NCBI RefSeq assembly: GCF_000744815.1
Contig: NZ_JQMQ01000005.1
Location: forward strand, 5,351,801-5,415,800
Source: Phaeacidiphilus oryzae TH49
GTDB taxonomy: Bacteria; Actinomycetota; Actinomycetes; Streptomycetales; Streptomycetaceae
Reading direction: 5' to 3'
Length of the DNA: 64,000 bases
The translations under genes and the position numbers were made by a program. The notes under the pieces were generated by a model. The model had not been told where the DNA came from and searched no databases. It saw nothing but the letters and a program-made list of their open reading frames with translations. This document shows positions 1 through 64,000 of this stretch, piece after piece; position 1 is the first letter of the stretch; every line of letters begins with the position of its first letter.

Positions 1-30
1 ACCGGCTGACGACCACCGTCCGGGACCGCT

Positions 31-60
31 CCGCCCCGCCCCGCCTCCGGGGCGGGGCGG
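31..60. terminator. GC-rich hairpin, probable terminator of an upstream gene
   Basis: A perfect 12-bp inverted repeat (31-42 with 49-60) closes a 6-nt loop. There is no T tract, as is usual for high-GC actinomycete terminators. It lies just ahead of the first complete gene, so it probably ends a gene outside the window. Confidence 0.5.
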
Positions 61-97
61 GACCCCAACCGCAAGACCACCATCTGGAGAGATAGTC

Positions 98-1312
98 GTG
101 CCTGTTGCACTCATAGCCTTGGCTCTGGGCGCTTTCGGAATCGGGACCACCGAATTCGTCGTCGTCGGGATTCTCCCCGAGGTCGCCAAGGACACCGGTG
201 TCACCATTCCGGCCGCCGGGATGCTGGTGACCGGTTACGCCCTCGGGGTGGTGATCGGCGCACCGATCATGACCGTGCTGGGCAACCGCCTGCCGCGGAA
301 GACGATGCTCCTCTCGCTCATGGCGATCTTCGTCGTGGGCAACGCGCTGTGCGCGGTCGCGCCCGGCTTCCCCGTCCTGCTGGTGGGGCGGCTGGTGGCG
401 GCGCTCTGCCAGGGCGCGTTCTTCGGGATCGGCTCCGTGGTGGCCGCCGACCTCGTCGCGCCGGAGCGCAAGGCCGCCGCGCTCTCCATGATGTTCGGCG
501 GCCTGACCCTGGCCAATGTGCTCGGGGTGCCGCTGGGCACCGCGCTGGGCCAGTGGACCGGCTGGCGCTCCACCTTCGGCTTCGTCGCGGGGCTCGGGGT
601 GCTGGCGATGGTCGGGATCGCCGCCCTGGTGCCGCGCGGAGGGCGGTCCGAGCGGACCGACCTGCGGGCCCAGATCGCGGTCTTCCGGCGCAGCCGGGTC
701 TGGCTCGCGCTGGCCTGCACCGCCTTCGGGTTCGGCGGCGTCTTCGCCGCCTTCACCTACGTCACCCCGATGCTCACCGGCGTCGCCGGGTTCTCCAACG
801 GCGCGGTCTCCTGGCTGCTGGTGATCTTCGGCGTGGGGCTGTGCGTGGGCAACGTGGTCGGCGGCCGCTCCGCGGACCGGGCCCTGATGCCCTCGACCTA
901 CGCGGTCCTCGGCTCGCTGGTGGCGGTGCTGGTGCTGTTCGCGGTCCTGCTGCACTGGCAGATCGCGGCGGCGATCACCCTCTTCGTCTTCGGCATGGTC
1001 GGCTTCGCCACGGTGCCGCTGCTGCAGAGCCGGGTCCTCCAGCAGGCCTCGGACGCCCCCGCGCTCGCCTCGGCGGCCAACATCTCGGCGTTCAACATCG
1101 GCAACGCGGTGGGCGCCGCCGTCTCCGGCTGGGCGCTGGCCGCGGGCTGGAACACCGTCTCGCCGAACCTGATCGGGGCGGCGTTCACCGCCGTCGCCCT
1201 GGTGCTGGCCGTGGTCAGCGGCCGGCTCGACCGCCGGGAGCTCGCCCTGGGCCCCGAGGCCGAGCGGATTCCGGAACAGGCCGAGGCGCTGAGCAATCCA
1301 GAAATCGGTTGA
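98..1312 (+). CDS. MFS transporter, DHA1 (drug:H+ antiporter) type
   Basis: A 404-residue, 12-helix major facilitator in the inner membrane. Helix 1 carries the GTTEFVVVGILPEV signature of the AraJ/CmlR-like DHA1 exporters. The helix 2-3 loop has the expected basic motif (GNRLPRKTML), and helix 5 is Gly-rich (LANVLGVPLGT). This family exports sugars, chloramphenicol-like drugs or other small molecules by proton antiport; the substrate cannot be read from sequence. The GTG start is supported by GGAGAG at about 86-91. The next MFS gene follows after 66 bp on the same strand, so the two may be cotranscribed. The last 30 residues are a charged cytoplasmic tail. Confidence 0.9.
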   Translation: MPVALIALALGAFGIGTTEFVVVGILPEVAKDTGVTIPAAGMLVTGYALGVVIGAPIMTVLGNRLPRKTMLLSLMAIFVVGNALCAVAPGFPVLLVGRLVAALCQGAFFGIGSVVAADLVAPERKAAALSMMFGGLTLANVLGVPLGTALGQWTGWRSTFGFVAGLGVLAMVGIAALVPRGGRSERTDLRAQIAVFRRSRVWLALACTAFGFGGVFAAFTYVTPMLTGVAGFSNGAVSWLLVIFGVGLCVGNVVGGRSADRALMPSTYAVLGSLVAVLVLFAVLLHWQIAAAITLFVFGMVGFATVPLLQSRVLQQASDAPALASAANISAFNIGNAVGAAVSGWALAAGWNTVSPNLIGAAFTAVALVLAVVSGRLDRRELALGPEAERIPEQAEALSNPEIG

Positions 1313-1378
1313 CCGAGCATTCATCGAATTCGCGGGGCCGGCACGGGCGGTCGGCCCCGCGAGAAGGCAGCGTGCTTT

Positions 1379-2734
1379 ATGGACGACGGTAGACGTATGG
1401 GGAACGCGGCGCTGGCGAAAGCCGGGCGCCGATTGCTTCCGGTGATGGCGGCCTGCTATTTCTTCGCCTATCTGGACCGCACGAATCTCGGCGTGGCCTC
1501 GCTGACCATGAACCACGACGTGGGCCTGTCGCCCGACGCGTACGGGCTGGGGGCGGGGCTGCTCTTCGCCGGCTACGTCCTCCTCGACGTGCCGAGCAAC
1601 CTGATCCTCCACCGGGTGGGCGCCCGGCGCTGGATGTTCCGCATCATGGCCACCTGGGGGATCGTGGCTGCGGCCGGGGCGCTGACCGAGGGGGCGAAGA
1701 GCTTCTACCTGCTGCGGTTCCTGCTGGGGGTGGCGGAGGCCGGGTTCTTCCCCGGGATGATCCTCTACCTCACCTACTGGTTCCCGGCGGACCGGCGGGC
1801 CCGGATCACGGCCCAGTTCATGATCGCGGTGCCGCTCTCCTCGGCGCTGGGCTCCCCGCTGTCCGGACTGATCCTCAGGATGGACGGCCTGGCCGGGCTG
1901 CACGGCTGGCAGTGGCTGTTCATCCTGGAGGGCGTGCCCTCGGTGGCGATGGGCTTCCTGCTGCTCAGGCTGCTTCCCGACCGGCCGGCCGACGCGCGCT
2001 GGCTGACCGGGGAGGAGCGCGCCTGGATCACCGCCAACCTCGCCGAGGACGAGGCCGCTGTCGCCCGGCGGCATCCGCTGACGGTCCGTCAGGCCCTGGT
2101 CGACCGGCGGGTGCTGACCCTCGCGCTGATCTACTTCGCGATCGCGTTCGGCCTGTACGGGCTCGGCTTCTGGATGCCCCAGATCATCAAGGCCAGCCTC
2201 CGTATGAGCAGCGACCTGGACGTCTCGCTGCTGACCGCGGTGCCGTACGTCCTCGGGGCGGCGACCATGGTGCTCTGGGGGCGCCGCTGCGACCGCGGCG
2301 GCCACCGGGTGGCCTTCGCGGCGGCGCCGATGGCGGTCGGCGGGGCCACCCTCGCGGCGTCCGCGGCGCTGACCGGGCTTCCCTGGGTGGGCTACGCCGG
2401 GCTGTGCGTCTGCGCGATGGGGATCATGGCGGCCTTCCCGGCCTTCTGGGCGCTGCCCTCCCGGCTGCTCGCCGGGACGGCGGCGGCCGGCGGCATCGCG
2501 GTGATCAACTCCATCGGGAACATCGCCGGTTTCGTCGGCGCCTACTGGGTCGGCTGGATGACCACCCTCTTCGGCAGCGGCAAGTGGGGGCTGGTGACCA
2601 TCGGCCTGGTGATGCTCCTGGGCGGTGCGCTGCTCCGCGCGCCGCTGCTCCGCCGCCTGGAGCCCGGCCGCGCGCCCGGCGAGCCGCCGGCCCCGACGGG
2701 TGCTGCGGTTCTCGGCCGGCGCTCGGCGTCCTGA
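1379..2734 (+). CDS. MFS transporter, anion:cation symporter (ACS) family
   Basis: A 451-residue, 12-helix MFS protein. The N-terminus (MAACYFFAYLDRTNLGVA) and the helix 4-5 region (RFLLGVAEAGFFPGMILYLTYWFP) are hallmarks of the ACS family, which takes up organic anions such as tartrate, phthalate or hydroxyphenylacetate with a cation. ATG at 1379 is used; an in-frame ATG at 1397 is an equally short alternative. The gene ends against a strong hairpin and is convergent with the dehydratase gene. A sugar-acid substrate would fit the neighbouring IlvD/Edd enzyme, but that is inference. Confidence 0.88.
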   Translation: MDDGRRMGNAALAKAGRRLLPVMAACYFFAYLDRTNLGVASLTMNHDVGLSPDAYGLGAGLLFAGYVLLDVPSNLILHRVGARRWMFRIMATWGIVAAAGALTEGAKSFYLLRFLLGVAEAGFFPGMILYLTYWFPADRRARITAQFMIAVPLSSALGSPLSGLILRMDGLAGLHGWQWLFILEGVPSVAMGFLLLRLLPDRPADARWLTGEERAWITANLAEDEAAVARRHPLTVRQALVDRRVLTLALIYFAIAFGLYGLGFWMPQIIKASLRMSSDLDVSLLTAVPYVLGAATMVLWGRRCDRGGHRVAFAAAPMAVGGATLAASAALTGLPWVGYAGLCVCAMGIMAAFPAFWALPSRLLAGTAAAGGIAVINSIGNIAGFVGAYWVGWMTTLFGSGKWGLVTIGLVMLLGGALLRAPLLRRLEPGRAPGEPPAPTGAAVLGRRSAS

Positions 2735-2778
2735 CGCGTCCACGGGACCGGCCTCCTTGAGCCGGCCCCTGCACACGG

Positions 2779-2809
2779 GCGGCCGCCCGGCATTCCGCCG
2801 GGCGGCCGC
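2779..2809. terminator. bidirectional terminator hairpin
   Basis: A perfect 13-bp stem (2779-2791 with 2797-2809) with the 5-nt loop ATTCC lies between the convergent ends of the MFS gene and the dehydratase gene. Position and symmetry suit termination from both sides. Confidence 0.75.
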
Positions 2810-2846
2810 GCGTTCGCGTTCGTGTTCGTCCCGCCGGGGGCGGGGG

Positions 2847-4607
2847 CTACTCGGGGAGGCCGTCCGAGAAGCCGCCGCCCTGCAGCGGGAGGCGGGCGCT
2901 GGCCCGCATCCGGCGCAGCAGGCGGGCGCTGACCGGGCGGATCCGCGGATGGATCCCGCCGTTGCCGTCGGTCTCGGCCTGCCAGCGGGCGCGGCGCTCC
3001 TCGGCGGTGGCCGGGTCGTCGAGCTCGGTGCAGTCCAGGGTGTCCTGGTTGACGTCCACCACGATGGTGTCGCCGTCCTCGATCAGGGCGATCGGACCGC
3101 CCTGCGCCGCCTCGGGCGAGACATGGCCGATGACCAGCCCGACCGAGCCGCCGGAGAAGCGGGCGTCGGTCATCAGCGCGATGGTGATGCCGCGCTGCCG
3201 GCAGAGCGCGGTGATCCGCGAGGTCGGGTCCAGCATCTCCGGCATGCCCGGCGCTCCGCGCGGCCCCTCGTAGCGGATCACCACCATGTCGCGGTCCTGG
3301 AACTCCTCCGGGGCCGAGGTCAGGGCGTCGAGGAGGGCCTGCTCGCTGTCGAAGACCCGGGCGCGGCCGACGAACCGGCCGTCCTCCATGCCGCTCTCGA
3401 CCCCCGCCAGCTTGATCACGGCGCCGCCCTCGGGGGCGAGGTTGCCGCGGAGCAGCCGCAGGCCGCCGGTCGGCTTGAACGGGGCCGACAGCGGGTGGAT
3501 GACGTCCCCGTCCGGGGCCGGCGGGTCCAGCCGCGCGACCTGCTCGGCGAGGGTCTCGCCGGTGCAGGTGAGGCAGCTGCCGTCGAGCATCCCGGCGGCG
3601 AGCAGCTCGTTGACGATGACCGGCAGGCCGCCCTTGGCGTCGATGTCCACCATCGAGTACCGGCCGAACGGCCAGGCGTTGACCAGCACCGGCAGCCGGC
3701 GGGACATCCGGTTGAACTCGTCCTGGCTGATCACCTCGCGCCAGAAGTCGATGCCGGCGGCGCGGGCCAGCTCGGGCGCGTGGAGGACGACGTTGGTGGA
3801 GCCGCCCATCGCGATGGCCACCAGGGTGGCGTTGCGCAGCGCGGCCGGAGTGACGATGTCCCGCGGCCGGATGCCGCGCTCGGTGAGCAGCTGCAGCACG
3901 TCGAGCAGCTGCCCGGGGAACTCCTTGATCCGGCGCGGGTCCTCGGAGGCCGGGCTCACCATGTGCAGCGGCTCCATGCCGCAGGTCGCGATGAACGACT
4001 GCATGGTGTTGTAGGTGAACATCCCGCCGCAGCTGCCGTGGCCCGGCGAGGCCTCCAGGGCCACCCGCCGCCGCTCGTCCGGCTCCGCCGCGGCCGCCTG
4101 GAAGCAGGTGATGATGTCGATCCGCTCGCCGGTACGGGAGTCGACGCCCGGACGGATCGAGCCGTCGGACATGATCACCGCCGGGACGTTCCGCTCAAGC
4201 AGCGCCGCGAGGGTGCCGACCGGCGGCTTGTCGCAGGCGACCACGGCGATCGCGCCCCGGACGTCGCTGCCCTCCAGGTGGAGGCAGATGCCGTCGTTGG
4301 TGGTCTCCCGGCCGATCAGCGAATAGCGCATCTGGGGCGTGCCGTTGCGCTGCCCGTCGGAGATGCCTCCGGAGAAGTTGGGCGCGATCACCCGCACCGG
4401 CAGGTCGTCGCCCGCGACCCGGTCGCGCAGCTCGGCCTGGATCGCCTCGACCTTGGCGGGGACGCCGGCGTAGCAGATGCTGTCGCCCAGGTTGCCGATG
4501 ACCCCCCAGGCGGGGCAGTGGATCTTGTCGGGGTCCTGGCCCAGTAGTCGCGCGGTGGCGACCATCTGGGTATCCTGCCCCGGCTTCCATTCCTCCGCAT
4601 CGTGCAC
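2847..4607 (-). CDS. IlvD/Edd-family dehydratase (dihydroxy-acid or sugar-acid dehydratase)
   Basis: A 586-residue Fe-S dehydratase. The three cluster cysteines of the family can be placed at Cys45, Cys125 (motif ACDKPPVG) and Cys193 (GHGSCGGMFTYNTM). The C-terminal half has DARFSGG and the VGLVIGHVSPEA stretch typical of IlvD/Edd. The start is set at GTG 4607 because GGAGG lies 6 nt upstream; the frame stays open further upstream but without protein-like sequence. Members dehydrate 2,3-dihydroxy acids in branched-chain amino acid synthesis or aldonic acids in sugar catabolism. The lone setting beside an organic-anion transporter, with no other ilv genes, hints at a sugar-acid role. This is not certain. 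Confidence 0.85.
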   Translation of the reverse strand: MHDAEEWKPGQDTQMVATARLLGQDPDKIHCPAWGVIGNLGDSICYAGVPAKVEAIQAELRDRVAGDDLPVRVIAPNFSGGISDGQRNGTPQMRYSLIGRETTNDGICLHLEGSDVRGAIAVVACDKPPVGTLAALLERNVPAVIMSDGSIRPGVDSRTGERIDIITCFQAAAAEPDERRRVALEASPGHGSCGGMFTYNTMQSFIATCGMEPLHMVSPASEDPRRIKEFPGQLLDVLQLLTERGIRPRDIVTPAALRNATLVAIAMGGSTNVVLHAPELARAAGIDFWREVISQDEFNRMSRRLPVLVNAWPFGRYSMVDIDAKGGLPVIVNELLAAGMLDGSCLTCTGETLAEQVARLDPPAPDGDVIHPLSAPFKPTGGLRLLRGNLAPEGGAVIKLAGVESGMEDGRFVGRARVFDSEQALLDALTSAPEEFQDRDMVVIRYEGPRGAPGMPEMLDPTSRITALCRQRGITIALMTDARFSGGSVGLVIGHVSPEAAQGGPIALIEDGDTIVVDVNQDTLDCTELDDPATAEERRARWQAETDGNGGIHPRIRPVSARLLRRMRASARLPLQGGGFSDGLPE

Positions 4608-4914
4608 CGTAATCCTCCGTGGCACCCGCCCGATGGTGACATCGGGGCGTCCGAAAATGGGTCCTTCAAGCTGATGCGGAGTCAGTTTAGCAGGGCGCCA
4701 ACTGCCGCTCCGCCGTTGAATTCCGGACCCGTTTCGCCTTTGATTTCCAATACCTGTGCGGGAGTTCGGAACCAGGGCGGGCAGGGCGGAGGCGGTCGCG
4801 TTCGGACCGCCGGCGCCTCGCGGAGGCCGACCGTCCGCCGCGAGGGCGAGGAGGTCGCGGTCCCTCCCGAAGGGCGACCAGGACGCCGTCGTCCTCCTCC
4901 GCCGGGTCGAGGGA
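4608..4914. other. intergenic stretch without a recognisable gene
   Basis: This is the divergent upstream region of the dehydratase gene and of the leader/GNAT operon. It is less GC-rich near 4680-4760 than its surroundings, as expected for promoter DNA. No convincing coding sequence was found on either strand. Confidence 0.6.
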
Positions 4915-4945
4915 TGGACGGGGGTGCCCGCACCGCTGGTAGCCT
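4915..4945 (+). promoter_or_regulatory. candidate promoter of the leader/GNAT/infA/RidA operon
   Basis: A -10 hexamer TAGCCT (4940-4945) suits the actinomycete TAnnnT pattern. A weak -35 (TGGACG, 4915-4920) lies 19 bp upstream. Transcription would start near 4952, about 30 nt before the leader ORF. The assignment rests on pattern only. Confidence 0.4.
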
Positions 4946-4982
4946 GGTCCTGACCGTGGCCCGTTTCGAGGAGGTGAGACCC

Positions 4983-5036
4983 GTGAACGTCGTAACGATG
5001 TGGGTGCTCCCCTCGCCGTCGCGGTCTGGCGATTGA
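4983..5036 (+). CDS. 17-codon leader peptide ORF
   Basis: GTG at 4983 is preceded by a perfect anti-Shine-Dalgarno match, GGAGGTGA (4970-4977), with a 5-nt spacer. This is a far stronger ribosome site than that of the gene behind it. The predicted peptide is MNVVTMWVLPSPSRSGD followed by TGA (5034-5036). The ORF ends 4 nt before a stable hairpin that runs to the GNAT start codon. Size, ribosome site and placement are those of a regulatory leader peptide rather than a functional protein. No run of a single amino acid is present, so the sensed signal is unclear. It could also simply be a small protein. Confidence 0.5.
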   Translation: MNVVTMWVLPSPSRSGD

Positions 5037-5040
5037 CCGA

Positions 5041-5093
5041 GGCGTCGCCGGCGCACCCCGACCCGTCAATCCCGAAGGGTGCGAACCGACGCC
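5041..5093 (+). promoter_or_regulatory. hairpin occluding the GNAT translation start (possible attenuator)
   Basis: Two stacked stems are visible. The outer stem pairs GGCGTCG (5041-5047) with CGACGCC (5087-5093). The inner stem pairs CGCACCC (5052-5058) with GGGTGCG (5077-5083). The structure ends one base before the ATG at 5095. The only purine-rich candidate ribosome site for that gene (GAAGGG, 5074-5079) lies partly in the inner stem. A ribosome on the leader ORF just upstream could alter the folding. The mechanism is inferred from layout only. Confidence 0.5.
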
Positions 5094-5094
5094 T

Positions 5095-5919
5095 ATGAAC
5101 TCTGTGCACACCGCCTCCGGCGTCAGCCGGCGCCTGGTGGTGGTCACCCGCGTCGCGGACCGGCACTGGCATGCGCTGGAGGACGACGAGGTGGTCGGCC
5201 GCGGGGTGGCCGTCCGCCGGCCGGACGGCCGGTACTTCCTCGGCATCGACTCCTGGCACTGCTCGGTCTTCGACCGGCTCGCCGACGCGATGCTGACGGA
5301 TCTGCCCCGGCCGCTGTACACCCTGGTCGACGAGACCGACGACGACCTGGCCGGGCACTGGTGGCGGGCGGGTTTCCGGACCCGCCGCCGCGAGCGGGTG
5401 TGCCTGGTGCCCACCGATCCGCGGGCCAACGGCCTCGGTTCGGCGGCGCCGCCGACCGGCGTGGCGATCCTGCCCGTCGGCGCGGCGCTGGAGGGGCCGC
5501 TGCGCGCGCTCGACCGGGTCGTCCGCGACGAGGTCGAGGCGACCCTCGGCTGGCAGGAGATGCCGGCCGAGGTGCTGCCGCGGCCGGACGGCGGCGCGCT
5601 CGGCGGCCCGGTCGGCGAGCCCGTCGTGGACCCGTCGAGGTACGCGGTCGCCCTGGAGGAGGACGGCCGCTACGCCGGCCTCCTGCGGCTCTCCCCGCTG
5701 CCGCGGCAGCCGCGGCTCGGCCTGATCGCGGTGCGTGCCGACCGGCAGCGCCGCGGGATCGCCCGGGCGCTGCTGGCCGAGGCGCTCGGGGCGGTCCACC
5801 GCTCCGGCGTGCCCGCGGTGTCGGCAGAGGTGAACGAGGCCAACCCGGCGGCGGTGGCGCTCTTCGAGAGCGTCGGCGCCGTGCGCGAGAGCAGCAATCT
5901 GGAACTGGTCGCCCGCTGA
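5095..5919 (+). CDS. GNAT-family N-acetyltransferase
   Basis: A 274-residue protein with a GNAT fold in its C-terminal part. The acetyl-CoA loop is at about residues 208-230 ([18 protein letters not shown], matching R/QxxGxG/A), followed by the usual [18 protein letters not shown] strand-helix. The N-terminal ~110 residues are poorly conserved and may be a second, degenerate GNAT half. It transfers acetyl from acetyl-CoA to an amine; the substrate is unknown. It has no clear free ribosome site and follows a leader ORF and hairpin. It is followed after 44 bp by a second IF-1 gene and then a RidA gene, so a link to translation or stress is possible. Confidence 0.82.
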
Positions 5920-5963
5920 CGGCGGCGGCCGAACCGAGAGACCCGACCGAGAGAAGAGGAAAC

Positions 5964-6188
5964 TTGCCGAGAAAAGCAGGCGGCATCGAAGTAGAGGGCA
6001 CCGTCACGGAGTGTCTGCGCAACGCGAACTTCAACGTGGAGCTGGAGAACGGGCACAAGGTGCTGGCCCACATCAGTGGGAAGATCCGGAAGAACTACAT
6101 CAAGATCCTGCCGTTCGACCGGGTGCTGGTCGAGCTCAGCCCGTACGACCTGACCCGGGGCCGGATCATCTACCGCTACCGCAACTGA
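5964..6188 (+). CDS. infA: translation initiation factor IF-1 (paralogue)
   Basis: A 74-residue S1/OB-fold protein. Core IF-1 motifs are present: [23 protein letters not shown] and [20 protein letters not shown]-1 binds the 30S A site and helps IF-2 and IF-3 in initiation. The start is TTG at 5964, behind an AGAGGA site. Residues usually strongly conserved in actinomycete IF-1 differ here (ECLRNANF for [20 protein letters not shown] for MHYIRILPDDRV). It is not in a ribosomal-protein operon, where the main infA normally sits. This makes it a probable second, specialised copy. Confidence 0.88.
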
Positions 6189-6238
6189 CCGCGTCCGGCC
6201 GCGGGCCGGACACTCGACGGAGAGGCAGGGCAGCAGAC

Positions 6239-6649
6239 ATGAGCCGTGCAGTCACCTTGATCCGTTCCGACCGGCTCTCGGACGTGGCCGAGTACGCCTA
6301 CGCGGCGACCGCGCCCGCCGGAGCACGGCTGATCTTCCTGGCCGGCGCCTGCCCGTTGAACGAGGACGGCTCCACGGCGGCGGTGGGCGACTACGCGGGA
6401 CAGGCGGCGAAGGCCGTCGAGAACCTGCGGACCGCCCTGGCCGCCGCCGGCGCCGACCTGCGGGACGTCGTCAACACCCGGGTGCTGGTGGCCTCCTCCC
6501 GGCAGCCGGACCTGGGCGCGGCCTGGCAGGTGGTCCGCGACGCCTTCGGCGACCACGATGTGCCGAGCACCCTGATGGGCGTCACCGTGCTCGGCTACGC
6601 CGACCAGCTCGTCGAGATCGAGGCGGTGGCCGCCGTCCTCGACGACTGA
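6239..6649 (+). CDS. RidA-family (YjgF/UK114) protein
   Basis: A 136-residue protein with the RidA fold signatures FLAGACPLNEDG, GQAAKAVENLRTALAAAGA and DVVNTRVLVAS. RidA enzymes hydrolyse reactive enamines and imines such as 2-aminoacrylate, released by PLP enzymes; some members have been reported to affect translation. The conserved Arg that binds the substrate carboxylate is present in the NTRV strand. It follows the IF-1 gene by 50 bp on the same strand and probably belongs to the same transcript. Confidence 0.88.
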   Translation: MSRAVTLIRSDRLSDVAEYAYAATAPAGARLIFLAGACPLNEDGSTAAVGDYAGQAAKAVENLRTALAAAGADLRDVVNTRVLVASSRQPDLGAAWQVVRDAFGDHDVPSTLMGVTVLGYADQLVEIEAVAAVLDD

Positions 6650-6655
6650 GCGCGC

Positions 6656-6692
6656 GGCCCCGCGGAGGCCGGGTGTCGGCGCCGGCGGGGCC
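6656..6692 (+). terminator. candidate terminator after the RidA gene
   Basis: An 8-bp inverted repeat, GGCCCCGC (6656-6663) with GCGGGGCC (6685-6692), begins 7 nt after the RidA stop codon and would close the GNAT/infA/RidA operon. The loop is long, so confidence is limited. Confidence 0.35.
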
Positions 6693-6779
6693 GGACGGCT
6701 CTGTTCCGCGCCCGGCCGGTGCGCTTCGCTGGAGAGGCGTCAGGAACAAGCGCTCCGGCCGGCGTTCTGGGGAGGCGGC

Positions 6780-9176
6780 ATGGCGGACCGCAGCCAGGCC
6801 CCGCATCCTTCCGGGTTCTCGCACGCCCTGCCGCGGCGGTGGCTGGAACCGGGTCTGCTGGCGATCACCGGGGCGGCCCTGCTGGCCGGCGGGATCGCCT
6901 GGATCGCGGGCGACCAGGGCGCGGCCGATCTCTGCTGGGCCGTCGGCACGGTGGCGGCCGTCCCCCCGGCCGTGGGCTGGGTGGTCTCCGCACTGCGCCG
7001 CAAGCGGCCCGGGGTGGACCTGATCGCGGTGCTGGCGCTGGCCGGCACGCTGGCCGTGCGGGAGTACCTGGCCGGCGCCCTGATCGCGCTGATGCTGGCC
7101 ACCGGCCGCACCCTGGACGCCGCCGCCGAGCGGCGCGCCTCCCGGGACCTCCGCACCCTCCTCGAACGCGCCCCGCACTCGGCCCGCCGCCGCTGCGGCG
7201 TCGGGGGCGACATGGGCGAGGCGGGCGACGGGGGCGACGGGCGCGAGGCGGGTGACGGTAGCGGCGTCGAGACCGTGCCGCTCGACCGGATCCGCCCCGG
7301 CGACGTCCTGGTCGTGGCCCCCGGCGAGGTGCTGGGCGTGGACGGCCGGGTCGCGGCCGGCACGCCGGCCGTCCTCGACGAGTCGGCGCTGACCGGCGAG
7401 GCCGCACTGGTCGAGCACGCCCCCGGGGACCGGGTGCGCAGTGGGGTGGTCAACGCCGGGCCCGCCTTCGACCTGGTGGCCGCCGCCACCGCGGCGGACA
7501 GCACCTATGCCCGGATCGTCCGGCTGGCCGAGCAGGCCGGCGCGGAGCGGGCACCGGTGGTGCGGCTGGCCGAGCGGTACGCGGCGTGGTTCCTGCCGCT
7601 CTCCCTGGCACTGGCCGGCGCCGCCTGGGCGGCGGCCGGCTCCGCCGAGCGGGCGGTGGCGGTCCTGGTCGTGGCCACGCCCTGTCCGCTGCTGCTGGCG
7701 GCGCCGGTGGCGATCGTCTCCGGCCTGTCCAGGACCGCCCGGCTGGGCGTGATCACCCGGGACGGTGGGGCGCTGGAGCGGCTGGGCCGGGCCAGGACCC
7801 TGGTCCTGGACAAGACCGGGACGCTCACCGTCGGGCGGCCCAGGGTGCTGCAGACCGTCTCCGCCCCCGGCTGGTCGGGGGCCGAGGTGCTGCGGCTGGC
7901 CGCCGCAGTCGACCAGGTGTCCGCGCACGTCCTGGCCGAGGCGATCACCCGGGAGGCCAGGTCCCGCGGTCTCGCGCTGCCCGCTCCCGGGCAGGTCGCC
8001 GAGGAGCCCGGCCGGGGCGTCACCGGACTCGCCGAGGGCCGCACGGTGGCCGTCGGGCGGACCGCGGTGCCGCCGGCCGCCCGCCCGGACTGGGCCCGCA
8101 CGGCAGACAACCGGGCGGTCCTGGACGGCGCCGCCACCGTCTGGCTCACCGTCGACGGCGAGCTGGTGGGCGCGATCCTGCTGCAGGACCCGCTGCGCCC
8201 GGAGGCCCCGCGCACCCTGCGCCGGCTCCGCCAGGCCGGGCTGACCAGGCTGCTGATGCTGACCGGCGACCGGGCCGAGCCCGCCCGGGAGGTCGCCGCG
8301 GTGGTCGGCCTGGACGGCGTACGGGCCGAGCAGCTGCCCGCGGACAAGGTGGCCGCGGTCCGCGCGGAGAGCGCCCGGGCGGTGACCGTGATGGTCGGCG
8401 ACGGCCTCAACGACGCGCCCGCGCTGGCCGCGGCGGACGTCGGGGTGGCGATGGGGGCGCGCGGCTCCACCGCCTCCTCCGAGGCCGCCGACGTCGTGCT
8501 GACCACCGACCGGGTGGACCGGCTCGCCGACGCGATGGAGGTCGCCGTCCGGACCCGGCGGATCGCCGTGCAGTCCGCGGCCGGCGGGATGGTGATGTCG
8601 CTGCTGGCGATGGCCGTCGCGGCGGTGGGCCTGCTGCCGCCCGCGCCGGGCGCGCTGCTCCAGGAGGGGATCGACGTGCTGGTGATCCTCAACGCGCTGC
8701 GCGCCCTGCTGCCCCGGGCGGGCGCCCGGCCCGCGCTGGCCCCGGAGACCGAGCGGATGATCCGGCGCTTCGCCACCGAGCACGGCGATCTGGCCGACGT
8801 GCTGGACGCCGTCCGGGACGCCGCGAGCCTCCTCTCGGACGAGCGCGGGCCCCGGGCGCTGGCCGCCGTCAGAACCGTCGACCGGCTGCTGGCCCAGCGG
8901 CTGCTGCCGCACGAGCACGCCGAGGAGCACGAGCTCTACCCGGCCCTGGCCAAGCCGCTCGGCGGCCCCGAGGCCACCGCGACGATGAGCCGCGCCCACA
9001 CCGAGATCGACCGGCTGGCCCGCCGCATCGCCACCCATCTGCGGCTGGCCGACGCCGCCGGCCGGCTGCGCCCGGACCAGATCGACGACCTCCGCTCCTG
9101 CCTCTACGGCCTCCACACCGTGCTCCGCCTCCACTTCGTCCAGGAGGAGGAGAACTACTTCTCCCTGGCGCCCTGA
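6780..9176 (+). CDS. P1B-type metal ATPase fused to a C-terminal hemerythrin domain (P1B-5 like)
   Basis: A 798-residue membrane pump. Visible parts are about four N-terminal helices (24-110), the actuator motif LTGEA (204-208), the metal-site helix with TPCPL (300-304), the phosphorylation motif DKTGTLT (344-350), the hinge GDGLNDAP (540-547) and a last-helix QEGID (628-632). TPCP plus QExxD is the signature described for P1B-5 ATPases, linked to Ni or Fe export. Residues ~656-798 are a hemerythrin-like four-helix bundle with candidate diiron ligands His668, His711, His717, Glu718, His740, His779 and His785. The usual HP dipeptide is HV here, and no N-terminal CxxC metal domain is present. 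A good GGGAGG ribosome site precedes the ATG. Confidence 0.88.
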   Translation: MADRSQAPHPSGFSHALPRRWLEPGLLAITGAALLAGGIAWIAGDQGAADLCWAVGTVAAVPPAVGWVVSALRRKRPGVDLIAVLALAGTLAVREYLAGALIALMLATGRTLDAAAERRASRDLRTLLERAPHSARRRCGVGGDMGEAGDGGDGREAGDGSGVETVPLDRIRPGDVLVVAPGEVLGVDGRVAAGTPAVLDESALTGEAALVEHAPGDRVRSGVVNAGPAFDLVAAATAADSTYARIVRLAEQAGAERAPVVRLAERYAAWFLPLSLALAGAAWAAAGSAERAVAVLVVATPCPLLLAAPVAIVSGLSRTARLGVITRDGGALERLGRARTLVLDKTGTLTVGRPRVLQTVSAPGWSGAEVLRLAAAVDQVSAHVLAEAITREARSRGLALPAPGQVAEEPGRGVTGLAEGRTVAVGRTAVPPAARPDWARTADNRAVLDGAATVWLTVDGELVGAILLQDPLRPEAPRTLRRLRQAGLTRLLMLTGDRAEPAREVAAVVGLDGVRAEQLPADKVAAVRAESARAVTVMVGDGLNDAPALAAADVGVAMGARGSTASSEAADVVLTTDRVDRLADAMEVAVRTRRIAVQSAAGGMVMSLLAMAVAAVGLLPPAPGALLQEGIDVLVILNALRALLPRAGARPALAPETERMIRRFATEHGDLADVLDAVRDAASLLSDERGPRALAAVRTVDRLLAQRLLPHEHAEEHELYPALAKPLGGPEATATMSRAHTEIDRLARRIATHLRLADAAGRLRPDQIDDLRSCLYGLHTVLRLHFVQEEENYFSLAP

Positions 9177-9263
9177 GCCCGGGCTGATCTCTACGGGTGA
9201 ACGCCCCGTCGCAGGCTGTGGCGCCGTCAGGGCACCGCCGCGGGCGGCGGGCATGCTGGGCGG

Positions 9264-10541
9264 ATGACTGCTCATCTGCCCGCCGAGCCGCCGCTGCTGA
9301 TCGAGAACGTGCGGGTCTTCGACGGGATCGACGACCGGGTCGGCGAACCGCGTTCGGTGTACGTCGCGGGCGGCCGGATCGCGGCTGAGGGGGAGCCGCC
9401 GGCCCCGGACGCCGTGCGGCTGGACGGCGGCGGGCGGGTGCTGATGCCCGGTCTCACGGACGCCCACGTCCACCTCTTCGCCGTCGGGGTCACCATGCCG
9501 GAGGCGCTGATGGCGCCCACCGGGGTGCTCTACTACAAGGCGCTGGCCGAGGCGCACCGGATGCTGATGCGCGGCTTCACCACAGTGCGGGACATGGGCG
9601 GGGACACCGCCGCCCTGCGCCAGGTGATCGACGGCGGGCTGTTCCCCGGACCGCGGATCTATCCCAGCCAGGCCGCGATCTCGCAGACCAGCGGCCACGG
9701 CGACTTCTCCGAGGTGTTCCAGCCCGCCACCGCCTTCGGCGGAAAGCCCTCGCGGGCCGAGGACATCAGCTTCATGCGGGTCGCGGACGGCCCCGACCGG
9801 GTGCTGACCTCGGTGCGCGAGCAGCTGAAGCGCGGGGCCACCCAGATCAAGCTGATGGCCGGCGGCGGGGTCACCTCTGCTTACGACCCGCTGGACACCC
9901 TGCAGTTCACCGAGGAGGAGCTGCGGGTCGCGGTCCAGGCGGCCTCCGACTGGGGCACCTATGTCTCCGTCCACGTCTTCACCCCGGAGGGGATCCGCCG
10001 GGCGGTGGCGGCGGGGGTGCGCTCCATCGAGCACGGCCAGCTGGCCGACGAGGCGACGATCGCGCTGCTCGCCGAGAAGGGCGTCTGGCTGAGCACCCAG
10101 CCGTTCCTGGAGGGCGACCACACCTTCGCCTCCGCCGACTCCCGGGAGAAGAACCGCCGGGTGTGCGAGGGCGTGCGGCAGACCCTGGAGTGGGCCCGGG
10201 CCCACGGGGTGCGGATCGCCTTCGGGACCGACATGCTGCTCGACCCCTCGCAGAGCCACAAGCAGAACGAGATGCTCACCAGGCTCAGCACGCAGTTCGG
10301 CTTCACCCCCGTGGAGGCGCTGCGGATCGCCACCTCGAACAACGCCGAGCTGTTCCGCCTCGCCGGGGAGCGCGACCCGTACCGCCAGGCCGAGTTGGGC
10401 GTGATCCGGCCGGGCGCCTGGGCCGACCTGCTGGTCGTCGACGGGGACCCGACCCAGGACCTCTCCCTGCTGGCGAACCCGGAGGCGAGCCTCGCCCTGA
10501 TCGTGAAGGGCGGCAGGGTCTACAAGAACCTGCTGGGGTGA
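9264..10541 (+). CDS. metal-dependent amidohydrolase (imidazolonepropionase/prolidase-like)
   Basis: A 425-residue amidohydrolase-superfamily enzyme. The metal motifs are in order: DAHVHL for the first HxH, GATQIKLMAGGG with the likely carboxylated lysine, VSVHVF and SIEHGQ for the two further histidines, and FGTDML for the catalytic Asp. The C-terminal strand GVIRPGAWADLLVVDGDP is typical of the composite domain of this group. Such enzymes cut amide or dipeptide bonds; the substrate is not evident. A CATGCT element 7 nt upstream of the ATG suggests a leaderless start. The gene converges on the glycosidase with a hairpin between them. Confidence 0.88.
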   Translation: MTAHLPAEPPLLIENVRVFDGIDDRVGEPRSVYVAGGRIAAEGEPPAPDAVRLDGGGRVLMPGLTDAHVHLFAVGVTMPEALMAPTGVLYYKALAEAHRMLMRGFTTVRDMGGDTAALRQVIDGGLFPGPRIYPSQAAISQTSGHGDFSEVFQPATAFGGKPSRAEDISFMRVADGPDRVLTSVREQLKRGATQIKLMAGGGVTSAYDPLDTLQFTEEELRVAVQAASDWGTYVSVHVFTPEGIRRAVAAGVRSIEHGQLADEATIALLAEKGVWLSTQPFLEGDHTFASADSREKNRRVCEGVRQTLEWARAHGVRIAFGTDMLLDPSQSHKQNEMLTRLSTQFGFTPVEALRIATSNNAELFRLAGERDPYRQAELGVIRPGAWADLLVVDGDPTQDLSLLANPEASLALIVKGGRVYKNLLG

Positions 10542-10547
10542 GCCGGC

Positions 10548-10589
10548 GGCGCCGCCCCTCGCCTCTGTCGTCGAGGGGGGAGCGGCGCC
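10548..10589. terminator. bidirectional terminator between convergent genes
   Basis: The left arm GGCGCCGCCCCTCG (10548-10561) pairs with 10572-10589, with a small bulge in the right arm. It lies in the 63-bp gap between the amidohydrolase and glycosidase stop codons. Confidence 0.6.
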
Positions 10590-10604
10590 GGGCGGCCGAC
10601 GGGC

Positions 10605-12518
10605 CTACGGCACCGTCCACTTCTGGTTGGCGCCCCCGGTGCAGGTCCAGATCTGCAGCGGGGTGCCGTTGGCCGAGGTGTCCCCGGTGACGTCCAGGCA
10701 CTTGTCCGCCTGCGGGTTCACCAGGTCGTGGCCGGCGGTGTAGGTCCACTGCTGGGCGGCGGTGCCGTTGCAGCCGTAGAGGTCCACCTTGGTGCCGTCG
10801 GCGGTGCCGCCGCCGCTCACGTCCAGGCACTTGCCGAGCGCCTGGACGGTGCCGTCGGTGGCCGTGGTCCAGTGCTGGGCGGCGGTGCCGTTGCAGTCGT
10901 AGAGCTGGGCCTGGGTGCCGTCCGCGGTGGCCGCGCCCTGGACGTCCGCGCACTTGCCGTCGAGACCGGTGATCTGGCCGGTGGCCGGCGACCCGGCGGC
11001 GGCCTGGGTGCCGGACCAGGTGAAGGTGGCGGAGGTCTGCGCGGGCAGGCTGTAGTCGAAGGACTGGCCGCCCCAGACCACGTGCACCGGCTGGGCCGAG
11101 CCGCCGCCGTTGTAGGCGATCAGCGCCTTCGAGCCGTCCGGGTTGCTCCAGGCCACGTTCGGCACCGCGGTGGAGTCGGTGGAGTCGATCCGGTACGCAC
11201 CGGGCTTCACGAACTTGGTCAACTGGCCCATGTCGTAGTACTCGACGGTGTAGTCGACCTGTCCGCTGCGGCTGTCGCCGTCGTGCACGGTGACCAGGCC
11301 GGTGCAGGTGCCGCAGCCGCCGTTGTGGGGGCCGCCGTTCTGGTCGACCGCGAGCGACCACTTCACCACCGACTTACCCCAGTTGCGGGTGTAGTCGATG
11401 ATGTTGTGCATGTCCTCGTTCTGCTGGTTCGCGATCCAGGTGCCGCCGGAGTGCTCGGTGTCATAGGCGTCCACCGACGGGTACTGGTTGTGGACCGTGG
11501 TCTGCTCGTTGACGTCGCCGCCGTAGCCGTGCCAGGCGACGCCGCCGAAGAGCGGGTCGTTCCGCACGGTGGAGTCGTCCACCATGGCGGCGCCGTAGTT
11601 CGGGTAGGTGTCCCAGTTCCAGTCCAGGGCCAGCACCTTGGTGGAGAGACCGGCCGCGTGGAAGGCCGGCAGCAGGTCGTTCTTGGCGAAGTAGTCCAGG
11701 CCGGAGGCGTTCCAACTCATCGACGGGTAGCCGGAGCAGCAGGTCGGCTCGTTCTGCTCGGAGACGTAGTCGATGTGCACCCCCTGCGCGGCGTAGGCCT
11801 GGACGTACTTCACGAAGTACTGGGCGTAGGCGGCGTAGTACTGGCTCTGCAGCCAGCCGGGGGAGTCGAAGGTGTCGTCGTCCTTCATCCAGGCCGGGGC
11901 GGACCAGGGCGTCCCCATCACCTTGAGCTGGGGATTGAGCTGCTGGGCCTGCTTGGTGAGGGGCAGCACGTCGGTGAGGTCGTGGCCGATGGAGAAGCGG
12001 CTCAGCGAGGGGTCGGTCTGGCCGGCCGGCATGTCGTCGTACGAGTAGTCGTAGCGGGCCAGGTCGGAGGCGCCCATCGGGTTGCGGAGGAAGTCCAGGC
12101 CGATGCCGTTGGCCGGGTCGAAGAGCGCGGTCATCACACTGGAGCGGGTGCTCGCACTGAGGGCGCCACTGCTGTTCAGCAGGTAGCCCGCGGTGTCCGT
12201 CATCGAGGCGCCGCCGCCGGTGAACTGCTGGTACCGCTGGTTCTCGTCGACGGTGACGGTGTCGGCGCTGGTGCCGCCGCCGGTGCCGTCGTTGAAGGCG
12301 ATCGGGGACTGCTGCTGGAGGCCGCGGACGACGTGCCGGCCGGCCGAGTCGTCGGTGCTGGTGAGCCAGACGTTCACGGTGGGGCCGGCCGCGCTGGCGT
12401 GGTCGGGGGCGAGCCCGGCCAGGCCGGCGCCGAGGAGGGCGGCGCCGAACGCCCCGGCGAGCAGCCGGCGGAGCCGCGTTCGGGGTCTTCTGCTGGGTTC
12501 TCTGCTGGTGCTGGACAT
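10605..12518 (-). CDS. secreted GH30-family glycoside hydrolase with ricin-B lectin domain
   Basis: A 637-residue exported enzyme. A basic N-region and hydrophobic stretch end at an Ala-rich cleavage site near residue 44. The (beta/alpha)8 catalytic domain shows FTGGGASMTDTA near the start, the acid/base Glu257 in SEQNEP and the probable nucleophile Glu355 in DTEHSG. This is the pattern of clan GH-A family 30. A beta-sandwich follows (~440-505). Residues ~512-637 are a CBM13/ricin beta-trefoil with three QxW-type ends (AAQHW, AAQQW, ANQKW). Family members cut beta-1,6-glucans, galactans, xylans or glucosylceramide-type bonds; the exact substrate is not evident. Secretion fits plant or fungal polysaccharide use. 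Confidence 0.9.
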   Translation of the reverse strand: MSSTSREPSRRPRTRLRRLLAGAFGAALLGAGLAGLAPDHASAAGPTVNVWLTSTDDSAGRHVVRGLQQQSPIAFNDGTGGGTSADTVTVDENQRYQQFTGGGASMTDTAGYLLNSSGALSASTRSSVMTALFDPANGIGLDFLRNPMGASDLARYDYSYDDMPAGQTDPSLSRFSIGHDLTDVLPLTKQAQQLNPQLKVMGTPWSAPAWMKDDDTFDSPGWLQSQYYAAYAQYFVKYVQAYAAQGVHIDYVSEQNEPTCCSGYPSMSWNASGLDYFAKNDLLPAFHAAGLSTKVLALDWNWDTYPNYGAAMVDDSTVRNDPLFGGVAWHGYGGDVNEQTTVHNQYPSVDAYDTEHSGGTWIANQQNEDMHNIIDYTRNWGKSVVKWSLAVDQNGGPHNGGCGTCTGLVTVHDGDSRSGQVDYTVEYYDMGQLTKFVKPGAYRIDSTDSTAVPNVAWSNPDGSKALIAYNGGGSAQPVHVVWGGQSFDYSLPAQTSATFTWSGTQAAAGSPATGQITGLDGKCADVQGAATADGTQAQLYDCNGTAAQHWTTATDGTVQALGKCLDVSGGGTADGTKVDLYGCNGTAAQQWTYTAGHDLVNPQADKCLDVTGDTSANGTPLQIWTCTGGANQKWTVP

Positions 12519-12585
12519 GGGGACTGACCTTCCGTGGGGCGAAGGACCGATGTCGATGCCATGGCCATGGCTTATTTCAAGGCGT

Positions 12586-12615
12586 GATTTAACTTGTGAG
12601 CTGATCCACCGTCAA
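12586..12615 (-). promoter_or_regulatory. candidate promoter of the GH30 gene
   Basis: Reading the minus strand, TTGACG (12615-12610) and TAAATC (12591-12586) are spaced by 18 bp, close to the housekeeping consensus. It lies about 70 bp upstream of the ATG in a locally AT-rich patch. The 12-bp palindrome CCATGGCCATGG (12559-12570) falls in the leader. The rest of the 383-bp gap (12519-12901) shows no gene. Confidence 0.55.
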
Positions 12616-12901
12616 GTCCCCGCGTCCGACTAATACTTCTGAACACAAGAGGGGCGTGGTGGCGCGGAGTGCCGTGTGCCAGGGTCGGAAGATGGAGTTC
12701 TTCGAGTCGCTGCCGCGTCCGGAGCCCCCGCCGCGGCCGGCGCGACCCCGGCCGCCGCGCTGGATGCGGCCGGACGGCGTGCGCCGGAAGGCCCGCAGCC
12801 GTCGTAGGCGTGCCTGGCCCCGCGGACCGATCGGGTGACGCGGGCGGCGGGGCCGTGCGGGTGTTCCGGATCGGGCCGTGCCCGGGGGCAGGCTCGGGTC
12901 C

Positions 12902-13501
12902 ATGACCCGTCACCGCGTGCTCCGCGTCGCCGCCGCCGTCGTCCTCCTCACCGCTGCCGCCGCTGCGGCCACCGCGGCCGCCGCTGCCACCGCTGCCACC
13001 GCCACCGCAATCACCGCTCCGAGTTGGCCCGCGCCCCCGCCCGCGGAGGTCCCGGCCGCCGCTCACCGTGCGGGTCTGGAGATCCTCGGAGAGGAGGGCA
13101 CCGTGCTCCACGTCCACGTCCACCTCGATGTCTTCGTGGACGGGCGGCCGGTCACCGTTCCCGCGGGGATCGGCATCGACCCGGTCCGCCGGCTCTACAG
13201 CGAACTCCACACCCACGACACCAGCGGCGTCATCCACGTCGAGGCCCCGCGCCAAGCCGTCTTCACCCTCGGCCAGTTCATGGCCGAGTGGGGCCACCCC
13301 ATCCCCTCCGCCCGCCTCGGCGCCCCGGCCGCCAGCCCTCGGCGAGCGGTCACCGTCTGGCTCGACGGCCGCCTCGCCGAGGGTGATCCAGCGGCCGTCC
13401 CGCTCCGCGAGCACGACGAGATCGCCCTCGTCCTCGGCGGGGCCCTGCCCTCGGCCCCGCTGCCGGCGGACTACGACTGGAGCCGCAGGCCCGGGCTCTG
13501 A
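12902..13501 (+). CDS. secreted His-rich protein of unknown function
   Basis: A 199-residue protein from ATG 12902 (an in-frame GTG lies at 12878). The N-terminus is a basic start plus a long Ala/Thr hydrophobic stretch, a signal peptide or anchor. The mature part begins with HVHVHLDVFVDGRPVTVPAG, then has HTHDTSGVIHVE and ends with two predicted beta-rich segments (AVTVWLDGRL, EIALVLGG). The alternating histidines could bind a metal. I recognise the HxHxHLxVxVxG pattern from uncharacterised actinobacterial secreted proteins but cannot name a function. It converges on the DUF1349 gene with only 7 bp between the stop codons. Confidence 0.75.
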   Translation: MTRHRVLRVAAAVVLLTAAAAAATAAAAATAATATAITAPSWPAPPPAEVPAAAHRAGLEILGEEGTVLHVHVHLDVFVDGRPVTVPAGIGIDPVRRLYSELHTHDTSGVIHVEAPRQAVFTLGQFMAEWGHPIPSARLGAPAASPRRAVTVWLDGRLAEGDPAAVPLREHDEIALVLGGALPSAPLPADYDWSRRPGL

Positions 13502-13508
13502 CCCCTGC

Positions 13509-14123
13509 TCAGGAACCGTCCCGCAGGTCCTCGGGGGCGCCCGAAGCGAAGGCGATGCGATCGAAGACGGCGGTGCAGCCGGCGCCCGTCGGCGACTGGC
13601 TGAGGAAGCCGACGGCGGTCCGCCCGGGCGCGGGCTCGTCGAGGGTGAAGTAGCGCAGGAGGCGCCAGAGTTCACCGTCCGCCGACGCGTGGAAGGCCCA
13701 GGCGCGGCCGGTCCTGGTTATCCGGAGCCACAGGGTGTCGCCGTCCACCTCGAAGGCGTTGGCGTCGTCCGAGCTGCCGCGGGTGACGACGGTGACGGCG
13801 GTCGGCCTCTTCTGCGGGGAGTACTCGAAGCACAGCTTGGCCCAGTGCTCCTCGTCCGCGTGGACGAGGAGCACGCCCGCGTCGAAGGTCGAGCCGAAGC
13901 CGACCCGGACCCGGGCGGCGAGCCGGAAGTCCCCCTCCGGCGGCACGCCCGCGAGCCGTCCGGTCTCCGCGGGCGGGTGGGCGCCGCCGGGGTCGGTGAA
14001 GAGGTCGGTGCCGGCCGCCGCGGTCAGGGTCAGCACGGGGCCTTCGGTGAGGCGGTGGGCGACCGCGGGCGCGCCCTGCGAGGCGAGCGGAAACGGCAGG
14101 CCCGGGACGGTGGCTGTGGTCAT
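13509..14123 (-). CDS. DUF1349 (concanavalin-like beta-sandwich) protein
   Basis: A 204-residue cytoplasmic beta-sandwich protein. The DUF1349 hallmarks are visible: TDLFTDPGG early, FDAGVLLVHADEEHWAKLCFEYSP in the middle and WLRITRTGRAWAFHASADGELWRLLRYF later. The related YesU-like fold resembles carbohydrate-binding lectins, but no activity is established. ATG at 14123 is chosen because a TTGACA-N17-GAGGGT promoter ends 6 nt upstream, implying a leaderless mRNA. Confidence 0.82.
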   Translation of the reverse strand: MTTATVPGLPFPLASQGAPAVAHRLTEGPVLTLTAAAGTDLFTDPGGAHPPAETGRLAGVPPEGDFRLAARVRVGFGSTFDAGVLLVHADEEHWAKLCFEYSPQKRPTAVTVVTRGSSDDANAFEVDGDTLWLRITRTGRAWAFHASADGELWRLLRYFTLDEPAPGRTAVGFLSQSPTGAGCTAVFDRIAFASGAPEDLRDGS

Positions 14124-14129
14124 CGCCCA

Positions 14130-14158
14130 ACCCTCGGCGCCCGCAAGGCGGTTGTCAA
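14130..14158 (-). promoter_or_regulatory. candidate leaderless promoter of the DUF1349 gene
   Basis: On the minus strand, a perfect TTGACA (14158-14153), a 17-bp spacer and GAGGGT (14135-14130) lie 6 nt before the ATG at 14123. Confidence 0.5.
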
Positions 14159-14367
14159 CGCCGGCCCGGGAGGGCCGAGGGGCCGGGGAGCCGGGGAGCC
14201 GGAAGGGGTTGGACAAGTCCGGATCACGGGCAGACGACCATCTGGCATCGAGGTCGGCGCTGCTGTTGCCACTCGCCGGGGTGCTGGGCATAGACCGGCT
14301 GGGTCACAAGCTCCGCAGACGAAGCACATTCAACGCACGTTCACGGGACGGACGGTGAGTCGGCTAC

Positions 14368-16059
14368 ATGGCTGCTAGGAACACCCTGACCGCCCAGGAG
14401 GCCACGGAGCACCTGGGCCGGTCGAAGCTCAAGCGGGACATGGGCATCGTGAGCCTGCTGTTCGCCGGCGTCGGCTCGATCATCGGCTCCGGCTGGCTGT
14501 TCGGCGCGCTCAACGCCGCCAAGCTGGCCGGGCCCTCCTCGATCCTCTCCTGGCTGATCGGCGCGGTGATGATCCTGCTGATCGGCCTCTGCTTCTCCGA
14601 ACTGGGCCCGATGATCCCGCTGTCCGGCGGGGTGGTCCGGTTCCCGCACTTCTCCTTCGGCTCCTTCGCGAGCTACGCGATGGGCTGGATCACCTGGATC
14701 GCGGCCGCCACGGTCGCGCCGATCGAGGTCGAGGGCGCGCTCACCTACGCCACCAAGTGGGCGAGGCTGACGACCAGTCACCCCGACGGCTCGCACACCC
14801 TCACCGGCCTCGGCTACGCCCTGGCGGTGATCGGGATGGCCGTCTTCGTCGTCGTCAACTACGTCGGCATCCGCTGGTTCGCCCGCCTCAACAACGTGCT
14901 GGTGGGCTGGAAGCTGCTGATCATCCTGCTGGTCGTGGCCGCGTTCCTGGCCACCGCCTTCCACGGCCACAACTTCGACGCCACCGAGTACGGCAAGGGC
15001 GGCGGCTTCGCCCCCGGCGGTGCCAAGGGCATCTTCACCGCGATCGCCACCGCCGGCATCACCTTCTCCTTCCTCGGCTTCCGGCAGGGCATCGAGCTGG
15101 CCGGGGAGACCGACAACCCCAAGCGGAACATCCCGATCGCCATCATCGGCTCGGTGCTCCTCTGCGGGCTGATCTACGTGCTGCTGGAGGTGGCCTTCAT
15201 CGGCGCCGTGCCCAAGGGCGACCTGGCGCACTCGCACGGCTGGATCAACCTCAACTACGCCAACGACTTCGGGCCGCTGGCCGCCATCGCCTCGGTGATC
15301 GGCCTCGGCTGGCTGGCCGTCACCCTCTATGTCGACGCCGTCATCTCCCCGGCCGACACCGGCCTGGTCTACACGACGGTCACCGCCCGCTGCTCGTACG
15401 CGATGGGACGCAACGGCAACGCCCCGCGGTCGCTGTCGAGGACGACGGAGAAGAACGGCGCCCCGGTGGTCAGCCTGCTGGTGGCGTTCGTCGTGGGCCT
15501 GATCGTCTTCCTGCCCTTCCCGAGCTGGCAGCAGCTGGTCGGGTTCATCACCTCGGCGACGGTGCTGTCCTTCGGCGTCGGGCCGCTGGTGCTGTCCGCG
15601 ATGCGGCGCCAGGCGCCGGACCTGCCCAGGCCGTTCAAGCTGCCGGGCGGGGACCTCATACCGTTCCTGGCGCTGTACTCCTCGAATCTGATCGTCTTCT
15701 GGGCCGGCTGGACGACCGACTGGAAGCTCTTCGCCGCCATCCTCCTCGGCCTGGTGCTGCTGCCCTTCTTCCAGGCGCGGGCCGGCGGCAGCGCTCCCCA
15801 GCTGAACCTGCGGGCCGGCTGGTGGGTGGTCCTCTGGCTGGCCATGCTGGCGGTGCAGAGCTGGCTCGGCGGCTTCGACGGCGGGCGGAACATCATCGGC
15901 CTCGGCTGGGGCTTCGGCACCAACGCGGTCATCACCCTGGTGACCTTCGTGCTGGCGATGCGGTTCCGCCTCCCCGCCGAGGAGGTCCTCCCGCACACCG
16001 AAGCCGCCCTGGCCGAAGCAACCCCCACAGCCGAACCGGCAACGGCAGCCGGCGCCTGA
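14368..16059 (+). CDS. APC-superfamily amino acid permease
   Basis: A 563-residue inner-membrane transporter with about 12-13 helices. The APC entry motif in helix 1 is clear (LFAGVGSIIGSGWLFGA). The helix 6 region has GITFSFLGFRQGIELAGETDNPKRNIP, in which Glu-Asn-Pro-Lys-Arg-Asn is the conserved APC loop. It probably imports or exchanges an amino acid or amine with protons. The C-terminal ~25 residues are an Ala/Glu/Thr-rich tail. Upstream is a 244-bp gap shared with the divergent DUF1349 gene. The ribosome site is weak (GGTGAG). Confidence 0.9.
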   Translation: MAARNTLTAQEATEHLGRSKLKRDMGIVSLLFAGVGSIIGSGWLFGALNAAKLAGPSSILSWLIGAVMILLIGLCFSELGPMIPLSGGVVRFPHFSFGSFASYAMGWITWIAAATVAPIEVEGALTYATKWARLTTSHPDGSHTLTGLGYALAVIGMAVFVVVNYVGIRWFARLNNVLVGWKLLIILLVVAAFLATAFHGHNFDATEYGKGGGFAPGGAKGIFTAIATAGITFSFLGFRQGIELAGETDNPKRNIPIAIIGSVLLCGLIYVLLEVAFIGAVPKGDLAHSHGWINLNYANDFGPLAAIASVIGLGWLAVTLYVDAVISPADTGLVYTTVTARCSYAMGRNGNAPRSLSRTTEKNGAPVVSLLVAFVVGLIVFLPFPSWQQLVGFITSATVLSFGVGPLVLSAMRRQAPDLPRPFKLPGGDLIPFLALYSSNLIVFWAGWTTDWKLFAAILLGLVLLPFFQARAGGSAPQLNLRAGWWVVLWLAMLAVQSWLGGFDGGRNIIGLGWGFGTNAVITLVTFVLAMRFRLPAEEVLPHTEAALAEATPTAEPATAAGA

Positions 16060-16174
16060 CCCCCACCCCGCCTCCCCGCCCGGAGCGCGCCACCCCGACG
16101 CGCACCGGGCGCCGCGCGCTCTAGGCTCCGGGCCCGCGCCCCGCACGGGACCGTGGGTGGTGGGCTTGGATGGG

Positions 16175-17104
16175 TCAGTCTGCCGTGGTGTACGCGCCTG
16201 CGGCGATGTCTTCCAGGAGGGTGGGGCCGGTCGGGGTCCAGTCGAGGAGTTTGCGGGTGCGGTCGCTGGAGGCGGGGATGTCCATGCCGAAGAAGCGTCC
16301 GATCCAGCCGAAGTGGGCGTCGGCGTCCTCGGCGGCGACGGAGACCGTCGGCAGCCCCAGGGAGGCGCCGATCGCGGCGGCGATGTCCCGGGACGGAACG
16401 CCCTCCTCGGCCACCGCGTGCACCCGGCTGCCCGCCGGCGCCTGCTCCAGCGCGAGCCGGACCAGCCGGGCCGCGTCCGAGCGGTGGACGGCCGCCCAGC
16501 GGGTGGAGCCGTCGCCGACGTACCCGGCCGCCCCGCGCTCCCGGGCCACCTTCGTCAGCTGCGCGGTGAAGCCGTGGTCGCGCATCCCGTGGACCGTGGG
16601 GGAGAAGCGCAGGGCCACCGGCCGCACCCCGCGCTCGGCGTAGGAGAGGGCGAGGTTCTCGCTGCCGCCGCGCATCGAGTCGGCGCCGTGGAACGGGGAG
16701 GGGTCCTCCTCGGTCAGCGGTCGGCCGGGGGAGCCGGAGGCGAGCCCGGAGGCGATCAGGAACGGCCGCGCCTCCCCGCTGCCGCCGGCGCTGCCGTTGC
16801 CGCCGTCGGCGATCGCGTCGAGCATCCGCAGCACCGCCTGGTGCTCGCTGCGGCCGGCGGCGGCGTAGTCGTCGAAGTCGTGCTTGAAGGCGAGGTGGAT
16901 CACGGCGTCGGCGGCCTTCGCCGCCTTGGCCAGTCCGTCCGTGTCGTCCAGGTCGCCGCGGTGGACGGCGGCCCCCTTCGCCTGGAGCCCGGCGGCCGAG
17001 GCCGCTGAGCGGGCGAGCCCGACCACCTGGTGGCCGTGGGCGAGGAGTTCGTCGGTGACCGCGGAGCCGATCCAGCCGGTGGCGCCGGTGACGAAGACGC
17101 GCAT
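16175..17104 (-). CDS. NAD(P)-dependent epimerase/dehydratase-like extended SDR
   Basis: A 309-residue Rossmann protein with the N-terminal nucleotide motif VTGATGWIGSAV (TGxxGxxG). The strand AVIHLAFKHD replaces the usual NAAG-type strand. The active-site region is atypical: the YxxxK motif is not evident, and SGLASGSPGRPLTE is where the catalytic Ser/Tyr would lie. It resembles the SDR subgroup annotated as NAD-dependent epimerases or NmrA-like reductases. It is divergent from a TetR gene, and the 113-bp gap holds two matching operators, so it is the probable target of that repressor. Confidence 0.85.
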   Translation of the reverse strand: MRVFVTGATGWIGSAVTDELLAHGHQVVGLARSAASAAGLQAKGAAVHRGDLDDTDGLAKAAKAADAVIHLAFKHDFDDYAAAGRSEHQAVLRMLDAIADGGNGSAGGSGEARPFLIASGLASGSPGRPLTEEDPSPFHGADSMRGGSENLALSYAERGVRPVALRFSPTVHGMRDHGFTAQLTKVARERGAAGYVGDGSTRWAAVHRSDAARLVRLALEQAPAGSRVHAVAEEGVPSRDIAAAIGASLGLPTVSVAAEDADAHFGWIGRFFGMDIPASSDRTRKLLDWTPTGPTLLEDIAAGAYTTAD

Positions 17105-17148
17105 GTCGAACGTCCTTCCGCAAGGGAACGGGGAGAAGGCCAGCAGCC

Positions 17149-17165
17149 ATGTCAGCGGCTGACAT
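17149..17165. promoter_or_regulatory. TetR operator 1 (perfect palindrome)
   Basis: ATGTCAGCGGCTGACAT is a perfect 17-bp palindrome centred on 17157. It lies between the epimerase start and that gene's likely -10 (TAGGCT on the minus strand, 17176-17171). Confidence 0.7.
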
Positions 17166-17183
17166 CACTAAGCCTAGCACTTT

Positions 17184-17200
17184 ATGTCAGCGACTGTCAT
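17184..17200. promoter_or_regulatory. TetR operator 2 (imperfect palindrome)
   Basis: ATGTCAGCGACTGTCAT repeats operator 1 with two base changes, 35 bp centre to centre. It covers the probable -35 of the epimerase gene and lies just upstream of TAGACT (17204-17209), the likely -10 of the TetR gene. A repressor bound here would block both promoters. Confidence 0.65.
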
Positions 17201-17217
17201 CGGTAGACTCGCTCGGC

Positions 17218-17796
17218 ATGGGCCGCTGGGAACCGAACGCGCGTGAGCGGATGATGCGTGCCGCGCTGGAGCTCTTCGCCGAGTACGGCTTCGAGCAGAC
17301 GACGGCGGGGGACATCGCGGCCAGCGCCGGGGTCACCGAGCGCACCTTCTTCCGGCACTTCGCCGACAAGCGCGAGGTGCTCTTCGATGGCGCGGCCACG
17401 CTGGACCGGATCGCCTGCGAGGCGATCCTCGCCGCGCCCGCGGACCACACGGCGCTGGACGCCGCGTTGGCCGGCGTGGTGGCCGGCGGCGAACTGCTGG
17501 AGGGCCGCCGCGAGTACGCGACCGTCCGCGCCCGGATCGTCGCCTCTCATCCCAGCCTGCGGGAGCGCGAGCTGCTGAAGCTGGCGAAGCTCGCCGAGTC
17601 GGTCGCCGAGGCGCTCCGCACCCGCGGGGTGTCCGAGCCGGAGGCGAGCCTGGCCGCGCACAGCGCGGTCACCGTCTTCCATGTGGCCTTCGTCCGCTGG
17701 ATCGGGTCCGTCGCCGACCCCGGCGCGGCTGACGGCCGGCCGACCTTCGCCGAGTGCGCCGCCGGCATCGCCGCGGCCTTCCGTGCCCTGAAGTGA
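17218..17796 (+). CDS. TetR-family transcriptional regulator
   Basis: A 192-residue regulator. The N-terminal helix-turn-helix reads MRAALELFAEYGFEQTTAGDIAASAGVTERTFFRHFADKREV when taken in parts around residues 12-55. The C-terminal ligand domain is alpha-helical and unique to each member. ATG 17218 is preferred over GTG/ATG codons further upstream because those lie inside the operators, and TAGACT sits 8 nt before it, pointing to a leaderless mRNA. It is divergent from the epimerase gene and probably represses both. Confidence 0.88.
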   Translation: MGRWEPNARERMMRAALELFAEYGFEQTTAGDIAASAGVTERTFFRHFADKREVLFDGAATLDRIACEAILAAPADHTALDAALAGVVAGGELLEGRREYATVRARIVASHPSLRERELLKLAKLAESVAEALRTRGVSEPEASLAAHSAVTVFHVAFVRWIGSVADPGAADGRPTFAECAAGIAAAFRALK

Positions 17797-17894
17797 CTTG
17801 AAGTGACCTGAAGTGCCCTGAAGCGGGCGGAGGCGACCCGCGGCGACCCCGCAGTGAGCCGGTCTCCCCGCGAGGGGAAAGATTGCCCAAACTA

Positions 17895-17923
17895 TTGTCA
17901 ACAAAATCGGTGACGGTTAGGCT
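17895..17923 (+). promoter_or_regulatory. promoter of the ligJ-ligI-transporter cassette
   Basis: TTGTCA (17895-17900), a 17-bp spacer and TAGGCT (17918-17923) make a good housekeeping promoter 32 bp before the ATG. The -35 overlaps TTGTCAACAA, an inverted repeat of the TTGT..ACAA type seen in many GntR operators. No GntR gene is adjacent. Confidence 0.55.
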
Positions 17924-17954
17924 GCCAACGCTTCGACCTGGAAAGAGGGCACCG

Positions 17955-18992
17955 ATGATCATCGACTGCCATGGGCACTTCACCACAGCGCCGCCGGCAC
18001 TCGGGGAGTGGCGGAACCGGCAGATACGGGCCGTCGAGGGCGGCGGCGACCCCGCCCCCGCCGCGCCCGCCCCCGCCGACCTCCGCATCGGCGACGACGA
18101 GCTGCGCGCGGCCATCGAGGGCAACCAGCTCCGGCTGATGGACGAGCGCGGGATCGACCTCACGGTCTTCTCCCCGCGCGCCTCCTTCATGGCCCACCAC
18201 ATCGGCGACTTCTCGACCTCCTCCCAGTGGGCGGCGATCTGCAACGACCTGGTGCACCGGGTCTGCTCGCTCTATCCGACCCGCTTCGCCCCGGCCGCGA
18301 TGCTGCCGCAGTCGCCCGGCGTCGACCCGGCGACCTGCGTCCCCGAACTGGTCCGCTGCGCCGAGGAGCTGGGCGTGGTCGCGGTGAACCTCAACCCCGA
18401 CCCCTCCGGCGGCCACTGGAACGCCCCGCCGCTCACCGACCGGTACTGGTACCCGGTCTACGAGAAGCTGGTGGAGTACGACCTGCCGGCCATGGTGCAC
18501 GTCAGCACCAGCGTCAACCCGGCCTTCCACACCACCGGTTCGCACTATCTCAACGCCGACACCACGGCCTTCATGCAGCTGCTGCAGGGCGACCTGTTCG
18601 CCGACTTCCCCACCCTGCGGCTGGTCATCCCGCACGGCGGCGGGGCGGTGCCGTACCACTGGGGACGGCTGCGCGGGCTCGGCATGGCGCTCGGCAGGCC
18701 GCCGCTGGACAAGCACCTGCTGGACAACGTCTTCTTCGACACCTGCGTCTACCACCAGCCCGGCATCGACCTGCTGCTGAAGGTCGTCCCGCGGCGGAAC
18801 GTCCTCTTCGCCTCCGAGATGATCGGCGCCGTCCGCGGCATCGATCCGGAGACCGGGGAGTACTTCGACGACACCCGCCGCTACGTCGAGTCGGCCGGCC
18901 TGCCCGCCGACGAGCTGGCCGCCGTCCAGGAGGGCAACGCCCGCGCGGTCTACCCGCGGCTGGACGCCCTGCTGAAGAGCCAGGGACGCTGA
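17955..18992 (+). CDS. ligJ: 4-oxalomesaconate hydratase, LigJ-like
   Basis: A 345-residue amidohydrolase-superfamily protein. Long stretches read as LigJ: MIIDCHGHFTTAP at the start, EGNQLRLMDERGIDLTVFSPRASFMAHHIGDF in pieces near residue 60, NLNPDPSGGHWNAPPLTDRYWYP, IPHGGGAVPYHWGR and FASEMIGAVRGIDP. LigJ hydrates 4-oxalomesaconate to 4-carboxy-4-hydroxy-2-oxoadipate in the protocatechuate 4,5-cleavage and gallate routes. The ATG at 17955 matches the family N-terminus, with AAAGAGGG upstream. It is followed after 14 bp by the LigI-like gene, whose product would supply its substrate. Confidence 0.88.
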   Translation: MIIDCHGHFTTAPPALGEWRNRQIRAVEGGGDPAPAAPAPADLRIGDDELRAAIEGNQLRLMDERGIDLTVFSPRASFMAHHIGDFSTSSQWAAICNDLVHRVCSLYPTRFAPAAMLPQSPGVDPATCVPELVRCAEELGVVAVNLNPDPSGGHWNAPPLTDRYWYPVYEKLVEYDLPAMVHVSTSVNPAFHTTGSHYLNADTTAFMQLLQGDLFADFPTLRLVIPHGGGAVPYHWGRLRGLGMALGRPPLDKHLLDNVFFDTCVYHQPGIDLLLKVVPRRNVLFASEMIGAVRGIDPETGEYFDDTRRYVESAGLPADELAAVQEGNARAVYPRLDALLKSQGR

Positions 18993-19006
18993 GGGGAGCG
19001 ACCGCG

Positions 19007-19978
19007 ATGAGCAGCACCACCGGCGGACCCGCCGCCGCCTTCACCAAGACCCCCGGCTGGCTGGACTGGTACCCGAACCCCAGCAGGCCCCGGTTCGCCC
19101 TCCCGCCCGGCGCCGTCGACGCCCACTGCCATGTCTTCGGCCCCGGCGCCGAGTTCCCCTACGCGCCCGAGCGCAAGTACACCCCCTGCGACGCCGGCAA
19201 GGACCGGCTGTTCGCCCTCCGCGACCACCTCGGCGTCAGCCGCAATGTGGTCGTCCAGGCCACCTGCCACGGTGCCGACAACAGCGCCATGGTGGACGCC
19301 GTGCGGGCGGCCGGCGGCCGGGCGCGCGGGGTCGCCACCGTCCGCCCCGACATCGCGGACGCCGAACTGCGCCGGCTGGACGCCGCCGGGGTCCGCGGGG
19401 TCCGCTTCAACTTCCTGAAGCGGCTGGTGGATTCGGCGCCCAAGGACGATCTGCGGGCGATCGCGGAGAAGGTCGCGCCGCTCGGCTGGCACGTCGTCAT
19501 CTACTTCGAGGCCGCCGACCTCGCCGAGCTGGAGGGCTTCTTCGGCTCGCTGCCGACCCCGCTGGTGGTCGACCACATGGGCCGCCCGGACGTCCGGAAG
19601 CCGGTCGACGGCGAGGAGTTCGACCGCTTCCTCCGCTTCGTCGACCGCAACAGCGGGGACGGCGGCAGCGGCGGGCGCGGGGTGTGGGTCAAGACCAGCT
19701 GCCCCGAGCGGCTCTCGGTGTCCGGGCCGCCCGCGCTGGACGGCGAGTCCCAGGCCTACCAGGACGTGGTGCCGTTCGCCCGCCGGGTCGTCCGGGAGTT
19801 CCCGGACCGCGTGCTGTGGGGCAGCGACTGGCCGCACCCCAACCTCACCGGGCACATGCCCGACGACGGGCTGCTGGTGGACTGGATCCCGTGGATCGCC
19901 GAGACCGCCGAGCAGCAGCGGAAGCTCCTGGTCGACAACCCGATGCGGCTGTACTGGCCGGAGGAGTCCGCCGGCTGA
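19007..19978 (+). CDS. ligI: 2-pyrone-4,6-dicarboxylate hydrolase, LigI-like
   Basis: A 323-residue amidohydrolase. Family features are GAVDAHCHVFGPGAEFPYAP (metal HxH region), RNVVVQATCHGADN, VRFNFLKRLVD, LVVDHMGRPD and the C-terminal WGSDWPHPN with the catalytic Asp. LigI opens the lactone of 2-pyrone-4,6-dicarboxylate to 4-oxalomesaconate. It lies between the LigJ gene and an MFS transporter gene, 14 and 43 bp away, so the three probably form one transcript. No dioxygenase (LigAB), dehydrogenase (LigC) or aldolase (LigK) is near. Confidence 0.88.
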   Translation: MSSTTGGPAAAFTKTPGWLDWYPNPSRPRFALPPGAVDAHCHVFGPGAEFPYAPERKYTPCDAGKDRLFALRDHLGVSRNVVVQATCHGADNSAMVDAVRAAGGRARGVATVRPDIADAELRRLDAAGVRGVRFNFLKRLVDSAPKDDLRAIAEKVAPLGWHVVIYFEAADLAELEGFFGSLPTPLVVDHMGRPDVRKPVDGEEFDRFLRFVDRNSGDGGSGGRGVWVKTSCPERLSVSGPPALDGESQAYQDVVPFARRVVREFPDRVLWGSDWPHPNLTGHMPDDGLLVDWIPWIAETAEQQRKLLVDNPMRLYWPEESAG

Positions 19979-20021
19979 CCCGGCCCCCGCCAACCCCCCA
20001 CCCACTCACGGCAGGCCACTC

Positions 20022-21407
20022 ATGCAACAGCTCAACATCGCGAACCGGCTGGACAGACTGCCCATCTCGCGCTTCCACCGCACTGCTCTGGTGGCCGTGT
20101 CGTTCGCGTACTTCTTCGAATTCGCCGACGTCAACAGCTTCTCCGCGACCTCCCCGCGGCTGATCAAGCTCTGGGGGGTCAGCGTCAGCCAGGTCGCCTA
20201 TGTGACCTCGCTGTCGTTCGTGGGGATGTTCGTCGGGGCGCTGGTGGCCGGCGGTATCGCCGACCGCTTCGGGCGAAAGCGCGCCCTCACCCTCACCACC
20301 ATGGGCTTCTCGGTCTTCTCGCTGGCGGCGGTCTTCTCCTGGAACCTGGTCTCGCTGGGCGTGTTCCGGGTGCTCACCTCGGCCGGGCTGTCCGCGATGA
20401 CCGTGGTCGCGGTGATCTACGTCAACGAGCTGTTCCCCAAGGCGGTCCGGGGCAAGTACCAGGCGTACGCGATCGTGATCGGCATCTGCGGGACGCCGGT
20501 CACCAACTTCGTGGCCAGCGCCGTGGTTCCGCTCAACCACTGGTCGTGGCGGCTGGTCTACCTGTGGGGCGCGCTGGGGGCCGTGTACCTCTTCTTCGGC
20601 CGGCGGCTGGTGGAGTCCCCGCGCTGGTACGAGAGCCGCGGGGCGACCGAGGAGGCCGACGCGGTGCTGCGGGAGATCGAGCGGCGGGTGGCGGCGGAGA
20701 AGGGCCCGCTGGCCGAGCCGGAGCCGCAGTCGGACGTGCCGGCACCGGGCCGGGCGCCGCTCAGACTGCTGCTCCAGCGCCGCTATCTGATGCCCACGCT
20801 GCTGCTGACGGTCCTCTGGGTGACCCAGACCATCGGCTTCTTCGGCTACTCGACCTGGGCGCCGACACTGCTGGCCAAGCACGGCTTCAGCGTCGAGAAG
20901 TCCATCTTCTACGTGGCCCTCTCCACCGTGGGCGCGCCGCTCGGCTCCTACCTGGCCGCGGTGGTCACCGACCGCTTCGAGCGGAAGTGGTGCCTGGTCG
21001 CGTTCGGCAGCGTGATCGCCGTCTGCGGTCTGCTCTACGGGCTCACCTTCAACCCGGTGATGATCGTCGCCTTCGGCTTCCTGGTGAACCTCTTCGAGCG
21101 CGGCTACACCGCCCTCGGCTACGCCTACTCGCCGGAGCTGTACGACACCCGCGGCCGCTCACTCGGCACCGGCGTCTCGTACGGCCTCGGCCGGCTCTCC
21201 AACGCGGCCGGACCGCTGATCATCGCGGCCCTCTACACCTGGCAGGGCTACCGCAGCGTCTTCATCTTCATCGCCGCCACCTGGCTGGTGGGGGCGATCG
21301 TGCTGGCCGTCTTCGGCCCCCGCACCAGGGGGCGCGACCCCGAGGAGGTCGCGGGTGCCGTCGAGGGGGCCGAGCGGGGGTCTCCCGAGACCACGGCCGC
21401 CGGCTGA
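20022..21407 (+). CDS. MFS transporter, aromatic-acid/sugar-porter type
   Basis: A 461-residue, 12-helix MFS protein. The helix 2-3 loop carries GGIADRFGRKRAL, and helix 4-5 has ELFPKAVRGKYQAY, as in the AAHS and related sugar-porter families that import aromatic acids. The central cytoplasmic loop is about 60 residues. The family, and its place directly behind the LigJ and LigI genes, suggest that it imports 2-pyrone-4,6-dicarboxylate or a related lignin-derived acid. That substrate is inference from context. Confidence 0.88.
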   Translation: MQQLNIANRLDRLPISRFHRTALVAVSFAYFFEFADVNSFSATSPRLIKLWGVSVSQVAYVTSLSFVGMFVGALVAGGIADRFGRKRALTLTTMGFSVFSLAAVFSWNLVSLGVFRVLTSAGLSAMTVVAVIYVNELFPKAVRGKYQAYAIVIGICGTPVTNFVASAVVPLNHWSWRLVYLWGALGAVYLFFGRRLVESPRWYESRGATEEADAVLREIERRVAAEKGPLAEPEPQSDVPAPGRAPLRLLLQRRYLMPTLLLTVLWVTQTIGFFGYSTWAPTLLAKHGFSVEKSIFYVALSTVGAPLGSYLAAVVTDRFERKWCLVAFGSVIAVCGLLYGLTFNPVMIVAFGFLVNLFERGYTALGYAYSPELYDTRGRSLGTGVSYGLGRLSNAAGPLIIAALYTWQGYRSVFIFIAATWLVGAIVLAVFGPRTRGRDPEEVAGAVEGAERGSPETTAAG

Positions 21408-21441
21408 GGGGAGCGGGTCCGACGGCGCTGGGCGGTCCCGC

Positions 21442-21984
21442 TCAGCGCGGCAGTTCCATCTCGTGTTCCAGGGCGGAGGGGTCGGTGGCCATCGGGGTGC
21501 CGGGGCCGGTGCGGACGAATCCGAAGCGGCGGTAGAAGGCCTCGGCGCGGGCGTTGCGCTCGTGGACGTACAGCCGGATGCGCCGGACCCCGTCCACCGA
21601 GCGCGCCCAGTCCACCGCGGCCTCGAAGAGCGCCTCGGCCACGCCGGAGCCGCGCTGCCCCGGTCGGACGAAGACGCCGACCAGATGCGCCTGGCGGTGC
21701 TCCGGGACGCCGCCGAACACGGCGGGGTCGCCGGGCTCCTCGATCAGCACCGTCACCGAGCCGTCCCAACTCCCGTCCGGCGCCTCGGCGATGAACTGCC
21801 GGTGCGGCCCGCCCTCGGCGGCGTCGGCGGCCCGCTCCTGCCAGTGGGCGTCCGGACGGGCGGCCGCCGCCGGATGGTCGTCGAGGAAGGCGATCGGGGC
21901 CGCCGGATCGGCGAGCGCGGCCAGCCGCAGCTCCCTGACCTGCCGCCACTCCTCGGGGCGAATGGGCCTGATGATGTGCTCCAT
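21442..21984 (-). CDS. GNAT-family N-acetyltransferase
   Basis: A 180-residue single-domain GNAT. The N-terminus IIRPIRPEEWRQVRELRLAAL is the usual first strand and helix. The acetyl-CoA loop is VGVFVRPGQRGSGVAEALFEAA, and the last conserved block is VHERNARAEAFYRRFGFVRTG. The substrate is unknown. It converges on the transporter of the LigJ/LigI cassette with a 34-bp gap and stands alone. Confidence 0.87.
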   Translation of the reverse strand: MEHIIRPIRPEEWRQVRELRLAALADPAAPIAFLDDHPAAAARPDAHWQERAADAAEGGPHRQFIAEAPDGSWDGSVTVLIEEPGDPAVFGGVPEHRQAHLVGVFVRPGQRGSGVAEALFEAAVDWARSVDGVRRIRLYVHERNARAEAFYRRFGFVRTGPGTPMATDPSALEHEMELPR

Positions 21985-22032
21985 GGCCGGATTCTGGGCG
22001 GATCGAAGCCCGGGAGCAATGCGTTTTCCGGC

Positions 22033-22914
22033 TCAGCCGAGCCGGGGCGGCCCCTGCTCCGCCCGACGGCGCATGGCGTCGGCGCTGGTGAGGCGGTCGT
22101 CCCAGGGCATGGTCTCCTGCCACCAGGTGGCGCCCGCCTCGGCCAGCGGGGCCAGCAGTTCGCCGGCCTCGGCGGGGCCGGCCGGGGTGGCGCCGCAGAC
22201 GGCCAGGTCGAACCCGGTTTCCGGGGAGGCGGCGCCGGCCTCCGAGCGGCAGGCGTCCAGGAAGGCGCGCACCTCCCGGACCACCGCCGGCTTCGGCGGC
22301 GCGGCCTGCTCCACCCCGCCGAGCATCGGGAAGGCGCCGTCCCAGCGCGCGGCCCGGCGCATGGGCGCCCGGTTCGGCCAGTTGCCGCCGATCCACACCG
22401 GCACCCGCCGGCCGCGTACCGGTGTCGGGCGGAAGGCCACCTCCTCGACGGTGACGTGCTCGCCGTGGAAGCTCACCGTCTCGCCGGACCACAGCAGGTC
22501 CAGGGCGGTCAGCCCCTCGTCCAGGCGGGCGGCCACCGTCCGCGGATCGGTGGGCTCGCCGAAGCTGCCGAACTCGTCCTCCAGCGGGGCGCCGAGGCCC
22601 GCGGCGAAGACCACCCGGCCGCCGCTCAGCCGGTCCAGGGTGGTCACCTGGCGGGCCAGGGTGGAGACCCGGCGGCGGGCCACCGGGGTCAGCATCGCCC
22701 CGAGCCGGATCCGCGCGGTGGCCAGCGCGGCCGCGGTGAGGAGGATCCACGGGTCGGCGATGTCCACCCGGGTCTTCTTCTCGAAGACCACGTGGTCCCA
22801 GACGAACAGCCCGTCCCAGCCGGCCTCCTCGGCCCGCCGGGCCAGGTCGGCGACCGTCCGCGGATCGGCGAAGTCGCCGAAGTTGGGGACGTTCACGGCG
22901 CAGCGCATTCGCAT
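22033..22914 (-). CDS. LLM-class (F420- or flavin-dependent) oxidoreductase
   Basis: A 293-residue luciferase-like (beta/alpha)8 protein. Visible blocks are LARRAEEAGWDGLFVWDHVVF, LGAMLTPVARRRVSTLARQVTTLDRLSGGRVVF in parts and VPVWIGGNWPNRAPMRRAARWDGAFP. The cofactor may be F420H2 or FMN. Start ATG 22914 has GGAGG 9 nt upstream, which rules out the longer frame. An SDR gene lies 72 bp upstream on the same strand, and the two may be cotranscribed. Confidence 0.87.
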   Translation of the reverse strand: MRMRCAVNVPNFGDFADPRTVADLARRAEEAGWDGLFVWDHVVFEKKTRVDIADPWILLTAAALATARIRLGAMLTPVARRRVSTLARQVTTLDRLSGGRVVFAAGLGAPLEDEFGSFGEPTDPRTVAARLDEGLTALDLLWSGETVSFHGEHVTVEEVAFRPTPVRGRRVPVWIGGNWPNRAPMRRAARWDGAFPMLGGVEQAAPPKPAVVREVRAFLDACRSEAGAASPETGFDLAVCGATPAGPAEAGELLAPLAEAGATWWQETMPWDDRLTSADAMRRRAEQGPPRLG

Positions 22915-22986
22915 AGGCGTGATCCTCCGGGCCCCGGCAGACCCGGTCAAGCCCGCGATCAGAACGGTGCCGCCGGGGCCGCCGGC

Positions 22987-23691
22987 TCACCAGGCCGCCG
23001 GGCCGGCCCGGTCGAAGAAGCCGCCGGTGGGGCCGTCCGGGCCGATCAGCGCCATCCGCACGATGGCCTCGGCGCCCTCCCGCACGGTCTGCGTGCCGGA
23101 GTGGCCGTTGAGGTCGGTCGCGGTGTGGCCCGGGTCCACGGTGTTGAACCGCATCCGGGGGTAGGCCCTGGCGTACTGCGAGGTGACCATCACCAGTGCG
23201 GTCTTGGACGAGGGGTAGTCCAGGGCCGAGATGGTGGACTCGACCCGGCCGGGGTCGTTGGTGGCCGCGACCGAGCCCATACCGCTGCCGACGTTGACCA
23301 CCACGGCGGCCGGGCTCTCGGCGAGCAGGGGCAGGAAGGCGCGGGTGACCCGCACCGCGCCGAAGACGTTGGTGTCGAAGGTGGCCAGCATGTCCGCGCC
23401 GGTGGTCGCGCCGACCGGCTTCCGCGAGCCGATCACGCCGGCGTTGTTGACCAGCACGTCCAGTCCGCCGCCCGCCTCCCGGACGGTCTCGGCCGCGGCC
23501 TCGGCGGAGGCCGGGCCGTGCTCCGCCGTGACGTCCAGCCGGACGAAGCGGGCGCCGAGCGACTCGGCGGCCCGCCGGCCGCGCTCGGGGTCGCGGGCGG
23601 CGATCCATACGGTGTGCCCGGCCTCGGTCAGGCGGCGGGCGGTCTCGTGGCCGAGGCCCTTGTTGGCCCCGGTGATCAGGGTGACTGTCAT
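22987..23691 (-). CDS. short-chain dehydrogenase/reductase (SDR)
   Basis: A 234-residue classical SDR. Cofactor motif TGANKGLG (residues ~7-14), NNAGVIG, and catalytic Ser plus YPSSK are all present. The C-terminal PGHTATDLNG is usual for the family. It would oxidise or reduce a carbonyl/alcohol pair with NAD(P). It is divergent from an MmyB-type XRE regulator gene 104 bp away, an arrangement common in Streptomyces in which the regulator controls the SDR gene. Confidence 0.9.
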   Translation of the reverse strand: MTVTLITGANKGLGHETARRLTEAGHTVWIAARDPERGRRAAESLGARFVRLDVTAEHGPASAEAAAETVREAGGGLDVLVNNAGVIGSRKPVGATTGADMLATFDTNVFGAVRVTRAFLPLLAESPAAVVVNVGSGMGSVAATNDPGRVESTISALDYPSSKTALVMVTSQYARAYPRMRFNTVDPGHTATDLNGHSGTQTVREGAEAIVRMALIGPDGPTGGFFDRAGPAAW

Positions 23692-23783
23692 GCCTCCGAG
23701 TGTCGGCGCGGGCGGCCGCGGCGGACGAGTACCCGGCTCTGCCCAGGGACTCGCAGTACCAGGCTGCCGGCGCCGTCCGCGGC

Positions 23784-23789
23784 GATACT
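23784..23789 (+). promoter_or_regulatory. leaderless -10 element of the XRE regulator gene
   Basis: GATACT lies 6 nt before the ATG at 23796, in the octamer GATACTGG. The same octamer stands at the same place before the second XRE gene of this window (43669-43676). Confidence 0.5.
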
Positions 23790-23795
23790 GGGGGG

Positions 23796-24692
23796 ATGAA
23801 CGGACCCACCGAACTGGGCCGGGCGCTGCGCGGCTGGCGCGACCGGTTGACCCCGGAGGAGGCCGGGCTGCCGGCCGGCGGCATGACGGGCGGCGTACGG
23901 CGCGCGGCCGGGCTGCGCCGCGAGGAGCTGGCGCAGCTCGCCGGGCTCTCCGTGGACTACCTGGTCAGGCTGGAGCAGGGCAGGTCGACGGCGCCCTCGG
24001 GGTCGGTCCTGGCCGCGCTGGCCCGCGCGCTGCGGCTGTCCGCCGCCGAGCGCGAGCACCTCTACCTGCTGGGCGGGCAGCCGGTGCCGGGGCCCGGGGT
24101 GATCTCGCAGCACGTCACGCCGGGGGTGTTCCGGCTGCTGGACCGCCTGGAGGGGGTGCCGCTGAGCGTCTGCGACGCGGCCTGGAACCTGGTGCTGTGG
24201 AACCCGATGTGGGCCGCGCTGATGGGGGACATGTCGGGGCTCCGCGGCCACCAGCGGAACATCGTCTGGCGGCACTTCAGCGCCCTGCCGGACCGGGTCC
24301 ACAAGACGCCGGAGGAGCGGGACGCGTTCCGCGCCTCGGTCGTCTCCGACCTCCGCTCGGCCACCGCCCGCTACCCGGACGACCCGGGGCTGCGCGCACT
24401 GGTCCGCGAACTGCTGGAGACCAGCGAGGAGTTCGCCGCGGTGTGGCGGAGCGGGGCGGTCGGCGCCCACGAGGCCGCCACCAAGACCGTGCTCCACCCC
24501 CAGATCGGCCCGATCGAACTGGACTGCGACATCCTGCTGGCCCCCGGGAGCGATCTGCGGATCATCGCGTACACCGCCCCGGCCGGCAGCGAGGCGGCCG
24601 AGCGGCTGAAACTGCTCGGGGTGATCGGCGGCACGGAGTTCCGCGGGTTTCACCCCGAGGAGGGGGAGCTGGCATCATCGCCGGGTGAGTGA
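23796..24692 (+). CDS. XRE-family regulator with MmyB-like ligand domain
   Basis: A 298-residue regulator. The helix-turn-helix spans about residues 37-65 ([23 protein letters not shown]). The rest is an MmyB-type, PAS-like ligand domain (SVCDAAWNLVLWNPMWAALMG). It is divergent from the SDR gene. Its TGA overlaps by 8 bp with the GTG of the RNase H gene, so the two are translationally coupled although functionally unrelated as far as can be seen. Confidence 0.88.
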   Translation: MNGPTELGRALRGWRDRLTPEEAGLPAGGMTGGVRRAAGLRREELAQLAGLSVDYLVRLEQGRSTAPSGSVLAALARALRLSAAEREHLYLLGGQPVPGPGVISQHVTPGVFRLLDRLEGVPLSVCDAAWNLVLWNPMWAALMGDMSGLRGHQRNIVWRHFSALPDRVHKTPEERDAFRASVVSDLRSATARYPDDPGLRALVRELLETSEEFAAVWRSGAVGAHEAATKTVLHPQIGPIELDCDILLAPGSDLRIIAYTAPAGSEAAERLKLLGVIGGTEFRGFHPEEGELASSPGE

Positions 24693-25503
24693 TGGACAGG
24701 AAGCGGCTGCCGAGGCGGCCGGGACGAAGGCCGGGATGATCGCGGCGTGTGACGGGGCCTGCAAGCGGAACCCGGGCCCCGCGGCCTGGGCCTGGGTGCT
24801 GGCGGACGCCTCGGCGCGGCCGGTGCGCTGGGCGGCGGGCGCGCTCGGGCAGGCCACCAACAACATCGCGGAGCTGACCGCGCTGGCCCGGCTGCTGGAG
24901 TCCACCGACCCGGCGGTTCCGCTGGAGATCCGGCTGGACAGCACCTACACCCGGGACGCGGTCACCAAGTGGCTGCCCGGCTGGAAGCGCAAGGGCTGGA
25001 AGACGGCGGCCGGAAAGCCGGTGGCCAACCAGGAGCTGATCGTCCGGATCGACGCCCTGCTGGCCGGCCGGGAGGTCCGCTTCGTCTACGTCCCGGCGCA
25101 CCAGGTGGACGGCGACCCGCTGAACGCGATCGCGGACAAGGCCGCCAGCGACTCGGCGATCAGCCAGCAGGACGCGAGCGGCGACGCCTCGAACCTGCCG
25201 GTGCCGGGCCCGGTGGTGCAGAAGTCCCGGCCGGCCAGGAAGCCGGCCAACGGCTCCACCGCGGCGGCCGGCGGCAACGGCGGACCGCGCGGCGGGAGCT
25301 CGGCCGGCGGAGCGGCCGGCGGCGGTTCCGGCAGCGGCTCCAGCAGCGCTTCCGGCGGCGGCCGGGTGCCGACCGTCAAGGCCCGGTTCGCCGGGACCTG
25401 CAGCTGCGGCCGCGGCTACGGCAAGGGCGAGCTGATCGGCAAGGGTCCCTCCGGCTGGGGGCATCTCGACTGCGCCAAGTCGCCCTCCGGGGCCACTGGC
25501 TGA
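24685..25503 (+). CDS. RNase HI with Gly/Ser-rich linker and C-terminal Cys/His motif
   Basis: A 272-residue protein. Residues ~18-155 are an RNase HI domain with all expected catalytic residues: Asp23 (CDGACKRNPG), Glu63 (NIAELTAL), Asp85 (RLDSTYT), His139 and Asp151 (AIADKAA). It cuts RNA in RNA:DNA hybrids. Residues ~165-228 are a Gly/Ser/Ala-rich linker. The tail (229-272) has a CxC...HxxC set (Cys239, Cys241, His260, Cys263), a likely small zinc knuckle. GTG 24685 overlaps the XRE stop; ATG 24736 would also keep the whole catalytic domain. Confidence 0.85.
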   Translation: MSDGQEAAAEAAGTKAGMIAACDGACKRNPGPAAWAWVLADASARPVRWAAGALGQATNNIAELTALARLLESTDPAVPLEIRLDSTYTRDAVTKWLPGWKRKGWKTAAGKPVANQELIVRIDALLAGREVRFVYVPAHQVDGDPLNAIADKAASDSAISQQDASGDASNLPVPGPVVQKSRPARKPANGSTAAAGGNGGPRGGSSAGGAAGGGSGSGSSSASGGGRVPTVKARFAGTCSCGRGYGKGELIGKGPSGWGHLDCAKSPSGATG

Positions 25504-25522
25504 CGTACCGTCAGCGATTCGG

Positions 25523-26164
25523 TCAGGTCGCGTCGCCGAGGGCGGTGACCAGCGCCGCGACATAGGCGTGGAAGACCGCGGTGCGCTGGGCCCCGATCGC
25601 CCCCGCGGCCTCCAGCGCCGAGGAGTGCCGCGGGCCGTCCGGGAAGAAGGCCTCGCGCTGCCCGCTGCTCAGTTCGAGCTGGACGCCGGCGCCCGAGCGG
25701 TTGCGGTTGCAGATGTTGCGCGGCGAGGAGCCGTTGATGGCGACCGGCGTGGACTCCCCGTCCACCGCGAAGCCGGCCGCGCCCAGGGCCGCCGCTATCC
25801 GCTCGCCGAGGACGGTGTCCGCCCCGCCGAGGTGGGTGAGCGGGCGGGCGCCGGCCGCCCCGTGGTAGCTCACCGTGTGCCGGACGCTGCGCTGCAGGTC
25901 GACGCAGAGCGGCTCGTCGTACCTGGTCGAGGTGATGTGGAGGCGGCGGTTGCCGGTGGGCCGGAGCGCCTCGAAGCAGTACAGGTTGTGCCCGAGCGCC
26001 TCCGCGACCGCCTTGGCCAGCTCCCCGGTCCCGCCCTCCAGGCCGCCGGCGTGGATCGCCAGCTGGGCGACCCCCGATCCGGTGCGGCGCTCGACGATCC
26101 GGTAGTCCACGCCTTCCGTGCAGTGCGCCTGGAGCGCCGGCCAGTTGCGGTAGTGATCGGGCAT
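25523..26164 (-). CDS. poly-gamma-glutamate hydrolase family protein
   Basis: A 213-residue protein of the phage-type PGA hydrolase family (DUF867). Family blocks are AIHAGGLEGGTGELA, which holds His/Glu metal ligands, HITSTRYDEP, VSYHGAAG and NICNRNRSGAGVQLELS. These zinc peptidases cut gamma-linked polyglutamate capsules. No signal peptide is visible, so the enzyme appears cytoplasmic or leaves by another route. It starts 48 bp from a divergent phosphatase-like gene. Confidence 0.82.
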   Translation of the reverse strand: MPDHYRNWPALQAHCTEGVDYRIVERRTGSGVAQLAIHAGGLEGGTGELAKAVAEALGHNLYCFEALRPTGNRRLHITSTRYDEPLCVDLQRSVRHTVSYHGAAGARPLTHLGGADTVLGERIAAALGAAGFAVDGESTPVAINGSSPRNICNRNRSGAGVQLELSSGQREAFFPDGPRHSSALEAAGAIGAQRTAVFHAYVAALVTALGDAT

Positions 26165-26212
26165 ATGGTCATTTTGGCAGGCCGTAGTACCGGGTTCGCT
26201 TACGATCGGCGG

Positions 26213-26815
26213 ATGCCGCTGCGCTTCACGCTGGTCACCGCCGCCCGCTGCGGCCCGCTGCTGGACGAGCGCTTCGACGACGGCCGCCCGCTGGACTCGG
26301 TCGGACTCCACGAGGCCGGGCAGGCCGCCGAGCGGCTGTACGACCTGGGGCTGCCCGGGGCCCCGCAGCGGTACTGCTCCCCCTCCCCGCGCGCCCGGCA
26401 GACCGGCGCCGTCCTCGGGATCGCCCCGCTGGCCCAACCCGCCCTGCGCGACTGCGACATGGGCCGCTGGGCGGGCGGCCGGCTGGACCAGGTGATGGCC
26501 CGCGAGCCGGAGGCGGTCGACTCCTGGCTGGCGGACCCGCGCCGCGCCCCGTACGGCGGCGAGCCGCTGACCACGTTCATCGCCCGGGTCGGCCACTGGA
26601 TGGACACCCGCACCGGGGACGAGCCCGGCGGCCCGGTGGCGGGCGACCGGGGCCCCGGGATCGTGGCGGTGGTCGATCCCGGGGTGGCCCGGGCCGCCGT
26701 GGTCTACTCGCTCGGCGTCCCGCCGCAGGTCTTCTGGCGGCTCGATCCGCAGCCGATGTCGCTGCTGCGGATCGCCGGCGAGCGAGGCTCCTGGACGGTG
26801 CGCTTCCAGCCCTGA
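26213..26815 (+). CDS. degenerate histidine-phosphatase-superfamily protein
   Basis: A 200-residue protein with the overall plan of the phosphoglycerate-mutase/histidine phosphatase family: LDSVGLHEAGQAAERL, CSPSPRARQTGAVLG, LRDCDMGRWAGG and a late GVARAAVVYSLG block. The catalytic RHG is replaced by RCG (Arg12-Cys13-Gly14), and the second histidine is Asp in VVDPGVARA. It is therefore unlikely to be a phosphatase. TACGAT lies 6 nt before the ATG, implying a leaderless start. Its function is unknown. Confidence 0.8.
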   Translation: MPLRFTLVTAARCGPLLDERFDDGRPLDSVGLHEAGQAAERLYDLGLPGAPQRYCSPSPRARQTGAVLGIAPLAQPALRDCDMGRWAGGRLDQVMAREPEAVDSWLADPRRAPYGGEPLTTFIARVGHWMDTRTGDEPGGPVAGDRGPGIVAVVDPGVARAAVVYSLGVPPQVFWRLDPQPMSLLRIAGERGSWTVRFQP

Positions 26816-26821
26816 CCGTCG

Positions 26822-26853
26822 CCCCGGGGCCCGCTGTCGGGGCCGCCCCGGGG
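26822..26853. terminator. terminator between convergent genes
   Basis: CCCCGGGG (26822-26829) pairs with 26846-26853, with three more base pairs inside and a small bulge. It lies between the phosphatase-like and ZIP genes. Confidence 0.45.
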
Positions 26854-26865
26854 GGTGGAGCGGGA

Positions 26866-27702
26866 TCAGGCGCCGGCGGCGGTGACCACCGCGTCGGTGG
26901 CGAAGCCCAGGGTGAGGCCGAGGAGGATCATCCAGGTCGTCAACTCCTTGAAGCCGGCCCGCCGGGCGACCGCGAGGAGTTCGACGACCACGTACAGGAT
27001 GGAGCCGGCCGCCAGGCCGAGGAAGGCCGTCGACAGGGTGTCGTCGACCACGTGCTGGCCGACCAGGGTGCCGAGGAAGGTCGGGCCGCCGCCGATCAGC
27101 CCGAGCAGCGCCAGCGAGCCCCAGGACGGGCGCTCGCCCTCGGCGGCCAGCGGGGCCACGATGCCGAAGCCCTCGGTGGCGTTGTGCAGCCCGAAACCGA
27201 TGATCAGCAGCACGGCGAGGGAGAGTTCGCCGCGGGCCGCCGAGTTGCCGATGGCCAGGCCCTCGGCGAAGTTGTGGAGCCCGATGCCGACCGCGATCAT
27301 CGACGCCAGTCCGGCGGCCCGGGAGCGGGTCGCGCCGAGCTCGGCGGAGTCCGCCGCGCCGGGGCCGTGCGCCGGGCGCGCCCGCCGGGCGGCCATCCAG
27401 CGGTCGTAGTAGATCAGGCCCATCAGCCCGACGGCCACGCCGACGATCATCACCAGGCCGCCGGTCAGCGCCGTGCCCCAGTGGTGGTCGGAGAGGGCGG
27501 AGTCGGTCGGCTCCCAGGCGTGGGTGAGGACGTCCCAGATGAGGAACAGCAGGATGCCGATGGCCACCGCGTTCAGTCCGGCCCGGAGCCGGGGCGCGGG
27601 GGAGCGCAGCCGGCCGAGGGGGAGGCCGAGGTAGATGGTGAACCCTGCGATCGCGCCGAGGAGGGCTATCTGAGATGTGGTCACGTCAGGCGTTCCAAGC
27701 AC
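26866..27702 (-). CDS. ZIP-family metal transporter
   Basis: A 278-residue, 8-helix protein. The two metal-binding helices are clear: GIGLHNFAEGLAIG and GFGLHNATEGFGI, each with the HNxxEG motif of the ZIP family. ZIP proteins bring divalent metals (Zn, Fe, Mn) into the cytoplasm. GTG 27702 is the longest start; GTG 27684 is an alternative. An iron-box-like operator overlaps its predicted promoter, so iron is a likely substrate or signal. Confidence 0.9.
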   Translation of the reverse strand: MLGTPDVTTSQIALLGAIAGFTIYLGLPLGRLRSPAPRLRAGLNAVAIGILLFLIWDVLTHAWEPTDSALSDHHWGTALTGGLVMIVGVAVGLMGLIYYDRWMAARRARPAHGPGAADSAELGATRSRAAGLASMIAVGIGLHNFAEGLAIGNSAARGELSLAVLLIIGFGLHNATEGFGIVAPLAAEGERPSWGSLALLGLIGGGPTFLGTLVGQHVVDDTLSTAFLGLAAGSILYVVVELLAVARRAGFKELTTWMILLGLTLGFATDAVVTAAGA

Positions 27703-27726
27703 TGGGGCGGGTGGGCGACCGGCTGA

Positions 27727-27755
27727 GCATAAGGTAGGTAAGGCAGTCCTAACAA
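27727..27755 (-). promoter_or_regulatory. promoter of the ZIP gene
   Basis: On the minus strand, TTGTTA (27755-27750), a 17-bp spacer and TTATGC (27732-27727) precede the GTG by 24 nt. The spacer contains the iron-box-like element. Confidence 0.55.
27734..27752 (-). promoter_or_regulatory. iron box (DmdR/IdeR/DtxR-type operator)
   Basis: The minus-strand 19-mer TTAGGACTGCCTTACCTAC matches the IdeR/DmdR consensus TTAGGTTAGSCTAACCTAA at 14 of 19 positions, including both outer half-sites. It fills the space between the -35 and -10 of the ZIP promoter, where a bound repressor would block RNA polymerase. Confidence 0.65.
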
Positions 27756-27799
27756 TTATCCCCAGGTTCCGGAAGGGTACCCCCGCCCCCGATCGGGGC

Positions 27800-28285
27800 T
27801 CAGTCCGCCGGGCGCGGCTCCCGGACGATCAGCACCGAGCAGTGGGCGTACTGGGCCACGTGCTGGCTCACCGAGCCGAGGAGGAGCCCGCGGAATCCTC
27901 CGTAGCCGCGGCTGCCGACCGCCAGCAGCTGCGCCCCTTCGGCCGCCTCCAGCAGCGCCTGCGCGGGGGAGCCCTGGACCACGGTGGCGCGGACGAAGTC
28001 CGGCGCCTCCCCGCCGAGGGCGTTGCGCACCGCCTCGGCGAGCTCCTCCTCGGCCTGCTGCTGGAAGGTCCGCATCGGGCGGGCGACGCCGGCCGCGGCC
28101 TCCGCCGCGTCCTCCAGCGCGCTCGGCACCGAGGAGAACAGCCCGGGCGGCTGCCAGGCCATCACCGCGTGGACGGCCGAGCCGGTCAGCCGCGCCTGCG
28201 CGACGGCCGCGCGCAGCGCCTCCGCCGAGTACCCGGAGCCGTCCACGCCGACGACGATGTACGGGGGGATGTCGGTCTCGGTCAC
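27800..28285 (-). CDS. universal stress protein (UspA family)
   Basis: A 161-residue single-domain USP. The N-terminal YIVVGVDGSGYSAEAL and the C-terminal ATP motif GSRGYGGFRGLLLGSVSQ (Gx2Gx9GS) are intact, so it probably binds ATP. GTG 28285 is chosen because GGAGG lies 7 nt upstream. It precedes the ZIP gene on the same strand with a 97-bp gap that has its own promoter. Confidence 0.9.
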   Translation of the reverse strand: MTETDIPPYIVVGVDGSGYSAEALRAAVAQARLTGSAVHAVMAWQPPGLFSSVPSALEDAAEAAAGVARPMRTFQQQAEEELAEAVRNALGGEAPDFVRATVVQGSPAQALLEAAEGAQLLAVGSRGYGGFRGLLLGSVSQHVAQYAHCSVLIVREPRPAD

Positions 28286-28412
28286 GCCGGCGCCTCCGAG
28301 GTGCGGTGGGCTGGGGATGATTCGGTCAGAAGCTACCATCCGTCGCCAATCGGGCGGTTGAGGCGCGACGCGGTCCCCGGAAGCCGCCGGGCCCGGGGGT
28401 AGCGTCGGGGCC

Positions 28413-28919
28413 ATGACCGACGACACGAACCTCTACGACATCCCTCTGCGCACCCTGGACGGCGCCGAGGCCGGCCTCGGCGATTACCGCGGCAAGACGC
28501 TGCTGCTGGTCAACGTCGCCTCCAAGTGCGGACTCACCCCGCAGTACGAGGGGCTCCAGCGGCTCCAGGAGACCTACGGCGAGCGCGGTTTCACCGTCCT
28601 CGGCTTCCCCTGCAACCAGTTCGGCGGGCAGGAGCCGGGCTCCCCGGAGGAGATCCGGACGTTCTGCTCCACCACCTACGGGGTGGACTTCCCCCTCTTC
28701 GAGAAGATCGACGTCAACGGCCCCGACCGGCACCCGCTCTACGCCAGGCTGACGGCCACGGCGGACGCCTCGGGCGAGGCCGGGGACATCCAGTGGAACT
28801 TCGAGAAGTTCCTGATCGGCCCGGACGGCTCGGTCGCCGGCCGGTTCCGCCCGCGGACCGAGCCGGAGGCGGCGGAGATCGTCTCGGCGATCGAGGCCCG
28901 GCTGCCCGCGGCGGACTGA
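28413..28919 (+). CDS. glutathione peroxidase-like thiol peroxidase
   Basis: A 168-residue thioredoxin-fold peroxidase. The peroxidatic Cys39 (NVASKCGLTPQY), Gln73 (GGQEPG) and Trp128 (WNFEKFL) form the GPx catalytic set. Cys85 stands where the resolving cysteine of thioredoxin-dependent 2-Cys GPx enzymes lies, so thioredoxin rather than glutathione is the likely reductant (actinomycetes lack glutathione). TAGCGT upstream of the ATG at about 12 nt suggests a short or absent leader. Confidence 0.92.
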   Translation: MTDDTNLYDIPLRTLDGAEAGLGDYRGKTLLLVNVASKCGLTPQYEGLQRLQETYGERGFTVLGFPCNQFGGQEPGSPEEIRTFCSTTYGVDFPLFEKIDVNGPDRHPLYARLTATADASGEAGDIQWNFEKFLIGPDGSVAGRFRPRTEPEAAEIVSAIEARLPAAD

Positions 28920-29014
28920 GACCACACGGAGTAGCCGCGGTGGCCGCCGCGCGCGGGGCGACCTTAGCGTTCCCAGCAGTAGCCCGTCCGTGACGCGTAG
29001 TGAGGAGACTGGGC

Positions 29015-29215
29015 ATGCCAGGCAAGTTCGAGGTCTACCGCGAGGGCACCGACAAGACGGCCGAGTACCGCTTCCGGCTGAAGACCACGCAGGGAGAGGT
29101 CATCGCGGTGAGCGCGCCGTACGACTCCCGCGAGGCGTGCGAGCGCAGCATCGAGTCGGTCCGCAAGTGCGCCCCCTACGCCAAGCTGGTCGACTCCGAG
29201 GTCGAGCCGGTCTGA
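29015..29215 (+). CDS. DUF1508 (YegP-like) small protein
   Basis: A 66-residue protein with the DUF1508 pattern: FEVYREGTDKTAEYRFRLKTTQGEVIAVS, then YDSREACERSIESVRKCAPYAKLVD. The family consists of one or two such alpha/beta repeats; this one has a single repeat. Function is unknown. ATG 29015 follows GAGGAG by a good distance. Confidence 0.87.
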   Translation: MPGKFEVYREGTDKTAEYRFRLKTTQGEVIAVSAPYDSREACERSIESVRKCAPYAKLVDSEVEPV

Positions 29216-29330
29216 GCCGCCCCGCGCGGACGCCGCGGCCGGCGGCGGAGCAGCTTGGGCCGAGGGAGGCCCAGCGCCCGCTGCCGGCCGCGGCGCCGTG
29301 GCCTCCCGGCCGCGCGCCTCCCCGCGCCTC

Positions 29331-30572
29331 CTACTCGCCCTGGGGGCGGATGCGGGGCCGTTCGGCGACGAGCCGGTCCCGGGAGGCCAGCGCTCCGCAG
29401 AGCGCCTGGGGGAGCAGCGCGGCGGCCAGCAGGACCAGCGGGAGCGTCCACGAACCCGTCGCATCGTGCGAAGCGCCCAGCACCGCCGGCCCGAACGCGG
29501 CCAGCACATAGCCGAAACCCTGCGCGTTGCTGGAGAGTTGGGAAGCGATCCGGGCGTCCGGCGCCCGCTGCACGATGAACAGCAGGGCCAGCGAGATCGC
29601 CGCCCCCTGCCCCAGCCCCAGCAGCACCATCCACAGGTACGCCCCGCCCACCGGCGCCGCCAGCAGCCCCGCGAACCCGGCCCCGCACAGCACCGCTCCG
29701 AGGACCGCGATCGCGCCCGCCCCCAGCCGCCGCCCGGAGACCACCGGCGCCAGGAACGAGCCGGTGATGCCGAGCAGCGAGGAGAGCGACAGCATCCAGC
29801 CGGCCTGTCCCGCGTCCATCCCCGCCGACTCCAGGACCGTCGGCAGCCAGGCCGCCGCCGCGTAGTAGTTGAGCGACTGCAGTCCCATGTACAGCGTCAC
29901 CGCCCAGGCCAGCGGCGAGGACCAGAGCCCCCGCACGGCCCGCGCGCCGGTCCGCGGCACCGGCCCGGCCGCCCGCGCCCGCGGCGCCCACACCGCGATC
30001 GCCACCGCCGCGAGGAAGCCCCAACAGGCCAGCGTGGTACGCCAGTCCAGGCCGGCCGCGGTGCCGACCGGTACGGTCACCCCGGCCGCCAGCGCCGCAC
30101 CGCCGAAGAGCGACATCGAGTAGAGGCCGGTCATCAGCCCGGTCCGGCCCGCGAAGTCCCGCTTGATCAGCGCGGGCAGCAGCACGTTGGCCACCGCGAT
30201 CCCGGCGCCCACCAGGACCGATCCGCCGAACAGCGCCCACTCCGCGGCCACCAGGCGCAGCGCCGTGCCGCCCAGCACGAACGCCATGCTGCCCAGCAGT
30301 GTCCGCTCCAGGCCCCAGCGGCGGCCCGCGCGGGGCGCCAGCGGCGCCAGCAGACCGAAGCAGAGCAGCGGCAGCGAGGTCAGCAGGCTGAGTTCGGCGG
30401 AGCTCATCCCGCTGGCCGCCTTGATGGTCGGCGCCAGCGGGGAGACCGCGACCAGCGCCGGCCGCAGGTTCAGGGCCAGCAGGATCACGCCTGTGCCCAG
30501 CCAGACCGTCCCGCCCCGGCGCGGGGCCCCGGTCTGCGCGGTGGGCGCGGCGGTCCGGCTTCCCGCGGTCAT
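29331..30572 (-). CDS. MFS transporter, CynX/NimT-like
   Basis: A 413-residue, 12-helix protein. The N-terminus (LALNLRPALVAVSPLAP) is the hallmark of the CynX/NimT (cyanate permease, 2-nitroimidazole transporter) group of MFS. The substrate is unknown. Its ATG overlaps the stop of the upstream GntR gene (ATGA), so regulator and transporter are translated in a coupled way. The ligand sensed by the regulator may be the transported molecule. Confidence 0.88.
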   Translation of the reverse strand: MTAGSRTAAPTAQTGAPRRGGTVWLGTGVILLALNLRPALVAVSPLAPTIKAASGMSSAELSLLTSLPLLCFGLLAPLAPRAGRRWGLERTLLGSMAFVLGGTALRLVAAEWALFGGSVLVGAGIAVANVLLPALIKRDFAGRTGLMTGLYSMSLFGGAALAAGVTVPVGTAAGLDWRTTLACWGFLAAVAIAVWAPRARAAGPVPRTGARAVRGLWSSPLAWAVTLYMGLQSLNYYAAAAWLPTVLESAGMDAGQAGWMLSLSSLLGITGSFLAPVVSGRRLGAGAIAVLGAVLCGAGFAGLLAAPVGGAYLWMVLLGLGQGAAISLALLFIVQRAPDARIASQLSSNAQGFGYVLAAFGPAVLGASHDATGSWTLPLVLLAAALLPQALCGALASRDRLVAERPRIRPQGE

Positions 30573-31294
30573 CCGTCCTCCCCGGGGTGCGCGCGGTCCT
30601 GCTCCTGGAACTGCCGTACCGCCTCCCGGGATTCGGCGAGATGCGCCAGGGCGATCCGTTCGGCGGCCTCGGCGTCGCCGGCCTCGATGGCGTCCGCCAT
30701 CGCCGCGTGCTGGTCGGCCTGCAGCCGCATGTCGTCCGGCAGCGGGGCGGCGACCACCAGCCGCAGCGTGCTCCACAACGCCTCGCTGAAGTGCTCGTAC
30801 AGCTCGGCGAGCACGGGGTTGCGGGTGGCCGCGACGACCGCGCGGTGGAACCGGACGTCGGCGTCGACCAGCGCGTCCATGTCCCCGTCCGCCCAGGCCC
30901 GCTGACGGTCCGTCAGGGCGGCGCGCAGCGCGGCCACGTCCGCCGGGGTGCGGCGTTCGGCGGCGTGCCGGGCGGCGTCCCGCTCCAGCGAGGCCCGTAC
31001 CTCGTAGGCGTCCAGCGCGCCGGCCCGGCGCAGCCTGCGCTGCATGGCGGCGGCGAAGTCGCTGCTGGCGCGGACGTAGGTGCCGTCACCCTGGCGGGGC
31101 TCCAGCAGACCGGTGTGGACCAGTGCCCGGACCGCCTCGCGGACGGTGTTGCGACCCACGCCCAGCTCCTCGACCAGCTGCGGTTCGGCCGGGATCTTCG
31201 TCCCGACCGGCCACTCGCCGTTCTCGACCAGCCGCTGGAGCTGCTCGATCACCTGGCCGACCAGGTTCGTCCGCGGGGTGCTCTGCAAAGGCAT
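30569..31294 (-). CDS. GntR-family regulator, FCD (FadR-like) subgroup
   Basis: A 241-residue regulator. The winged helix is at about 10-75 (EQLQRLVENGEWPVGTKIP, ELGVGRNTVREAVRAL, LEPRQGDGTYV). The C-terminal all-helical FCD domain follows, with metal-site residues in DADVRFHRAVVAATRNPVL and the late AHLAESRE helix. The start is ATG 31294; a 15-bp palindrome lies 7 nt upstream, indicating autoregulation. It is the first gene of a two-gene operon with the MFS transporter. Confidence 0.88.
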   Translation of the reverse strand: MPLQSTPRTNLVGQVIEQLQRLVENGEWPVGTKIPAEPQLVEELGVGRNTVREAVRALVHTGLLEPRQGDGTYVRASSDFAAAMQRRLRRAGALDAYEVRASLERDAARHAAERRTPADVAALRAALTDRQRAWADGDMDALVDADVRFHRAVVAATRNPVLAELYEHFSEALWSTLRLVVAAPLPDDMRLQADQHAAMADAIEAGDAEAAERIALAHLAESREAVRQFQEQDRAHPGEDG

Positions 31295-31300
31295 GGAAAG

Positions 31301-31330
31301 ATGGGAACATCCCATGTTTGGCGGTGTCAA
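31301..31330 (-). promoter_or_regulatory. GntR operator and -35 element
   Basis: ATGGGA-ACA-TCCCAT (31301-31315) is a perfect inverted repeat with a 3-nt centre, just before the GntR start. On the minus strand a perfect TTGACA (31330-31325) lies upstream of it, so the palindrome occupies the -10/start region. This fits negative autoregulation. Confidence 0.55.
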
Positions 31331-31341
31331 ACCCCTGCGGC

Positions 31342-32613
31342 TCAGAGCTCCCCGCCGACCATCGCCTCCAGCCGGTCGAAGACGGCCGGATCGGCCTTGA
31401 CGCCGTCGTGGGCGTGGGCGTTGGTGACCCAGGGCCGGAGACCGCGGATCGCGGCGGCGGTCTCCAGGGACATCTCCCGGTCGACGAACATGTCGTCGTA
31501 GTAGACGGCGGCGGCGGTCGGGACCGTGTTGGCGGCCAGCCGCTCCGGGTCGTAGAGGGCCGGCCAGCCGGTGCGCGCGGCCAGCGCCTCGGCGGTGGCC
31601 TTGAGCGGGACCAGGGCCGGGTCCTCGTCGAAGAGCCAGGGGTAGATCATCTCGCCGGTGAAGCGGACCGGGCGGCTGCCCGCGTACCCGAACTCGGGGA
31701 ACTCCTCCCGCACCCGGTGCGCCGACCAGGCGGTGGGCCGGGGCCCCTGGGCGTAGACGGCCTCGTGGAGCACGGCGTAGAGCGGCGCGGTGGCGAAGGA
31801 GGCGATGCCGTCCATCCCGCGGAGGAAGGCATCGCTCAGCCGCGGCCGCCGGCCACCGGTGAAGGCGGTCTCCAGGAGGTAGTGGAGGGAGTCGAAGCCG
31901 CGGGAGGTGCCGAAGGTGAGGCCGGCGGTCTGGAACCGGCGGACCGTCAACCGCTCGCCGCCGGGCAGCAGTTCCTCGTTCTCGGCGAGGTGGGCGGCGA
32001 CCGCGTCGGCGAGGTGCTGGTCCTCCGGGTAGCGGGCGAAGAAGCGCTCGTTCTGCCGCAGGGTGCGGCGGTACGCGGCGCGGTACACCTCGTCGGCGTG
32101 GGCGGTGAGGCTCGGCAGGCCGCCGGCGATCATGGCCCGGGTGAGCCCCTCGGGGGCGAGGCCGAGATAGCCGACCGTGCAGAAGCCGCCGAAGCTCTGC
32201 CCGAGCACCGCCCAGGGCTCCTCGCCCTGGAGTCCGCGCCGCAGCAGCTCGGCGTCGCGGACGATCGAGTCGGCCCGGAAGTGCGTCAGGTACTCGGCGG
32301 GATCCGGGAGTTCGGCGAGGCTGTGCCGGTCGGCCGGGGTGCTGCGGCCGGTGCCGCGCTGGTCGAGGAGGACGACCCGGTGGTTCCGCAGCGCCCGGCG
32401 GAGCCAGGCCCCGGCGGCGTTCGGCCGCTCGGCGAGGATGCCGGGGCCGCCCTGGAGCCAGAGCAGCCGGGGCAGCCCGGCGTTCTCCCGGCCGGCCGCG
32501 ACGACCTCGCGGGCGTAGACCCGGATGCTCCCGCCGCCGGGGCGGTCGTGGTCGAGCGGTGCGTCGAAGAAGTGATCGGTGCAGACGAGGCCGTCGTGGC
32601 GATGGGTGCTCAA
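31342..32613 (-). CDS. proline iminopeptidase-like alpha/beta hydrolase (S33)
   Basis: A 423-residue alpha/beta hydrolase. Peptidase S33 features are LLWLQGGPG (oxyanion hole), VVLLDQRGTGRST and the nucleophile elbow GQSFGG. The late Asp and His of the triad are less clear; NAHAHDG may hold the His. It probably removes N-terminal proline from peptides. No ATG or GTG fits; TTG 32613 with GGAG upstream is the best start. It precedes the GntR gene by 47 bp, but that gap has its own promoter. Confidence 0.83.
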   Translation of the reverse strand: MSTHRHDGLVCTDHFFDAPLDHDRPGGGSIRVYAREVVAAGRENAGLPRLLWLQGGPGILAERPNAAGAWLRRALRNHRVVLLDQRGTGRSTPADRHSLAELPDPAEYLTHFRADSIVRDAELLRRGLQGEEPWAVLGQSFGGFCTVGYLGLAPEGLTRAMIAGGLPSLTAHADEVYRAAYRRTLRQNERFFARYPEDQHLADAVAAHLAENEELLPGGERLTVRRFQTAGLTFGTSRGFDSLHYLLETAFTGGRRPRLSDAFLRGMDGIASFATAPLYAVLHEAVYAQGPRPTAWSAHRVREEFPEFGYAGSRPVRFTGEMIYPWLFDEDPALVPLKATAEALAARTGWPALYDPERLAANTVPTAAAVYYDDMFVDREMSLETAAAIRGLRPWVTNAHAHDGVKADPAVFDRLEAMVGGEL

Positions 32614-32711
32614 GGCTCCGTGGTCTCCGTGGTCTCGGCGGGGGAATGGACGATCGATTCTGCCCCAGCCGCGCCGCCGCCGGCCTCGGGCGGCGGCGCC
32701 CGCCGGTGGCC

Positions 32712-33158
32712 TCAGACGAGGGCGGCGGCCAGCAGGGTGAAGGCGGCGACGATGACGGCGACCCGGACGTAGTGGTAGCGGTTCCAGCGGTGGAGCTGCT
32801 CCGCCCAGTCGGCGGGCCGGGTCTCCGGGGTCCAGGTCCGGTTCCGGTTGTTGATCGGGACCAGCAGCAGCAGCGACATGACCACGCTGACGATCAGCAG
32901 GACGGCGGCGGCCACCACGAGTCCGGCCCCGTGGTGGTGCCGGCCGGCGACGGCCCAGGCGGCGCTGAGGACGACGGAGCCTATGTACCAGTACGGCATC
33001 AGGGTGCCGAGCATCCGGCCGCCGTGGGCGTGGCCGAGCTGGCCGGCGTCCTCGGGAAGCGCGTCCAGGATCCGGTTGAAGATGAAGGCGACGGAGAACT
33101 CCACCCCCACCATCAGGCCCACGACGACGGTGGTGACGACCTCGAGTGCGTCGAGCAT
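32712..33158 (-). CDS. DUF1772 (anthrone oxygenase-like) membrane protein
   Basis: A 148-residue protein with four hydrophobic helices. The DUF1772 signature lies between helices 3 and 4: VPINNRNRTWTPET followed by WNRYHYVRV. Some fungal relatives are anthrone oxygenases; bacterial members are mostly uncharacterised. GGAGGGAT precedes the ATG. It is divergent from a TetR gene, with two palindromic operators in the 91-bp gap, so it is the likely regulated target. Confidence 0.85.
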   Translation of the reverse strand: MLDALEVVTTVVVGLMVGVEFSVAFIFNRILDALPEDAGQLGHAHGGRMLGTLMPYWYIGSVVLSAAWAVAGRHHHGAGLVVAAAVLLIVSVVMSLLLLVPINNRNRTWTPETRPADWAEQLHRWNRYHYVRVAVIVAAFTLLAAALV

Positions 33159-33176
33159 GACGATCCCTCCGTTGAA

Positions 33177-33189
33177 CTAGCGTTGCTAG
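33177..33189. promoter_or_regulatory. TetR operator, copy 1
   Basis: CTAGC-GTT-GCTAG is a perfect 13-bp inverted repeat next to the DUF1772 start. A half copy, GCAACGCTAG, follows at 33198-33207. Confidence 0.68.
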
Positions 33190-33227
33190 CTGATGAGGCA
33201 ACGCTAGTACTGCTGCCGCTCTTTTGT

Positions 33228-33240
33228 CTAGCAATGCTAG
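33228..33240. promoter_or_regulatory. TetR operator, copy 2
   Basis: CTAGC-AAT-GCTAG is a second perfect inverted repeat of the same half-site, 51 bp from copy 1. It overlaps TAGGAT (33238-33243), the likely -10 of the TetR gene 6 nt before its ATG. Confidence 0.68.
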
Positions 33241-33249
33241 GATCGAGCC

Positions 33250-33828
33250 ATGTCGGTACAGGAACGCAAGCAGCGCGAAAGGGCGGAACGCGAGCGCCTC
33301 ATCGTGGCGACGGCCCGCGAACTCGCCGAGCAGCAGGGCTGGGACGCGGTCACCACCCGCCGGCTCGCCGAGCGCATCGAATACAGCCAGCCCGTCCTCT
33401 ACAGCCACTTCCGCGGCAAGCGGGAGATCATCGGCGCGGTCGCCCTGGAGGGCGCCACCGAACTGGCCGCGGCGGTACGGGCCGCGACCTCCGCCGAGGA
33501 CGGCCCGCGCGCCCGGGTGACCGCCCTGGCCCGCGCCTATCTCGACTTCGCCGTGCGGAACCCCGCGGTCTACGACGCCCTCTTCCAGCTCGACGGCGGA
33601 CTGGCGTACGCGCGGGAGGACACCCCCGCGCCGCTGAAGGACGCCTTCGCCGCCCTCCTCGAAACCCTCGCCGAGGTGGCCGGCGAAGGCGTCGTGCCGG
33701 GCCTGTTCACCGAGGTGTTCTGGGCGGGGCTGCACGGGCTCGCCACCCTCGGCCGAGCGGGCCGGCTGCTCCCCGAGGACGCCGAGCCCAGGCTGCGCCT
33801 GCTGGTCGACCGGCTCGCCGTGGTCTGA
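33250..33828 (+). CDS. TetR-family transcriptional regulator
   Basis: A 192-residue regulator. The helix-turn-helix is LIVATARELAEQQGWDAVTTRRLAERIEYSQPVLYSHFRGKREI when read in parts (residues ~17-60). The C-terminal domain matches the common TetR_C_33-like helical domain (AYLDFAVRNPAVYDALFQ). It is divergent from the DUF1772 gene and probably represses both through the CTAGC palindromes. The mRNA is probably leaderless. Confidence 0.88.
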   Translation: MSVQERKQRERAERERLIVATARELAEQQGWDAVTTRRLAERIEYSQPVLYSHFRGKREIIGAVALEGATELAAAVRAATSAEDGPRARVTALARAYLDFAVRNPAVYDALFQLDGGLAYAREDTPAPLKDAFAALLETLAEVAGEGVVPGLFTEVFWAGLHGLATLGRAGRLLPEDAEPRLRLLVDRLAVV

Positions 33829-33879
33829 CCCGGCGTCCGCCGGGCCGGCCCACCCGGGACCGGGGATAGCCTGGCGGGC

Positions 33880-34173
33880 GTGCTTCTCGACGAGTTCCGC
33901 CGCCGCTTCGCACCGGGGATCAGGGCCTGGCTGGACTGGGGCGCGCTGGAGCGGGCCGGCGCCCCGGTGAGCGTCGAGACCACCGAGGGCGCGGCGGCGC
34001 CGGACGCGCTGGGGCGGCTCCTCACGGTCTGGTACCGGGCCCCGGACGGCGGCGACGGGGACTGGTGGGGCCGGGGCGGCTGCTGCTGGACGGCAACCAC
34101 CGCGCGGCGGCCGCCCGGCTGGCGCTCGGCCCGGGCCGGCGCGGGCGGCACGCCGGTTACGGGGCCTCGGTGA
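33880..34173 (+). CDS. hypothetical protein, possibly frameshifted
   Basis: A 97-codon frame from GTG 33880, with TAGCCT 8 nt upstream as in leaderless genes. The first ~60 residues look like a soluble protein (LLDEFRRRFAPGIRAWLDWGALERAG). After about position 34055 the frame becomes Trp/Cys/Pro/Arg-rich, while the -1/+2 frame reads LLLDGNHRAAAARLALG and looks more natural. A frameshift or sequencing error near 34050-34070 is possible. Its end overlaps the convergent ligase gene by 17 bp. No family is recognised. Confidence 0.4.
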   Translation: MLLDEFRRRFAPGIRAWLDWGALERAGAPVSVETTEGAAAPDALGRLLTVWYRAPDGGDGDWWGRGGCCWTATTARRPPGWRSARAGAGGTPVTGPR

Positions 34174-35896
34174 GCCTCGGCTCGGCCTCCTCCGGCCGTC
34201 CCGGCCGTCCCGCCCGGTCCGGCCGCTCCGGCCGCTCCGCCTGTTCCGCGGCTTGCCTGCGCAGCAGATAGCGCTGGATCTTCCCGGTGCTGGTGCGCGG
34301 CAGCCGGTCGACGAAGCGGACGATCCGCGGGTATTTGTAGGGCGCGATCCGCTCCTTGGCGAAGGCCTGCAGCTCGGCCGCCTTCTCCGGGCCGGCCGCC
34401 GCGCCCGCCGCCAGCACCACGTACGCCGCCGCCACCTGGCCCCTGAGGGCGTCCGGTGCGGCCACCACCGCCGCCTCCAGCACCTCCGGATGCGCCGTCA
34501 GCGCCGCCTCCACCTCCGGCCCGGCGATGTTGTAGCCGGCCGAGACGATCATGTCGTCGCTGCGGGCCTGGAACCAGAAGTAGCCGTCCGGGTCGCGGAC
34601 ATAGGTGTCCCCGGTGAGGTTCCAGCCGTCCCGGACGTAGGCCCGCTGCTGCTCCGCGCTCCCGGCCTGCCCCAGGTACCGGCAGCCGGTCGGGCCCTGG
34701 ACGGCGAGGAGTCCGGGGGTGCCGTCCGGCACCGGGACGCCCTCCTCGTCCTGCACCCGGGCCCGGTAGCCGGGCACCACCCGGCCGGTCGAGCCGGGGC
34801 GGATCTCCTCGTCGGCCGAGGCCAGGAAGATGTGCAGCAGCTCGGTCGAGCCGATCCCGTCGATGATCGCGGTACCGGCCGCCCGGTGGGCCTCCTCCCA
34901 CACCGACCGCGGCAGCGGCTCGCCGGCCGAGACGCAGCGCCGGTACCCGCCCAGCGCCCGGGCCGCCTCCGGGCCAGCGGCCAGCATGGCGCGGTACGCC
35001 GTCGGCGCCGTGAACAGCACCGAGGCGCCGTACCGGCCGGCGGCGTCCAGCAGGGCGTCCGGGGTGGGCTGTTCGAGCAGCAGCACGGAGGCGCCGACGC
35101 GCAGCGGGAAGATCAGCTGGCCGCCCAGGCCGTAGGTGAAGCCGAGCGGCGGGGTGCCGGCGAAGACGTCGGCGGCGAGCGGGCGCAGCACCGAGCGGGA
35201 GAAGGTGTCGGCGACCGCGAGGACGTCCCGGTGGAAGTGGGCGGTGGCCTTCGGCTGGCCGGTGGTGCCCGAGGTGGGGGCGAGCAGCGCCACGTCGTCG
35301 GGGGCGGTCGGCACCGGCGCGAAGTCCTCGGCGGCCTTGCGGGCGAGCGCTATCAGGTCCTCCGGCGAGTCCGGATCGCCGTACCGGACCAGCGGGGTTC
35401 CCGGAGAGGCCGAGGCCAGCCCGGCCTCCGCCTCCTCGGTCCAGCGGTGGTCGCAGAGCGCCAGATCGGGCCGGGTGACCTCGGCCAGCGCGGCCACCTC
35501 GCCCGCGCGCAGCAGCGGGACGCTGGTCACCACGACGCCGCCGGCCCGCAGCACCGCGAACCAACTCGCGACCAGCCAGGGGTTGTTGGGCCCGCGCAGC
35601 AGCACCCGGTTGCCGGGCACCAGCCCGTACCGCTCGGTGAGCACCCGGGCGATCCGGTTCGACCGCCGCAGCAGGTCCCCGTACGTCCAGAGGCCGCCCC
35701 CGGGGGTGCGGAGGCAGGGGCGGTCCTGGCCGAAGCGGAGGGCGCTGACGTCCAGCAGTTCGGTCGCGCAGTTCAGCCGGGCCGGTACCGGCAGCGGGCG
35801 GAGGACCGGCCACAGCTCGCCGGGCGGGAGGCGGTCCCGGCAGAAGGTGTCGGTGTGGGCGGAGGGGGAGAGCGGCGTCGGCGGGGACGAGGGCAT
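34157..35896 (-). CDS. benzoate/2-aminobenzoate-CoA ligase-like AMP-dependent synthetase
   Basis: A 579-residue ANL-superfamily enzyme. The P-loop is APTSGTTGQPKA, the aromatic/acyl pocket region GSTELLHIF, the hinge GYFWFQARSDDMIVSAGYNIAGPEVE in parts, and the catalytic lysine lies in PRTSTGKIQR. Overall it is closest in pattern to benzoate-CoA and anthranilate-CoA ligases, which activate aromatic acids with ATP and CoA. The last ~30 residues are a Pro/Arg/Glu repeat (RPERPDRAGRPGRP) of low complexity. AGGAGAGGAG precedes the ATG. It stands alone, without the rest of an aryl-CoA pathway. Confidence 0.85.
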   Translation of the reverse strand: MPSSPPTPLSPSAHTDTFCRDRLPPGELWPVLRPLPVPARLNCATELLDVSALRFGQDRPCLRTPGGGLWTYGDLLRRSNRIARVLTERYGLVPGNRVLLRGPNNPWLVASWFAVLRAGGVVVTSVPLLRAGEVAALAEVTRPDLALCDHRWTEEAEAGLASASPGTPLVRYGDPDSPEDLIALARKAAEDFAPVPTAPDDVALLAPTSGTTGQPKATAHFHRDVLAVADTFSRSVLRPLAADVFAGTPPLGFTYGLGGQLIFPLRVGASVLLLEQPTPDALLDAAGRYGASVLFTAPTAYRAMLAAGPEAARALGGYRRCVSAGEPLPRSVWEEAHRAAGTAIIDGIGSTELLHIFLASADEEIRPGSTGRVVPGYRARVQDEEGVPVPDGTPGLLAVQGPTGCRYLGQAGSAEQQRAYVRDGWNLTGDTYVRDPDGYFWFQARSDDMIVSAGYNIAGPEVEAALTAHPEVLEAAVVAAPDALRGQVAAAYVVLAAGAAAGPEKAAELQAFAKERIAPYKYPRIVRFVDRLPRTSTGKIQRYLLRRQAAEQAERPERPDRAGRPGRPEEAEPRLTEAP

Positions 35897-36109
35897 CGCG
35901 GAGCTCCTCTCCTGGGCCTCCTCAGTATTGCGCCGCCATGACGAGAGTCAACAGAGCGAACGACGCCGGGGCGCGGGTGCGGGCGCCCGGGGCGCCACCG
36001 TGCGCCGGGGGTGGGGGAGATGAGGGGGTGTCAGGGGCGGGTAGGGATATCGCCGCGCGGACGGATAACGTCAGGTCGGCCGCTTGAACGAAGCAGGAGG
36101 AGCCCGAGT

Positions 36110-36856
36110 ATGCGAGGGAACGCCCGCACTCCGGAGGACGAGGCCCGCCGTACCCGAACCCCCCGTACCCGAACCCTCCGAATACCCCGGAGCCCGCGTC
36201 GCGGCGCCCTCGCGGCGGCGGCCGCGGTCTCCGCGCTGGCGCTCGGGCTGGGCGGGTGCTCGCACGCCGGGTCGGTGAAGGGCGGTTCCGGCGAGGCGGT
36301 CACGCCCGGCGCGTCCGCCGCCGGCTCGGCCGCGGCGGGGCCGATACCCGTCGGCGCCGGCCCGCAGAGCGACTACACCTTCCAGCAGCAGCCGCCCGCC
36401 GGCAGCTGCCACCTCCGCACCGACGGCGGCCAGCCGCTGCCGGACCCCTCCTGCACGCCCGGGGCGCTCAACCCGAAGGTGACCCAGGCCACCCTCAGGT
36501 CGACCATCTGCCGCTCCGGCTACACCAGCGACATCCGGCCGCCCTCCGGCATCACCGGCCGGGAGAAGAAGGCCAACGCCAAGTCCTACGACTACACCGG
36601 CTCGCTGCGGGACGCCGAGTACGACCACCTGATCAGCCTGGAGCTGGGCGGCGACCCCAACGACCCCCGCAACCTGTGGGTGGAGCCGCCGTCCCCGGGC
36701 CACCGCTCGGGCGCCGGCCCGAACAACCCCAAGGATGCGGTGGAGTCGCGGCTGCACAGCGCGGTCTGCTCCGGAAAGGTCTCGCTGTCCGCCGCCCAGC
36801 AGGCCATCGCCGCGGACTGGGCCACCGCCGAGAGCCGGCTCGGCATCACGCCCTGA
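36110..36856 (+). CDS. lipoprotein with HNH-nuclease-like motif
   Basis: A 248-residue exported lipoprotein. A long basic N-region is followed by a hydrophobic stretch and the lipobox LGLGGC (Cys near residue 47). The C-terminal half has YDHLISLELGGDPNDPRNLWVEP, which resembles the beta-beta-alpha HNH core (DH..xL..GG...N) of secreted nuclease-like proteins. Paired cysteines (SCHLRTDG, SCTPG, ICRSG, VCSG) suggest disulfides outside the cell. The enzyme activity is unproven. AGGAGGAG precedes the ATG. A TetR gene follows. Confidence 0.75.
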   Translation: MRGNARTPEDEARRTRTPRTRTLRIPRSPRRGALAAAAAVSALALGLGGCSHAGSVKGGSGEAVTPGASAAGSAAAGPIPVGAGPQSDYTFQQQPPAGSCHLRTDGGQPLPDPSCTPGALNPKVTQATLRSTICRSGYTSDIRPPSGITGREKKANAKSYDYTGSLRDAEYDHLISLELGGDPNDPRNLWVEPPSPGHRSGAGPNNPKDAVESRLHSAVCSGKVSLSAAQQAIAADWATAESRLGITP

Positions 36857-36931
36857 CCGCCGCCTTGGGGGCGTCCGTTCGGGATGTGAACCCGGCAACG
36901 CCACATGGCATCCACGGAATACACTCACCGA

Positions 36932-37651
36932 ATGCGATCCGAAGTCAAGCAGGACCCTCCCGCCGCCAGGCCCAAGCGGCTCCCGCGCGCCGTGCGCGAG
37001 CAGCAGATGTTGGACGCGGCGGTCCGGGTGTTCTCGCGCTCCGGTTACCACGCGGCCTCGATGGACGAGATCGCCGAGCAGTGCGAGGTCTCCAAGCCGC
37101 TGCTCTACCTCTACCTGGGGTCCAAGGAGGAGCTCTTCGGCGCCTGCCTGCGGCGGGAGGCGGACCGGCTGATCGAGGCGCTCGCCGACGCGGTCGACCC
37201 CGAACTCGAACCGGGGGAGCAGCTGTTCCGCGGCCTGGTCGCGTTCTTCGCGTTCGTCGCCGAGCACCGGGAGAGCTGGATCGTCCTCTACCAGCAGGCG
37301 CGTTCGCAGGGCGGCCCGATCGTGGCCGAGGTGGTCGAGGTGCGCCGGATGGTGACCGCAGCGGTCGCCGGCCTGGTCCGCGCCTCCGCCCCGGTGGCCG
37401 GGGCGGAGGGCGAGGCCGGCCCCGTGCTGCCCGAGCAGCGCGCGGCCGAGCAGCGCGGCGCCGAGGGTCGCGGCGAGGCGGTGGCGATCGCCCACGCGCT
37501 GGTCGGCGGGGCCGACGCGCTGGCCGACTGGGTGCTGGCCAGTTCCGGCGCGGAGCCGCCGGAGACCACCGCGCGGCGGCTGATGAACGTGTTCTGGATC
37601 GGCCTGGAGCGCCGGATGGCCGGCGAGCGGTACACCGACTCGTCCGGGTGA
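36932..37651 (+). CDS. TetR-family transcriptional regulator
   Basis: A 239-residue regulator. The DNA-binding domain contains LDAAVRVFSRSGYHAASMDEIAEQCEVSKPLLYLYLGSKEELF in parts (residues ~24-68). A long Glu/Ala-rich insert (about 150-180) precedes the last helices. ATG 36932 is preferred because TACACT lies 6 nt upstream, implying a leaderless mRNA; ATG 36905 would add 9 residues. The target is unknown; a perfect 13-bp palindrome lies 17 bp after its stop. Confidence 0.87.
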   Translation: MRSEVKQDPPAARPKRLPRAVREQQMLDAAVRVFSRSGYHAASMDEIAEQCEVSKPLLYLYLGSKEELFGACLRREADRLIEALADAVDPELEPGEQLFRGLVAFFAFVAEHRESWIVLYQQARSQGGPIVAEVVEVRRMVTAAVAGLVRASAPVAGAEGEAGPVLPEQRAAEQRGAEGRGEAVAIAHALVGGADALADWVLASSGAEPPETTARRLMNVFWIGLERRMAGERYTDSSG

Positions 37652-37668
37652 TCGTCTGTCGGGCGCGC

Positions 37669-37681
37669 TGACGAGTCGTCA
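37669..37681. promoter_or_regulatory. 13-bp perfect palindrome, possible operator
   Basis: TGACGAGTCGTCA is a perfect odd palindrome between the TetR stop and the lipoprotein gene, 113 bp before the latter. It could be the site of the TetR just upstream or of another regulator. Confidence 0.35.
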
Positions 37682-37793
37682 ACTCACCGCGATGTCCGCC
37701 GTTCGGCTGGTCATCGGGGCTCCTGGAGCGGTCCGGGGTGCGGCTGGGAACCCTCCCGGTGACGGATTCCACCGCCGAACCAGGAGGAGCACC

Positions 37794-38381
37794 GTGCACC
37801 GCCGGCCCCACCCTTGCCAGACCCGAACCGCCCCCGCCGCCCGACTGCGCCGCGGCGCCGTCGTCGCTCTGCCGATGTCGGCCGCGCTGCTGCTGGCGCC
37901 GGGCTGCTCCAGCAACACCTCCAACTCGGCGGGCGGAGGAAGCAGCCCGACCGCGACCTCCAGCGCGCAGAAGGTCAAGTTCGCCAAGACCCGTTTCCTG
38001 GCCAACGCCGGGCTCGCCGCGGGCGCCACCTACCAGTGGATCTACAAGCCGCTCAAGGCCGGCACCTTCAAGAAGGGCGCCAAGGGCCGGACCGGCGCCT
38101 TCGTCAAGGCCGGACTCGCCGGCGGATTCACCTACAACCGGCTCAAGCACGCGATCGACGACGCCAAGGGCGACCCCGCCCTCTCCAAGCTGGTCTCCCC
38201 GCTCAGCGGCGGGGTGGACTCGCTGAAGTCGCTCGGCAGCAAGGCCGCCCACGGCCAGGCCAGCGAGCAGGACCTCGGCCAGTTCAGCAGCGTCGTCGAC
38301 AAGGTGAAGGGCGCCGCGAGCAAGGACGGGCTGAACGTGACCAACCAGATCCCCTCGGCCTCGCAACTGGTGAAGGGCTGA
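37794..38381 (+). CDS. lipoprotein of unknown function
   Basis: A 195-residue protein with an export signal and lipobox LLAPGC (Cys near residue 37), then a Ser/Thr/Gly-rich spacer. The mature domain is helical with repeated Lys/Gly/Ala segments (ANAGLAAGATYQWIYKPLKAGTF, GLAGGFTYNRLKHAIDDAK), two similar stretches that may be an internal repeat. No family is recognised. GTG 37794 has AGGAGGAG upstream. Confidence 0.75.
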   Translation: MHRRPHPCQTRTAPAARLRRGAVVALPMSAALLLAPGCSSNTSNSAGGGSSPTATSSAQKVKFAKTRFLANAGLAAGATYQWIYKPLKAGTFKKGAKGRTGAFVKAGLAGGFTYNRLKHAIDDAKGDPALSKLVSPLSGGVDSLKSLGSKAAHGQASEQDLGQFSSVVDKVKGAASKDGLNVTNQIPSASQLVKG

Positions 38382-38639
38382 CCTCCGCCGGCGGCACGCG
38401 GCGGGGCGGACCCCCGCTACCGCCGCGTGCTGCCGTGCGCCCCCCTCTGCCCCCAGCGCACACCACCGGCGTAAGGCCCCGGCGCACACCACCGCACGGA
38501 CACCCGTATCCTGCTCAGTACGCTCCCGGGAACCCGACTCGCCGTACCCCCCCGTACCGGCGTCGTCTCGCGGTCCCTCGTGGTCGCCCGCCGAATCCGC
38601 GGGTCCCGAGGAGCAGGGCACGAGGCTGAGAGGGGCTCG

Positions 38640-39416
38640 ATGGATGCAACGGGCAAAACCGGCGACGCGGGCGTGAGCCGGTTCGGTTCCTGGTGGCGAC
38701 GGGCCCTCCCCGGCGGGGAGGAGACCCAGGGCGGGGTCCGCGCGCGCTCCCTCACCCGCTCCCGCTCCCGCGGAACCCGGGCGGCCACCCCCGACGAGCG
38801 GCGCGACCTGCTGCTCGCCGCGGTACGCGCCGGCTTCCCGGTGGCCCCGGCCGCCCACTCGGCCGGCTACCGCTGCTCCTGCGACCGGGTCGGCTGCCCG
38901 AGCCCCGCCCAGCATCCGATCTCCTTCGCCTGGCAGACGCAGGCCAGCACGGACCCCGAGCAGATCGACCACTGGCTCGCCAGGTATCCGGAGGCCAACT
39001 TCGTCACCGCGACCGGCCGCGCCCACGACGTCCTCGACGTCCCGGCGTCGGCCGGTCGCCTCGCTCTGGAGCGGATCGAGGCGAGCGGCGGGCCCGGCGG
39101 CCCGGTCGCCGCGATCGGCGAGGACCGGTACCTCTTCTTCACCGCCACCCGCGGCACCCCGGACGACGAGGACGAGTGGTGGCCGTGCGAGCTCGACTGC
39201 CACCCGGAGACCCTCACCGACCATCCGGGGCTGCGCTGGCACTGCCGCGGCAGCTACGTCCTCCTCCCGCCGTCCTCCCTTGCCGGAGGCATCGAGGTGG
39301 GCTGGGTGCGCGGCCCCGAGCAGCCGCTGCCCGATCCGCTGCGGCTGCTGGACGCGCTCACCGACGCCTGCGCCGAGGTCGGCGCCTCGGCCGAGGAGCA
39401 CTGGCTGATCGGCTGA
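38640..39416 (+). CDS. primase/polymerase-like (prim-pol) protein, degenerate
   Basis: A 258-residue protein of the bifunctional DNA primase/polymerase N-terminal family. Typical elements are LLLAAVRAGFPVAPAAH, CSCDRVGCPSPAQHP with cysteines, WLARYPEANFVTATGRAHDVLDVP, and a late HCRGSYVLLPPS. The catalytic acidic pair expected at the end of the first strand (DxD) is Asp-Val-Pro here, so polymerase activity is doubtful. A 60-residue Arg-rich N-terminus precedes the domain. It is a free-standing chromosomal gene next to map, with no helicase or plasmid functions. Confidence 0.75.
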   Translation: MDATGKTGDAGVSRFGSWWRRALPGGEETQGGVRARSLTRSRSRGTRAATPDERRDLLLAAVRAGFPVAPAAHSAGYRCSCDRVGCPSPAQHPISFAWQTQASTDPEQIDHWLARYPEANFVTATGRAHDVLDVPASAGRLALERIEASGGPGGPVAAIGEDRYLFFTATRGTPDDEDEWWPCELDCHPETLTDHPGLRWHCRGSYVLLPPSSLAGGIEVGWVRGPEQPLPDPLRLLDALTDACAEVGASAEEHWLIG

Positions 39417-39451
39417 CCGGCCGGGCGGCCTGGCGGCCTGGCGGTTTGGTG

Positions 39452-40309
39452 CTACGGAAGGGTGAGGATCTCCGCGCCGTCCTCGGTGACCACCAGGGTG
39501 TGCTCGAACTGGGCGGTGCGCCGGCGGTCCTTGGTGACCACCGTCCACTGGTCGTCCCAGACCTCGTACTCGTGGGTGCCCAGGGTCAGCATCGGCTCGA
39601 TGGTGAAGGTCATCCCCGGCTGCATCACGGTGTCCGCGTGCGGGTTGTCGTAGTGCGGGACGATCAGCCCGGAGTGGAACGAGGTGTTGATCCCGTGCCC
39701 GGTGAAGTCCCGCACCACGCCGTACCCGAAGCGCTTGGCGTAGGACTCGATGACCCGGCCGATCACGTTGATCCGGCGGCCCGGGCGGACCGCCCTGATG
39801 CCGCGGTGGGTCGCCTCCAGGGTGCGCTCGATCAGCAGCTTGGACTCCTCGTCGACCTCGCCGACCGGGTAGGTGGCGTTGAGGTCGCCGTGGACCCCGC
39901 CGATGTACGCGGTGACGTCCAGGTTGACGATGTCGCCGTCCTCCAGGACGGTCGAGTCCGGGATGCCGTGGCAGATCACCTCGTTGACGGAGGTGCAGAT
40001 CGACTTGGGGAAGCCGCGGTAGCCGAGGTCCGAGGGGTAGGCGCCGTGGTCGCACATGTACTCGTGGGCGACCCGGTCCAGCTCGTCGGTGGTCACCCCC
40101 GGGGCGATCAGCCGGGCCGCGGCGTCCATCGCCCGGGCGGCGATCCGGCCGGCCGTCCGCATCGCCTCGATCGTCCCGGGCGTCTGCACGTCCGGGCCGG
40201 TGTACGGGGTGGGGGCCGGCTTGCCGACGTACTCCGGCCGCCTGATGCTGGCGGGGACGGAGCGGGTAGGGGACAGACGGCCGGGGGCCAGGGGAGTGCT
40301 TCGAGCCAT
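39452..40309 (-). CDS. map: methionine aminopeptidase, type I
   Basis: A 285-residue enzyme that removes initiator Met from nascent proteins. The metal ligands are Asp in IVNLDVTAY, Asp in [10 protein letters not shown], His in FTGHGIN, Glu in FTIEPM and Glu in AQFEHTLVV. The N-terminal ~40 residues are an extension with the PxPY motif ([10 protein letters not shown]) common in actinobacterial MetAP. TAGAAT lies 7 nt before the ATG, so the mRNA is probably leaderless. It is divergent from a small gene only 33 bp away. Confidence 0.95.
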
Positions 40310-40316
40310 GCGGCGG

Positions 40317-40322
40317 ATTCTA
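40317..40322 (-). promoter_or_regulatory. leaderless -10 element of map
   Basis: TAGAAT on the minus strand lies 7 nt before the map ATG at 40309. No clear -35 is seen. Confidence 0.5.
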
Positions 40323-40342
40323 TTGCGATCGGAGTGGAACGG

Positions 40343-40528
40343 ATGAGCGGTGAAGGTGACAGCGGCGACTGGTACTACTGCCTGAAGCATCAGCGGGTCG
40401 AGCAGGGGATGCAGTGCCCGGCGAAGAACCGGCTCGGGCCGTACGCGTCCCGCGGGGAGGCGGAGCAGGCGCTCGACCGTGTCGCCGAGCGCAACAAGGA
40501 CTGGGACGAGGACCCGCGCTGGTCGTAG
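40343..40528 (+). CDS. small conserved acidic protein, unknown function
   Basis: A 61-residue protein beginning [20 protein letters not shown] and ending in an acidic/aromatic tail. [14 protein letters not shown] holds two cysteines and a histidine that could bind a metal. [21 protein letters not shown] resembles the SPOR-like or LGPF-type helix seen in small Streptomyces proteins. GGAG lies 8 nt before the ATG. No function is known to me. Confidence 0.7.
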
Positions 40529-40602
40529 TTCTTTCTGTGCTCGCCCCGGGCCCCGGACCGAGCCCGCAGGGCTCATAGGGGGCGCGGGGAACTGCGCGGC
40601 CG

Positions 40603-40682
40603 GCGCCGCAGTCCGCCGCACCCGGCAACCGCACCCGGGTTGCAACCCGAACTCCGTTGCCGGGTGCGGCAGACTGCGGCGC
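40603..40682. repeat. long intergenic inverted repeat with nested palindrome
   Basis: Arms of 27 nt (40603-40629 and 40656-40682) are complementary at 26 positions. The 26-nt loop contains a second perfect palindrome, CGGGTTGCAACCCG (40636-40649). It is preceded by GGGCGCGGGGAACTGCGC, a sequence I recognise as recurring between genes in Streptomyces genomes. It lies between the convergent ends of the small gene and the EEP gene and could act as a terminator or a dispersed repeat. Confidence 0.75.
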
Positions 40683-40702
40683 TGCGTTCGGGCGCGTCGC
40701 CC

Positions 40703-41740
40703 TCACAGGGTGAAGTGCGCGGCGATCGGGAGATGGTCGCTGGCCGTGGCGGGGAGGGTCCACGCGCCGACGGGGCTGACGCCCCGGGACATGATCTGGT
40801 CGATGCGGGCCATCGGGAACCTCGCCGGCCAGGAGAAGCCGAAACCGTCCCCCGCCGCCCCCTGCGCGGAGCGCAGCTGCGAGGTGATCGGCGCCAGCGC
40901 CCGGTCGTTCATGGTGCCGTTGAGGTCGCCCAGCAGCACCAGCCGCTTGTCGGAGTCGGAGGAGATCGCCGACCCCAGCGCCGCCGCGCTGTCGTCCCGC
41001 TCGTTCGCGGTGAACCCGCCGTCGAACTTCAGCCGCACCGAGGGCATGTGCGCCACGAAGACCGCCACGTCCCCCTTCGGGTCGTGGACCACCGTCCGCA
41101 GCGCCCGGGTCCAGCCGATCCTGATGTCCACCGGCCGGGTCCCGGACAGCGGGTACCTGGACCACAGTCCGACCGTCCCCTCCACCGCGTGGTACGGGTA
41201 CCTGGCCCTGAGGGCGCTCTCGAAGGACGGCAGCGAGCGCGCGGTCAGCTCCTCCATGGAGATCACGTCCGGGTCGGCCGCCTCCAGGGCGGCCGCCGTC
41301 CCCGCCGGGTCCGGGTTGTTCGCGTTGACGTTGTGCTGGACGACCGTGAAGTCGTAGCCGGTGTGCCTGGCCTTGCTGGTGACCTGGTCGCCGAAGAGCA
41401 TCCCCCAGACCACCACCGGCGCGATCAGCGCGACCAGCGCCGTCGCCGAGCGCCGCACCAGGCCGAGGACCAGCAGCACCGGCACCCCGAGGCCGAACCA
41501 CGGCAGGAAGGTCTCGGTGAGGCTGCCCAGGTTCCCGAAGCCGTCCGGGATCTGCCGGTGGAAGGCCAGCACCGCCGCCAGCAGCAGGGCCAGCAGGGCC
41601 AGGATCCAGCCCCTCCGCCAGGCGCCCCGGTGCGGCCGGAACCGGCCCGCCCCCTGCGGCTCGTATCCGCCTCCGTACCCGCTCGCGTTCCCGTTCCCGT
41701 CGTCCCAGCCGTACCCGTCGGCTCCGTCTCGCTCAGCCAC
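40703..41740 (-). CDS. membrane-anchored endonuclease/exonuclease/phosphatase-family protein
   Basis: A 345-residue protein. A Gly/Tyr-rich cytoplasmic start (~40 residues) is followed by three hydrophobic helices (to ~125) and an EEP domain outside or at the membrane. Domain motifs are VVQHNVNANN (Asn), DVISMEELTA (catalytic Glu), GLWSRYPL, LLGDLNGTMNDRAL (Asp, Asn) and ATASDHLPIAAHF (terminal Asp-His). EEP enzymes cleave phosphodiesters of DNA, phosphatidylinositol or sphingomyelin; the substrate is unknown. GTG 41740 has AGG about 6 nt upstream and is preferred to GTG 41761. Confidence 0.83.
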   Translation of the reverse strand: MAERDGADGYGWDDGNGNASGYGGGYEPQGAGRFRPHRGAWRRGWILALLALLLAAVLAFHRQIPDGFGNLGSLTETFLPWFGLGVPVLLVLGLVRRSATALVALIAPVVVWGMLFGDQVTSKARHTGYDFTVVQHNVNANNPDPAGTAAALEAADPDVISMEELTARSLPSFESALRARYPYHAVEGTVGLWSRYPLSGTRPVDIRIGWTRALRTVVHDPKGDVAVFVAHMPSVRLKFDGGFTANERDDSAAALGSAISSDSDKRLVLLGDLNGTMNDRALAPITSQLRSAQGAAGDGFGFSWPARFPMARIDQIMSRGVSPVGAWTLPATASDHLPIAAHFTL

Positions 41741-41855
41741 TCCGTACCTCACGTACCGCACGTACCGGTTTGCTTCCCTTCACCCCGAAGTTCGGATCAG
41801 CGTATGACCGTAGGGACGACTCCCCGGGCACGGAGGGTTCCGAGTTCGGTAAGTG

Positions 41856-42572
41856 TCACGGAAGGGATGGCGAAACCCCCGTCGACGCCGCCACCCCGTG
41901 CAGCGCCGAGTCGACGATCTGCTCGGAGAGCCGCGGGTCGTCCAGCGGCGCACTGTCGTCCAGCAGGGCCCGGATCAGGATCGGGCCCATCACCAGCTCG
42001 CAGAGCAGCCGTACGTCGACGTCCGCGCGGATCAGCCCCTCGGCCACCCCGCGCGAGACCACCCGCTGCACCGCCAGCTTCCGCGGCGCCACCACCCGCT
42101 CGTGGTAGAGCCGGTAGAGCTCGGGCGCGGCCGCCATCTCACCCAGGACGAGGGAGAGGAGGCCGCGGGAGCGCTTCACCAGGCCGCGCCGGCGCATGAA
42201 GTCGACCAGCTGCACCAGGTCCTCGCGGATGTCCCGGCCGGCCGGTTCCGGCGGCTGCTCGTCCAGCCGGACCACCAGGTCGAGGAGGAGGGCGTCGCGG
42301 TTCGGCCAGCGCCGGTAGAGGGTGGCCTTCCCCACACCGGCCTCGTGGGCGATCCGGTCGGTGGTGAGGTCGCCCAGGCGGGTGCCGCGCTCCAGCATCC
42401 GGTGGACGGCGTCGAAGATGGCCTGCTCGACGGCGGCGCTGCGGGGCCGGCCGCGCCGTGGCTCCGCCCGGTCGTCCCCGGCCGGCCCGCCGTCCGCCTC
42501 ACCGCGGGACCTCGGCCCGCGCCTGATCGCGCATCTCTTCCGCTCGCTTCGTTCGCCGTCAGCTGAGTGCAC
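41856..42572 (-). CDS. TetR-family transcriptional regulator
   Basis: A 238-residue regulator. After ~40 disordered charged residues comes [19 protein letters not shown] and the helix-turn-helix [31 protein letters not shown] in parts. The C-terminal domain is of the TetR_C_16-like type ([20 protein letters not shown]). GTG 42572 is chosen because GGAGAGGAG lies 6 nt upstream; the frame is open further upstream but not protein-like. It is divergent from panB; whether it regulates panB is unknown. Confidence 0.85.
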
Positions 42573-42747
42573 CGGCGGCTCCTCTCCCTGCTCGCCCCCC
42601 GGCGTCCCGTCCGGACCATCCTCCCGCACCCATCCGCGCAGGTCACGGGGTGGGGTACAGAGAATTCGCAGAACATGCCAGCATGGGGGGCGATCCGGGG
42701 ACGTTCGCGAGAACGCCACGAGACGACAATTCCAGGAGGAGTGCTCA

Positions 42748-43590
42748 ATGACCGAGCACAGCAACAGCTCCCTGTACGGCGGCGTGACCGGCCGCCGGGT
42801 GACCGTGCGGGACCTCGCCAAGGCCAAGCAGAACGGTGAGCGGTGGGCCATGCTCACCGCCTACGACGCCCCCACCGCCGCGGTGTTCGACGAGGCGGGG
42901 ATCCCCGTTCTGCTGGTCGGCGACTCGGCCGGCAACTGCCACCTCGGCTACGAGACCACCGTGCCGGTGACCATGGACCAGATGGTGATGATGGCGGGCT
43001 CGGTGGTGCGCGGCACCGAGCGCGCGCTGATCGTCGCCGACCTGCCGTTCGGCGCGTACCAGGAGTCCGCGCAGCAGGCCCTCCACAACTCGGTGCGGCT
43101 GCTGAAGGAGGCCGGCGTCCAGGCGGTGAAGCTGGAGGGCGGCGAGCGGTCGGCGGCCGCCATCCAGCTGCTGGTCGAGGCCGGGATCCCGGTGATGGCG
43201 CACATCGGCCTCACCCCGCAGTCGGTGAACGCCTTCGGCGGCTACCCCGTGCAGGGGCGCGGCGACGAGGGCGCCCAGCGGCTGCTGAACGACGCCAAGG
43301 CGGTGCAGGACGCCGGGGCCTTCTCGGTGGTGCTGGAGGCGGTGCCGGCGAAGCTGGCCGGCGAGGTGACCAGCGCGCTGCACATCCCGACGGTCGGCAT
43401 CGGGGCCGGGCCGGACTGCGACGCCCAGGTGCTGGTGTGGACCGACATGGCGGGGATGACCGCCGGCCGGGTCCCGAAGTTCGTCAAGCGGTACGCGGAC
43501 CTCCGCGGGGTGCTCGGCGCGGCGGCCACGGCCTTCGCGGACGAGGTCCGCGGCGGGGCGTTCCCGGGCGAGGAGCAGTCCTTCAGGTAG
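42748..43590 (+). CDS. panB: 3-methyl-2-oxobutanoate hydroxymethyltransferase
   Basis: A 280-residue (beta/alpha)8 enzyme that makes ketopantoate from alpha-ketoisovalerate with methylene-THF, the first step to pantothenate and CoA. Motifs: [36 protein letters not shown] (metal Asp), ADLPFGAYQ (Asp), AVKLEGG (Lys, Glu) and [20 protein letters not shown]. The start ATG has AGGAGGAG upstream. Other pan genes are not in the window. A strong hairpin follows the stop. Confidence 0.95.
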
Positions 43591-43607
43591 CGGCGGCGGC
43601 CGGCCCC

Positions 43608-43646
43608 GGCCCCGAGGGGGGTTCTCACAGAACCACCCTCGGGGCC
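43608..43646 (+). terminator. panB terminator
   Basis: An 18-bp stem with one mismatch (43608-43625 with 43629-43646) and a 3-nt loop CAC follows the panB stop by 18 nt. Confidence 0.75.
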
Positions 43647-43668
43647 CGGGTCCGGCCTCCGGGACCGT

Positions 43669-43674
43669 GATACT
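43669..43674 (+). promoter_or_regulatory. leaderless -10 element of the second XRE gene
   Basis: GATACT, 7 nt before ATG 43682, lies in the same octamer GATACTGG that precedes the XRE gene at 23796. Confidence 0.5.
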
Positions 43675-43681
43675 GGAGTCC

Positions 43682-44611
43682 ATGGGTCTGGATCACACCG
43701 TCGAGCTCAGCGAGTTCCTCCGCTCTCGCCGGGCGCGCCTCACCCCGGAGTCCGTCGGCCTGCCGCCGGCCGTCACCGGCTCGGCGCGCCGGGTGCCCGG
43801 CCTGCGCCGGGAGGAGCTGGCCCAGCTGGCCGGGGTCAGCACGGACTACTACACCCGCCTGGAACAGGGCCGGCACCGGAACGTCTCGGCGAGCGTCCTG
43901 GAGGCCATCGCCCGCGCCCTCCAGCTGGACGAGACCGAGCAGGCCTACCTGGTCGCGCTCGCCCAGCACCACCGGCACGGCGGCGGCCGGCGGCACTCCC
44001 GCTCGGCCCGGCCGAGGCGGGTGCGCCCGAGCCTCCACCAGATGCTCGGCGCCCTGGACGCGGCCACCCCGGCGCTGATCACCGACAGCTCGACCCAGGT
44101 GCTGGCCGCCAACCGGCTGGCCCGCTCGCTCTACCCGGACTTCGAGGCGATGCCCTACCGGGAGCGGAACCTGGCCCGGCTGGTCTTCCTCGACGAGTCC
44201 GCCCGGGACCTCTTCCCGGACTGGGCCGAGGTCGCCGAGGACACCGCGGCCAACCTCCGGCTGGCCGCCAGCCGGGACTGCGAGGACTCCGGCTTCTGCG
44301 AGCTGATCGGCGAACTCGCCGTCAAGTCGCCGGAGTTCCGGACCACCTGGGCCAAGCACACGGTGCGCAGGCGCAGCCACGGGCACAAGCGCTTCCGGCA
44401 TCCGCAGGTCGGCGAGCTCGCCCTGGAGTACGAGGTGTTCGCCCCGGCCGACGAGCCGGACCAGACCCTGTTCATCTACACCGCGGAGCCCGGCTCCCCC
44501 TCGGAGACCGCGCTCCAGCTCCTGGCCAACCTGAGCCTGGGCGACGCCGACAAGAACGCCGGCCGACCGACACAGCACGACACCGACAGCGTGGAGTCAC
44601 ACCGCATATGA
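43682..44611 (+). CDS. XRE-family regulator with MmyB-like ligand domain
   Basis: A 309-residue regulator. The helix-turn-helix is [26 protein letters not shown] (residues ~40-65). The MmyB-type domain covers the rest ([24 protein letters not shown]). It overlaps the following dehydrogenase gene by 4 bp (ATGA), so both are coupled and the regulator probably controls the enzyme. It is a paralogue of the regulator at 23796. Confidence 0.88.
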
Positions 44612-45654
44612 GCACCACCAGCGTTCCCGCATACGCCGCTCCTGCCCCCAGTGCCCCGCTGGAGCGCACCATCATCCCGCGGCGCGAGCTGCGCGAGGGC
44701 GACATCCTGATCGACATCAAGTACGCCGGCATCTGCCACTCGGACATCCACCAGGTCCGCAACGAGTGGGGCGAGGGCATCTTCCCGATGGTGCCCGGCC
44801 ACGAGATCGCCGGCGTGGTGGCCGAGGTCGGCCCCGGCGTCACCGACTTCTCGGTGGGCGACCGGGTCGGCGTCGGCTGCATGGTCGACTCCTGCGGCGA
44901 GTGCGTCAACTGCCGCAAGGGCGAGGAGCAGTACTGCACCGCCGGCAACATCCCCACCTACAACGGCATCGGCAAGGACGGTGAGCCGACCTACGGCGGC
45001 TACTCCACCCAGGTCGTCGTCGACCACAAGTTCGTGCTGCGGATCCCGCACGGGATCTCGCTGGACGAGGCCGCGCCGCTGCTCTGCGCCGGCATCACCA
45101 CCTACTCGCCGCTGCGGCACTGGAACGCCGGACCCGGCCGGCAGGTCGCCGTCCTCGGCCTGGGCGGGCTCGGCCACCTCGCGGTGAAGATCGCCCACGC
45201 GATGGGCGCCGAGGTGACCGTCCTCAGCCACTCCGAGAAGAAGCGCGAGGACGCGGCCAAGCTGGGCGCGGACCACTACGTCAACACCTCGGTGGAGGGC
45301 GCGCTCGAGGCGCTGGCCGGGAAGTTCGACGTGATCGTGAACACCGTCTCGGCCAGCCTGGAGCTGGACGCCTACCTGGCCACGCTGACCGTGGACGGCG
45401 CCATGGCGAACGTCGGCGCGCCGGAGAAGCCGGTCTCGCTGAACCTCTTCTCGCTGATCGGCGGGCGGCGCTCGCTGGCCGGCTCGATGATCGGCGGTAT
45501 CCGGGAGACCCAGGAGATGCTGGACTTCTGCGCCGAGCACGGGATCGGCGCCGAGATCGAGCTGATCTCCGCCGACCGCATCAACGAGGCCTACGACCGG
45601 GTGGTCGCCAGCGACGTCCGCTACCGCTTCGTGATCGACACCGCCACGATCTGA
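44608..45654 (+). CDS. zinc-dependent NAD(P) alcohol dehydrogenase (YahK/AdhC group)
   Basis: A 348-residue medium-chain dehydrogenase. Catalytic zinc ligands are in [15 protein letters not shown] and the later [10 protein letters not shown]. The structural zinc lobe has four cysteines ([16 protein letters not shown]). The coenzyme site is [13 protein letters not shown]. The group reduces aldehydes with NADPH (cinnamyl-alcohol-dehydrogenase-like). Its ATG overlaps the XRE stop codon. A hairpin terminator follows. Confidence 0.92.
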
Positions 45655-45674
45655 CGGACGCGCCCTCGCTGCGT

Positions 45675-45726
45675 GCCGCCGCCCCCTGATCCACGCCCCC
45701 CGGGGCGCCGGACCGGGGGCGGCGGC
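45675..45726 (+). terminator. terminator of the XRE/dehydrogenase operon
   Basis: The perfect 12-bp stem GCCGCCGCCCCC (45675-45686) with 45715-45726 encloses a second perfect hairpin, CGCCCC/GGGGCG. Confidence 0.65.
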
Positions 45727-45901
45727 CCGCCGCGAGGTGCGTTGCGGGCGTCCCCCGGCCTGGGGCTGGGGGGCCGCTCCCGGGCACGCGGCGGGGTACG
45801 GAGGCGTTGAGCACAGGGAGCGTCGCTTGCTGCGGGTCAGCCGCGCACGGCAGGATGGCGCCCCACGCAACCCTCAGCCCCAGCCATGGAGCGCACCCCG
45901 G

Positions 45902-46711
45902 ATGACCGCGACCGACGAACGCACCCGCCCCCGCTCGGCGGGCCACAACCGTGTCAGCAACGTCTTCTGGGTGCTGCTGGCGGTCTTCGGCGCCTCCGGC
46001 TACCTGGTCTGGGACCACTTCGGCAACGTCCGCTTCGGCGTCTTCCTCTTCGTGATCTCGGGCTGGCTGGTCTCCCTCTGCCTCCACGAGTACGCCCACG
46101 CCCGTACCGCCCTGCACAGCGGGGACATCGGCGTCGGGGTCCGCGGCTACCTCACCCTCAACCCGCTGAAGTACACCCACCCGGTGTACAGCTTCCTGCT
46201 GCCCGTGGTCTTCATCATCATCGGCGGCATCGCGCTGCCCGGCGGGGCGGTCTTCATCGACCGGGGGCGGATCCGCAAGCGCGGCCAGCACAGCCTGATC
46301 TCGGCCGCCGGGCCCGCGATCAACGCCCTCTTCGCGGTCGCCTGCCTGCTGCCGCTGGGGGCCGGGTGGCTGGACTCGGCGCCGACGGAGTTCGCCGCCG
46401 CGCTCGGCTACCTGGGGGCGCTCGAGGTCATCGCGACCGTCCTCAACCTGGTGCCGATCCCCGGCCTGGACGGCTACGGGATCATCGAGCCCTGGCTGTC
46501 GTACCAGACCCGGCGGGCGTTCGCGCCCTTCGCTCCGTACGGGATGATGGCGATCTTCGTCCTGCTGTGGACGCCGTCGCTGAACCAGTGGTTCTTCACG
46601 GACATCGTCGGCGGCGTGCTGGGCTGGTTCGGGAACGCCGGCGGATACGCGGCGGTCGGCCAGGAGCTCTTCCGCTTCTGGCACGCCAACCTGCTGGGCT
46701 ACGGCGGCTGA
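45902..46711 (+). CDS. site-2-protease-like M50 metalloprotease
   Basis: A 269-residue membrane protein with about six helices. The zinc motif HEYAH is at 62-66 in a helix, and the third ligand is in NLVPIPGLDG (Asp190), the two hallmarks of M50 peptidases. Members cut substrates inside the membrane or are housekeeping relatives; no PDZ domain is present. The substrate is unknown. It has no strong ribosome site, and no regulated partner gene is adjacent. Confidence 0.88.
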   Translation: MTATDERTRPRSAGHNRVSNVFWVLLAVFGASGYLVWDHFGNVRFGVFLFVISGWLVSLCLHEYAHARTALHSGDIGVGVRGYLTLNPLKYTHPVYSFLLPVVFIIIGGIALPGGAVFIDRGRIRKRGQHSLISAAGPAINALFAVACLLPLGAGWLDSAPTEFAAALGYLGALEVIATVLNLVPIPGLDGYGIIEPWLSYQTRRAFAPFAPYGMMAIFVLLWTPSLNQWFFTDIVGGVLGWFGNAGGYAAVGQELFRFWHANLLGYGG

Positions 46712-46738
46712 GCGGGAGCAGCCGTCCGCCGACCCCCG

Positions 46739-46900
46739 CTAGCGGCGGGCGCGGCGCAGCTGGACCCAGCCGACGTTGGACGCCAGGCCGGCCAGCAGCA
46801 CCCACAGCAGCCCGACCCACAGGCCCGCCAGGGCCGAGACCACGGCGGCGAGCAGCGCCAGCGCGGCGAGGATGAACGCGAAGAGCGAGAAACGCGGCAT
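46739..46900 (-). CDS. small two-helix membrane protein
   Basis: A 53-residue protein made of two hydrophobic helices (FSLFAFILAALALLAAVVSAL, then LWVGLLWVLLAGLASNVGW in parts) and a basic end RRARR. AGGAG lies 8 nt before the ATG. It converges on the M50 gene with a 27-bp gap. No function is known. Confidence 0.65.
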   Translation of the reverse strand: MPRFSLFAFILAALALLAAVVSALAGLWVGLLWVLLAGLASNVGWVQLRRARR

Positions 46901-47014
46901 GGGGCGGGCTCCTGGGGGTGCGGTACGGCTGCCGCCCCACATTCTCCCCGACGCCTCCGCGACTCCCGCCCAGGGGTCGCGGGTCGGCTCGGCGGGTCCG
47001 TGCGGCGGGTCCGC

Positions 47015-47773
47015 TCAGACGTCGGTGATCCGCAGGCCCGCGTGCGCCTTGTAGCGGCGGTTCACCGAGATCAGGTTGGCCACCAGCGACTCCACCTGGT
47101 GGGCGTTGCGCAGCCGGCCGGCGAAGACCCCGCGCATGCCGTCGATCCGGCCCGCCAGCGCCTGCACGATGTCGGTGGCCTCGCGCTCCTCGCCGAGCAC
47201 CAGCACATCGGTGTCGATCTTCTCGATCTCCGGGTCCTGGAGGAGGACCGCCGAGAGGTGGTGGAAGGCGGCCGTCACCCTGGAGTCCGGCAGCAGGGCG
47301 GCGGCCTGCTCGGCGGCGCTGCCCTCGGCCGGCTTCAGCGCGTAGGCGCCCTTCTTGTCGAAGCCCAGCGGGTTGACGCAGTCGACCACGATCTTCCCGG
47401 CCAGCTGCTCGCGCAGGGCGGTCAGCAGATCGCCGTGGCCCTCCCAGGGCACGGCCACGATGACGATGTCGCTCTCGGCGGCGGTGGTCGCGTTGTCCGC
47501 GCCGCGCACGCCCGCACCGCCCGGCAGCTCGGCCAGCTCGGCGGCGGCCGTCCCGGCCCGCTCGGCGCTGCGGGAGCCGATCACGACGGCCTGCCCGGCC
47601 TTGGCGAGGCGGTAGGCGAGGCCGCGGCCCTGCGGCCCGGTGCCGCCGAGGACGCCGACGGTAAGACCGGAGACGTCGGGCAGCTCGTGCGGGTCCTTCC
47701 TGGGCTTGGCAGCCGGGGCGGACGCGGAGTCGGCAGAGGCGGCGGAGTCGTTGGCACGATCAGGTGTGGTCAT
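47015..47773 (-). CDS. npdG: NADPH-dependent F420 reductase (F420:NADP oxidoreductase)
   Basis: A 252-residue enzyme. After ~30 disordered residues comes the NADP-binding start VGVLGGTGPQGRGLAYRLA, then VIGSRSAERA, IVIVAVPWEGH, VVDCVNPLGF and the C-terminal VESLVANLISVNRRYKAHAG, matching the Fno/NpdG family. It moves hydride between NADPH and cofactor F420, supplying F420H2 for enzymes such as the LLM-type oxidoreductases (one is encoded at 22033). It stands alone. Confidence 0.9.
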   Translation of the reverse strand: MTTPDRANDSAASADSASAPAAKPRKDPHELPDVSGLTVGVLGGTGPQGRGLAYRLAKAGQAVVIGSRSAERAGTAAAELAELPGGAGVRGADNATTAAESDIVIVAVPWEGHGDLLTALREQLAGKIVVDCVNPLGFDKKGAYALKPAEGSAAEQAAALLPDSRVTAAFHHLSAVLLQDPEIEKIDTDVLVLGEEREATDIVQALAGRIDGMRGVFAGRLRNAHQVESLVANLISVNRRYKAHAGLRITDV

Positions 47774-47820
47774 GCCCGAATCCTCCCATCGCCGCCGGTC
47801 ACTTGGCAGGATGGGCCCCC

Positions 47821-48417
47821 GTGGATGGGTCCAGGGTCACACTGCTGCGGGAGCTCCTCGCCGGCACCGGCTGGGTCGAGTCGACGGCGGAGTTCGCCGG
47901 GGGGCTGCACGCGGCGGTGACCCGGCGGTCGGCCAGGCCGGGAGGCCTGCTGCTGGTCGGCGGCGAGGCGGAGGAGCCCTGGCACCTGGCCGCGCACCTC
48001 ACCGACGAGGCCGGCTGGTGCGGCGTCCCGGAGCTGGCCCCGACCCTCGTCAGGCACCGGGTCCCGGACGGGGCGCCGGGCCATCTCGCCGTTCCGCTAC
48101 GGAGGTTGGAGGAGGCGCGGCGCAACGAGACGGTCTTCGTGGTGGGCGGCGGCGGACTCGGCGAGGGCGTGCTGCAGCGGGTCTCGGACGCCCGCAGGAC
48201 CGGCGCCACGGTCCTCGCCCTGGAGGACGGTGATCCGGAGCTGCGCGCGCTGGCGCACGAGGCGCTGGCCGCGCCGGGCGGCGACGACCCCGTCACCCTG
48301 GACGTCCTCCAGCACCTGGTCAGCAGCGCGGCCGGCACGGCCCGCCGCGGCGGCGCGCGAGCGCTGCTGCGCCGCTGGTTCCCACCGGCCGGCTCCGCCG
48401 CCGACCTCCGCTGGTGA
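47821..48417 (+). CDS. conserved hypothetical protein
   Basis: A 198-residue soluble protein starting at GTG 47821, with AGGA 9 nt upstream. It has Rossmann-like strands (GLLLVGGEAEEPWHLAAHL, ETVFVVGGGGLGEGVLQRV, GATVLALEDGDPEL) suggesting a nucleotide- or sugar-binding fold. I recall similar hypothetical proteins in Streptomyces but no function. It is divergent from the F420 reductase gene, 47 bp away. Confidence 0.7.
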   Translation: MDGSRVTLLRELLAGTGWVESTAEFAGGLHAAVTRRSARPGGLLLVGGEAEEPWHLAAHLTDEAGWCGVPELAPTLVRHRVPDGAPGHLAVPLRRLEEARRNETVFVVGGGGLGEGVLQRVSDARRTGATVLALEDGDPELRALAHEALAAPGGDDPVTLDVLQHLVSSAAGTARRGGARALLRRWFPPAGSAADLRW

Positions 48418-48505
48418 GCGGCCGGCGCCGGGCCCTGGCCGCTTTCCCCGCAGCGGCGGCGGTGCGCTCGTTGCCGACGGCGGCACGGCAGGTGACGCTT
48501 GGCGG

Positions 48506-49087
48506 ATGGGATTCGAGGAGCTTCACGCGACAGGACGCGACACCTTCGGACAGCTGATCCCGGGCGGCGCCGAGCGCCTCGCGGAGATGTTCCGCGCCGC
48601 CCCCGCACTCGCGGAGACCGCCGTCGGCACGGTCTACGGCCACCTCCACCACCGCACCGCCCTGGACCCCCGCACGCGGGAGGCGGTCGCCCTCGCGGCG
48701 ATCCTCGCGGCCGGCATGTACGAGGGCCCCCTCAGGGTGCACCTCGGCACCGGGCTCGCGGCCGGCCTCGCCCCCGGCGAGATCGCCGAAGTCCTGCTGG
48801 AGACCGCCGCGTTCGCCGGGTTCCCGCGGGCGGTCTCCGCGCTGCCCGCGGTGCGGGCCGCCTTCGAGCAGTCCGGCGCCCCGGTGCCGCCCCCGCCGGC
48901 GCCGAGGGAGACCGCGCTCGCCCACCTCGCCGCCACCGGCGTCGACACCACCGGCGCACGGGTGGTGGCGACATCCCCCGACGAGGTGGTCGCGGTCTTC
49001 TCCGCCGAGCGCATCCTGCATCTTCACATCGAGGGCTCCGAGGTGATCTCGACTACCTGGCTCCGCTCGGAGAGGATGAGCGGGTGA
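48506..49087 (+). CDS. carboxymuconolactone decarboxylase (AhpD-like) family protein
   Basis: A 193-residue protein. The CMD core is HHRTALDPRTREAVALAAILAAGMYEGPLRVHLGTGLAAGL, read in parts, followed by EIAEVLLETAAFAGFPRAVSAL. The usual CxxC of AhpD is absent (GMYEGP takes its place), so a hydroperoxidase role is unlikely and a decarboxylase-like or unknown role more so. A C-terminal ~60-residue extension is of unknown type. It overlaps the next gene by 4 bp (GTGA). Confidence 0.83.
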   Translation: MGFEELHATGRDTFGQLIPGGAERLAEMFRAAPALAETAVGTVYGHLHHRTALDPRTREAVALAAILAAGMYEGPLRVHLGTGLAAGLAPGEIAEVLLETAAFAGFPRAVSALPAVRAAFEQSGAPVPPPPAPRETALAHLAATGVDTTGARVVATSPDEVVAVFSAERILHLHIEGSEVISTTWLRSERMSG

Positions 49088-50013
49088 AAACGTTGTCATT
49101 CCCCAACACCGAACTGCGCGCCTCCAACGTCGTCCTGGGGCTGATGCGCATCGCCGAACTCGACGACGAGCAGATCCGCACGCTCTACGGCAGCGCCCGG
49201 GACGCCGGGATCAACGCCTTCGACCACGCCGACATCTACGGCCCGACCCGCCACGCGTGCGAGGCCCGCTTCGGGGAGGCCGTCAAGCTGACGCCCGCCG
49301 ACCGCGAGTCGATCGTGATCACCAGCAAGGTCGGCATCCGCCCCGGCTTCTTCGACTTCTCCAAGGAGCACATCCTCCGCTCCGTCGACGAGTCGCTGGC
49401 CGCGCTGCGGACGGAGTACCTGGACGTCCTCCTCCTCCACCGCCCGGACACCCTGGTCGAGCCGGAGGAGGTCGCGGCGGCCTTCGACGAGCTGCACGCC
49501 GCCGGGAAGGTGGTGAACTTCGGCGTCTCCAACCACACCCCCGCCCAGATCGAGCTGCTGAAGACCGCCGTCCGCCGTCCGCTGGTGGCCAACCAGGTGC
49601 AGCTGAGCATCACCCACTGCCCGCTGATCGCCTCCGGCATCGCCTCCAACATGGCCGGCCTGGACCAGTCGATCAGCCGGGACAACGGCCTGCTCGACTA
49701 CTCCCGCCTGCACGGGATGACCCTGCAGGCCTGGTCGCCGTTCCAGAAGGGGTTCTTCGACGGGGTCTTCATCGGCGACCGGGAGAACTACCCGGAGCTG
49801 AACGACGTCCTGGCGGAGCTGGCCGAGAAGTACCAGGTGACGCCGACCGGCATCGCGGTCGCCTGGATCACCCGCCACCCGGCGAACATGCAGGTCGTCC
49901 TCGGCACCACCAACCCCGGCCGGGTCGCCGAGTCCGCCGCCGGCTCGGAGCTGCCGCTCACCCGCGAGGAGTGGTACCGGCTCTTCCGCGCCGCCGGGCA
50001 CGTCGTGCCGTAA
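49084..50013 (+). CDS. aldo/keto reductase, YdhF-like
   Basis: A 309-residue (beta/alpha)8 reductase. Features are INAFDHADIYG (Asp, Tyr), ITSKVGIRP (Lys), YLDVLLLHRPD (His), VNFGVSNHTPAQIELL and the NADP site VLGTTNPGRVAES. It reduces carbonyls with NADPH. Its GTG overlaps the stop of the CMD-family gene, so the two are translated together. Its 3' end overlaps a convergent membrane gene by 56 bp. Confidence 0.9.
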   Translation: MKTLSFPNTELRASNVVLGLMRIAELDDEQIRTLYGSARDAGINAFDHADIYGPTRHACEARFGEAVKLTPADRESIVITSKVGIRPGFFDFSKEHILRSVDESLAALRTEYLDVLLLHRPDTLVEPEEVAAAFDELHAAGKVVNFGVSNHTPAQIELLKTAVRRPLVANQVQLSITHCPLIASGIASNMAGLDQSISRDNGLLDYSRLHGMTLQAWSPFQKGFFDGVFIGDRENYPELNDVLAELAEKYQVTPTGIAVAWITRHPANMQVVLGTTNPGRVAESAAGSELPLTREEWYRLFRAAGHVVP

Positions 50014-50602
50014 CCGGAGGAGGGCCGAGGGGCGGCCGGTTCCCGCCCCGGCGCAGCCCCTGGGTCAGCGCGAGCGCCGCTCCCGCGCCGGCGATCGCCA
50101 GCGCGGCGAGCGGGCGGGCCCACCAGTGGCCGGCGTGGCCCACGTCCGCCGAGGCGGCGACGAGGACCAGGGCCGAGGCCCCGTACCCGGCGAGCAGCGC
50201 CGCCGGGCGCAGCCGGCGCCGGCCCACCGGCCCGGCCGTCCGCGCGTCGACCAGGACCAGATAGCTCAGCAGCAGCACGGTGTCCGCGGCCGCGAGCGCC
50301 ACCGGCGGTGCGCCGCCGCCGCGGACCGCCGCGACCAGCACGCAGGCCACCGCGAACACCGTGTTGCGGTGCTGGACCAGCCGGGGCCACCAGCGGTAGG
50401 ACACCGTCACCGGACGCCGTGCGCGGGACGGCCCGGCGCACCAGGCGAGCACCAGCAGCAGCACGGTCAGGGGCAGGTCGCCGAGTTCGGACGGACGGGC
50501 CACGGCGAGGGCGAGGAGCAGGGCGAGGCCGCGCTCGGCCGCCGTCCCGAGGGCGGCCGCCAAGCCCCCGGCGCGGGCCGGGCCGGCCGTCCGGCCGCTC
50601 AT
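49958..50602 (-). CDS. membrane protein at the end of the MoxR/DUF58 operon
   Basis: A 214-residue protein with about five hydrophobic segments (LALLLALAVAR, LPLTVLLLVLAWC, TVFAVACVLVAAV, LLLSYLVLVDA, ALVLVAAS) and a basic tail. Its ATG overlaps the DUF58 stop (ATGA), so it is the last gene of the operon. The tail overlaps the aldo/keto reductase gene on the other strand. No family is recognised. Confidence 0.7.
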   Translation of the reverse strand: MSGRTAGPARAGGLAAALGTAAERGLALLLALAVARPSELGDLPLTVLLLVLAWCAGPSRARRPVTVSYRWWPRLVQHRNTVFAVACVLVAAVRGGGAPPVALAAADTVLLLSYLVLVDARTAGPVGRRRLRPAALLAGYGASALVLVAASADVGHAGHWWARPLAALAIAGAGAALALTQGLRRGGNRPPLGPPPVTARRARRRGRAGTTPRG

Positions 50603-51867
50603 CGGGTCCTCCCGTGGACGCGGGTGCGCAGCAGCGGCGCCAGGGCGAGGTCCAGCAGCCCTTCGCCCTCGCCGCCTCGGCCGGCTGCCCCGGCGTCCGG
50701 CTGGGCGCGCCAGGTGACCACCGGCATCCCGTGCTCGGCGAGCGAGAAGCGGAGGGCGCTGCGGTCGATCCGCCACAGCCGCTGGGCCAGCCGCTCGGCC
50801 CGGTCGTGCTCCTCGGCGCGCGGCTCGCTGATCGCCAACTCCACGATCACCACCGGGTTTCCGCGCTCGGCCAGGTCCCGCAGCAGATCCAGGAAGCGCT
50901 CGTCGGCCAGCGGGGTGATCGCGTAGACCAGGGCGCCGCGCGGCAGGGCGGGCGGCGGCAGCCGGTCCAGCTCGGGTGCCGCGAACGAGGTGCCGGAGCG
51001 GACGTCCAGCACGCTCTGCACGATCCGCAGGAACTGGGCCTCCCCGCTGCGCGGCCGCAGCCAGCGCGGGGTCCCGCCGCCGGCCGCGACCACCCCGACC
51101 CGGTCGTGGCCGCGGAGGTACGCGCGGGCGATGCCGGCCGCGACCCGCAGCGAGTCGTCCAGCGTCGAGCGGCCGGTGACCGGATCGGCCACGTCCACGC
51201 AGGCGTCCAGGAGCAGCACGGTGTCCACCGCCCGCTCGGCGGCGAACTGGCTGATCTGCACGGCCCCGCCCCGGCGGGTGGTGGACGGCCAGTGGATCCG
51301 CCGCTGCCGCTCGCCCCAGACGTGCGGCCGCACCCCGACCACCTCGACGCCGTCGCCGTCCTGGGTGGTCGGATGCTCGCCCAGCCGCTCGGGCAGCCGC
51401 ACCGGCACCGGCGTGAGGGAGGCGTCCTCGGCGACCGGGAAGACCTCCGCGAACCCCAGGTCGACCCGGACGGTACGGCGGGCCGCCCCGCCCTCGTCGT
51501 AGAGGTCCAGGTCGGCGGTGCCGAGCGACCAGCGGCCCCAGCGCCGGGCGGTGAGGCGGAAGGTGACGGTCCGCCGCTCCGGGTCCGAGACGACGTCGGC
51601 CAGGGCGACGCCGGGGGAGGGGGTGTACCCGGGGTCGATCCAGGCCGGCCGGGCGTCGTCCGCCCCGGGGAACCGGACGGTGACGGTCGCCTCGATGCTC
51701 TCCCGCTCGAAGCAGCGGCGGGCGGGCGGCGAGACGGCCACCGAGGTCCCGATCCGGCCCGGGCGCCGGTGCCGGGGCACCGCCAGGGCCAGGGCCAGCA
51801 GTGGTCCCGCGGCCAGTGCGAGGAGCCAGCCGTGCCCGGTGACCAGCGCGGCGGCGACCGCGGTCAC
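50599..51867 (-). CDS. DUF58 domain protein (5' end uncertain)
   Basis: A protein of at least 422 residues. Two N-terminal hydrophobic helices precede a beta domain and the DUF58/vWA-like region: GDGVEVVGVRPHVWGERQRRIHWPSTTRRGG in parts, then DTVLLLDACVDV. DUF58 proteins pair with MoxR ATPases in assembly or stress systems. GTG 51867 is the first usual start in frame but lacks a ribosome site, and sensible protein sequence (FAPPPPPPAGWRPAEHTLRG) continues upstream of it. The true start is discussed with the 51868-52196 entry. Confidence 0.8.
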   Translation of the reverse strand: MTAVAAALVTGHGWLLALAAGPLLALALAVPRHRRPGRIGTSVAVSPPARRCFERESIEATVTVRFPGADDARPAWIDPGYTPSPGVALADVVSDPERRTVTFRLTARRWGRWSLGTADLDLYDEGGAARRTVRVDLGFAEVFPVAEDASLTPVPVRLPERLGEHPTTQDGDGVEVVGVRPHVWGERQRRIHWPSTTRRGGAVQISQFAAERAVDTVLLLDACVDVADPVTGRSTLDDSLRVAAGIARAYLRGHDRVGVVAAGGGTPRWLRPRSGEAQFLRIVQSVLDVRSGTSFAAPELDRLPPPALPRGALVYAITPLADERFLDLLRDLAERGNPVVIVELAISEPRAEEHDRAERLAQRLWRIDRSALRFSLAEHGMPVVTWRAQPDAGAAGRGGEGEGLLDLALAPLLRTRVHGRTR

Positions 51868-52192
51868 CGCGACCGAGAGACCGCGCAGGGTGTGCTCGGC
51901 GGGGCGCCACCCGGCCGGCGGCGGAGGCGGCGGCGCGAAGGCGCCGTCCCGCGCCCCGCGGGCCCCAACGCGCGGGCCACGGCGCTCTCCGCGCCCGCTC
52001 GCGCCGTCGTTCCCGTCCCTGTTCCGGCGCGCGCACCGGCGCCGGTGCCCTCGCTCCCGCTCGCACGCTCCCGCTCGCGCGCGTCCCAGCGCCGCGCCCG
52101 CTCTCTGCGGTGCTCCTGGTATCGGCGGCGGGCAGCCCGCTGCGCACGCCCCGCGCGAGCCTCCGCGCGCCGGCGCCGGACCTGACCGGAGG

Positions 52193-52196
<4 letters not shown>
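51868..52196 (-). other. unresolved 5' part of the DUF58 gene (possible frameshift)
   Basis: A TTG (52196-52194) overlaps the MoxR stop codon and opens a frame coding a basic, coiled-coil-like stretch (RRRRAEARAGRAQRAARRRY). That frame is not the DUF58 frame. The DUF58 frame is open here but has no ATG, GTG or TTG. Either a frameshift (real or from sequencing) lies near 51930-51960, or a rare start such as CTG is used. Confidence 0.5.
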
Positions 52197-53286
<1,090 letters not shown>

Positions 53287-53290
<4 letters not shown>

Positions 53291-53889
53291 TCTGCTCCCT
53301 CGGGTCCCTCGGCTGTCTTCGGATACGGCGGCCCGAACTGCCCGGCCCGGCCGAGCTGCGTCGGGAGTCCGCGGAGGCTCTCCAGCCGCTCCACCAGCGC
53401 GGTCACGGTCTCGGCCGGCACGGGTCTGGGGTAGCCGGCGTGGCGGGCGGTGTGCGGCGGGGGTGCCGGGTCGGTGCCGCCCGGACGGGACGGGTCGATC
53501 CACGGCCACACGTCCGGCCCGACCAGCGCGGCCGCCCGGCTCCGCTCGGTGTGCAGCGAGACGCCGTACCCCTCCGCGAGCCGGGCCGCGTAGAGCCGCT
53601 CCAGGACCGGGCGCAGTCGCCACTCGTAGCCGTCCTGGGTGCCCAGGGCGTCGTCGACGGCGCCGGCGAGCTGGCGCAGCGACGGCTCGCGCGAGCTGAG
53701 CAGCCGCAGCCGGTCGTGGCCGACGCCGTCGGTGGCGGCGGCGCCCAGCGCGAACCGGGCGATCACCGCGATCGCGGCGAGCAGCAGCGCGGCGCCCACC
53801 CCGGCGGCGGCCCCGCCGCCGACCACGGCGAGCGCGGTCTCCCCGCCTATGGCGAGGATCAGCAGTGCGATGACGGTATGGCGCTCCAT
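53287..53889 (-). CDS. membrane protein of the MoxR operon
   Basis: A 200-residue protein. Two N-terminal hydrophobic helices (ALLILAIGGETALAVVGG, AALLLAAIAVIARFALG) are followed by a soluble Arg/Pro-rich domain (LRPVLERLYAARLAEGYGVSL). It lies 2 bp after the DUF4129 gene and overlaps the MoxR gene, so it clearly belongs to the operon. No family is recognised; its place suggests a membrane partner of the MoxR/DUF58 complex. Confidence 0.78.
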
Positions 53890-53891
53890 GG

Positions 53892-54911
53892 CTACCGACT
53901 CACCCCCGACGCTTCCTTGGTCCCGGCTGCTCCGGTCGGTCCGGCCGCTTCGGCCGCTCCGGTTGGTCCTCTGCTCAACTCGCCGTCCAGCACGTCCAAT
54001 GCGGCCCTCGCCTCGTCCCGTTGCCGTTCCGCCATGGGATGGCTGGAGTACCGGGCCTCCCGGAAGAGCCCGGCCAGTCCGCCGGCGGCGGTCGCGGCCG
54101 CCCCCGCCAGCAGGCCGCGGCCGGCGGCCCGGGACAGCAGCTCGCTCGGGCTGTCCGAGCGGCGTACCGCGAGCCCCCGCCCGGCCAGGGCGTTCTCCAT
54201 GGCGACGTAGGCGCCGATGATCGCGGTACGCGGGTCGTCACCGCGCAGGGCGGCGAGCCCGGCGTCCACGGCGTCCGCGAGTGCCGCGCGATCGCCGTCC
54301 GCGCCGGCGGCCGGGGACGGCGCGCGGTCGCGGAGCCGGGCGGCGGCCAGCAGCCTCCCGCCCACCAGCAGCGCCACCGCCAGCAGCGCCAGCACCCCGA
54401 GCCCGATCAGCACTGGCACCAGCGGCAGTTGGAACGCGTGCCCGGCCCGGCCGGTCCCCTGCGGCACCGGCGAGGCGGACGGCGAGGAGGAGTCGGCGGG
54501 GGTGCGTCCGGAGGGCGCGGCCGACGGCCGGGCCACCGTGATCCCGTCGCCCTGGGCAGGGGTGTGCCAGAGGAAGAGGAGCCCCACCGGCAGCGCGACG
54601 GCCGCCCCGGCCAGCAGGGCGAAGACGCCGGTCCGGACCCTGGCCGCGTACAGGGTGGGCTCGGCGGCGAGCGAGCGCTCGCGGCTGCGGCCGCGGTGGC
54701 TGGAGGCGAGGATCGCGCCGCCGACCGCGCAGGCCAGGGCGATCGGAAGGCCGTAGCCGGCCAGCGGGCCGATGGAGCGCAGAGGTGCGTCGCGCGCGCT
54801 GTTCAGCGCGAGCGCGGCGACGAGGAGGGCGACCAGGACGAGGGCGGCGGCGACGGGGTTCCCGCTGCGGGCCGTGCGGGGACGCCGCCGGTTCCGCTCC
54901 GGTATCGCCAC
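53892..54911 (-). CDS. DUF4129 membrane protein
   Basis: A 339-residue protein with three to four hydrophobic helices (ALVLVALLVAALALNSA, YGLPIALACAVGGAILA, VFALLAGAAVALPVGLLFLW, LIGLGVLALLAVALLVGG) and a Pro/Ser loop. The C-terminal DUF4129 domain is IIGAYVAMENALAGRGLAVRRSDSPSELLSRA, then FREARYSSHPM. Such domains often accompany transglutaminase-like and MoxR/DUF58 genes. GTG 54911 has GGAG 9 nt upstream. It is the first gene of the operon. Confidence 0.83.
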   Translation of the reverse strand: MAIPERNRRRPRTARSGNPVAAALVLVALLVAALALNSARDAPLRSIGPLAGYGLPIALACAVGGAILASSHRGRSRERSLAAEPTLYAARVRTGVFALLAGAAVALPVGLLFLWHTPAQGDGITVARPSAAPSGRTPADSSSPSASPVPQGTGRAGHAFQLPLVPVLIGLGVLALLAVALLVGGRLLAAARLRDRAPSPAAGADGDRAALADAVDAGLAALRGDDPRTAIIGAYVAMENALAGRGLAVRRSDSPSELLSRAAGRGLLAGAAATAAGGLAGLFREARYSSHPMAERQRDEARAALDVLDGELSRGPTGAAEAAGPTGAAGTKEASGVSR

Positions 54912-55112
54912 GTGTCTGAGCTCCCCGCTGCGCGCCTTCGTCCAGGGTGGCCCACAGGTTCCCACACCCACCGGCCGCCTGTCACTGCGGGATCTTCTCG
55001 CCCCCGCCGCCGCCCTTTCACCGTTCCCGGGCCGCCCCGGGGCCGCCCGGGGTCCCCCGGGGCCGCCGTCCCCGGCGCCCCGCACCCGCGGCCTGCGGCG
55101 CGCCCGCGGTGC

Positions 55113-56882
55113 TCAGCCCTCGCGCCAGCGGTTGGTGAGGGGGAGGCGGCGGTCGCGGCCGAAGGCCTTGGGGGAGATCTTGGTGCCCGGGGGGTACTGG
55201 CGCCGCTTGTACTCCGCGCCGTCGATCAGGCGGAGGATCCGGTCCACCACCGCGGCCTCGAAGCCCTGGGCGATGATCGCCTCGCGCCCCTCGTCGCGGT
55301 CGACGTACGCCTCGATGACGGCGTCCAGCACCTCGTAGTCCGGCAGCGAGTCGGTGTCCACCTGGCCGGGCCGCAGCTCCGCCGACGGCGGCTTGGTGAT
55401 CGAGTTCGGCGGGATCGGCGGGGTCTCCCCCCGCCGCTCCGCCTCCTCGTTGCGCCACCGCGCCAGCGCCCAGACCAGCGTCTTCGGCACGTCCTTGATG
55501 GGGGCGAAGGCCCCCACCGAGTCGCCGTAGAGGGTCGAGTAGCCGGTGGCCAACTCGCTCTTGTTGCCCGGCGCGAGGACGATGTGGCCCTCCTGGTTGG
55601 AGACCGCCATCAGCGTCGTGCCGCGCAGCCGGGACTGCAGGTTCTCCTCGGCCAGGCCGGTGAGCTTCAGCTGCTCCAGGTAGGCGTCGAACATCGGCGC
55701 GATCGGCACCGTGCGCAGGTTGAGGCCGGTGCGCTCGGCGAGGTCGGCCGCGTCCCCCTTGGAGTGCTCGGAGGAGTAGCGGGAGGGCATCGAGATGCCG
55801 TGGACGCCGGCCGCCCCGATCGCGTCCACCGCGATCGCCGCGACCAGCGCCGAGTCGATGCCGCCGGAGAGCCCGATCAGCACGCTGCGGAAGCCGTTCT
55901 TCTCGACGTACGCGCGGACGCCGGTGACCAGCGCGGAGTAGACCTCGCCGAGCTCGTCGAGCCGGGGCGCCTCCTCGGCGGTGATCGGCGCGGCCGGCGC
56001 CGGCGAGGGCTCGCCGCCGAGGTCGACGTGGACGATCCGCATGCCGTCCGCGACCTGCGTGCCGTCGTCGTCGGCGATGGCCCCCTCCGCGGCCGGGAGC
56101 TCCAGGTCGAGGAGGACGCAGCCCTCCTCGAACTGCGGGGCCCGGGCGAGGGTCTCGCCGTCCGCGGAGACCACGAGCGAGTCGCCGTCGAAGACCAGCT
56201 CGTCCTGGCCGCCGACCAGGTTGAGGTAGGCCAGGGTGCAGCCGGCCTCCGCGGCCCGGCGGCGGACCAGCTCCAGCCGGACGTCGTCCTTGTTCCGCTC
56301 GTACGGCGAGGCGTTGACGGTCAGCAGCAGTCCGGCGCCGGCCTGGCGGGCGGCCCGCACCCGGCCGCCGTCCTGCCAGATGTCCTCGCAGATGGCCAGC
56401 GCCACGTCCACGCCGTGCCGGCGGACGACCACCAGCTGGTCGCCGGGGACGAAGTAGCGGGCCTCGTCGAAGACGCCGTAGTTGGGCAGGTGGTGCTTGG
56501 CGAAGCGGGTCGCCACGGCGCCGTCCATCAGCACCGCGGCGCAGTTCTGCGGGGTGCCGGCGGGCATGCCGTAGCGCGGCTTGTCGGTGTCCGAGCGGCC
56601 GAGGTAGCCGACCACGACCGGGACGCCGCCGAGGCCCTCCGCCTTCAGCCGCCCGGCGAGGGCGACCAGGGCGGCCCGGGAGGCGGCGACGAAGGAGCCG
56701 CGCAGCGCCAGGTCCTCGACCGGGTAGCCGGTCAGCGCCTGCTCGGGGAAGGCGACCAGCTGGGCACCCCGGTCGGCGGCGTGCCTGGTCCAGCTGACGA
56801 TCCGGTCGCTGTTGCCGGAGAGGTCGCCCACGGTGGCGTCGATCTGGTTGAGTGCGAGGCGGAGGTGGCGGAGGTTCGGCAC
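55113..56882 (-). CDS. nadE: glutamine-dependent NAD+ synthetase
   Basis: A 589-residue two-domain enzyme. The N-terminal nitrilase-like glutaminase has the triad Glu47 (FPEQAL), Lys129 (KHHLPNYG) and Cys165 (AICEDIW). The C-terminal synthetase has the ATP loop LSGGIDSAL and SMPSRYSSEHSKGDA. It converts deamido-NAD to NAD using glutamine and ATP. It is divergent from glnA2 over a 167-bp gap, a gene order that I recall from S. coelicolor. The frame could extend upstream, but the ATG fits the family start. Confidence 0.95.
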   Translation of the reverse strand: MPNLRHLRLALNQIDATVGDLSGNSDRIVSWTRHAADRGAQLVAFPEQALTGYPVEDLALRGSFVAASRAALVALAGRLKAEGLGGVPVVVGYLGRSDTDKPRYGMPAGTPQNCAAVLMDGAVATRFAKHHLPNYGVFDEARYFVPGDQLVVVRRHGVDVALAICEDIWQDGGRVRAARQAGAGLLLTVNASPYERNKDDVRLELVRRRAAEAGCTLAYLNLVGGQDELVFDGDSLVVSADGETLARAPQFEEGCVLLDLELPAAEGAIADDDGTQVADGMRIVHVDLGGEPSPAPAAPITAEEAPRLDELGEVYSALVTGVRAYVEKNGFRSVLIGLSGGIDSALVAAIAVDAIGAAGVHGISMPSRYSSEHSKGDAADLAERTGLNLRTVPIAPMFDAYLEQLKLTGLAEENLQSRLRGTTLMAVSNQEGHIVLAPGNKSELATGYSTLYGDSVGAFAPIKDVPKTLVWALARWRNEEAERRGETPPIPPNSITKPPSAELRPGQVDTDSLPDYEVLDAVIEAYVDRDEGREAIIAQGFEAAVVDRILRLIDGAEYKRRQYPPGTKISPKAFGRDRRLPLTNRWREG

Positions 56883-57049
56883 GGCTCAACTCTAATCGTC
56901 GCTTCGACGACAGGGCCATGCGGTCAGTCAGCGGTACGGCGTACACGCGGATGTGCGAGTCTCCGCCATGATGGGCACTCGGACGTGTGGCGACCCGTAT
57001 GCGGTACACGCGTAACACAGGCGCAAAGAGCAGAGGTGACACTGTCGGC

Positions 57050-58411
57050 ATGGGCAAGCAGCAGGAGTTCGTTCTCCGGACTCTCGAAGAGCGGGACATC
57101 CGGTTCGTCCGGCTGTGGTTCACCGACGTCCTCGGGTTCCTGAAGTCGGTGGCGGTCGCCCCGGCCGAGCTGGACCAGGCCTTCGAGGAGGGCATGGGCT
57201 TCGACGGCTCGGCGATCGAGGGCTTCGCACGCGTCTACGAGTCCGACATGATCGCCAAGCCGGACCCGTCCACCTTCCAGATACTGCCGTGGCGGTCCGA
57301 GTCCCCGGGCACCGCGCGGATGTTCTGCGACATCCTGATGCCGGACGGCTCGCCGTCCTTCGCCGATCCGCGCTACGTCCTGAAGCGCACCCTGGAGAAG
57401 GCGTCGAACCTGGGCTTCACCTTCTACACCCACCCGGAGATCGAGTTCTTCCTGCTGAAGGACCAGCCGGTGGACGGCTCGGTGCCGACGCCCGCGGACC
57501 GCTCCGGCTACTTCGACCACACCCCGCGCGGCATCGGCCACGACTTCCGCCGGCAGGCCATCACCATGCTGGAGTCGATGGGCATCTCGGTGGAGTTCTC
57601 CCACCACGAGGGCGCCCCTGGCCAGCAGGAGATCGACCTGCGCTACGCGGACGCGCTGACCACGGCGGACAACATCATGACCTTCCGCCTGGTGATGAAG
57701 GAGGTCGCCCTGGAGCAGGGCGCCCACGCCTCCTTCATGCCGAAGCCGTTCTCCGAGTACCCGGGCTCCGGGATGCACACCCACCTCTCGCTCTTCGAGG
57801 GCGACCGGAACGCCTTCCACGAGGCGGGCTCCGAGTACCAGCTCTCCAAGGTGGGGCGGTCGTTCATCGCCGGCCTGCTGCGGCACGCGGGCGAGATCTC
57901 GGCGATCACCAACCAGTGGGTGAACTCCTACAAGCGGATCTGGGGCGGCTCGCAGCGCGAGGCCGGCGCGGGCGGCGAGGCGCCGTCGTACATCTGCTGG
58001 GGCCACAACAACCGGTCCGCGCTGATCCGGGTGCCGATGTACAAGCCGGGGAAGCAGGGCTCGACCCGGGTCGAGATCCGCTCCCTGGACACCGGCTGCA
58101 ACCCGTACCTGGCATACGCGGTCATCCTGGCGGCCGGCCTGAAGGGCATCCAGGAGGGCTACGAGCTGCCGCCCGGGTCGGGCGACGACGTCTGGGCGCT
58201 CTCCGACGCCGAGCGCCGCGCGCTGGGCATCGAGCCGCTGCCGCAGAACCTGGGCGAGGCGATCTCGCTGATGGAGCGCAGCGAACTCGTCGCGGAGACC
58301 CTGGGCGAGCACGTCTACGACTTCTTCCTGCGGAACAAGAAGTCGGAGTGGGAGGAGTACCGCTCCGAGGTCACCCCGTTCGAGCTGCGGCGGCTGCTGC
58401 CGGTGCTCTGA
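57050..58411 (+). CDS. glnA2: type I glutamine synthetase-like enzyme GlnA2 (gamma-glutamylpolyamine synthetase candidate)
   Basis: A 453-residue GS-fold enzyme: beta-grasp domain FVRLWFTDVLGFLKSVAV, metal/glutamate site PEIEFFLL, QQEIDLRYADALTTADN, GSGMHTHLSLF, and ATP/ammonia residues NNRSALIRVP. In the loop where adenylylated enzymes have Tyr (NLYDLPPEE in E. coli), the aligned DDVWALS has Trp, so GlnE-type control is unlikely. The S. coelicolor orthologue GlnA2 has been reported as a gamma-glutamylpolyamine synthetase; I transfer this by gene order and length. ATG 57050 follows AGAGGTGA. A strong terminator separates it from glnE. Confidence 0.9.
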   Translation: MGKQQEFVLRTLEERDIRFVRLWFTDVLGFLKSVAVAPAELDQAFEEGMGFDGSAIEGFARVYESDMIAKPDPSTFQILPWRSESPGTARMFCDILMPDGSPSFADPRYVLKRTLEKASNLGFTFYTHPEIEFFLLKDQPVDGSVPTPADRSGYFDHTPRGIGHDFRRQAITMLESMGISVEFSHHEGAPGQQEIDLRYADALTTADNIMTFRLVMKEVALEQGAHASFMPKPFSEYPGSGMHTHLSLFEGDRNAFHEAGSEYQLSKVGRSFIAGLLRHAGEISAITNQWVNSYKRIWGGSQREAGAGGEAPSYICWGHNNRSALIRVPMYKPGKQGSTRVEIRSLDTGCNPYLAYAVILAAGLKGIQEGYELPPGSGDDVWALSDAERRALGIEPLPQNLGEAISLMERSELVAETLGEHVYDFFLRNKKSEWEEYRSEVTPFELRRLLPVL

Positions 58412-58422
58412 GGCGGTTCCGG

Positions 58423-58463
58423 CGCCCCGGAAGCCGAGTCCGCGCGGCTCGGCTTCCGGGGCG
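58423..58463 (+). terminator. glnA2 terminator
   Basis: A perfect 16-bp stem (58423-58438 with 58448-58463) and a 9-nt loop begin 12 nt after the stop codon. It is one of the strongest hairpins of the window. Confidence 0.8.
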
Positions 58464-58548
58464 TCAGCGCGTCCCCACAGGGAAAGACAACTTCCGAGCA
58501 CTTAGGCTCATGGATGATCAACAGTGATCCGCTCGGAGGTGTCGGCAG

Positions 58549-61500
58549 ATGGAGACGCGTCGCGTCAACCCGGCGGGGAAGCTTGCGCGACGCGGATTCT
58601 CGGACCCGGAGAGCGCCGTCCGGCTGCTGGACGGCGCCGCGCTGGCGGAGGTCCGGGGCGACTCCCTGCTGCTGGACGCGCTCGGCGCCACCGCCGATCC
58701 GGATCTCGCCCTGCGCGCCCTCTCCGACCTGGCCGAGGCCATCGAGGAGGAGTCCGAACGGCGGGCGCTGCTGGACACCCTGACGACCAGTAAGCCGCTG
58801 CGCGACCGCCTGCTCGGCATCCTCGGTGCCAGCGCCGCGCTCGGCGAGCACCTGGCCCGGCACCCCCACGACTGGCACACCCTGGTCACCTTCGAGGTCC
58901 GGGACATCCACCCCGGCCCGGAGGAGTTCCTCCGGGCGCTCTACGACCGGGTCTGGGGCTCGGGCGCGGTGAGCGGGGAGGACCCCAGGGACGCCCTGCG
59001 GGCCGGTTACCGGCAGTGCCTGCTGGCGATCGCCGCCCGGGACCTGACCGGCACCGCGGACCTCACCCAGACCACCGCCGAGCTGGCCGACCTCGCCGGG
59101 GCGACCCTGCAGGCCGCCCTGGACATCGCCGAGCAGGAGGAGCCAGCGGCGGCCAGGGCCTGCCGGCTCGCGGTGATCGCGATGGGGAAGGCCGGCGGAC
59201 GGGAGCTCAACTACGTCTCCGACGTGGACGTCGTCTTCGTCGCCGAGCCGCGCACCCCGCCCGGGGCGCCCGGCGGGGCCGCCGGCGAGCCCGACGAGGC
59301 CGCGGCCGTGCAGGCCGCCACCCGGCTGGCCGCCGCCATGATGCGGATCTGCTCGGACACCACCGGCGCCGGCACCATCTGGCAGGTCGACGCCAACCTC
59401 CGCCCGGAGGGCCGCAACGGGCCCCTCGTCCGGACCCTCTCCTCGCACCTCGCCTACTACCAGCGCTGGGCCAAGACCTGGGAGTTCCAGGCGCTCCTCA
59501 AGGCCCGCCCGATGGCCGGCGACGCCGATCTCGGGCAGGCCTACCTGGACGCGGTCACCCCGATGGTCTGGCAGGCCGCGGACCGGGAGAACTTCGTCGC
59601 GGACGTGCGGCGGATGCGGCGCCGGGTGGAGGAGGCCATCCCGCGGGCCGAACTGGAGCGCGAGCTGAAGCTCGGCCCGGGCGGACTGCGGGACGTCGAG
59701 TTCTCCGTGCAGCTCCTCCAGCTGGTGCACGGGCGCACGGACCCCTCGCTGCGCAGCGCCAACACCCTGACCGCGCTCGCCGACCTGTCGGCCGGCGGTT
59801 ACGTCGGGCGGGCGGACGCCGCCGCGCTGGACGCGGCCTACCGGTTCCTGCGCGCCATGGAGCACCGGATCCAGCTGTTCCGGCTCCGCAGGACCCACCT
59901 CGTACCGACCGACGAGGACGATCTGCGGCGGCTGGCCCGGTCGCTGGGCTTCGTCCGGGAGCCGATCGCCGAGCTGCGCAAGGAGTGGAAGCGGCACGCC
60001 GTCGAGGTCCGCCGGCTGCACGAGAAGCTGTTCTACCGGCCGCTGCTGGACGCCGTGGCCCGGCTCAACGCCGAGGCCGGCCTCGGCGAGGGCGAGGTGA
60101 TCGGCGAGGCCGGGCTCGCGCTCAGCGCGCAGGCCGCCCGCACTCGTCTGGAGGCCCTCGGCTACGCCGACCCGGCGGCCGCCCTGCGGCACATCTCCGC
60201 CCTCGCCACCGGTGTGACCAGGAAGGCCGCGATCCAGCGCACCCTGCTGCCGGTGATGCTCGACTGGTTCGGCGACTCGGCCGACCCGGACGCCGGGCTG
60301 CTCGCCTTCCGCAAGGTCTCCGACTCGCTCGGCTCCACGCCCTGGTATCTGCGGCTGCTGCGGGACGAGGGGGCGGCGGCGGAGAACCTGGCCCGGATCC
60401 TCGCCTCCGGCCGGCTCGCCCCCGACCTGCTGCTGCGCGCCCCGGAGGCGGTCGCGCTGCTCGGCGACCCGGACGGCCTGGTGCCGCGCACCCAGGAGGC
60501 GCTGGACCGGGAGATGGCGGCGGCGGTCGGCCGGGCCGAGTCGGCGGAGCAGGGGGTGGCCGCGGTCCGCGGCATCCGCCGCCGCGAGCTGTTCCGGATC
60601 TCGGCCGCCGACGTCCTCGGCCGGCTGGGCGAGGAGCCGCCGGACGCGGCCGAGGCCGTGGGCGAGGCGCTGACCACCCTCAACACGGCGGCGATCGGGG
60701 CCGCGGTGGCGGCCGCGGTCCGCGGCTGGGAGGCCGAGACCGGCGAGCCCCTGCCGACCCGCCCGGCGGTGATCGCGATGGGCCGGTACGGCGGACGCGA
60801 GCTGGGCTACGGCAGCGACGCGGACGTCCTCCTGGTCCACGACCCGCTGCCGGGCGCGGACGAGGAGAAGGCCTCCAACGCCGCCCGGCGGATCTTCGAG
60901 GACGCCCGACGGCTGCTCCAACTCCCCTCCACCGAACCGCCGTTGGTGATCGACGCGGATCTGCGGCCGGAGGGGAGGCAGGGGCCGCTGGTGCGGACCC
61001 TCGCCTCCTACCAGGCGTACTACCGGCGCTGGTCCCGGCCGTGGGAGAGCCAGGCGCTGCTGCGGGCGGCGCCCGCGGTCGGCGATCCGGAGCTGCTGGC
61101 CCGGTTCAAAGAGCTGATCGACCCGCTGCGCTACCCGGCGGCCGGGCTGGGGGAGGGGGACCTGCGGGAGATCCGCCGGATCAAGGCCCGGGTGGAGAAC
61201 GAGCGGCTGCCGCGCGGGGCCGACCGCAGCACCCACACCAAGCTGGGGCCCGGCGGGCTGGCCGACATCGAGTGGACCGTGCAGCTGCTGCAGCTCCAGC
61301 ACGGGCGGGACGTGCCGGGCCTGCGCACCACCAGGACCCGGGAGGCGCTGGCGGCGGCGGTCGGGGCCGGGCTGATCTCCGGGGACGACGCCGCGGTGCT
61401 GGAGGAGGCCTGGGTGCGGGCCACCCTGGTGCGCAACGCGGTGATGCTGGTGCGCGGCCGGGCGGCGGACTCCTTCCCCTCCGACGCCCGCGAGCTGGCC

Positions 61501-61614
61501 GGCGTCTCGCACTACCTCGGGTACGGCGACGGCCACGCCGGCGAGGCGATGGAGGACTACCGCCGGGCGGCGAGGCGCGCGCGGGCGGTCGTGGAGCGGG
61601 TCTTCTACGAGTGA
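58549..61614 (+). CDS. glnE: bifunctional glutamine synthetase adenylyltransferase/deadenylyltransferase
   Basis: A 1021-residue enzyme that adds or removes AMP on glutamine synthetase I according to nitrogen status. Two nucleotidyltransferase domains are visible: [15 protein letters not shown] (~214-228) and [15 protein letters not shown] (~744-758), each with the paired aspartates. Each is followed by an R-rich helix and the block [18 protein letters not shown] or [26 protein letters not shown] precedes the ATG. Its natural target, the main GS I, is not in the window; GlnA2 next door appears to lack the target tyrosine. Confidence 0.95.
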
Positions 61615-61634
61615 CGCCGGGCCCGGCGAGCGCT

Positions 61635-61681
61635 GCCGGTCCGAGCGGCCTGGCCGGTCCGAGCGGCCCGGCCGGTCCGAC
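61635..61681 (+). repeat. 18-bp tandem repeat in the glnE-acdS gap
   Basis: GCCGGTCCGAGCGGCC occurs at 61635-61650 and 61653-61668, and its first ten bases occur again at 61671-61680, a period of 18 bp. It lies just before the acdS ribosome site. Confidence 0.7.
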
Positions 61682-61702
61682 CCCCGATCAGAAGGAGTGC
61701 TG

Positions 61703-62710
61703 ATGTCCCTGGCGGACTTCGACCGCTATCCGCTGCTCTTCGGCCCCAGCCCGGTGCATCCGCTGGAGCGGCTCAGCGAGCATCTCGGCGGGGCCCGGAT
61801 CTGGGCCAAGCGGGAGGACTGCAACAGCGGGCTCGCCTTCGGCGGCAACAAGACCCGCAAGCTGGAGTACCTCCTCCCGGACGCCCTCGCCCAGGGCGCG
61901 GACACCCTGGTCAGCATCGGCGGGGTGCAGTCCAACCACACCCGCCAGGTCGCGGCGGTCGCGGCGAGGGCCGGGCTGAAGGCGGTGCTCGTCCAGGAGA
62001 GCTGGGTGGACTGGCCGGACTCCGTCAACGACAAGGTCGGCAACATCCTCCTCTCCAGGATCATGGGAGCCGACGTCCGCCTGGTCCGGGCCGGCTTCGG
62101 GATCGGGTACAAGGACAGCTGGCAGCAGGCGCTGGCGGAGGTCCGGGAGAGCGGCGGCACCCCCTACCCGATCCCGGCCGGGGCCTCGGACCATCCGCTC
62201 GGCGGGCTGGGCTTCGCCAACTGGGCCGAGGAGGTGCGGCAGCAGGAGCGGGAGCTCGGCGTCTTCTTCGACACCGTCGTGGTCTGCAGCGTCACCGGCA
62301 GCACCCAGGCCGGGATGATCGCCGGCTTCGCGGGCCAGGACCGGCCGCGCCGGGTGATCGGGATCGACGCCTCCGCGCGGATCGCGGAGACCCGCGCCCA
62401 GGTGGAGAAGATCGCCCGGGACACCGCCGACCGGATCGGCCTGGGCCGCGCGCTGCGGGACGAGGAGATCACCGTGCTGGAGGGGTGGGCCGGCGAGGCC
62501 TACGGCGTCCCTGTGCGGTCCACGCTGGACGCCATCCGGCTGACCGGCGGCCTGGAGGGCATGATCATCGACCCGGTGTACGAGGGGAAGTCCATGGCCG
62601 GGCTGATCGACCTGGTCCGGAACGGGGAGATCGGCAGGGACTCCCACGTCCTCTACGCCCACCTCGGCGGCCAGCCCGCGCTCAACGCCTACAGCGGCGC
62701 CTTCGGCTGA
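61703..62710 (+). CDS. acdS: 1-aminocyclopropane-1-carboxylate deaminase
   Basis: A 335-residue PLP enzyme. The PLP lysine is Lys50 ([10 protein letters not shown]). The blocks [46 protein letters not shown] and [14 protein letters not shown] are those of AcdS. The residues that separate true ACC deaminases from D-cysteine desulfhydrases are both present: Glu294 in DPVYEGKSM and Leu321 in YAHLGG. It cleaves ACC, the plant ethylene precursor, to ammonia and 2-oxobutanoate. AGGAG lies 5 nt before the ATG. It sits 88 bp behind glnE on the same strand. Confidence 0.92.
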
Positions 62711-62781
62711 CCCGCCGTCAGCCCCCGCGGCCCGGCGGCCTTTGGCCCGGCGGCCCCGTGGCCCCTGCGCCCCTCGCGGCC

Positions 62782-63756
62782 TCAGCGGGCCTGGGCCGCC
62801 ACCCGGGCCGGCGGCGCGGGAGTGGCCACCACGTGCGTGCGGATCCTCGGGAATGCATACGCCCAGCGGCCGTAGACCAGCCGGGAGGCCAGGAAGCCGG
62901 TGCCGGTGCAGGCGGCGCCGGCCAGCGCGTCCATGTAGAAGTGGTTGGCCGTGCCGACGATCACCACCAGGGTCGCCAGCGGGTAGGCCAGCCCCAGCAC
63001 CTTCGCCCAGCGCCGCCGGGCCAGCACCGCGATCGTCACGCCGCAGAACAGCGACCAGCCGATGTGCATCGAGGGCATCGCGGCGAACTGGTTGGAGACG
63101 CTGGCCATGTTGCCCGAGGCCATCGAGCCCCAGGTGTGGTGGACCTCCACCGTGTCGATGAAGTGCCCGCCGGTCAGCAGCCGCGGCGGCGCCAGCGGAT
63201 AGAAGTAGTAGCCGACCAGCGCGATCCCGGTGGTGACGAAGAGCGCCAGCCGGGCCGCCTGGTACCGCCCCGGATGCCGCCGGAACAGCCACACCAGCAC
63301 GCCGATCGTCATGATGAAGTGGAGGGTGGCGTAGTAGTAGTTCATCCCGACGATCAGCCATTCCACCGAGTTGAACCAGTGGTTGACGGTCTGTTCGGTG
63401 GCGGCGCCGAGGCTCTGCTCGAAGTGCCAGATGTCGGCGGCGTTGTGCTCGGCGCGGACCTGCTGGGTCGGCACGGCGTTGCGGATCATGGAGTAGATCC
63501 AGTAGCTGACGCCGATCAGCAGCAGCTCGATCCAGAGCCTCGGATGTCCGGGGGAGCGCAGGTGGCGGCGCACCCGGGCGAGGGCGAGGGCGCCGGTGGA
63601 ACGGCCGCCTGAGCCCGCGCTGGTCGCCGCGGCGGCTGCCGCCGCGGATGCCGTGGTGCCGCGCCGCTCGGTTCCGTCGGGGGAGACGGAACCGGGCTCG
63701 CGTTCGACAGCGGCGCTGTCGCGGCCGTCAACGTGATCAAGAGTCGGTTCCCCCAT
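62782..63756 (-). CDS. PAP2-superfamily (inositolphosphotransferase-like) membrane protein
   Basis: A 324-residue protein. The first ~75 residues are a disordered Ala/Ser/Gly cytoplasmic part. Six helices follow, with PAP2_3/Aur1-like motifs: YYFYPLAPPRLL, FAAMPSMHIGWSLFC (catalytic His region) and ANHFYMDALAGA (second His and Asp). Such enzymes move phospho-head groups or dephosphorylate lipids at the outer membrane face. ATG 63756 is favoured; the frame runs further upstream without protein-like features. It converges on acdS. Confidence 0.85.
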   Translation of the reverse strand: MGEPTLDHVDGRDSAAVEREPGSVSPDGTERRGTTASAAAAAAATSAGSGGRSTGALALARVRRHLRSPGHPRLWIELLLIGVSYWIYSMIRNAVPTQQVRAEHNAADIWHFEQSLGAATEQTVNHWFNSVEWLIVGMNYYYATLHFIMTIGVLVWLFRRHPGRYQAARLALFVTTGIALVGYYFYPLAPPRLLTGGHFIDTVEVHHTWGSMASGNMASVSNQFAAMPSMHIGWSLFCGVTIAVLARRRWAKVLGLAYPLATLVVIVGTANHFYMDALAGAACTGTGFLASRLVYGRWAYAFPRIRTHVVATPAPPARVAAQAR

Positions 63757-64000
63757 GGGGCAGTAGTCTGCCACGAGAGGTCGCTCGAACTGATCACCCT
63801 GAGGTCGGGAATTGTTCGGGGGAAATCCCTCTGGAGTCTGACCCCGCTCCACCCGGAGGTCCCCCCGGGGAGCCATCTCCGGCGGAGCCGGAGGGAGGCT
63901 CGGCGCGCCCGCCGCCGGCACCACGGCGGCGGGCGGGCGCGCCTCGCCAACTGCACGTCGGGACACCCACCCTCATAGGCGCCCGCGTCCTCCGATCCTT
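63757..64000. other. intergenic end of the window, no gene seen
   Basis: No convincing coding sequence or RNA gene was found in the last 244 bases. The part at 63770-63840 is relatively AT-rich and probably contains the promoter of the PAP2-family gene. Confidence 0.5.

Follow-up and report, generated by a model that had tools for sequence, protein, structure and literature searches.

In Pseudomonas putida KT2440, the gal genes encode a dioxygenase (GalA), a hydratase (GalB), an aldolase (GalC), a tautomerase (GalD), and a transporter (GalT). Most of what is known of syringyl-lignin catabolism comes from sphingomonads and pseudomonads, and 2-pyrone-4,6-dicarboxylate (PDC) is a polymer precursor. 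GalA is described as turning 3-O-methylgallate (3MGA) into PDC (PMC12481942), the syringate/3MGA routes of Sphingobium SYK-6 employ DesZ, DesB, and LigAB (PMC6888825), and the protocatechuate 4,5-cleavage pathway is recorded in actinobacteria (PMC8431788). The latter pathway is represented by the lig genes of SYK-6, pmd of Comamonas, pcm of Arthrobacter keyseri, and pca of Pseudarthrobacter Sphe3.

Here, we compare these systems with three genes of Phaeacidiphilus oryzae TH49 (Streptomycetaceae), which lie in a window of 64,000 nucleotides (contig NZ_JQMQ01000005.1, positions 5,351,801 to 5,415,800). We consider it probable (roughly two chances in three) that this trio is half of a two-locus catabolic regulon, completed in trans by a gntR-ligK(galC)-ligU(galD)-VOC operon. 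As in KT2440, the aldolase and tautomerase genes share one operon, which in most relatives read also includes GalB and MFS genes; unlike in KT2440, the predicted ring opener is a type I (VOC) enzyme rather than LigAB-type GalA, and the source genome has LigJ for GalB, plus LigI. With the protocatechuate 4,5-cleavage systems, P. oryzae shares relatives of LigJ, LigI, LigK, and LigU, but no LigAB and no close LigC was found in it, its genes are split between two loci, and the regulator is of the GntR type instead of the LysR type of Sphe3. The SYK-6 syringate routes likewise involve PDC and 4-oxalomesaconate (OMA), the ring-opening products of 3MGA and gallate, but the ring openers described there belong to the LigB superfamily (type II), whereas a VOC enzyme is predicted here.

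The ligJ-ligI-transporter cassette

The three genes lie on the forward strand as open frames with intact translations, separated by gaps of 14 and 43 bases. By homology, they are ligJ (17955..18992, with its ATG at 17955), for a putative OMA hydratase of the amidohydrolase type; ligI (19007..19978), for a putative PDC hydrolase; and an MFS transporter gene (20022..21407), assigned from a profile match and its position beside LigI. Along its entire length, LigJ matches solved OMA hydratases (2gwg, E 4e-165; 6dwv/6dxq, E 2.6e-145), and it is nearer to these (552 and 487 bits) than to the LigY-type 5vn5 (174 bits). LigI aligns over query residues 20-327 with the solved PDC hydrolase 4d8l (E 2.6e-106), including the metal and catalytic motifs DAHCH (HxH) and DWPHP. 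The best model for the MFS protein, TIGR00895 (aromatic acid/H+ symport), scores 211.6 bits, under its cut-off of 418.55; the cargo may be PDC, OMA, or an aromatic acid.

A preliminary description had named these genes a LigJ-LigI-transporter cassette of OMA hydratase and PDC hydrolase. At the level of sequence, this identity is confirmed by the intact frames, by the matches to solved enzymes, and by recurrence of the side-by-side arrangement in three genera (Streptomyces, Amycolatopsis, and Arthrobacter), where ligU and ligK may or may not accompany it. The start given for it, 17895, is not that of ligJ and instead falls within the promoter/operator. A TetR gene (17149-17796) is an unlikely regulator of the trio, being divergent to an epimerase gene (16175-17104); by eye, a similar-looking TetR/epimerase pair occurs on C4 (L099 17208-19059).

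A shared operator and a second locus

A GntR-type operator, TATTGTCAACAAAATCG, is located 5' of ligJ (17893..17909, forward strand), and the same site recurs at C5:6321490-6321506, at the gntR-ligK-ligU-VOC operon (L098), 0.95 Mb from the cassette. It overlaps a probable promoter, recognized by eye (17895..17923, forward strand), in which TTGTCA (17895-17900) and TAGGCT (17918-17923) are 17 nt apart; the TTGTCA hexamer falls inside the conserved operator. Of the 'one good promoter' claimed previously, a strict sigma-70 consensus scan detected nothing. Comparable hexamer spacing was seen, also by eye, in L020 and other loci. In the 7.8 Mb genome, a pattern built from both of the genome's own sites (which therefore score zero mismatches by construction) found two sites at zero mismatches, none at one, and three at two, with none in the reversed control; the ligJ and ligK-ligU-VOC loci thus hold the only sites at ≤1 mismatch. 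The motif also occurs in relatives: when the stretches preceding gntR at VOC loci were scored, 38 of 39 contained it at ≤1 mismatch, against 2 of 3,300 letter shuffles, a scoring in which the window was counted twice (as L114 and as the window) and L022, a ligU-ligJ-ligK-ligI operon, was among the 11 named loci. Against the two-locus reading, genome G085 has the operator and lacks the VOC gene.

The products of the second locus are predicted to be a CHA aldolase (LigK; NF006731, 303.6 over a cut-off of 179), an OMA tautomerase (LigU; NF033377, 438.6 bits, 1.4 under the cut-off of 440, with 478.6 in the relative L198), and a type I extradiol dioxygenase (the VOC protein; TIGR03211, labelled catechol 2,3-dioxygenase, 333.2 over 320.2). 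The VOC gene spans L098 12206-13273, although translation may begin at a Met codon at 12311. Aldolase and tautomerase genes thus occur within one operon, as expected of a gallate pathway. In the VOC protein, H154, H220, and E271 (numbered as in the first row of the alignment) are invariant among 24 aligned relatives and align with the metal ligands of 1mpy and 1f1x, giving the 2-His-1-Glu site that, together with the VOC fold, characterizes type I extradiol enzymes. Its fold matches 3lm4 (VIA Z 37.9, rmsd 2.0, 297 aligned) and 7q2a (VIA Z 37.4, rmsd 2.1, 299 aligned). The closest solved relative, 9wgj, is titled 'Catechol 1,2-dioxygenase' and does not appear among the fold-search rows. At the position of H200 of homoprotocatechuate dioxygenase, the catalytic acid-base His, all 24 aligned relatives and 9wgj carry Tyr. 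The protein thus resembles AphC (7q2a, 3lm4), catechol 2,3-dioxygenase, and homoprotocatechuate 2,3-dioxygenase in fold and metal site and differs from these three, which are part of the type I class, in that Tyr and in an operon context of OMA metabolism. Its neighbour genes suggest gallate or 3MGA as substrate, and it probably opens one of these in place of LigAB/GalA. BLC23O of Bacillus ligniniphilus, considered as a possible precedent, was inactive on pyrogallol, and protocatechuate, although tried, is not among its reported active substrates (PMC8671467).

In the two-locus regulon, co-regulation would come from one GntR regulator, probably a repressor, switching both loci via ATTGTYRACRAT-like operators near their promoters. 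Flux would begin with the VOC dioxygenase, predicted to convert gallate into OMA and 3MGA into PDC. To this, the trio would add PDC uptake by the MFS protein, hydrolysis of internal or imported PDC to OMA by LigI, and hydration of OMA to CHA by LigJ, standing in for the GalB missing from the operon; LigU would tautomerize OMA, and LigK would cleave CHA to pyruvate and oxaloacetate. A GalA-type conversion of 3MGA to PDC would explain the presence of LigI without LigC.

In this genome, Streptomyces LigAB has no match at E ≤ 1e-60, and the two PF02900 matches are one 4,5-DOPA-dioxygenase-like and one short C-terminal. The LigB-superfamily gallate dioxygenase GalA/DesB was not found in the genome, the operon having the VOC dioxygenase instead; counting against the VOC reading, a LigB-superfamily gene elsewhere (L100 8570-9610; 39.9 bits, Pfam cut-off 26.3) could encode another ring opener. 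The best match to LigC (33% identity, residues 6-254) falls inside a broad oxidoreductase family, the size of which makes LigC hard to exclude by similarity. GalB is absent from L098 according to a tblastn search that detects galB in 28 other loci, LigJ being present in the genome instead, and a whole-genome search, run without a positive control, found none. The earlier view that LigAB and LigC are absent is supported in that no LigAB and no close LigC was found, and the suggested connection to enzymes elsewhere is supported by LigK, LigU, and VOC at L098 under a shared operator. The aldolase, however, is missing from the cassette only: the genome encodes it twice (ligK in L098 and ligK2 in L097), and the OMA tautomerase (ligU in L098) is likewise encoded outside the cassette.

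Gallate-type operons and LigI in relatives

LigI occurs in 58 of 394 Streptomycetaceae genomes. Fused LigAB is found in 28 of these 58, none of which has the VOC enzyme at ≥64% identity, as opposed to 17 of the 30 without fused LigAB (G019 and G145, with VOC at 45-48%, are excluded from this count). VOC loci were examined in 37 of 70 VOC genomes: the full set of 17 in which LigI accompanies VOC at ≥64%, plus 20 LigI-free ones that were picked manually, most of them among the highest-ranking entries. The usual gene order is gntR-galB-galC-galD-VOC-MFS, and the relatives' GalB matches solved GalB 5cgz (E 1.4e-80). VOC, LigU, and LigK occur together in 33 of the 37; galB is present in 28 of these full operons and absent from five, that of P. 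oryzae included. All five galB-less operons are in LigI genomes versus 10 of the 28 with galB, a ten that includes G197 and not G362 (p 0.013). Moreover, a ligJ operon with the operator within 300 bp is found in 5/5 galB-less genomes versus 0/10 galB genomes with the ligJ upstream region read (p 0.0003, kinship not corrected; here, the ten include G362, which has galB, and not G197, in which the ligJ upstream region was not read). LigAB was detected in none of the examined VOC loci, and LigC as a single 28% match. Some VOC operons are near GFO/IDH genes; the one tested as a LigC candidate (L209 2029-3189) is nearest to levoglucosan dehydrogenase, below cut-off, and not to LigC. Exceptional are L197, L220, and L223, with VOC and without LigU, LigK, and galB, and L203, with LigU and without LigK and galB.

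At the level of sequence, galB and ligJ are complementary in these genomes. A broader proposal, to which we give even odds, is that the VOC enzyme encoded with galC and galD (in most relatives read also galB) is a type I gallate/3MGA dioxygenase with Tyr for the catalytic His, standing in for the unrelated GalA/DesB in Streptomyces, Amycolatopsis, and Arthrobacter, and that the cassette is an accessory branch, controlled by the same regulator, in which LigJ replaces GalB and LigI handles 3MGA-derived PDC. If true, such an opener would fill a missing step in actinobacteria without LigAB and account for LigI/LigJ cassettes without LigAB and LigC, and LigJ taking over from GalB while the regulator stays the same would clearly exemplify non-orthologous replacement with a rewiring of control. 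Neither a type I gallate dioxygenase nor the two-locus arrangement was seen among the open-access papers listed by our literature searches.

Alternative readings

The trio might instead serve scavenging, with the MFS protein importing PDC (or OMA) from other microbes, LigI and LigJ feeding LigU and LigK, and the VOC operon being separate, sharing only the regulator and the last enzymes. In 11 of the 58 LigI genomes, searches for a LigAB relative (E ≤ 1e-60) and for the VOC enzyme (E ≤ 1e-80) both came up empty. Eight of these have a self-contained gntR|ligU-ligJ-ligK-ligI-MFS module, two have that module minus ligU, and one has ligI-MFS only, but the search covered these two dioxygenase families only. 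Among the best 30 of the 58 LigI loci (four more were then examined), this transporter adjoins LigI in 25/25 without ligAB and 0/5 with it, which speaks for scavenging. In P. oryzae, however, the trio's operator is common to the dioxygenase operon, and LigI-MFS operons that, like this one, lack ligK accompany VOC in the genome in 14/15 cases versus 2/13 with ligK and without ligAB (p 5e-5; excluded were G392, with ligI-MFS only, G197, the operon of which was not read, and all fused-ligAB genomes). Overall, we regard scavenging as rather unlikely.

The preliminary description had also set as a test a complete pathway cluster at another locus, carrying a separate ligI and ligJ. LigI is single at E ≤ 1e-60 in a search of this one genome, and a second LigJ/LigK pair is present in L097 (C5:6.48 Mb), where LigJ2 (61% to LigJ; E 7e-135 to solved OMA hydratases) and LigK2 (326.1 bits over 304.5) accompany a Rieske oxygenase with a LigXa_C domain and decarboxylase-like genes. 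This pair could supply the same steps. That the trio partners this cluster in phthalate-like or biaryl degradation, as LigJ2, LigK2, and the oxygenase might invite one to think, is very improbable: the cluster already encodes a LigJ and a LigK, gives no LigI, LigU, or VOC match, and has no operator at ≤2 mismatches. We give equally little credence to the trio being simply what is left of a protocatechuate 4,5-cleavage cluster after loss of ligAB and ligC. Such clusters occur in Streptomyces (pobA-ligJ-ligK-ligI-ligAB-ligC in L064 and L076), and 28 of the 58 LigI genomes have fused LigAB, but the genes here are intact and the LigJ-LigI-transporter arrangement recurs without ligAB in the three genera named above.

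The earlier interpretation is supported in part (enzyme identities, links elsewhere, and no LigAB or close LigC found); the absence of an aldolase is not. Rare import by transfer, hinted at earlier, is not borne out by the frequency of LigI in the family, and recent transfer from proteobacteria is not supported. In a quick LigJ tree (the careful search being unfinished), a 100%-supported branch has the 22 actinobacterial rows on one side; the cassette also shows the window's base composition by codon position. Several terminal branches of this tree carry a long-branch flag, and the branch length of LigJ2 (3.6) is at odds with its 61% identity. Finally, L103 has, close to an IclR gene, a Rieske oxygenase/reductase pair that was considered as a VanAB-type demethylase, the assignment as VanA being a guess; NCBIfam makes no vanillate call, and the closest solved relative of the oxygenase is dicamba O-demethylase (E 2e-48).

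Composition of the cassette and its partner genes

The window (C5:5351801-5415800, in a genome of 7.8 Mb on six contigs) carries, head to tail, ligJ (17955-18992), ligI (19007-19978) and an MFS transporter gene (20022-21407), the three-gene cassette that the preliminary description had recognised. Solved 4-oxalomesaconate (OMA) hydratases align with the entire LigJ sequence (552 and 487 bits), far more strongly than does the LigY-type 5vn5 (174 bits), and LigI aligns with the solved 2-pyrone-4,6-dicarboxylate (PDC) hydrolase 4d8l (359 bits), which we take to be that of SYK-6; the model nearest to the MFS protein is aromatic acid/H+ symport, with a score under the model cut-off. These genes form a genuine part of actinobacterial aromatic catabolism, and a fairly common one. 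The cassette adjoins a divergent epimerase/TetR pair (window 16175-17796), of which a similar-looking second copy lies on contig C4 (L099 17208-19059).

The preliminary description had also listed a ring-opening dioxygenase, LigC and LigK as missing. The genome has no LigAB relative at E <= 1e-60, and no close LigC was found in it (best match 33%). LigK is encoded outside the cassette: genome searches with PF03737 and PF04303 returned adjacent RraA-like and PrpF-like genes (C5:6322356 and 6323018), at a locus (L098) with the order gntR, ligK (10281-10991), ligU (10991-12130) and a dioxygenase gene of the type I extradiol VOC family (12206-13273). Among NCBIfam models, LigK exceeds the cut-off for CHA aldolase NF006731 (303.6 against 179) and falls below that of TIGR02798 (269.1 against 304.5), LigU lies 1.4 bits below the cut-off for OMA tautomerase NF033377 (438.6 against 440), and the VOC protein exceeds that for catechol 2,3-dioxygenase TIGR03211 (333.2 against 320.2). 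Each step from PDC to pyruvate and oxaloacetate thus has a candidate gene, split over two loci 0.95 Mb apart. Around this operon are a UbiX-type flavoprotein gene (PF02441; L098 6760-7383), about 3 kb ahead of gntR, and an apparent phenylacetyl-CoA epoxidase gene set on the opposite strand after it (13281-17070).

Gene content of related loci

A scan of species genomes gave at least 80 LigJ loci; 22 actinobacterial loci among the matches listed were read by tblastn. The trio stands without ligK or ligU in its operon in Streptomyces (L017-L019, L025, L028) and Amycolatopsis (L020, L023, L026, L027); the order ligU-ligJ-ligK-ligI-MFS occurs in L021, L022, L024, L031, L033, L050 and L066; L029, L030, L032 and L034 have ligJ without LigI; and L064 and L076 have ligJ-ligK-ligI-ligAB-ligC with a 4-hydroxybenzoate 3-monooxygenase gene ahead. 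With a fused ligAB and a ligC-like gene, these last two (Streptomyces sp. H27-H1 and S. amritsarensis) carry the whole protocatechuate 4,5-cleavage gene set; PMC8431788 describes that pathway as known in actinobacteria. VOC genes are present in six of the 22 loci (Amycolatopsis L020, L027, L030; Arthrobacter L029, L032, L033), and the proteins called there are 68-72% identical. The loci of Arthrobacter sp. zg-Y844 and zg-Y769 (L029, L032) hold VOC, gntR, ligU, ligJ and ligK, with LigI and the cassette-type transporter absent from the locus; this set is the shortest version of the proposed route, with entry at OMA.

Among 394 Streptomycetaceae genomes, evenly drawn from a larger group, 58 have LigI, 70 VOC (68 at >= 64% identity) and 36 LigAB relatives (29 at >= 83%, two of them partial matches). 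LigAB at >= 83% occurs in 28 LigI genomes, none with VOC at >= 64% (G019 has one VOC match, at 45%); VOC is found in 17 of the other 30. A LigB relative at 53-55% occurs in G245 and G285, among these 17, and in G085 and G384, among the 13 without VOC. Downstream of LigI, ligAB stands in five of 30 loci read and the same transporter in 25. LigI-MFS operons without ligK have VOC in the genome in 14 of 15 cases, against 2 of 13 with ligK (p 5e-5); where the VOC operon provides ligK, the trio has none.

We read 37 family VOC loci, from 17 LigI genomes and 20 chosen LigI-free genomes. Their commonest order is gntR-galB-ligK(galC)-ligU(galD)-VOC-MFS, the galB product matching the solved OMA hydratase 5cgz (E 1.4e-80), presumably GalB of P. 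putida. VOC, LigU and LigK occur together in 33 loci, 28 of them with galB; the exceptions are L197, L220 and L223, which have VOC without LigU, LigK or galB, and L203, with LigU only.

A predicted shared operator and two OMA hydratases

Predicted operators lie upstream of ligJ (17893-17909; TATTGTCAACAAAATCG) and of the gntR operon at L098 (TATTGTTGACGATTTCG). A pattern built from these two sites finds, genome-wide, only them at no mismatch, none at one and three at two (reversed pattern, no sites). Allowing one mismatch, the wider motif ATTGTYRACRAT precedes gntR in 38 of the 39 VOC-locus regions scored. It also occurs in 5 of 15 family ligJ-ligI-MFS loci (P. oryzae included) and in 6 of 11 named loci, whereas only 2 of 3,300 letter shuffles match as well. 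The suggestion that the cassette may connect to enzymes elsewhere is supported by partner genes in the same genome, behind apparently the same switch; the cassette is not an orphan.

All five full VOC operons without galB (G000, the P. oryzae genome, G055, G199, G282, G386) are in LigI genomes with ligJ in the ligI operon, against 10 of 28 with galB (p 0.013), and the operator stands upstream of ligJ in 5 of 5 genomes whose VOC operon lacks galB, against 0 of 10 with galB (p 0.0003), p-values that are a guide only since the genomes are related. Three Amycolatopsis loci fit this split (L020, L027 and L030, the last with ligJ alone), and G085, with the operator and no VOC gene, falls outside it. 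The six VOC loci of Amycolatopsis and Arthrobacter likewise have ligJ and lack galB. Because ligJ is present where galB is absent, these two unrelated OMA hydratases appear, from gene content, to replace one another.

Operator-less ligJ loci carry another upstream word, GAATGTAGACCAC, in 9 of 10 family loci and 4 of 5 named loci. By eye, genes for a response regulator and a sensor kinase, divergently oriented, lie beside ligJ or ligI in the operator-less trio loci L017, L019, L028, L236 and in part L025; another neighbour is an NMT1-like substrate-binding protein (PF16868 in L028). This arrangement suggests two-component control of the cassette there.

Probable ring opening, possible PDC import and other clusters

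No LigAB was found in the family VOC loci, and the only LigC-like match was at 28%; both genes are recovered with these queries in L064, L076 and L094. With galC, galD and usually galB beside it and no LigAB, the VOC gene occupies the place of a gallate dioxygenase gene. Since 18 of the 33 full operons are in LigI-free genomes, entry of the ring-opening product is expected at OMA, an inference that would favour gallate as the substrate. The VOC protein is, as a prediction from context and the new point here, a probable gallate/3-O-methylgallate ring opener. SYK-6 opens 3-O-methylgallate to PDC or CHMOD and gallate to OMA (PMC6888825). In P. putida, GalA yields PDC from 3-O-methylgallate; syringate is turned into 3-O-methylgallate and gallate by a VanAB (PMC12481942). 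A gallate-type dioxygenase also accepting 3-O-methylgallate would require LigI and not LigC, because this opening would yield PDC. A database paper (PMC4250580) assigns gallate and methylgallate dioxygenases to the LigB superfamily and gives VOC enzymes other substrates.

Imported PDC could instead feed a LigI-containing module, a possible source by scavenging. Eleven of the 58 LigI genomes have neither of the two dioxygenases searched for there, a LigAB relative and VOC; eight of these have gntR|ligU-ligJ-ligK-ligI-MFS, two lack ligU and one has ligI-MFS only. For the ligU-ligJ-ligK-ligI-MFS module imported PDC would be the sole requirement, and in L238 the tautomerase (478.4 against 440) and aldolase (384 against 304.5) exceed their cut-offs.

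As to the predicted ring opener, the nearest solved sequence is 9wgj (E 3.9e-114), whose deposited name is 'Catechol 1,2-dioxygenase', followed by 7q2a (AphC) and 3lm4; the predicted model (mean pLDDT 79.4) gives Z 37.9 to 3lm4 and 37.4 to 7q2a. Metal ligands are retained across 24 aligned relatives, all of which have tyrosine at the position of homoprotocatechuate dioxygenase H200, which sets the VOC group apart from the classical type I enzymes in this alignment.

A genome search with PF02900 returned a DODA-like protein, which scores 136.9 bits against the 4,5-DOPA dioxygenase model (cut-off 233), and, in L100, a short match of 39.9 bits adjoining a benzoate-dioxygenase-like gene. The LigB-superfamily gene at L100 8570-9610 (contig C4), whose neighbours are this Rieske gene and, by eye, aldehyde-dehydrogenase-like genes, belongs to a distinct ring-cleavage cluster. 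A second LigJ/LigK pair lies in L097 (C5:6472001-6490000; 6777-16190). Its neighbours there include a LigXa_C-domain Rieske oxygenase, a ketopantoate hydroxymethyltransferase-like protein, an alcohol dehydrogenase and, by eye, a ferredoxin-like gene. Two proteins beside the pair, which have no Pfam match, appear to resemble 4,5-dihydroxyphthalate decarboxylase. L097 is an uncharacterised aromatic-acid cluster, which should likewise end in CHA cleavage.
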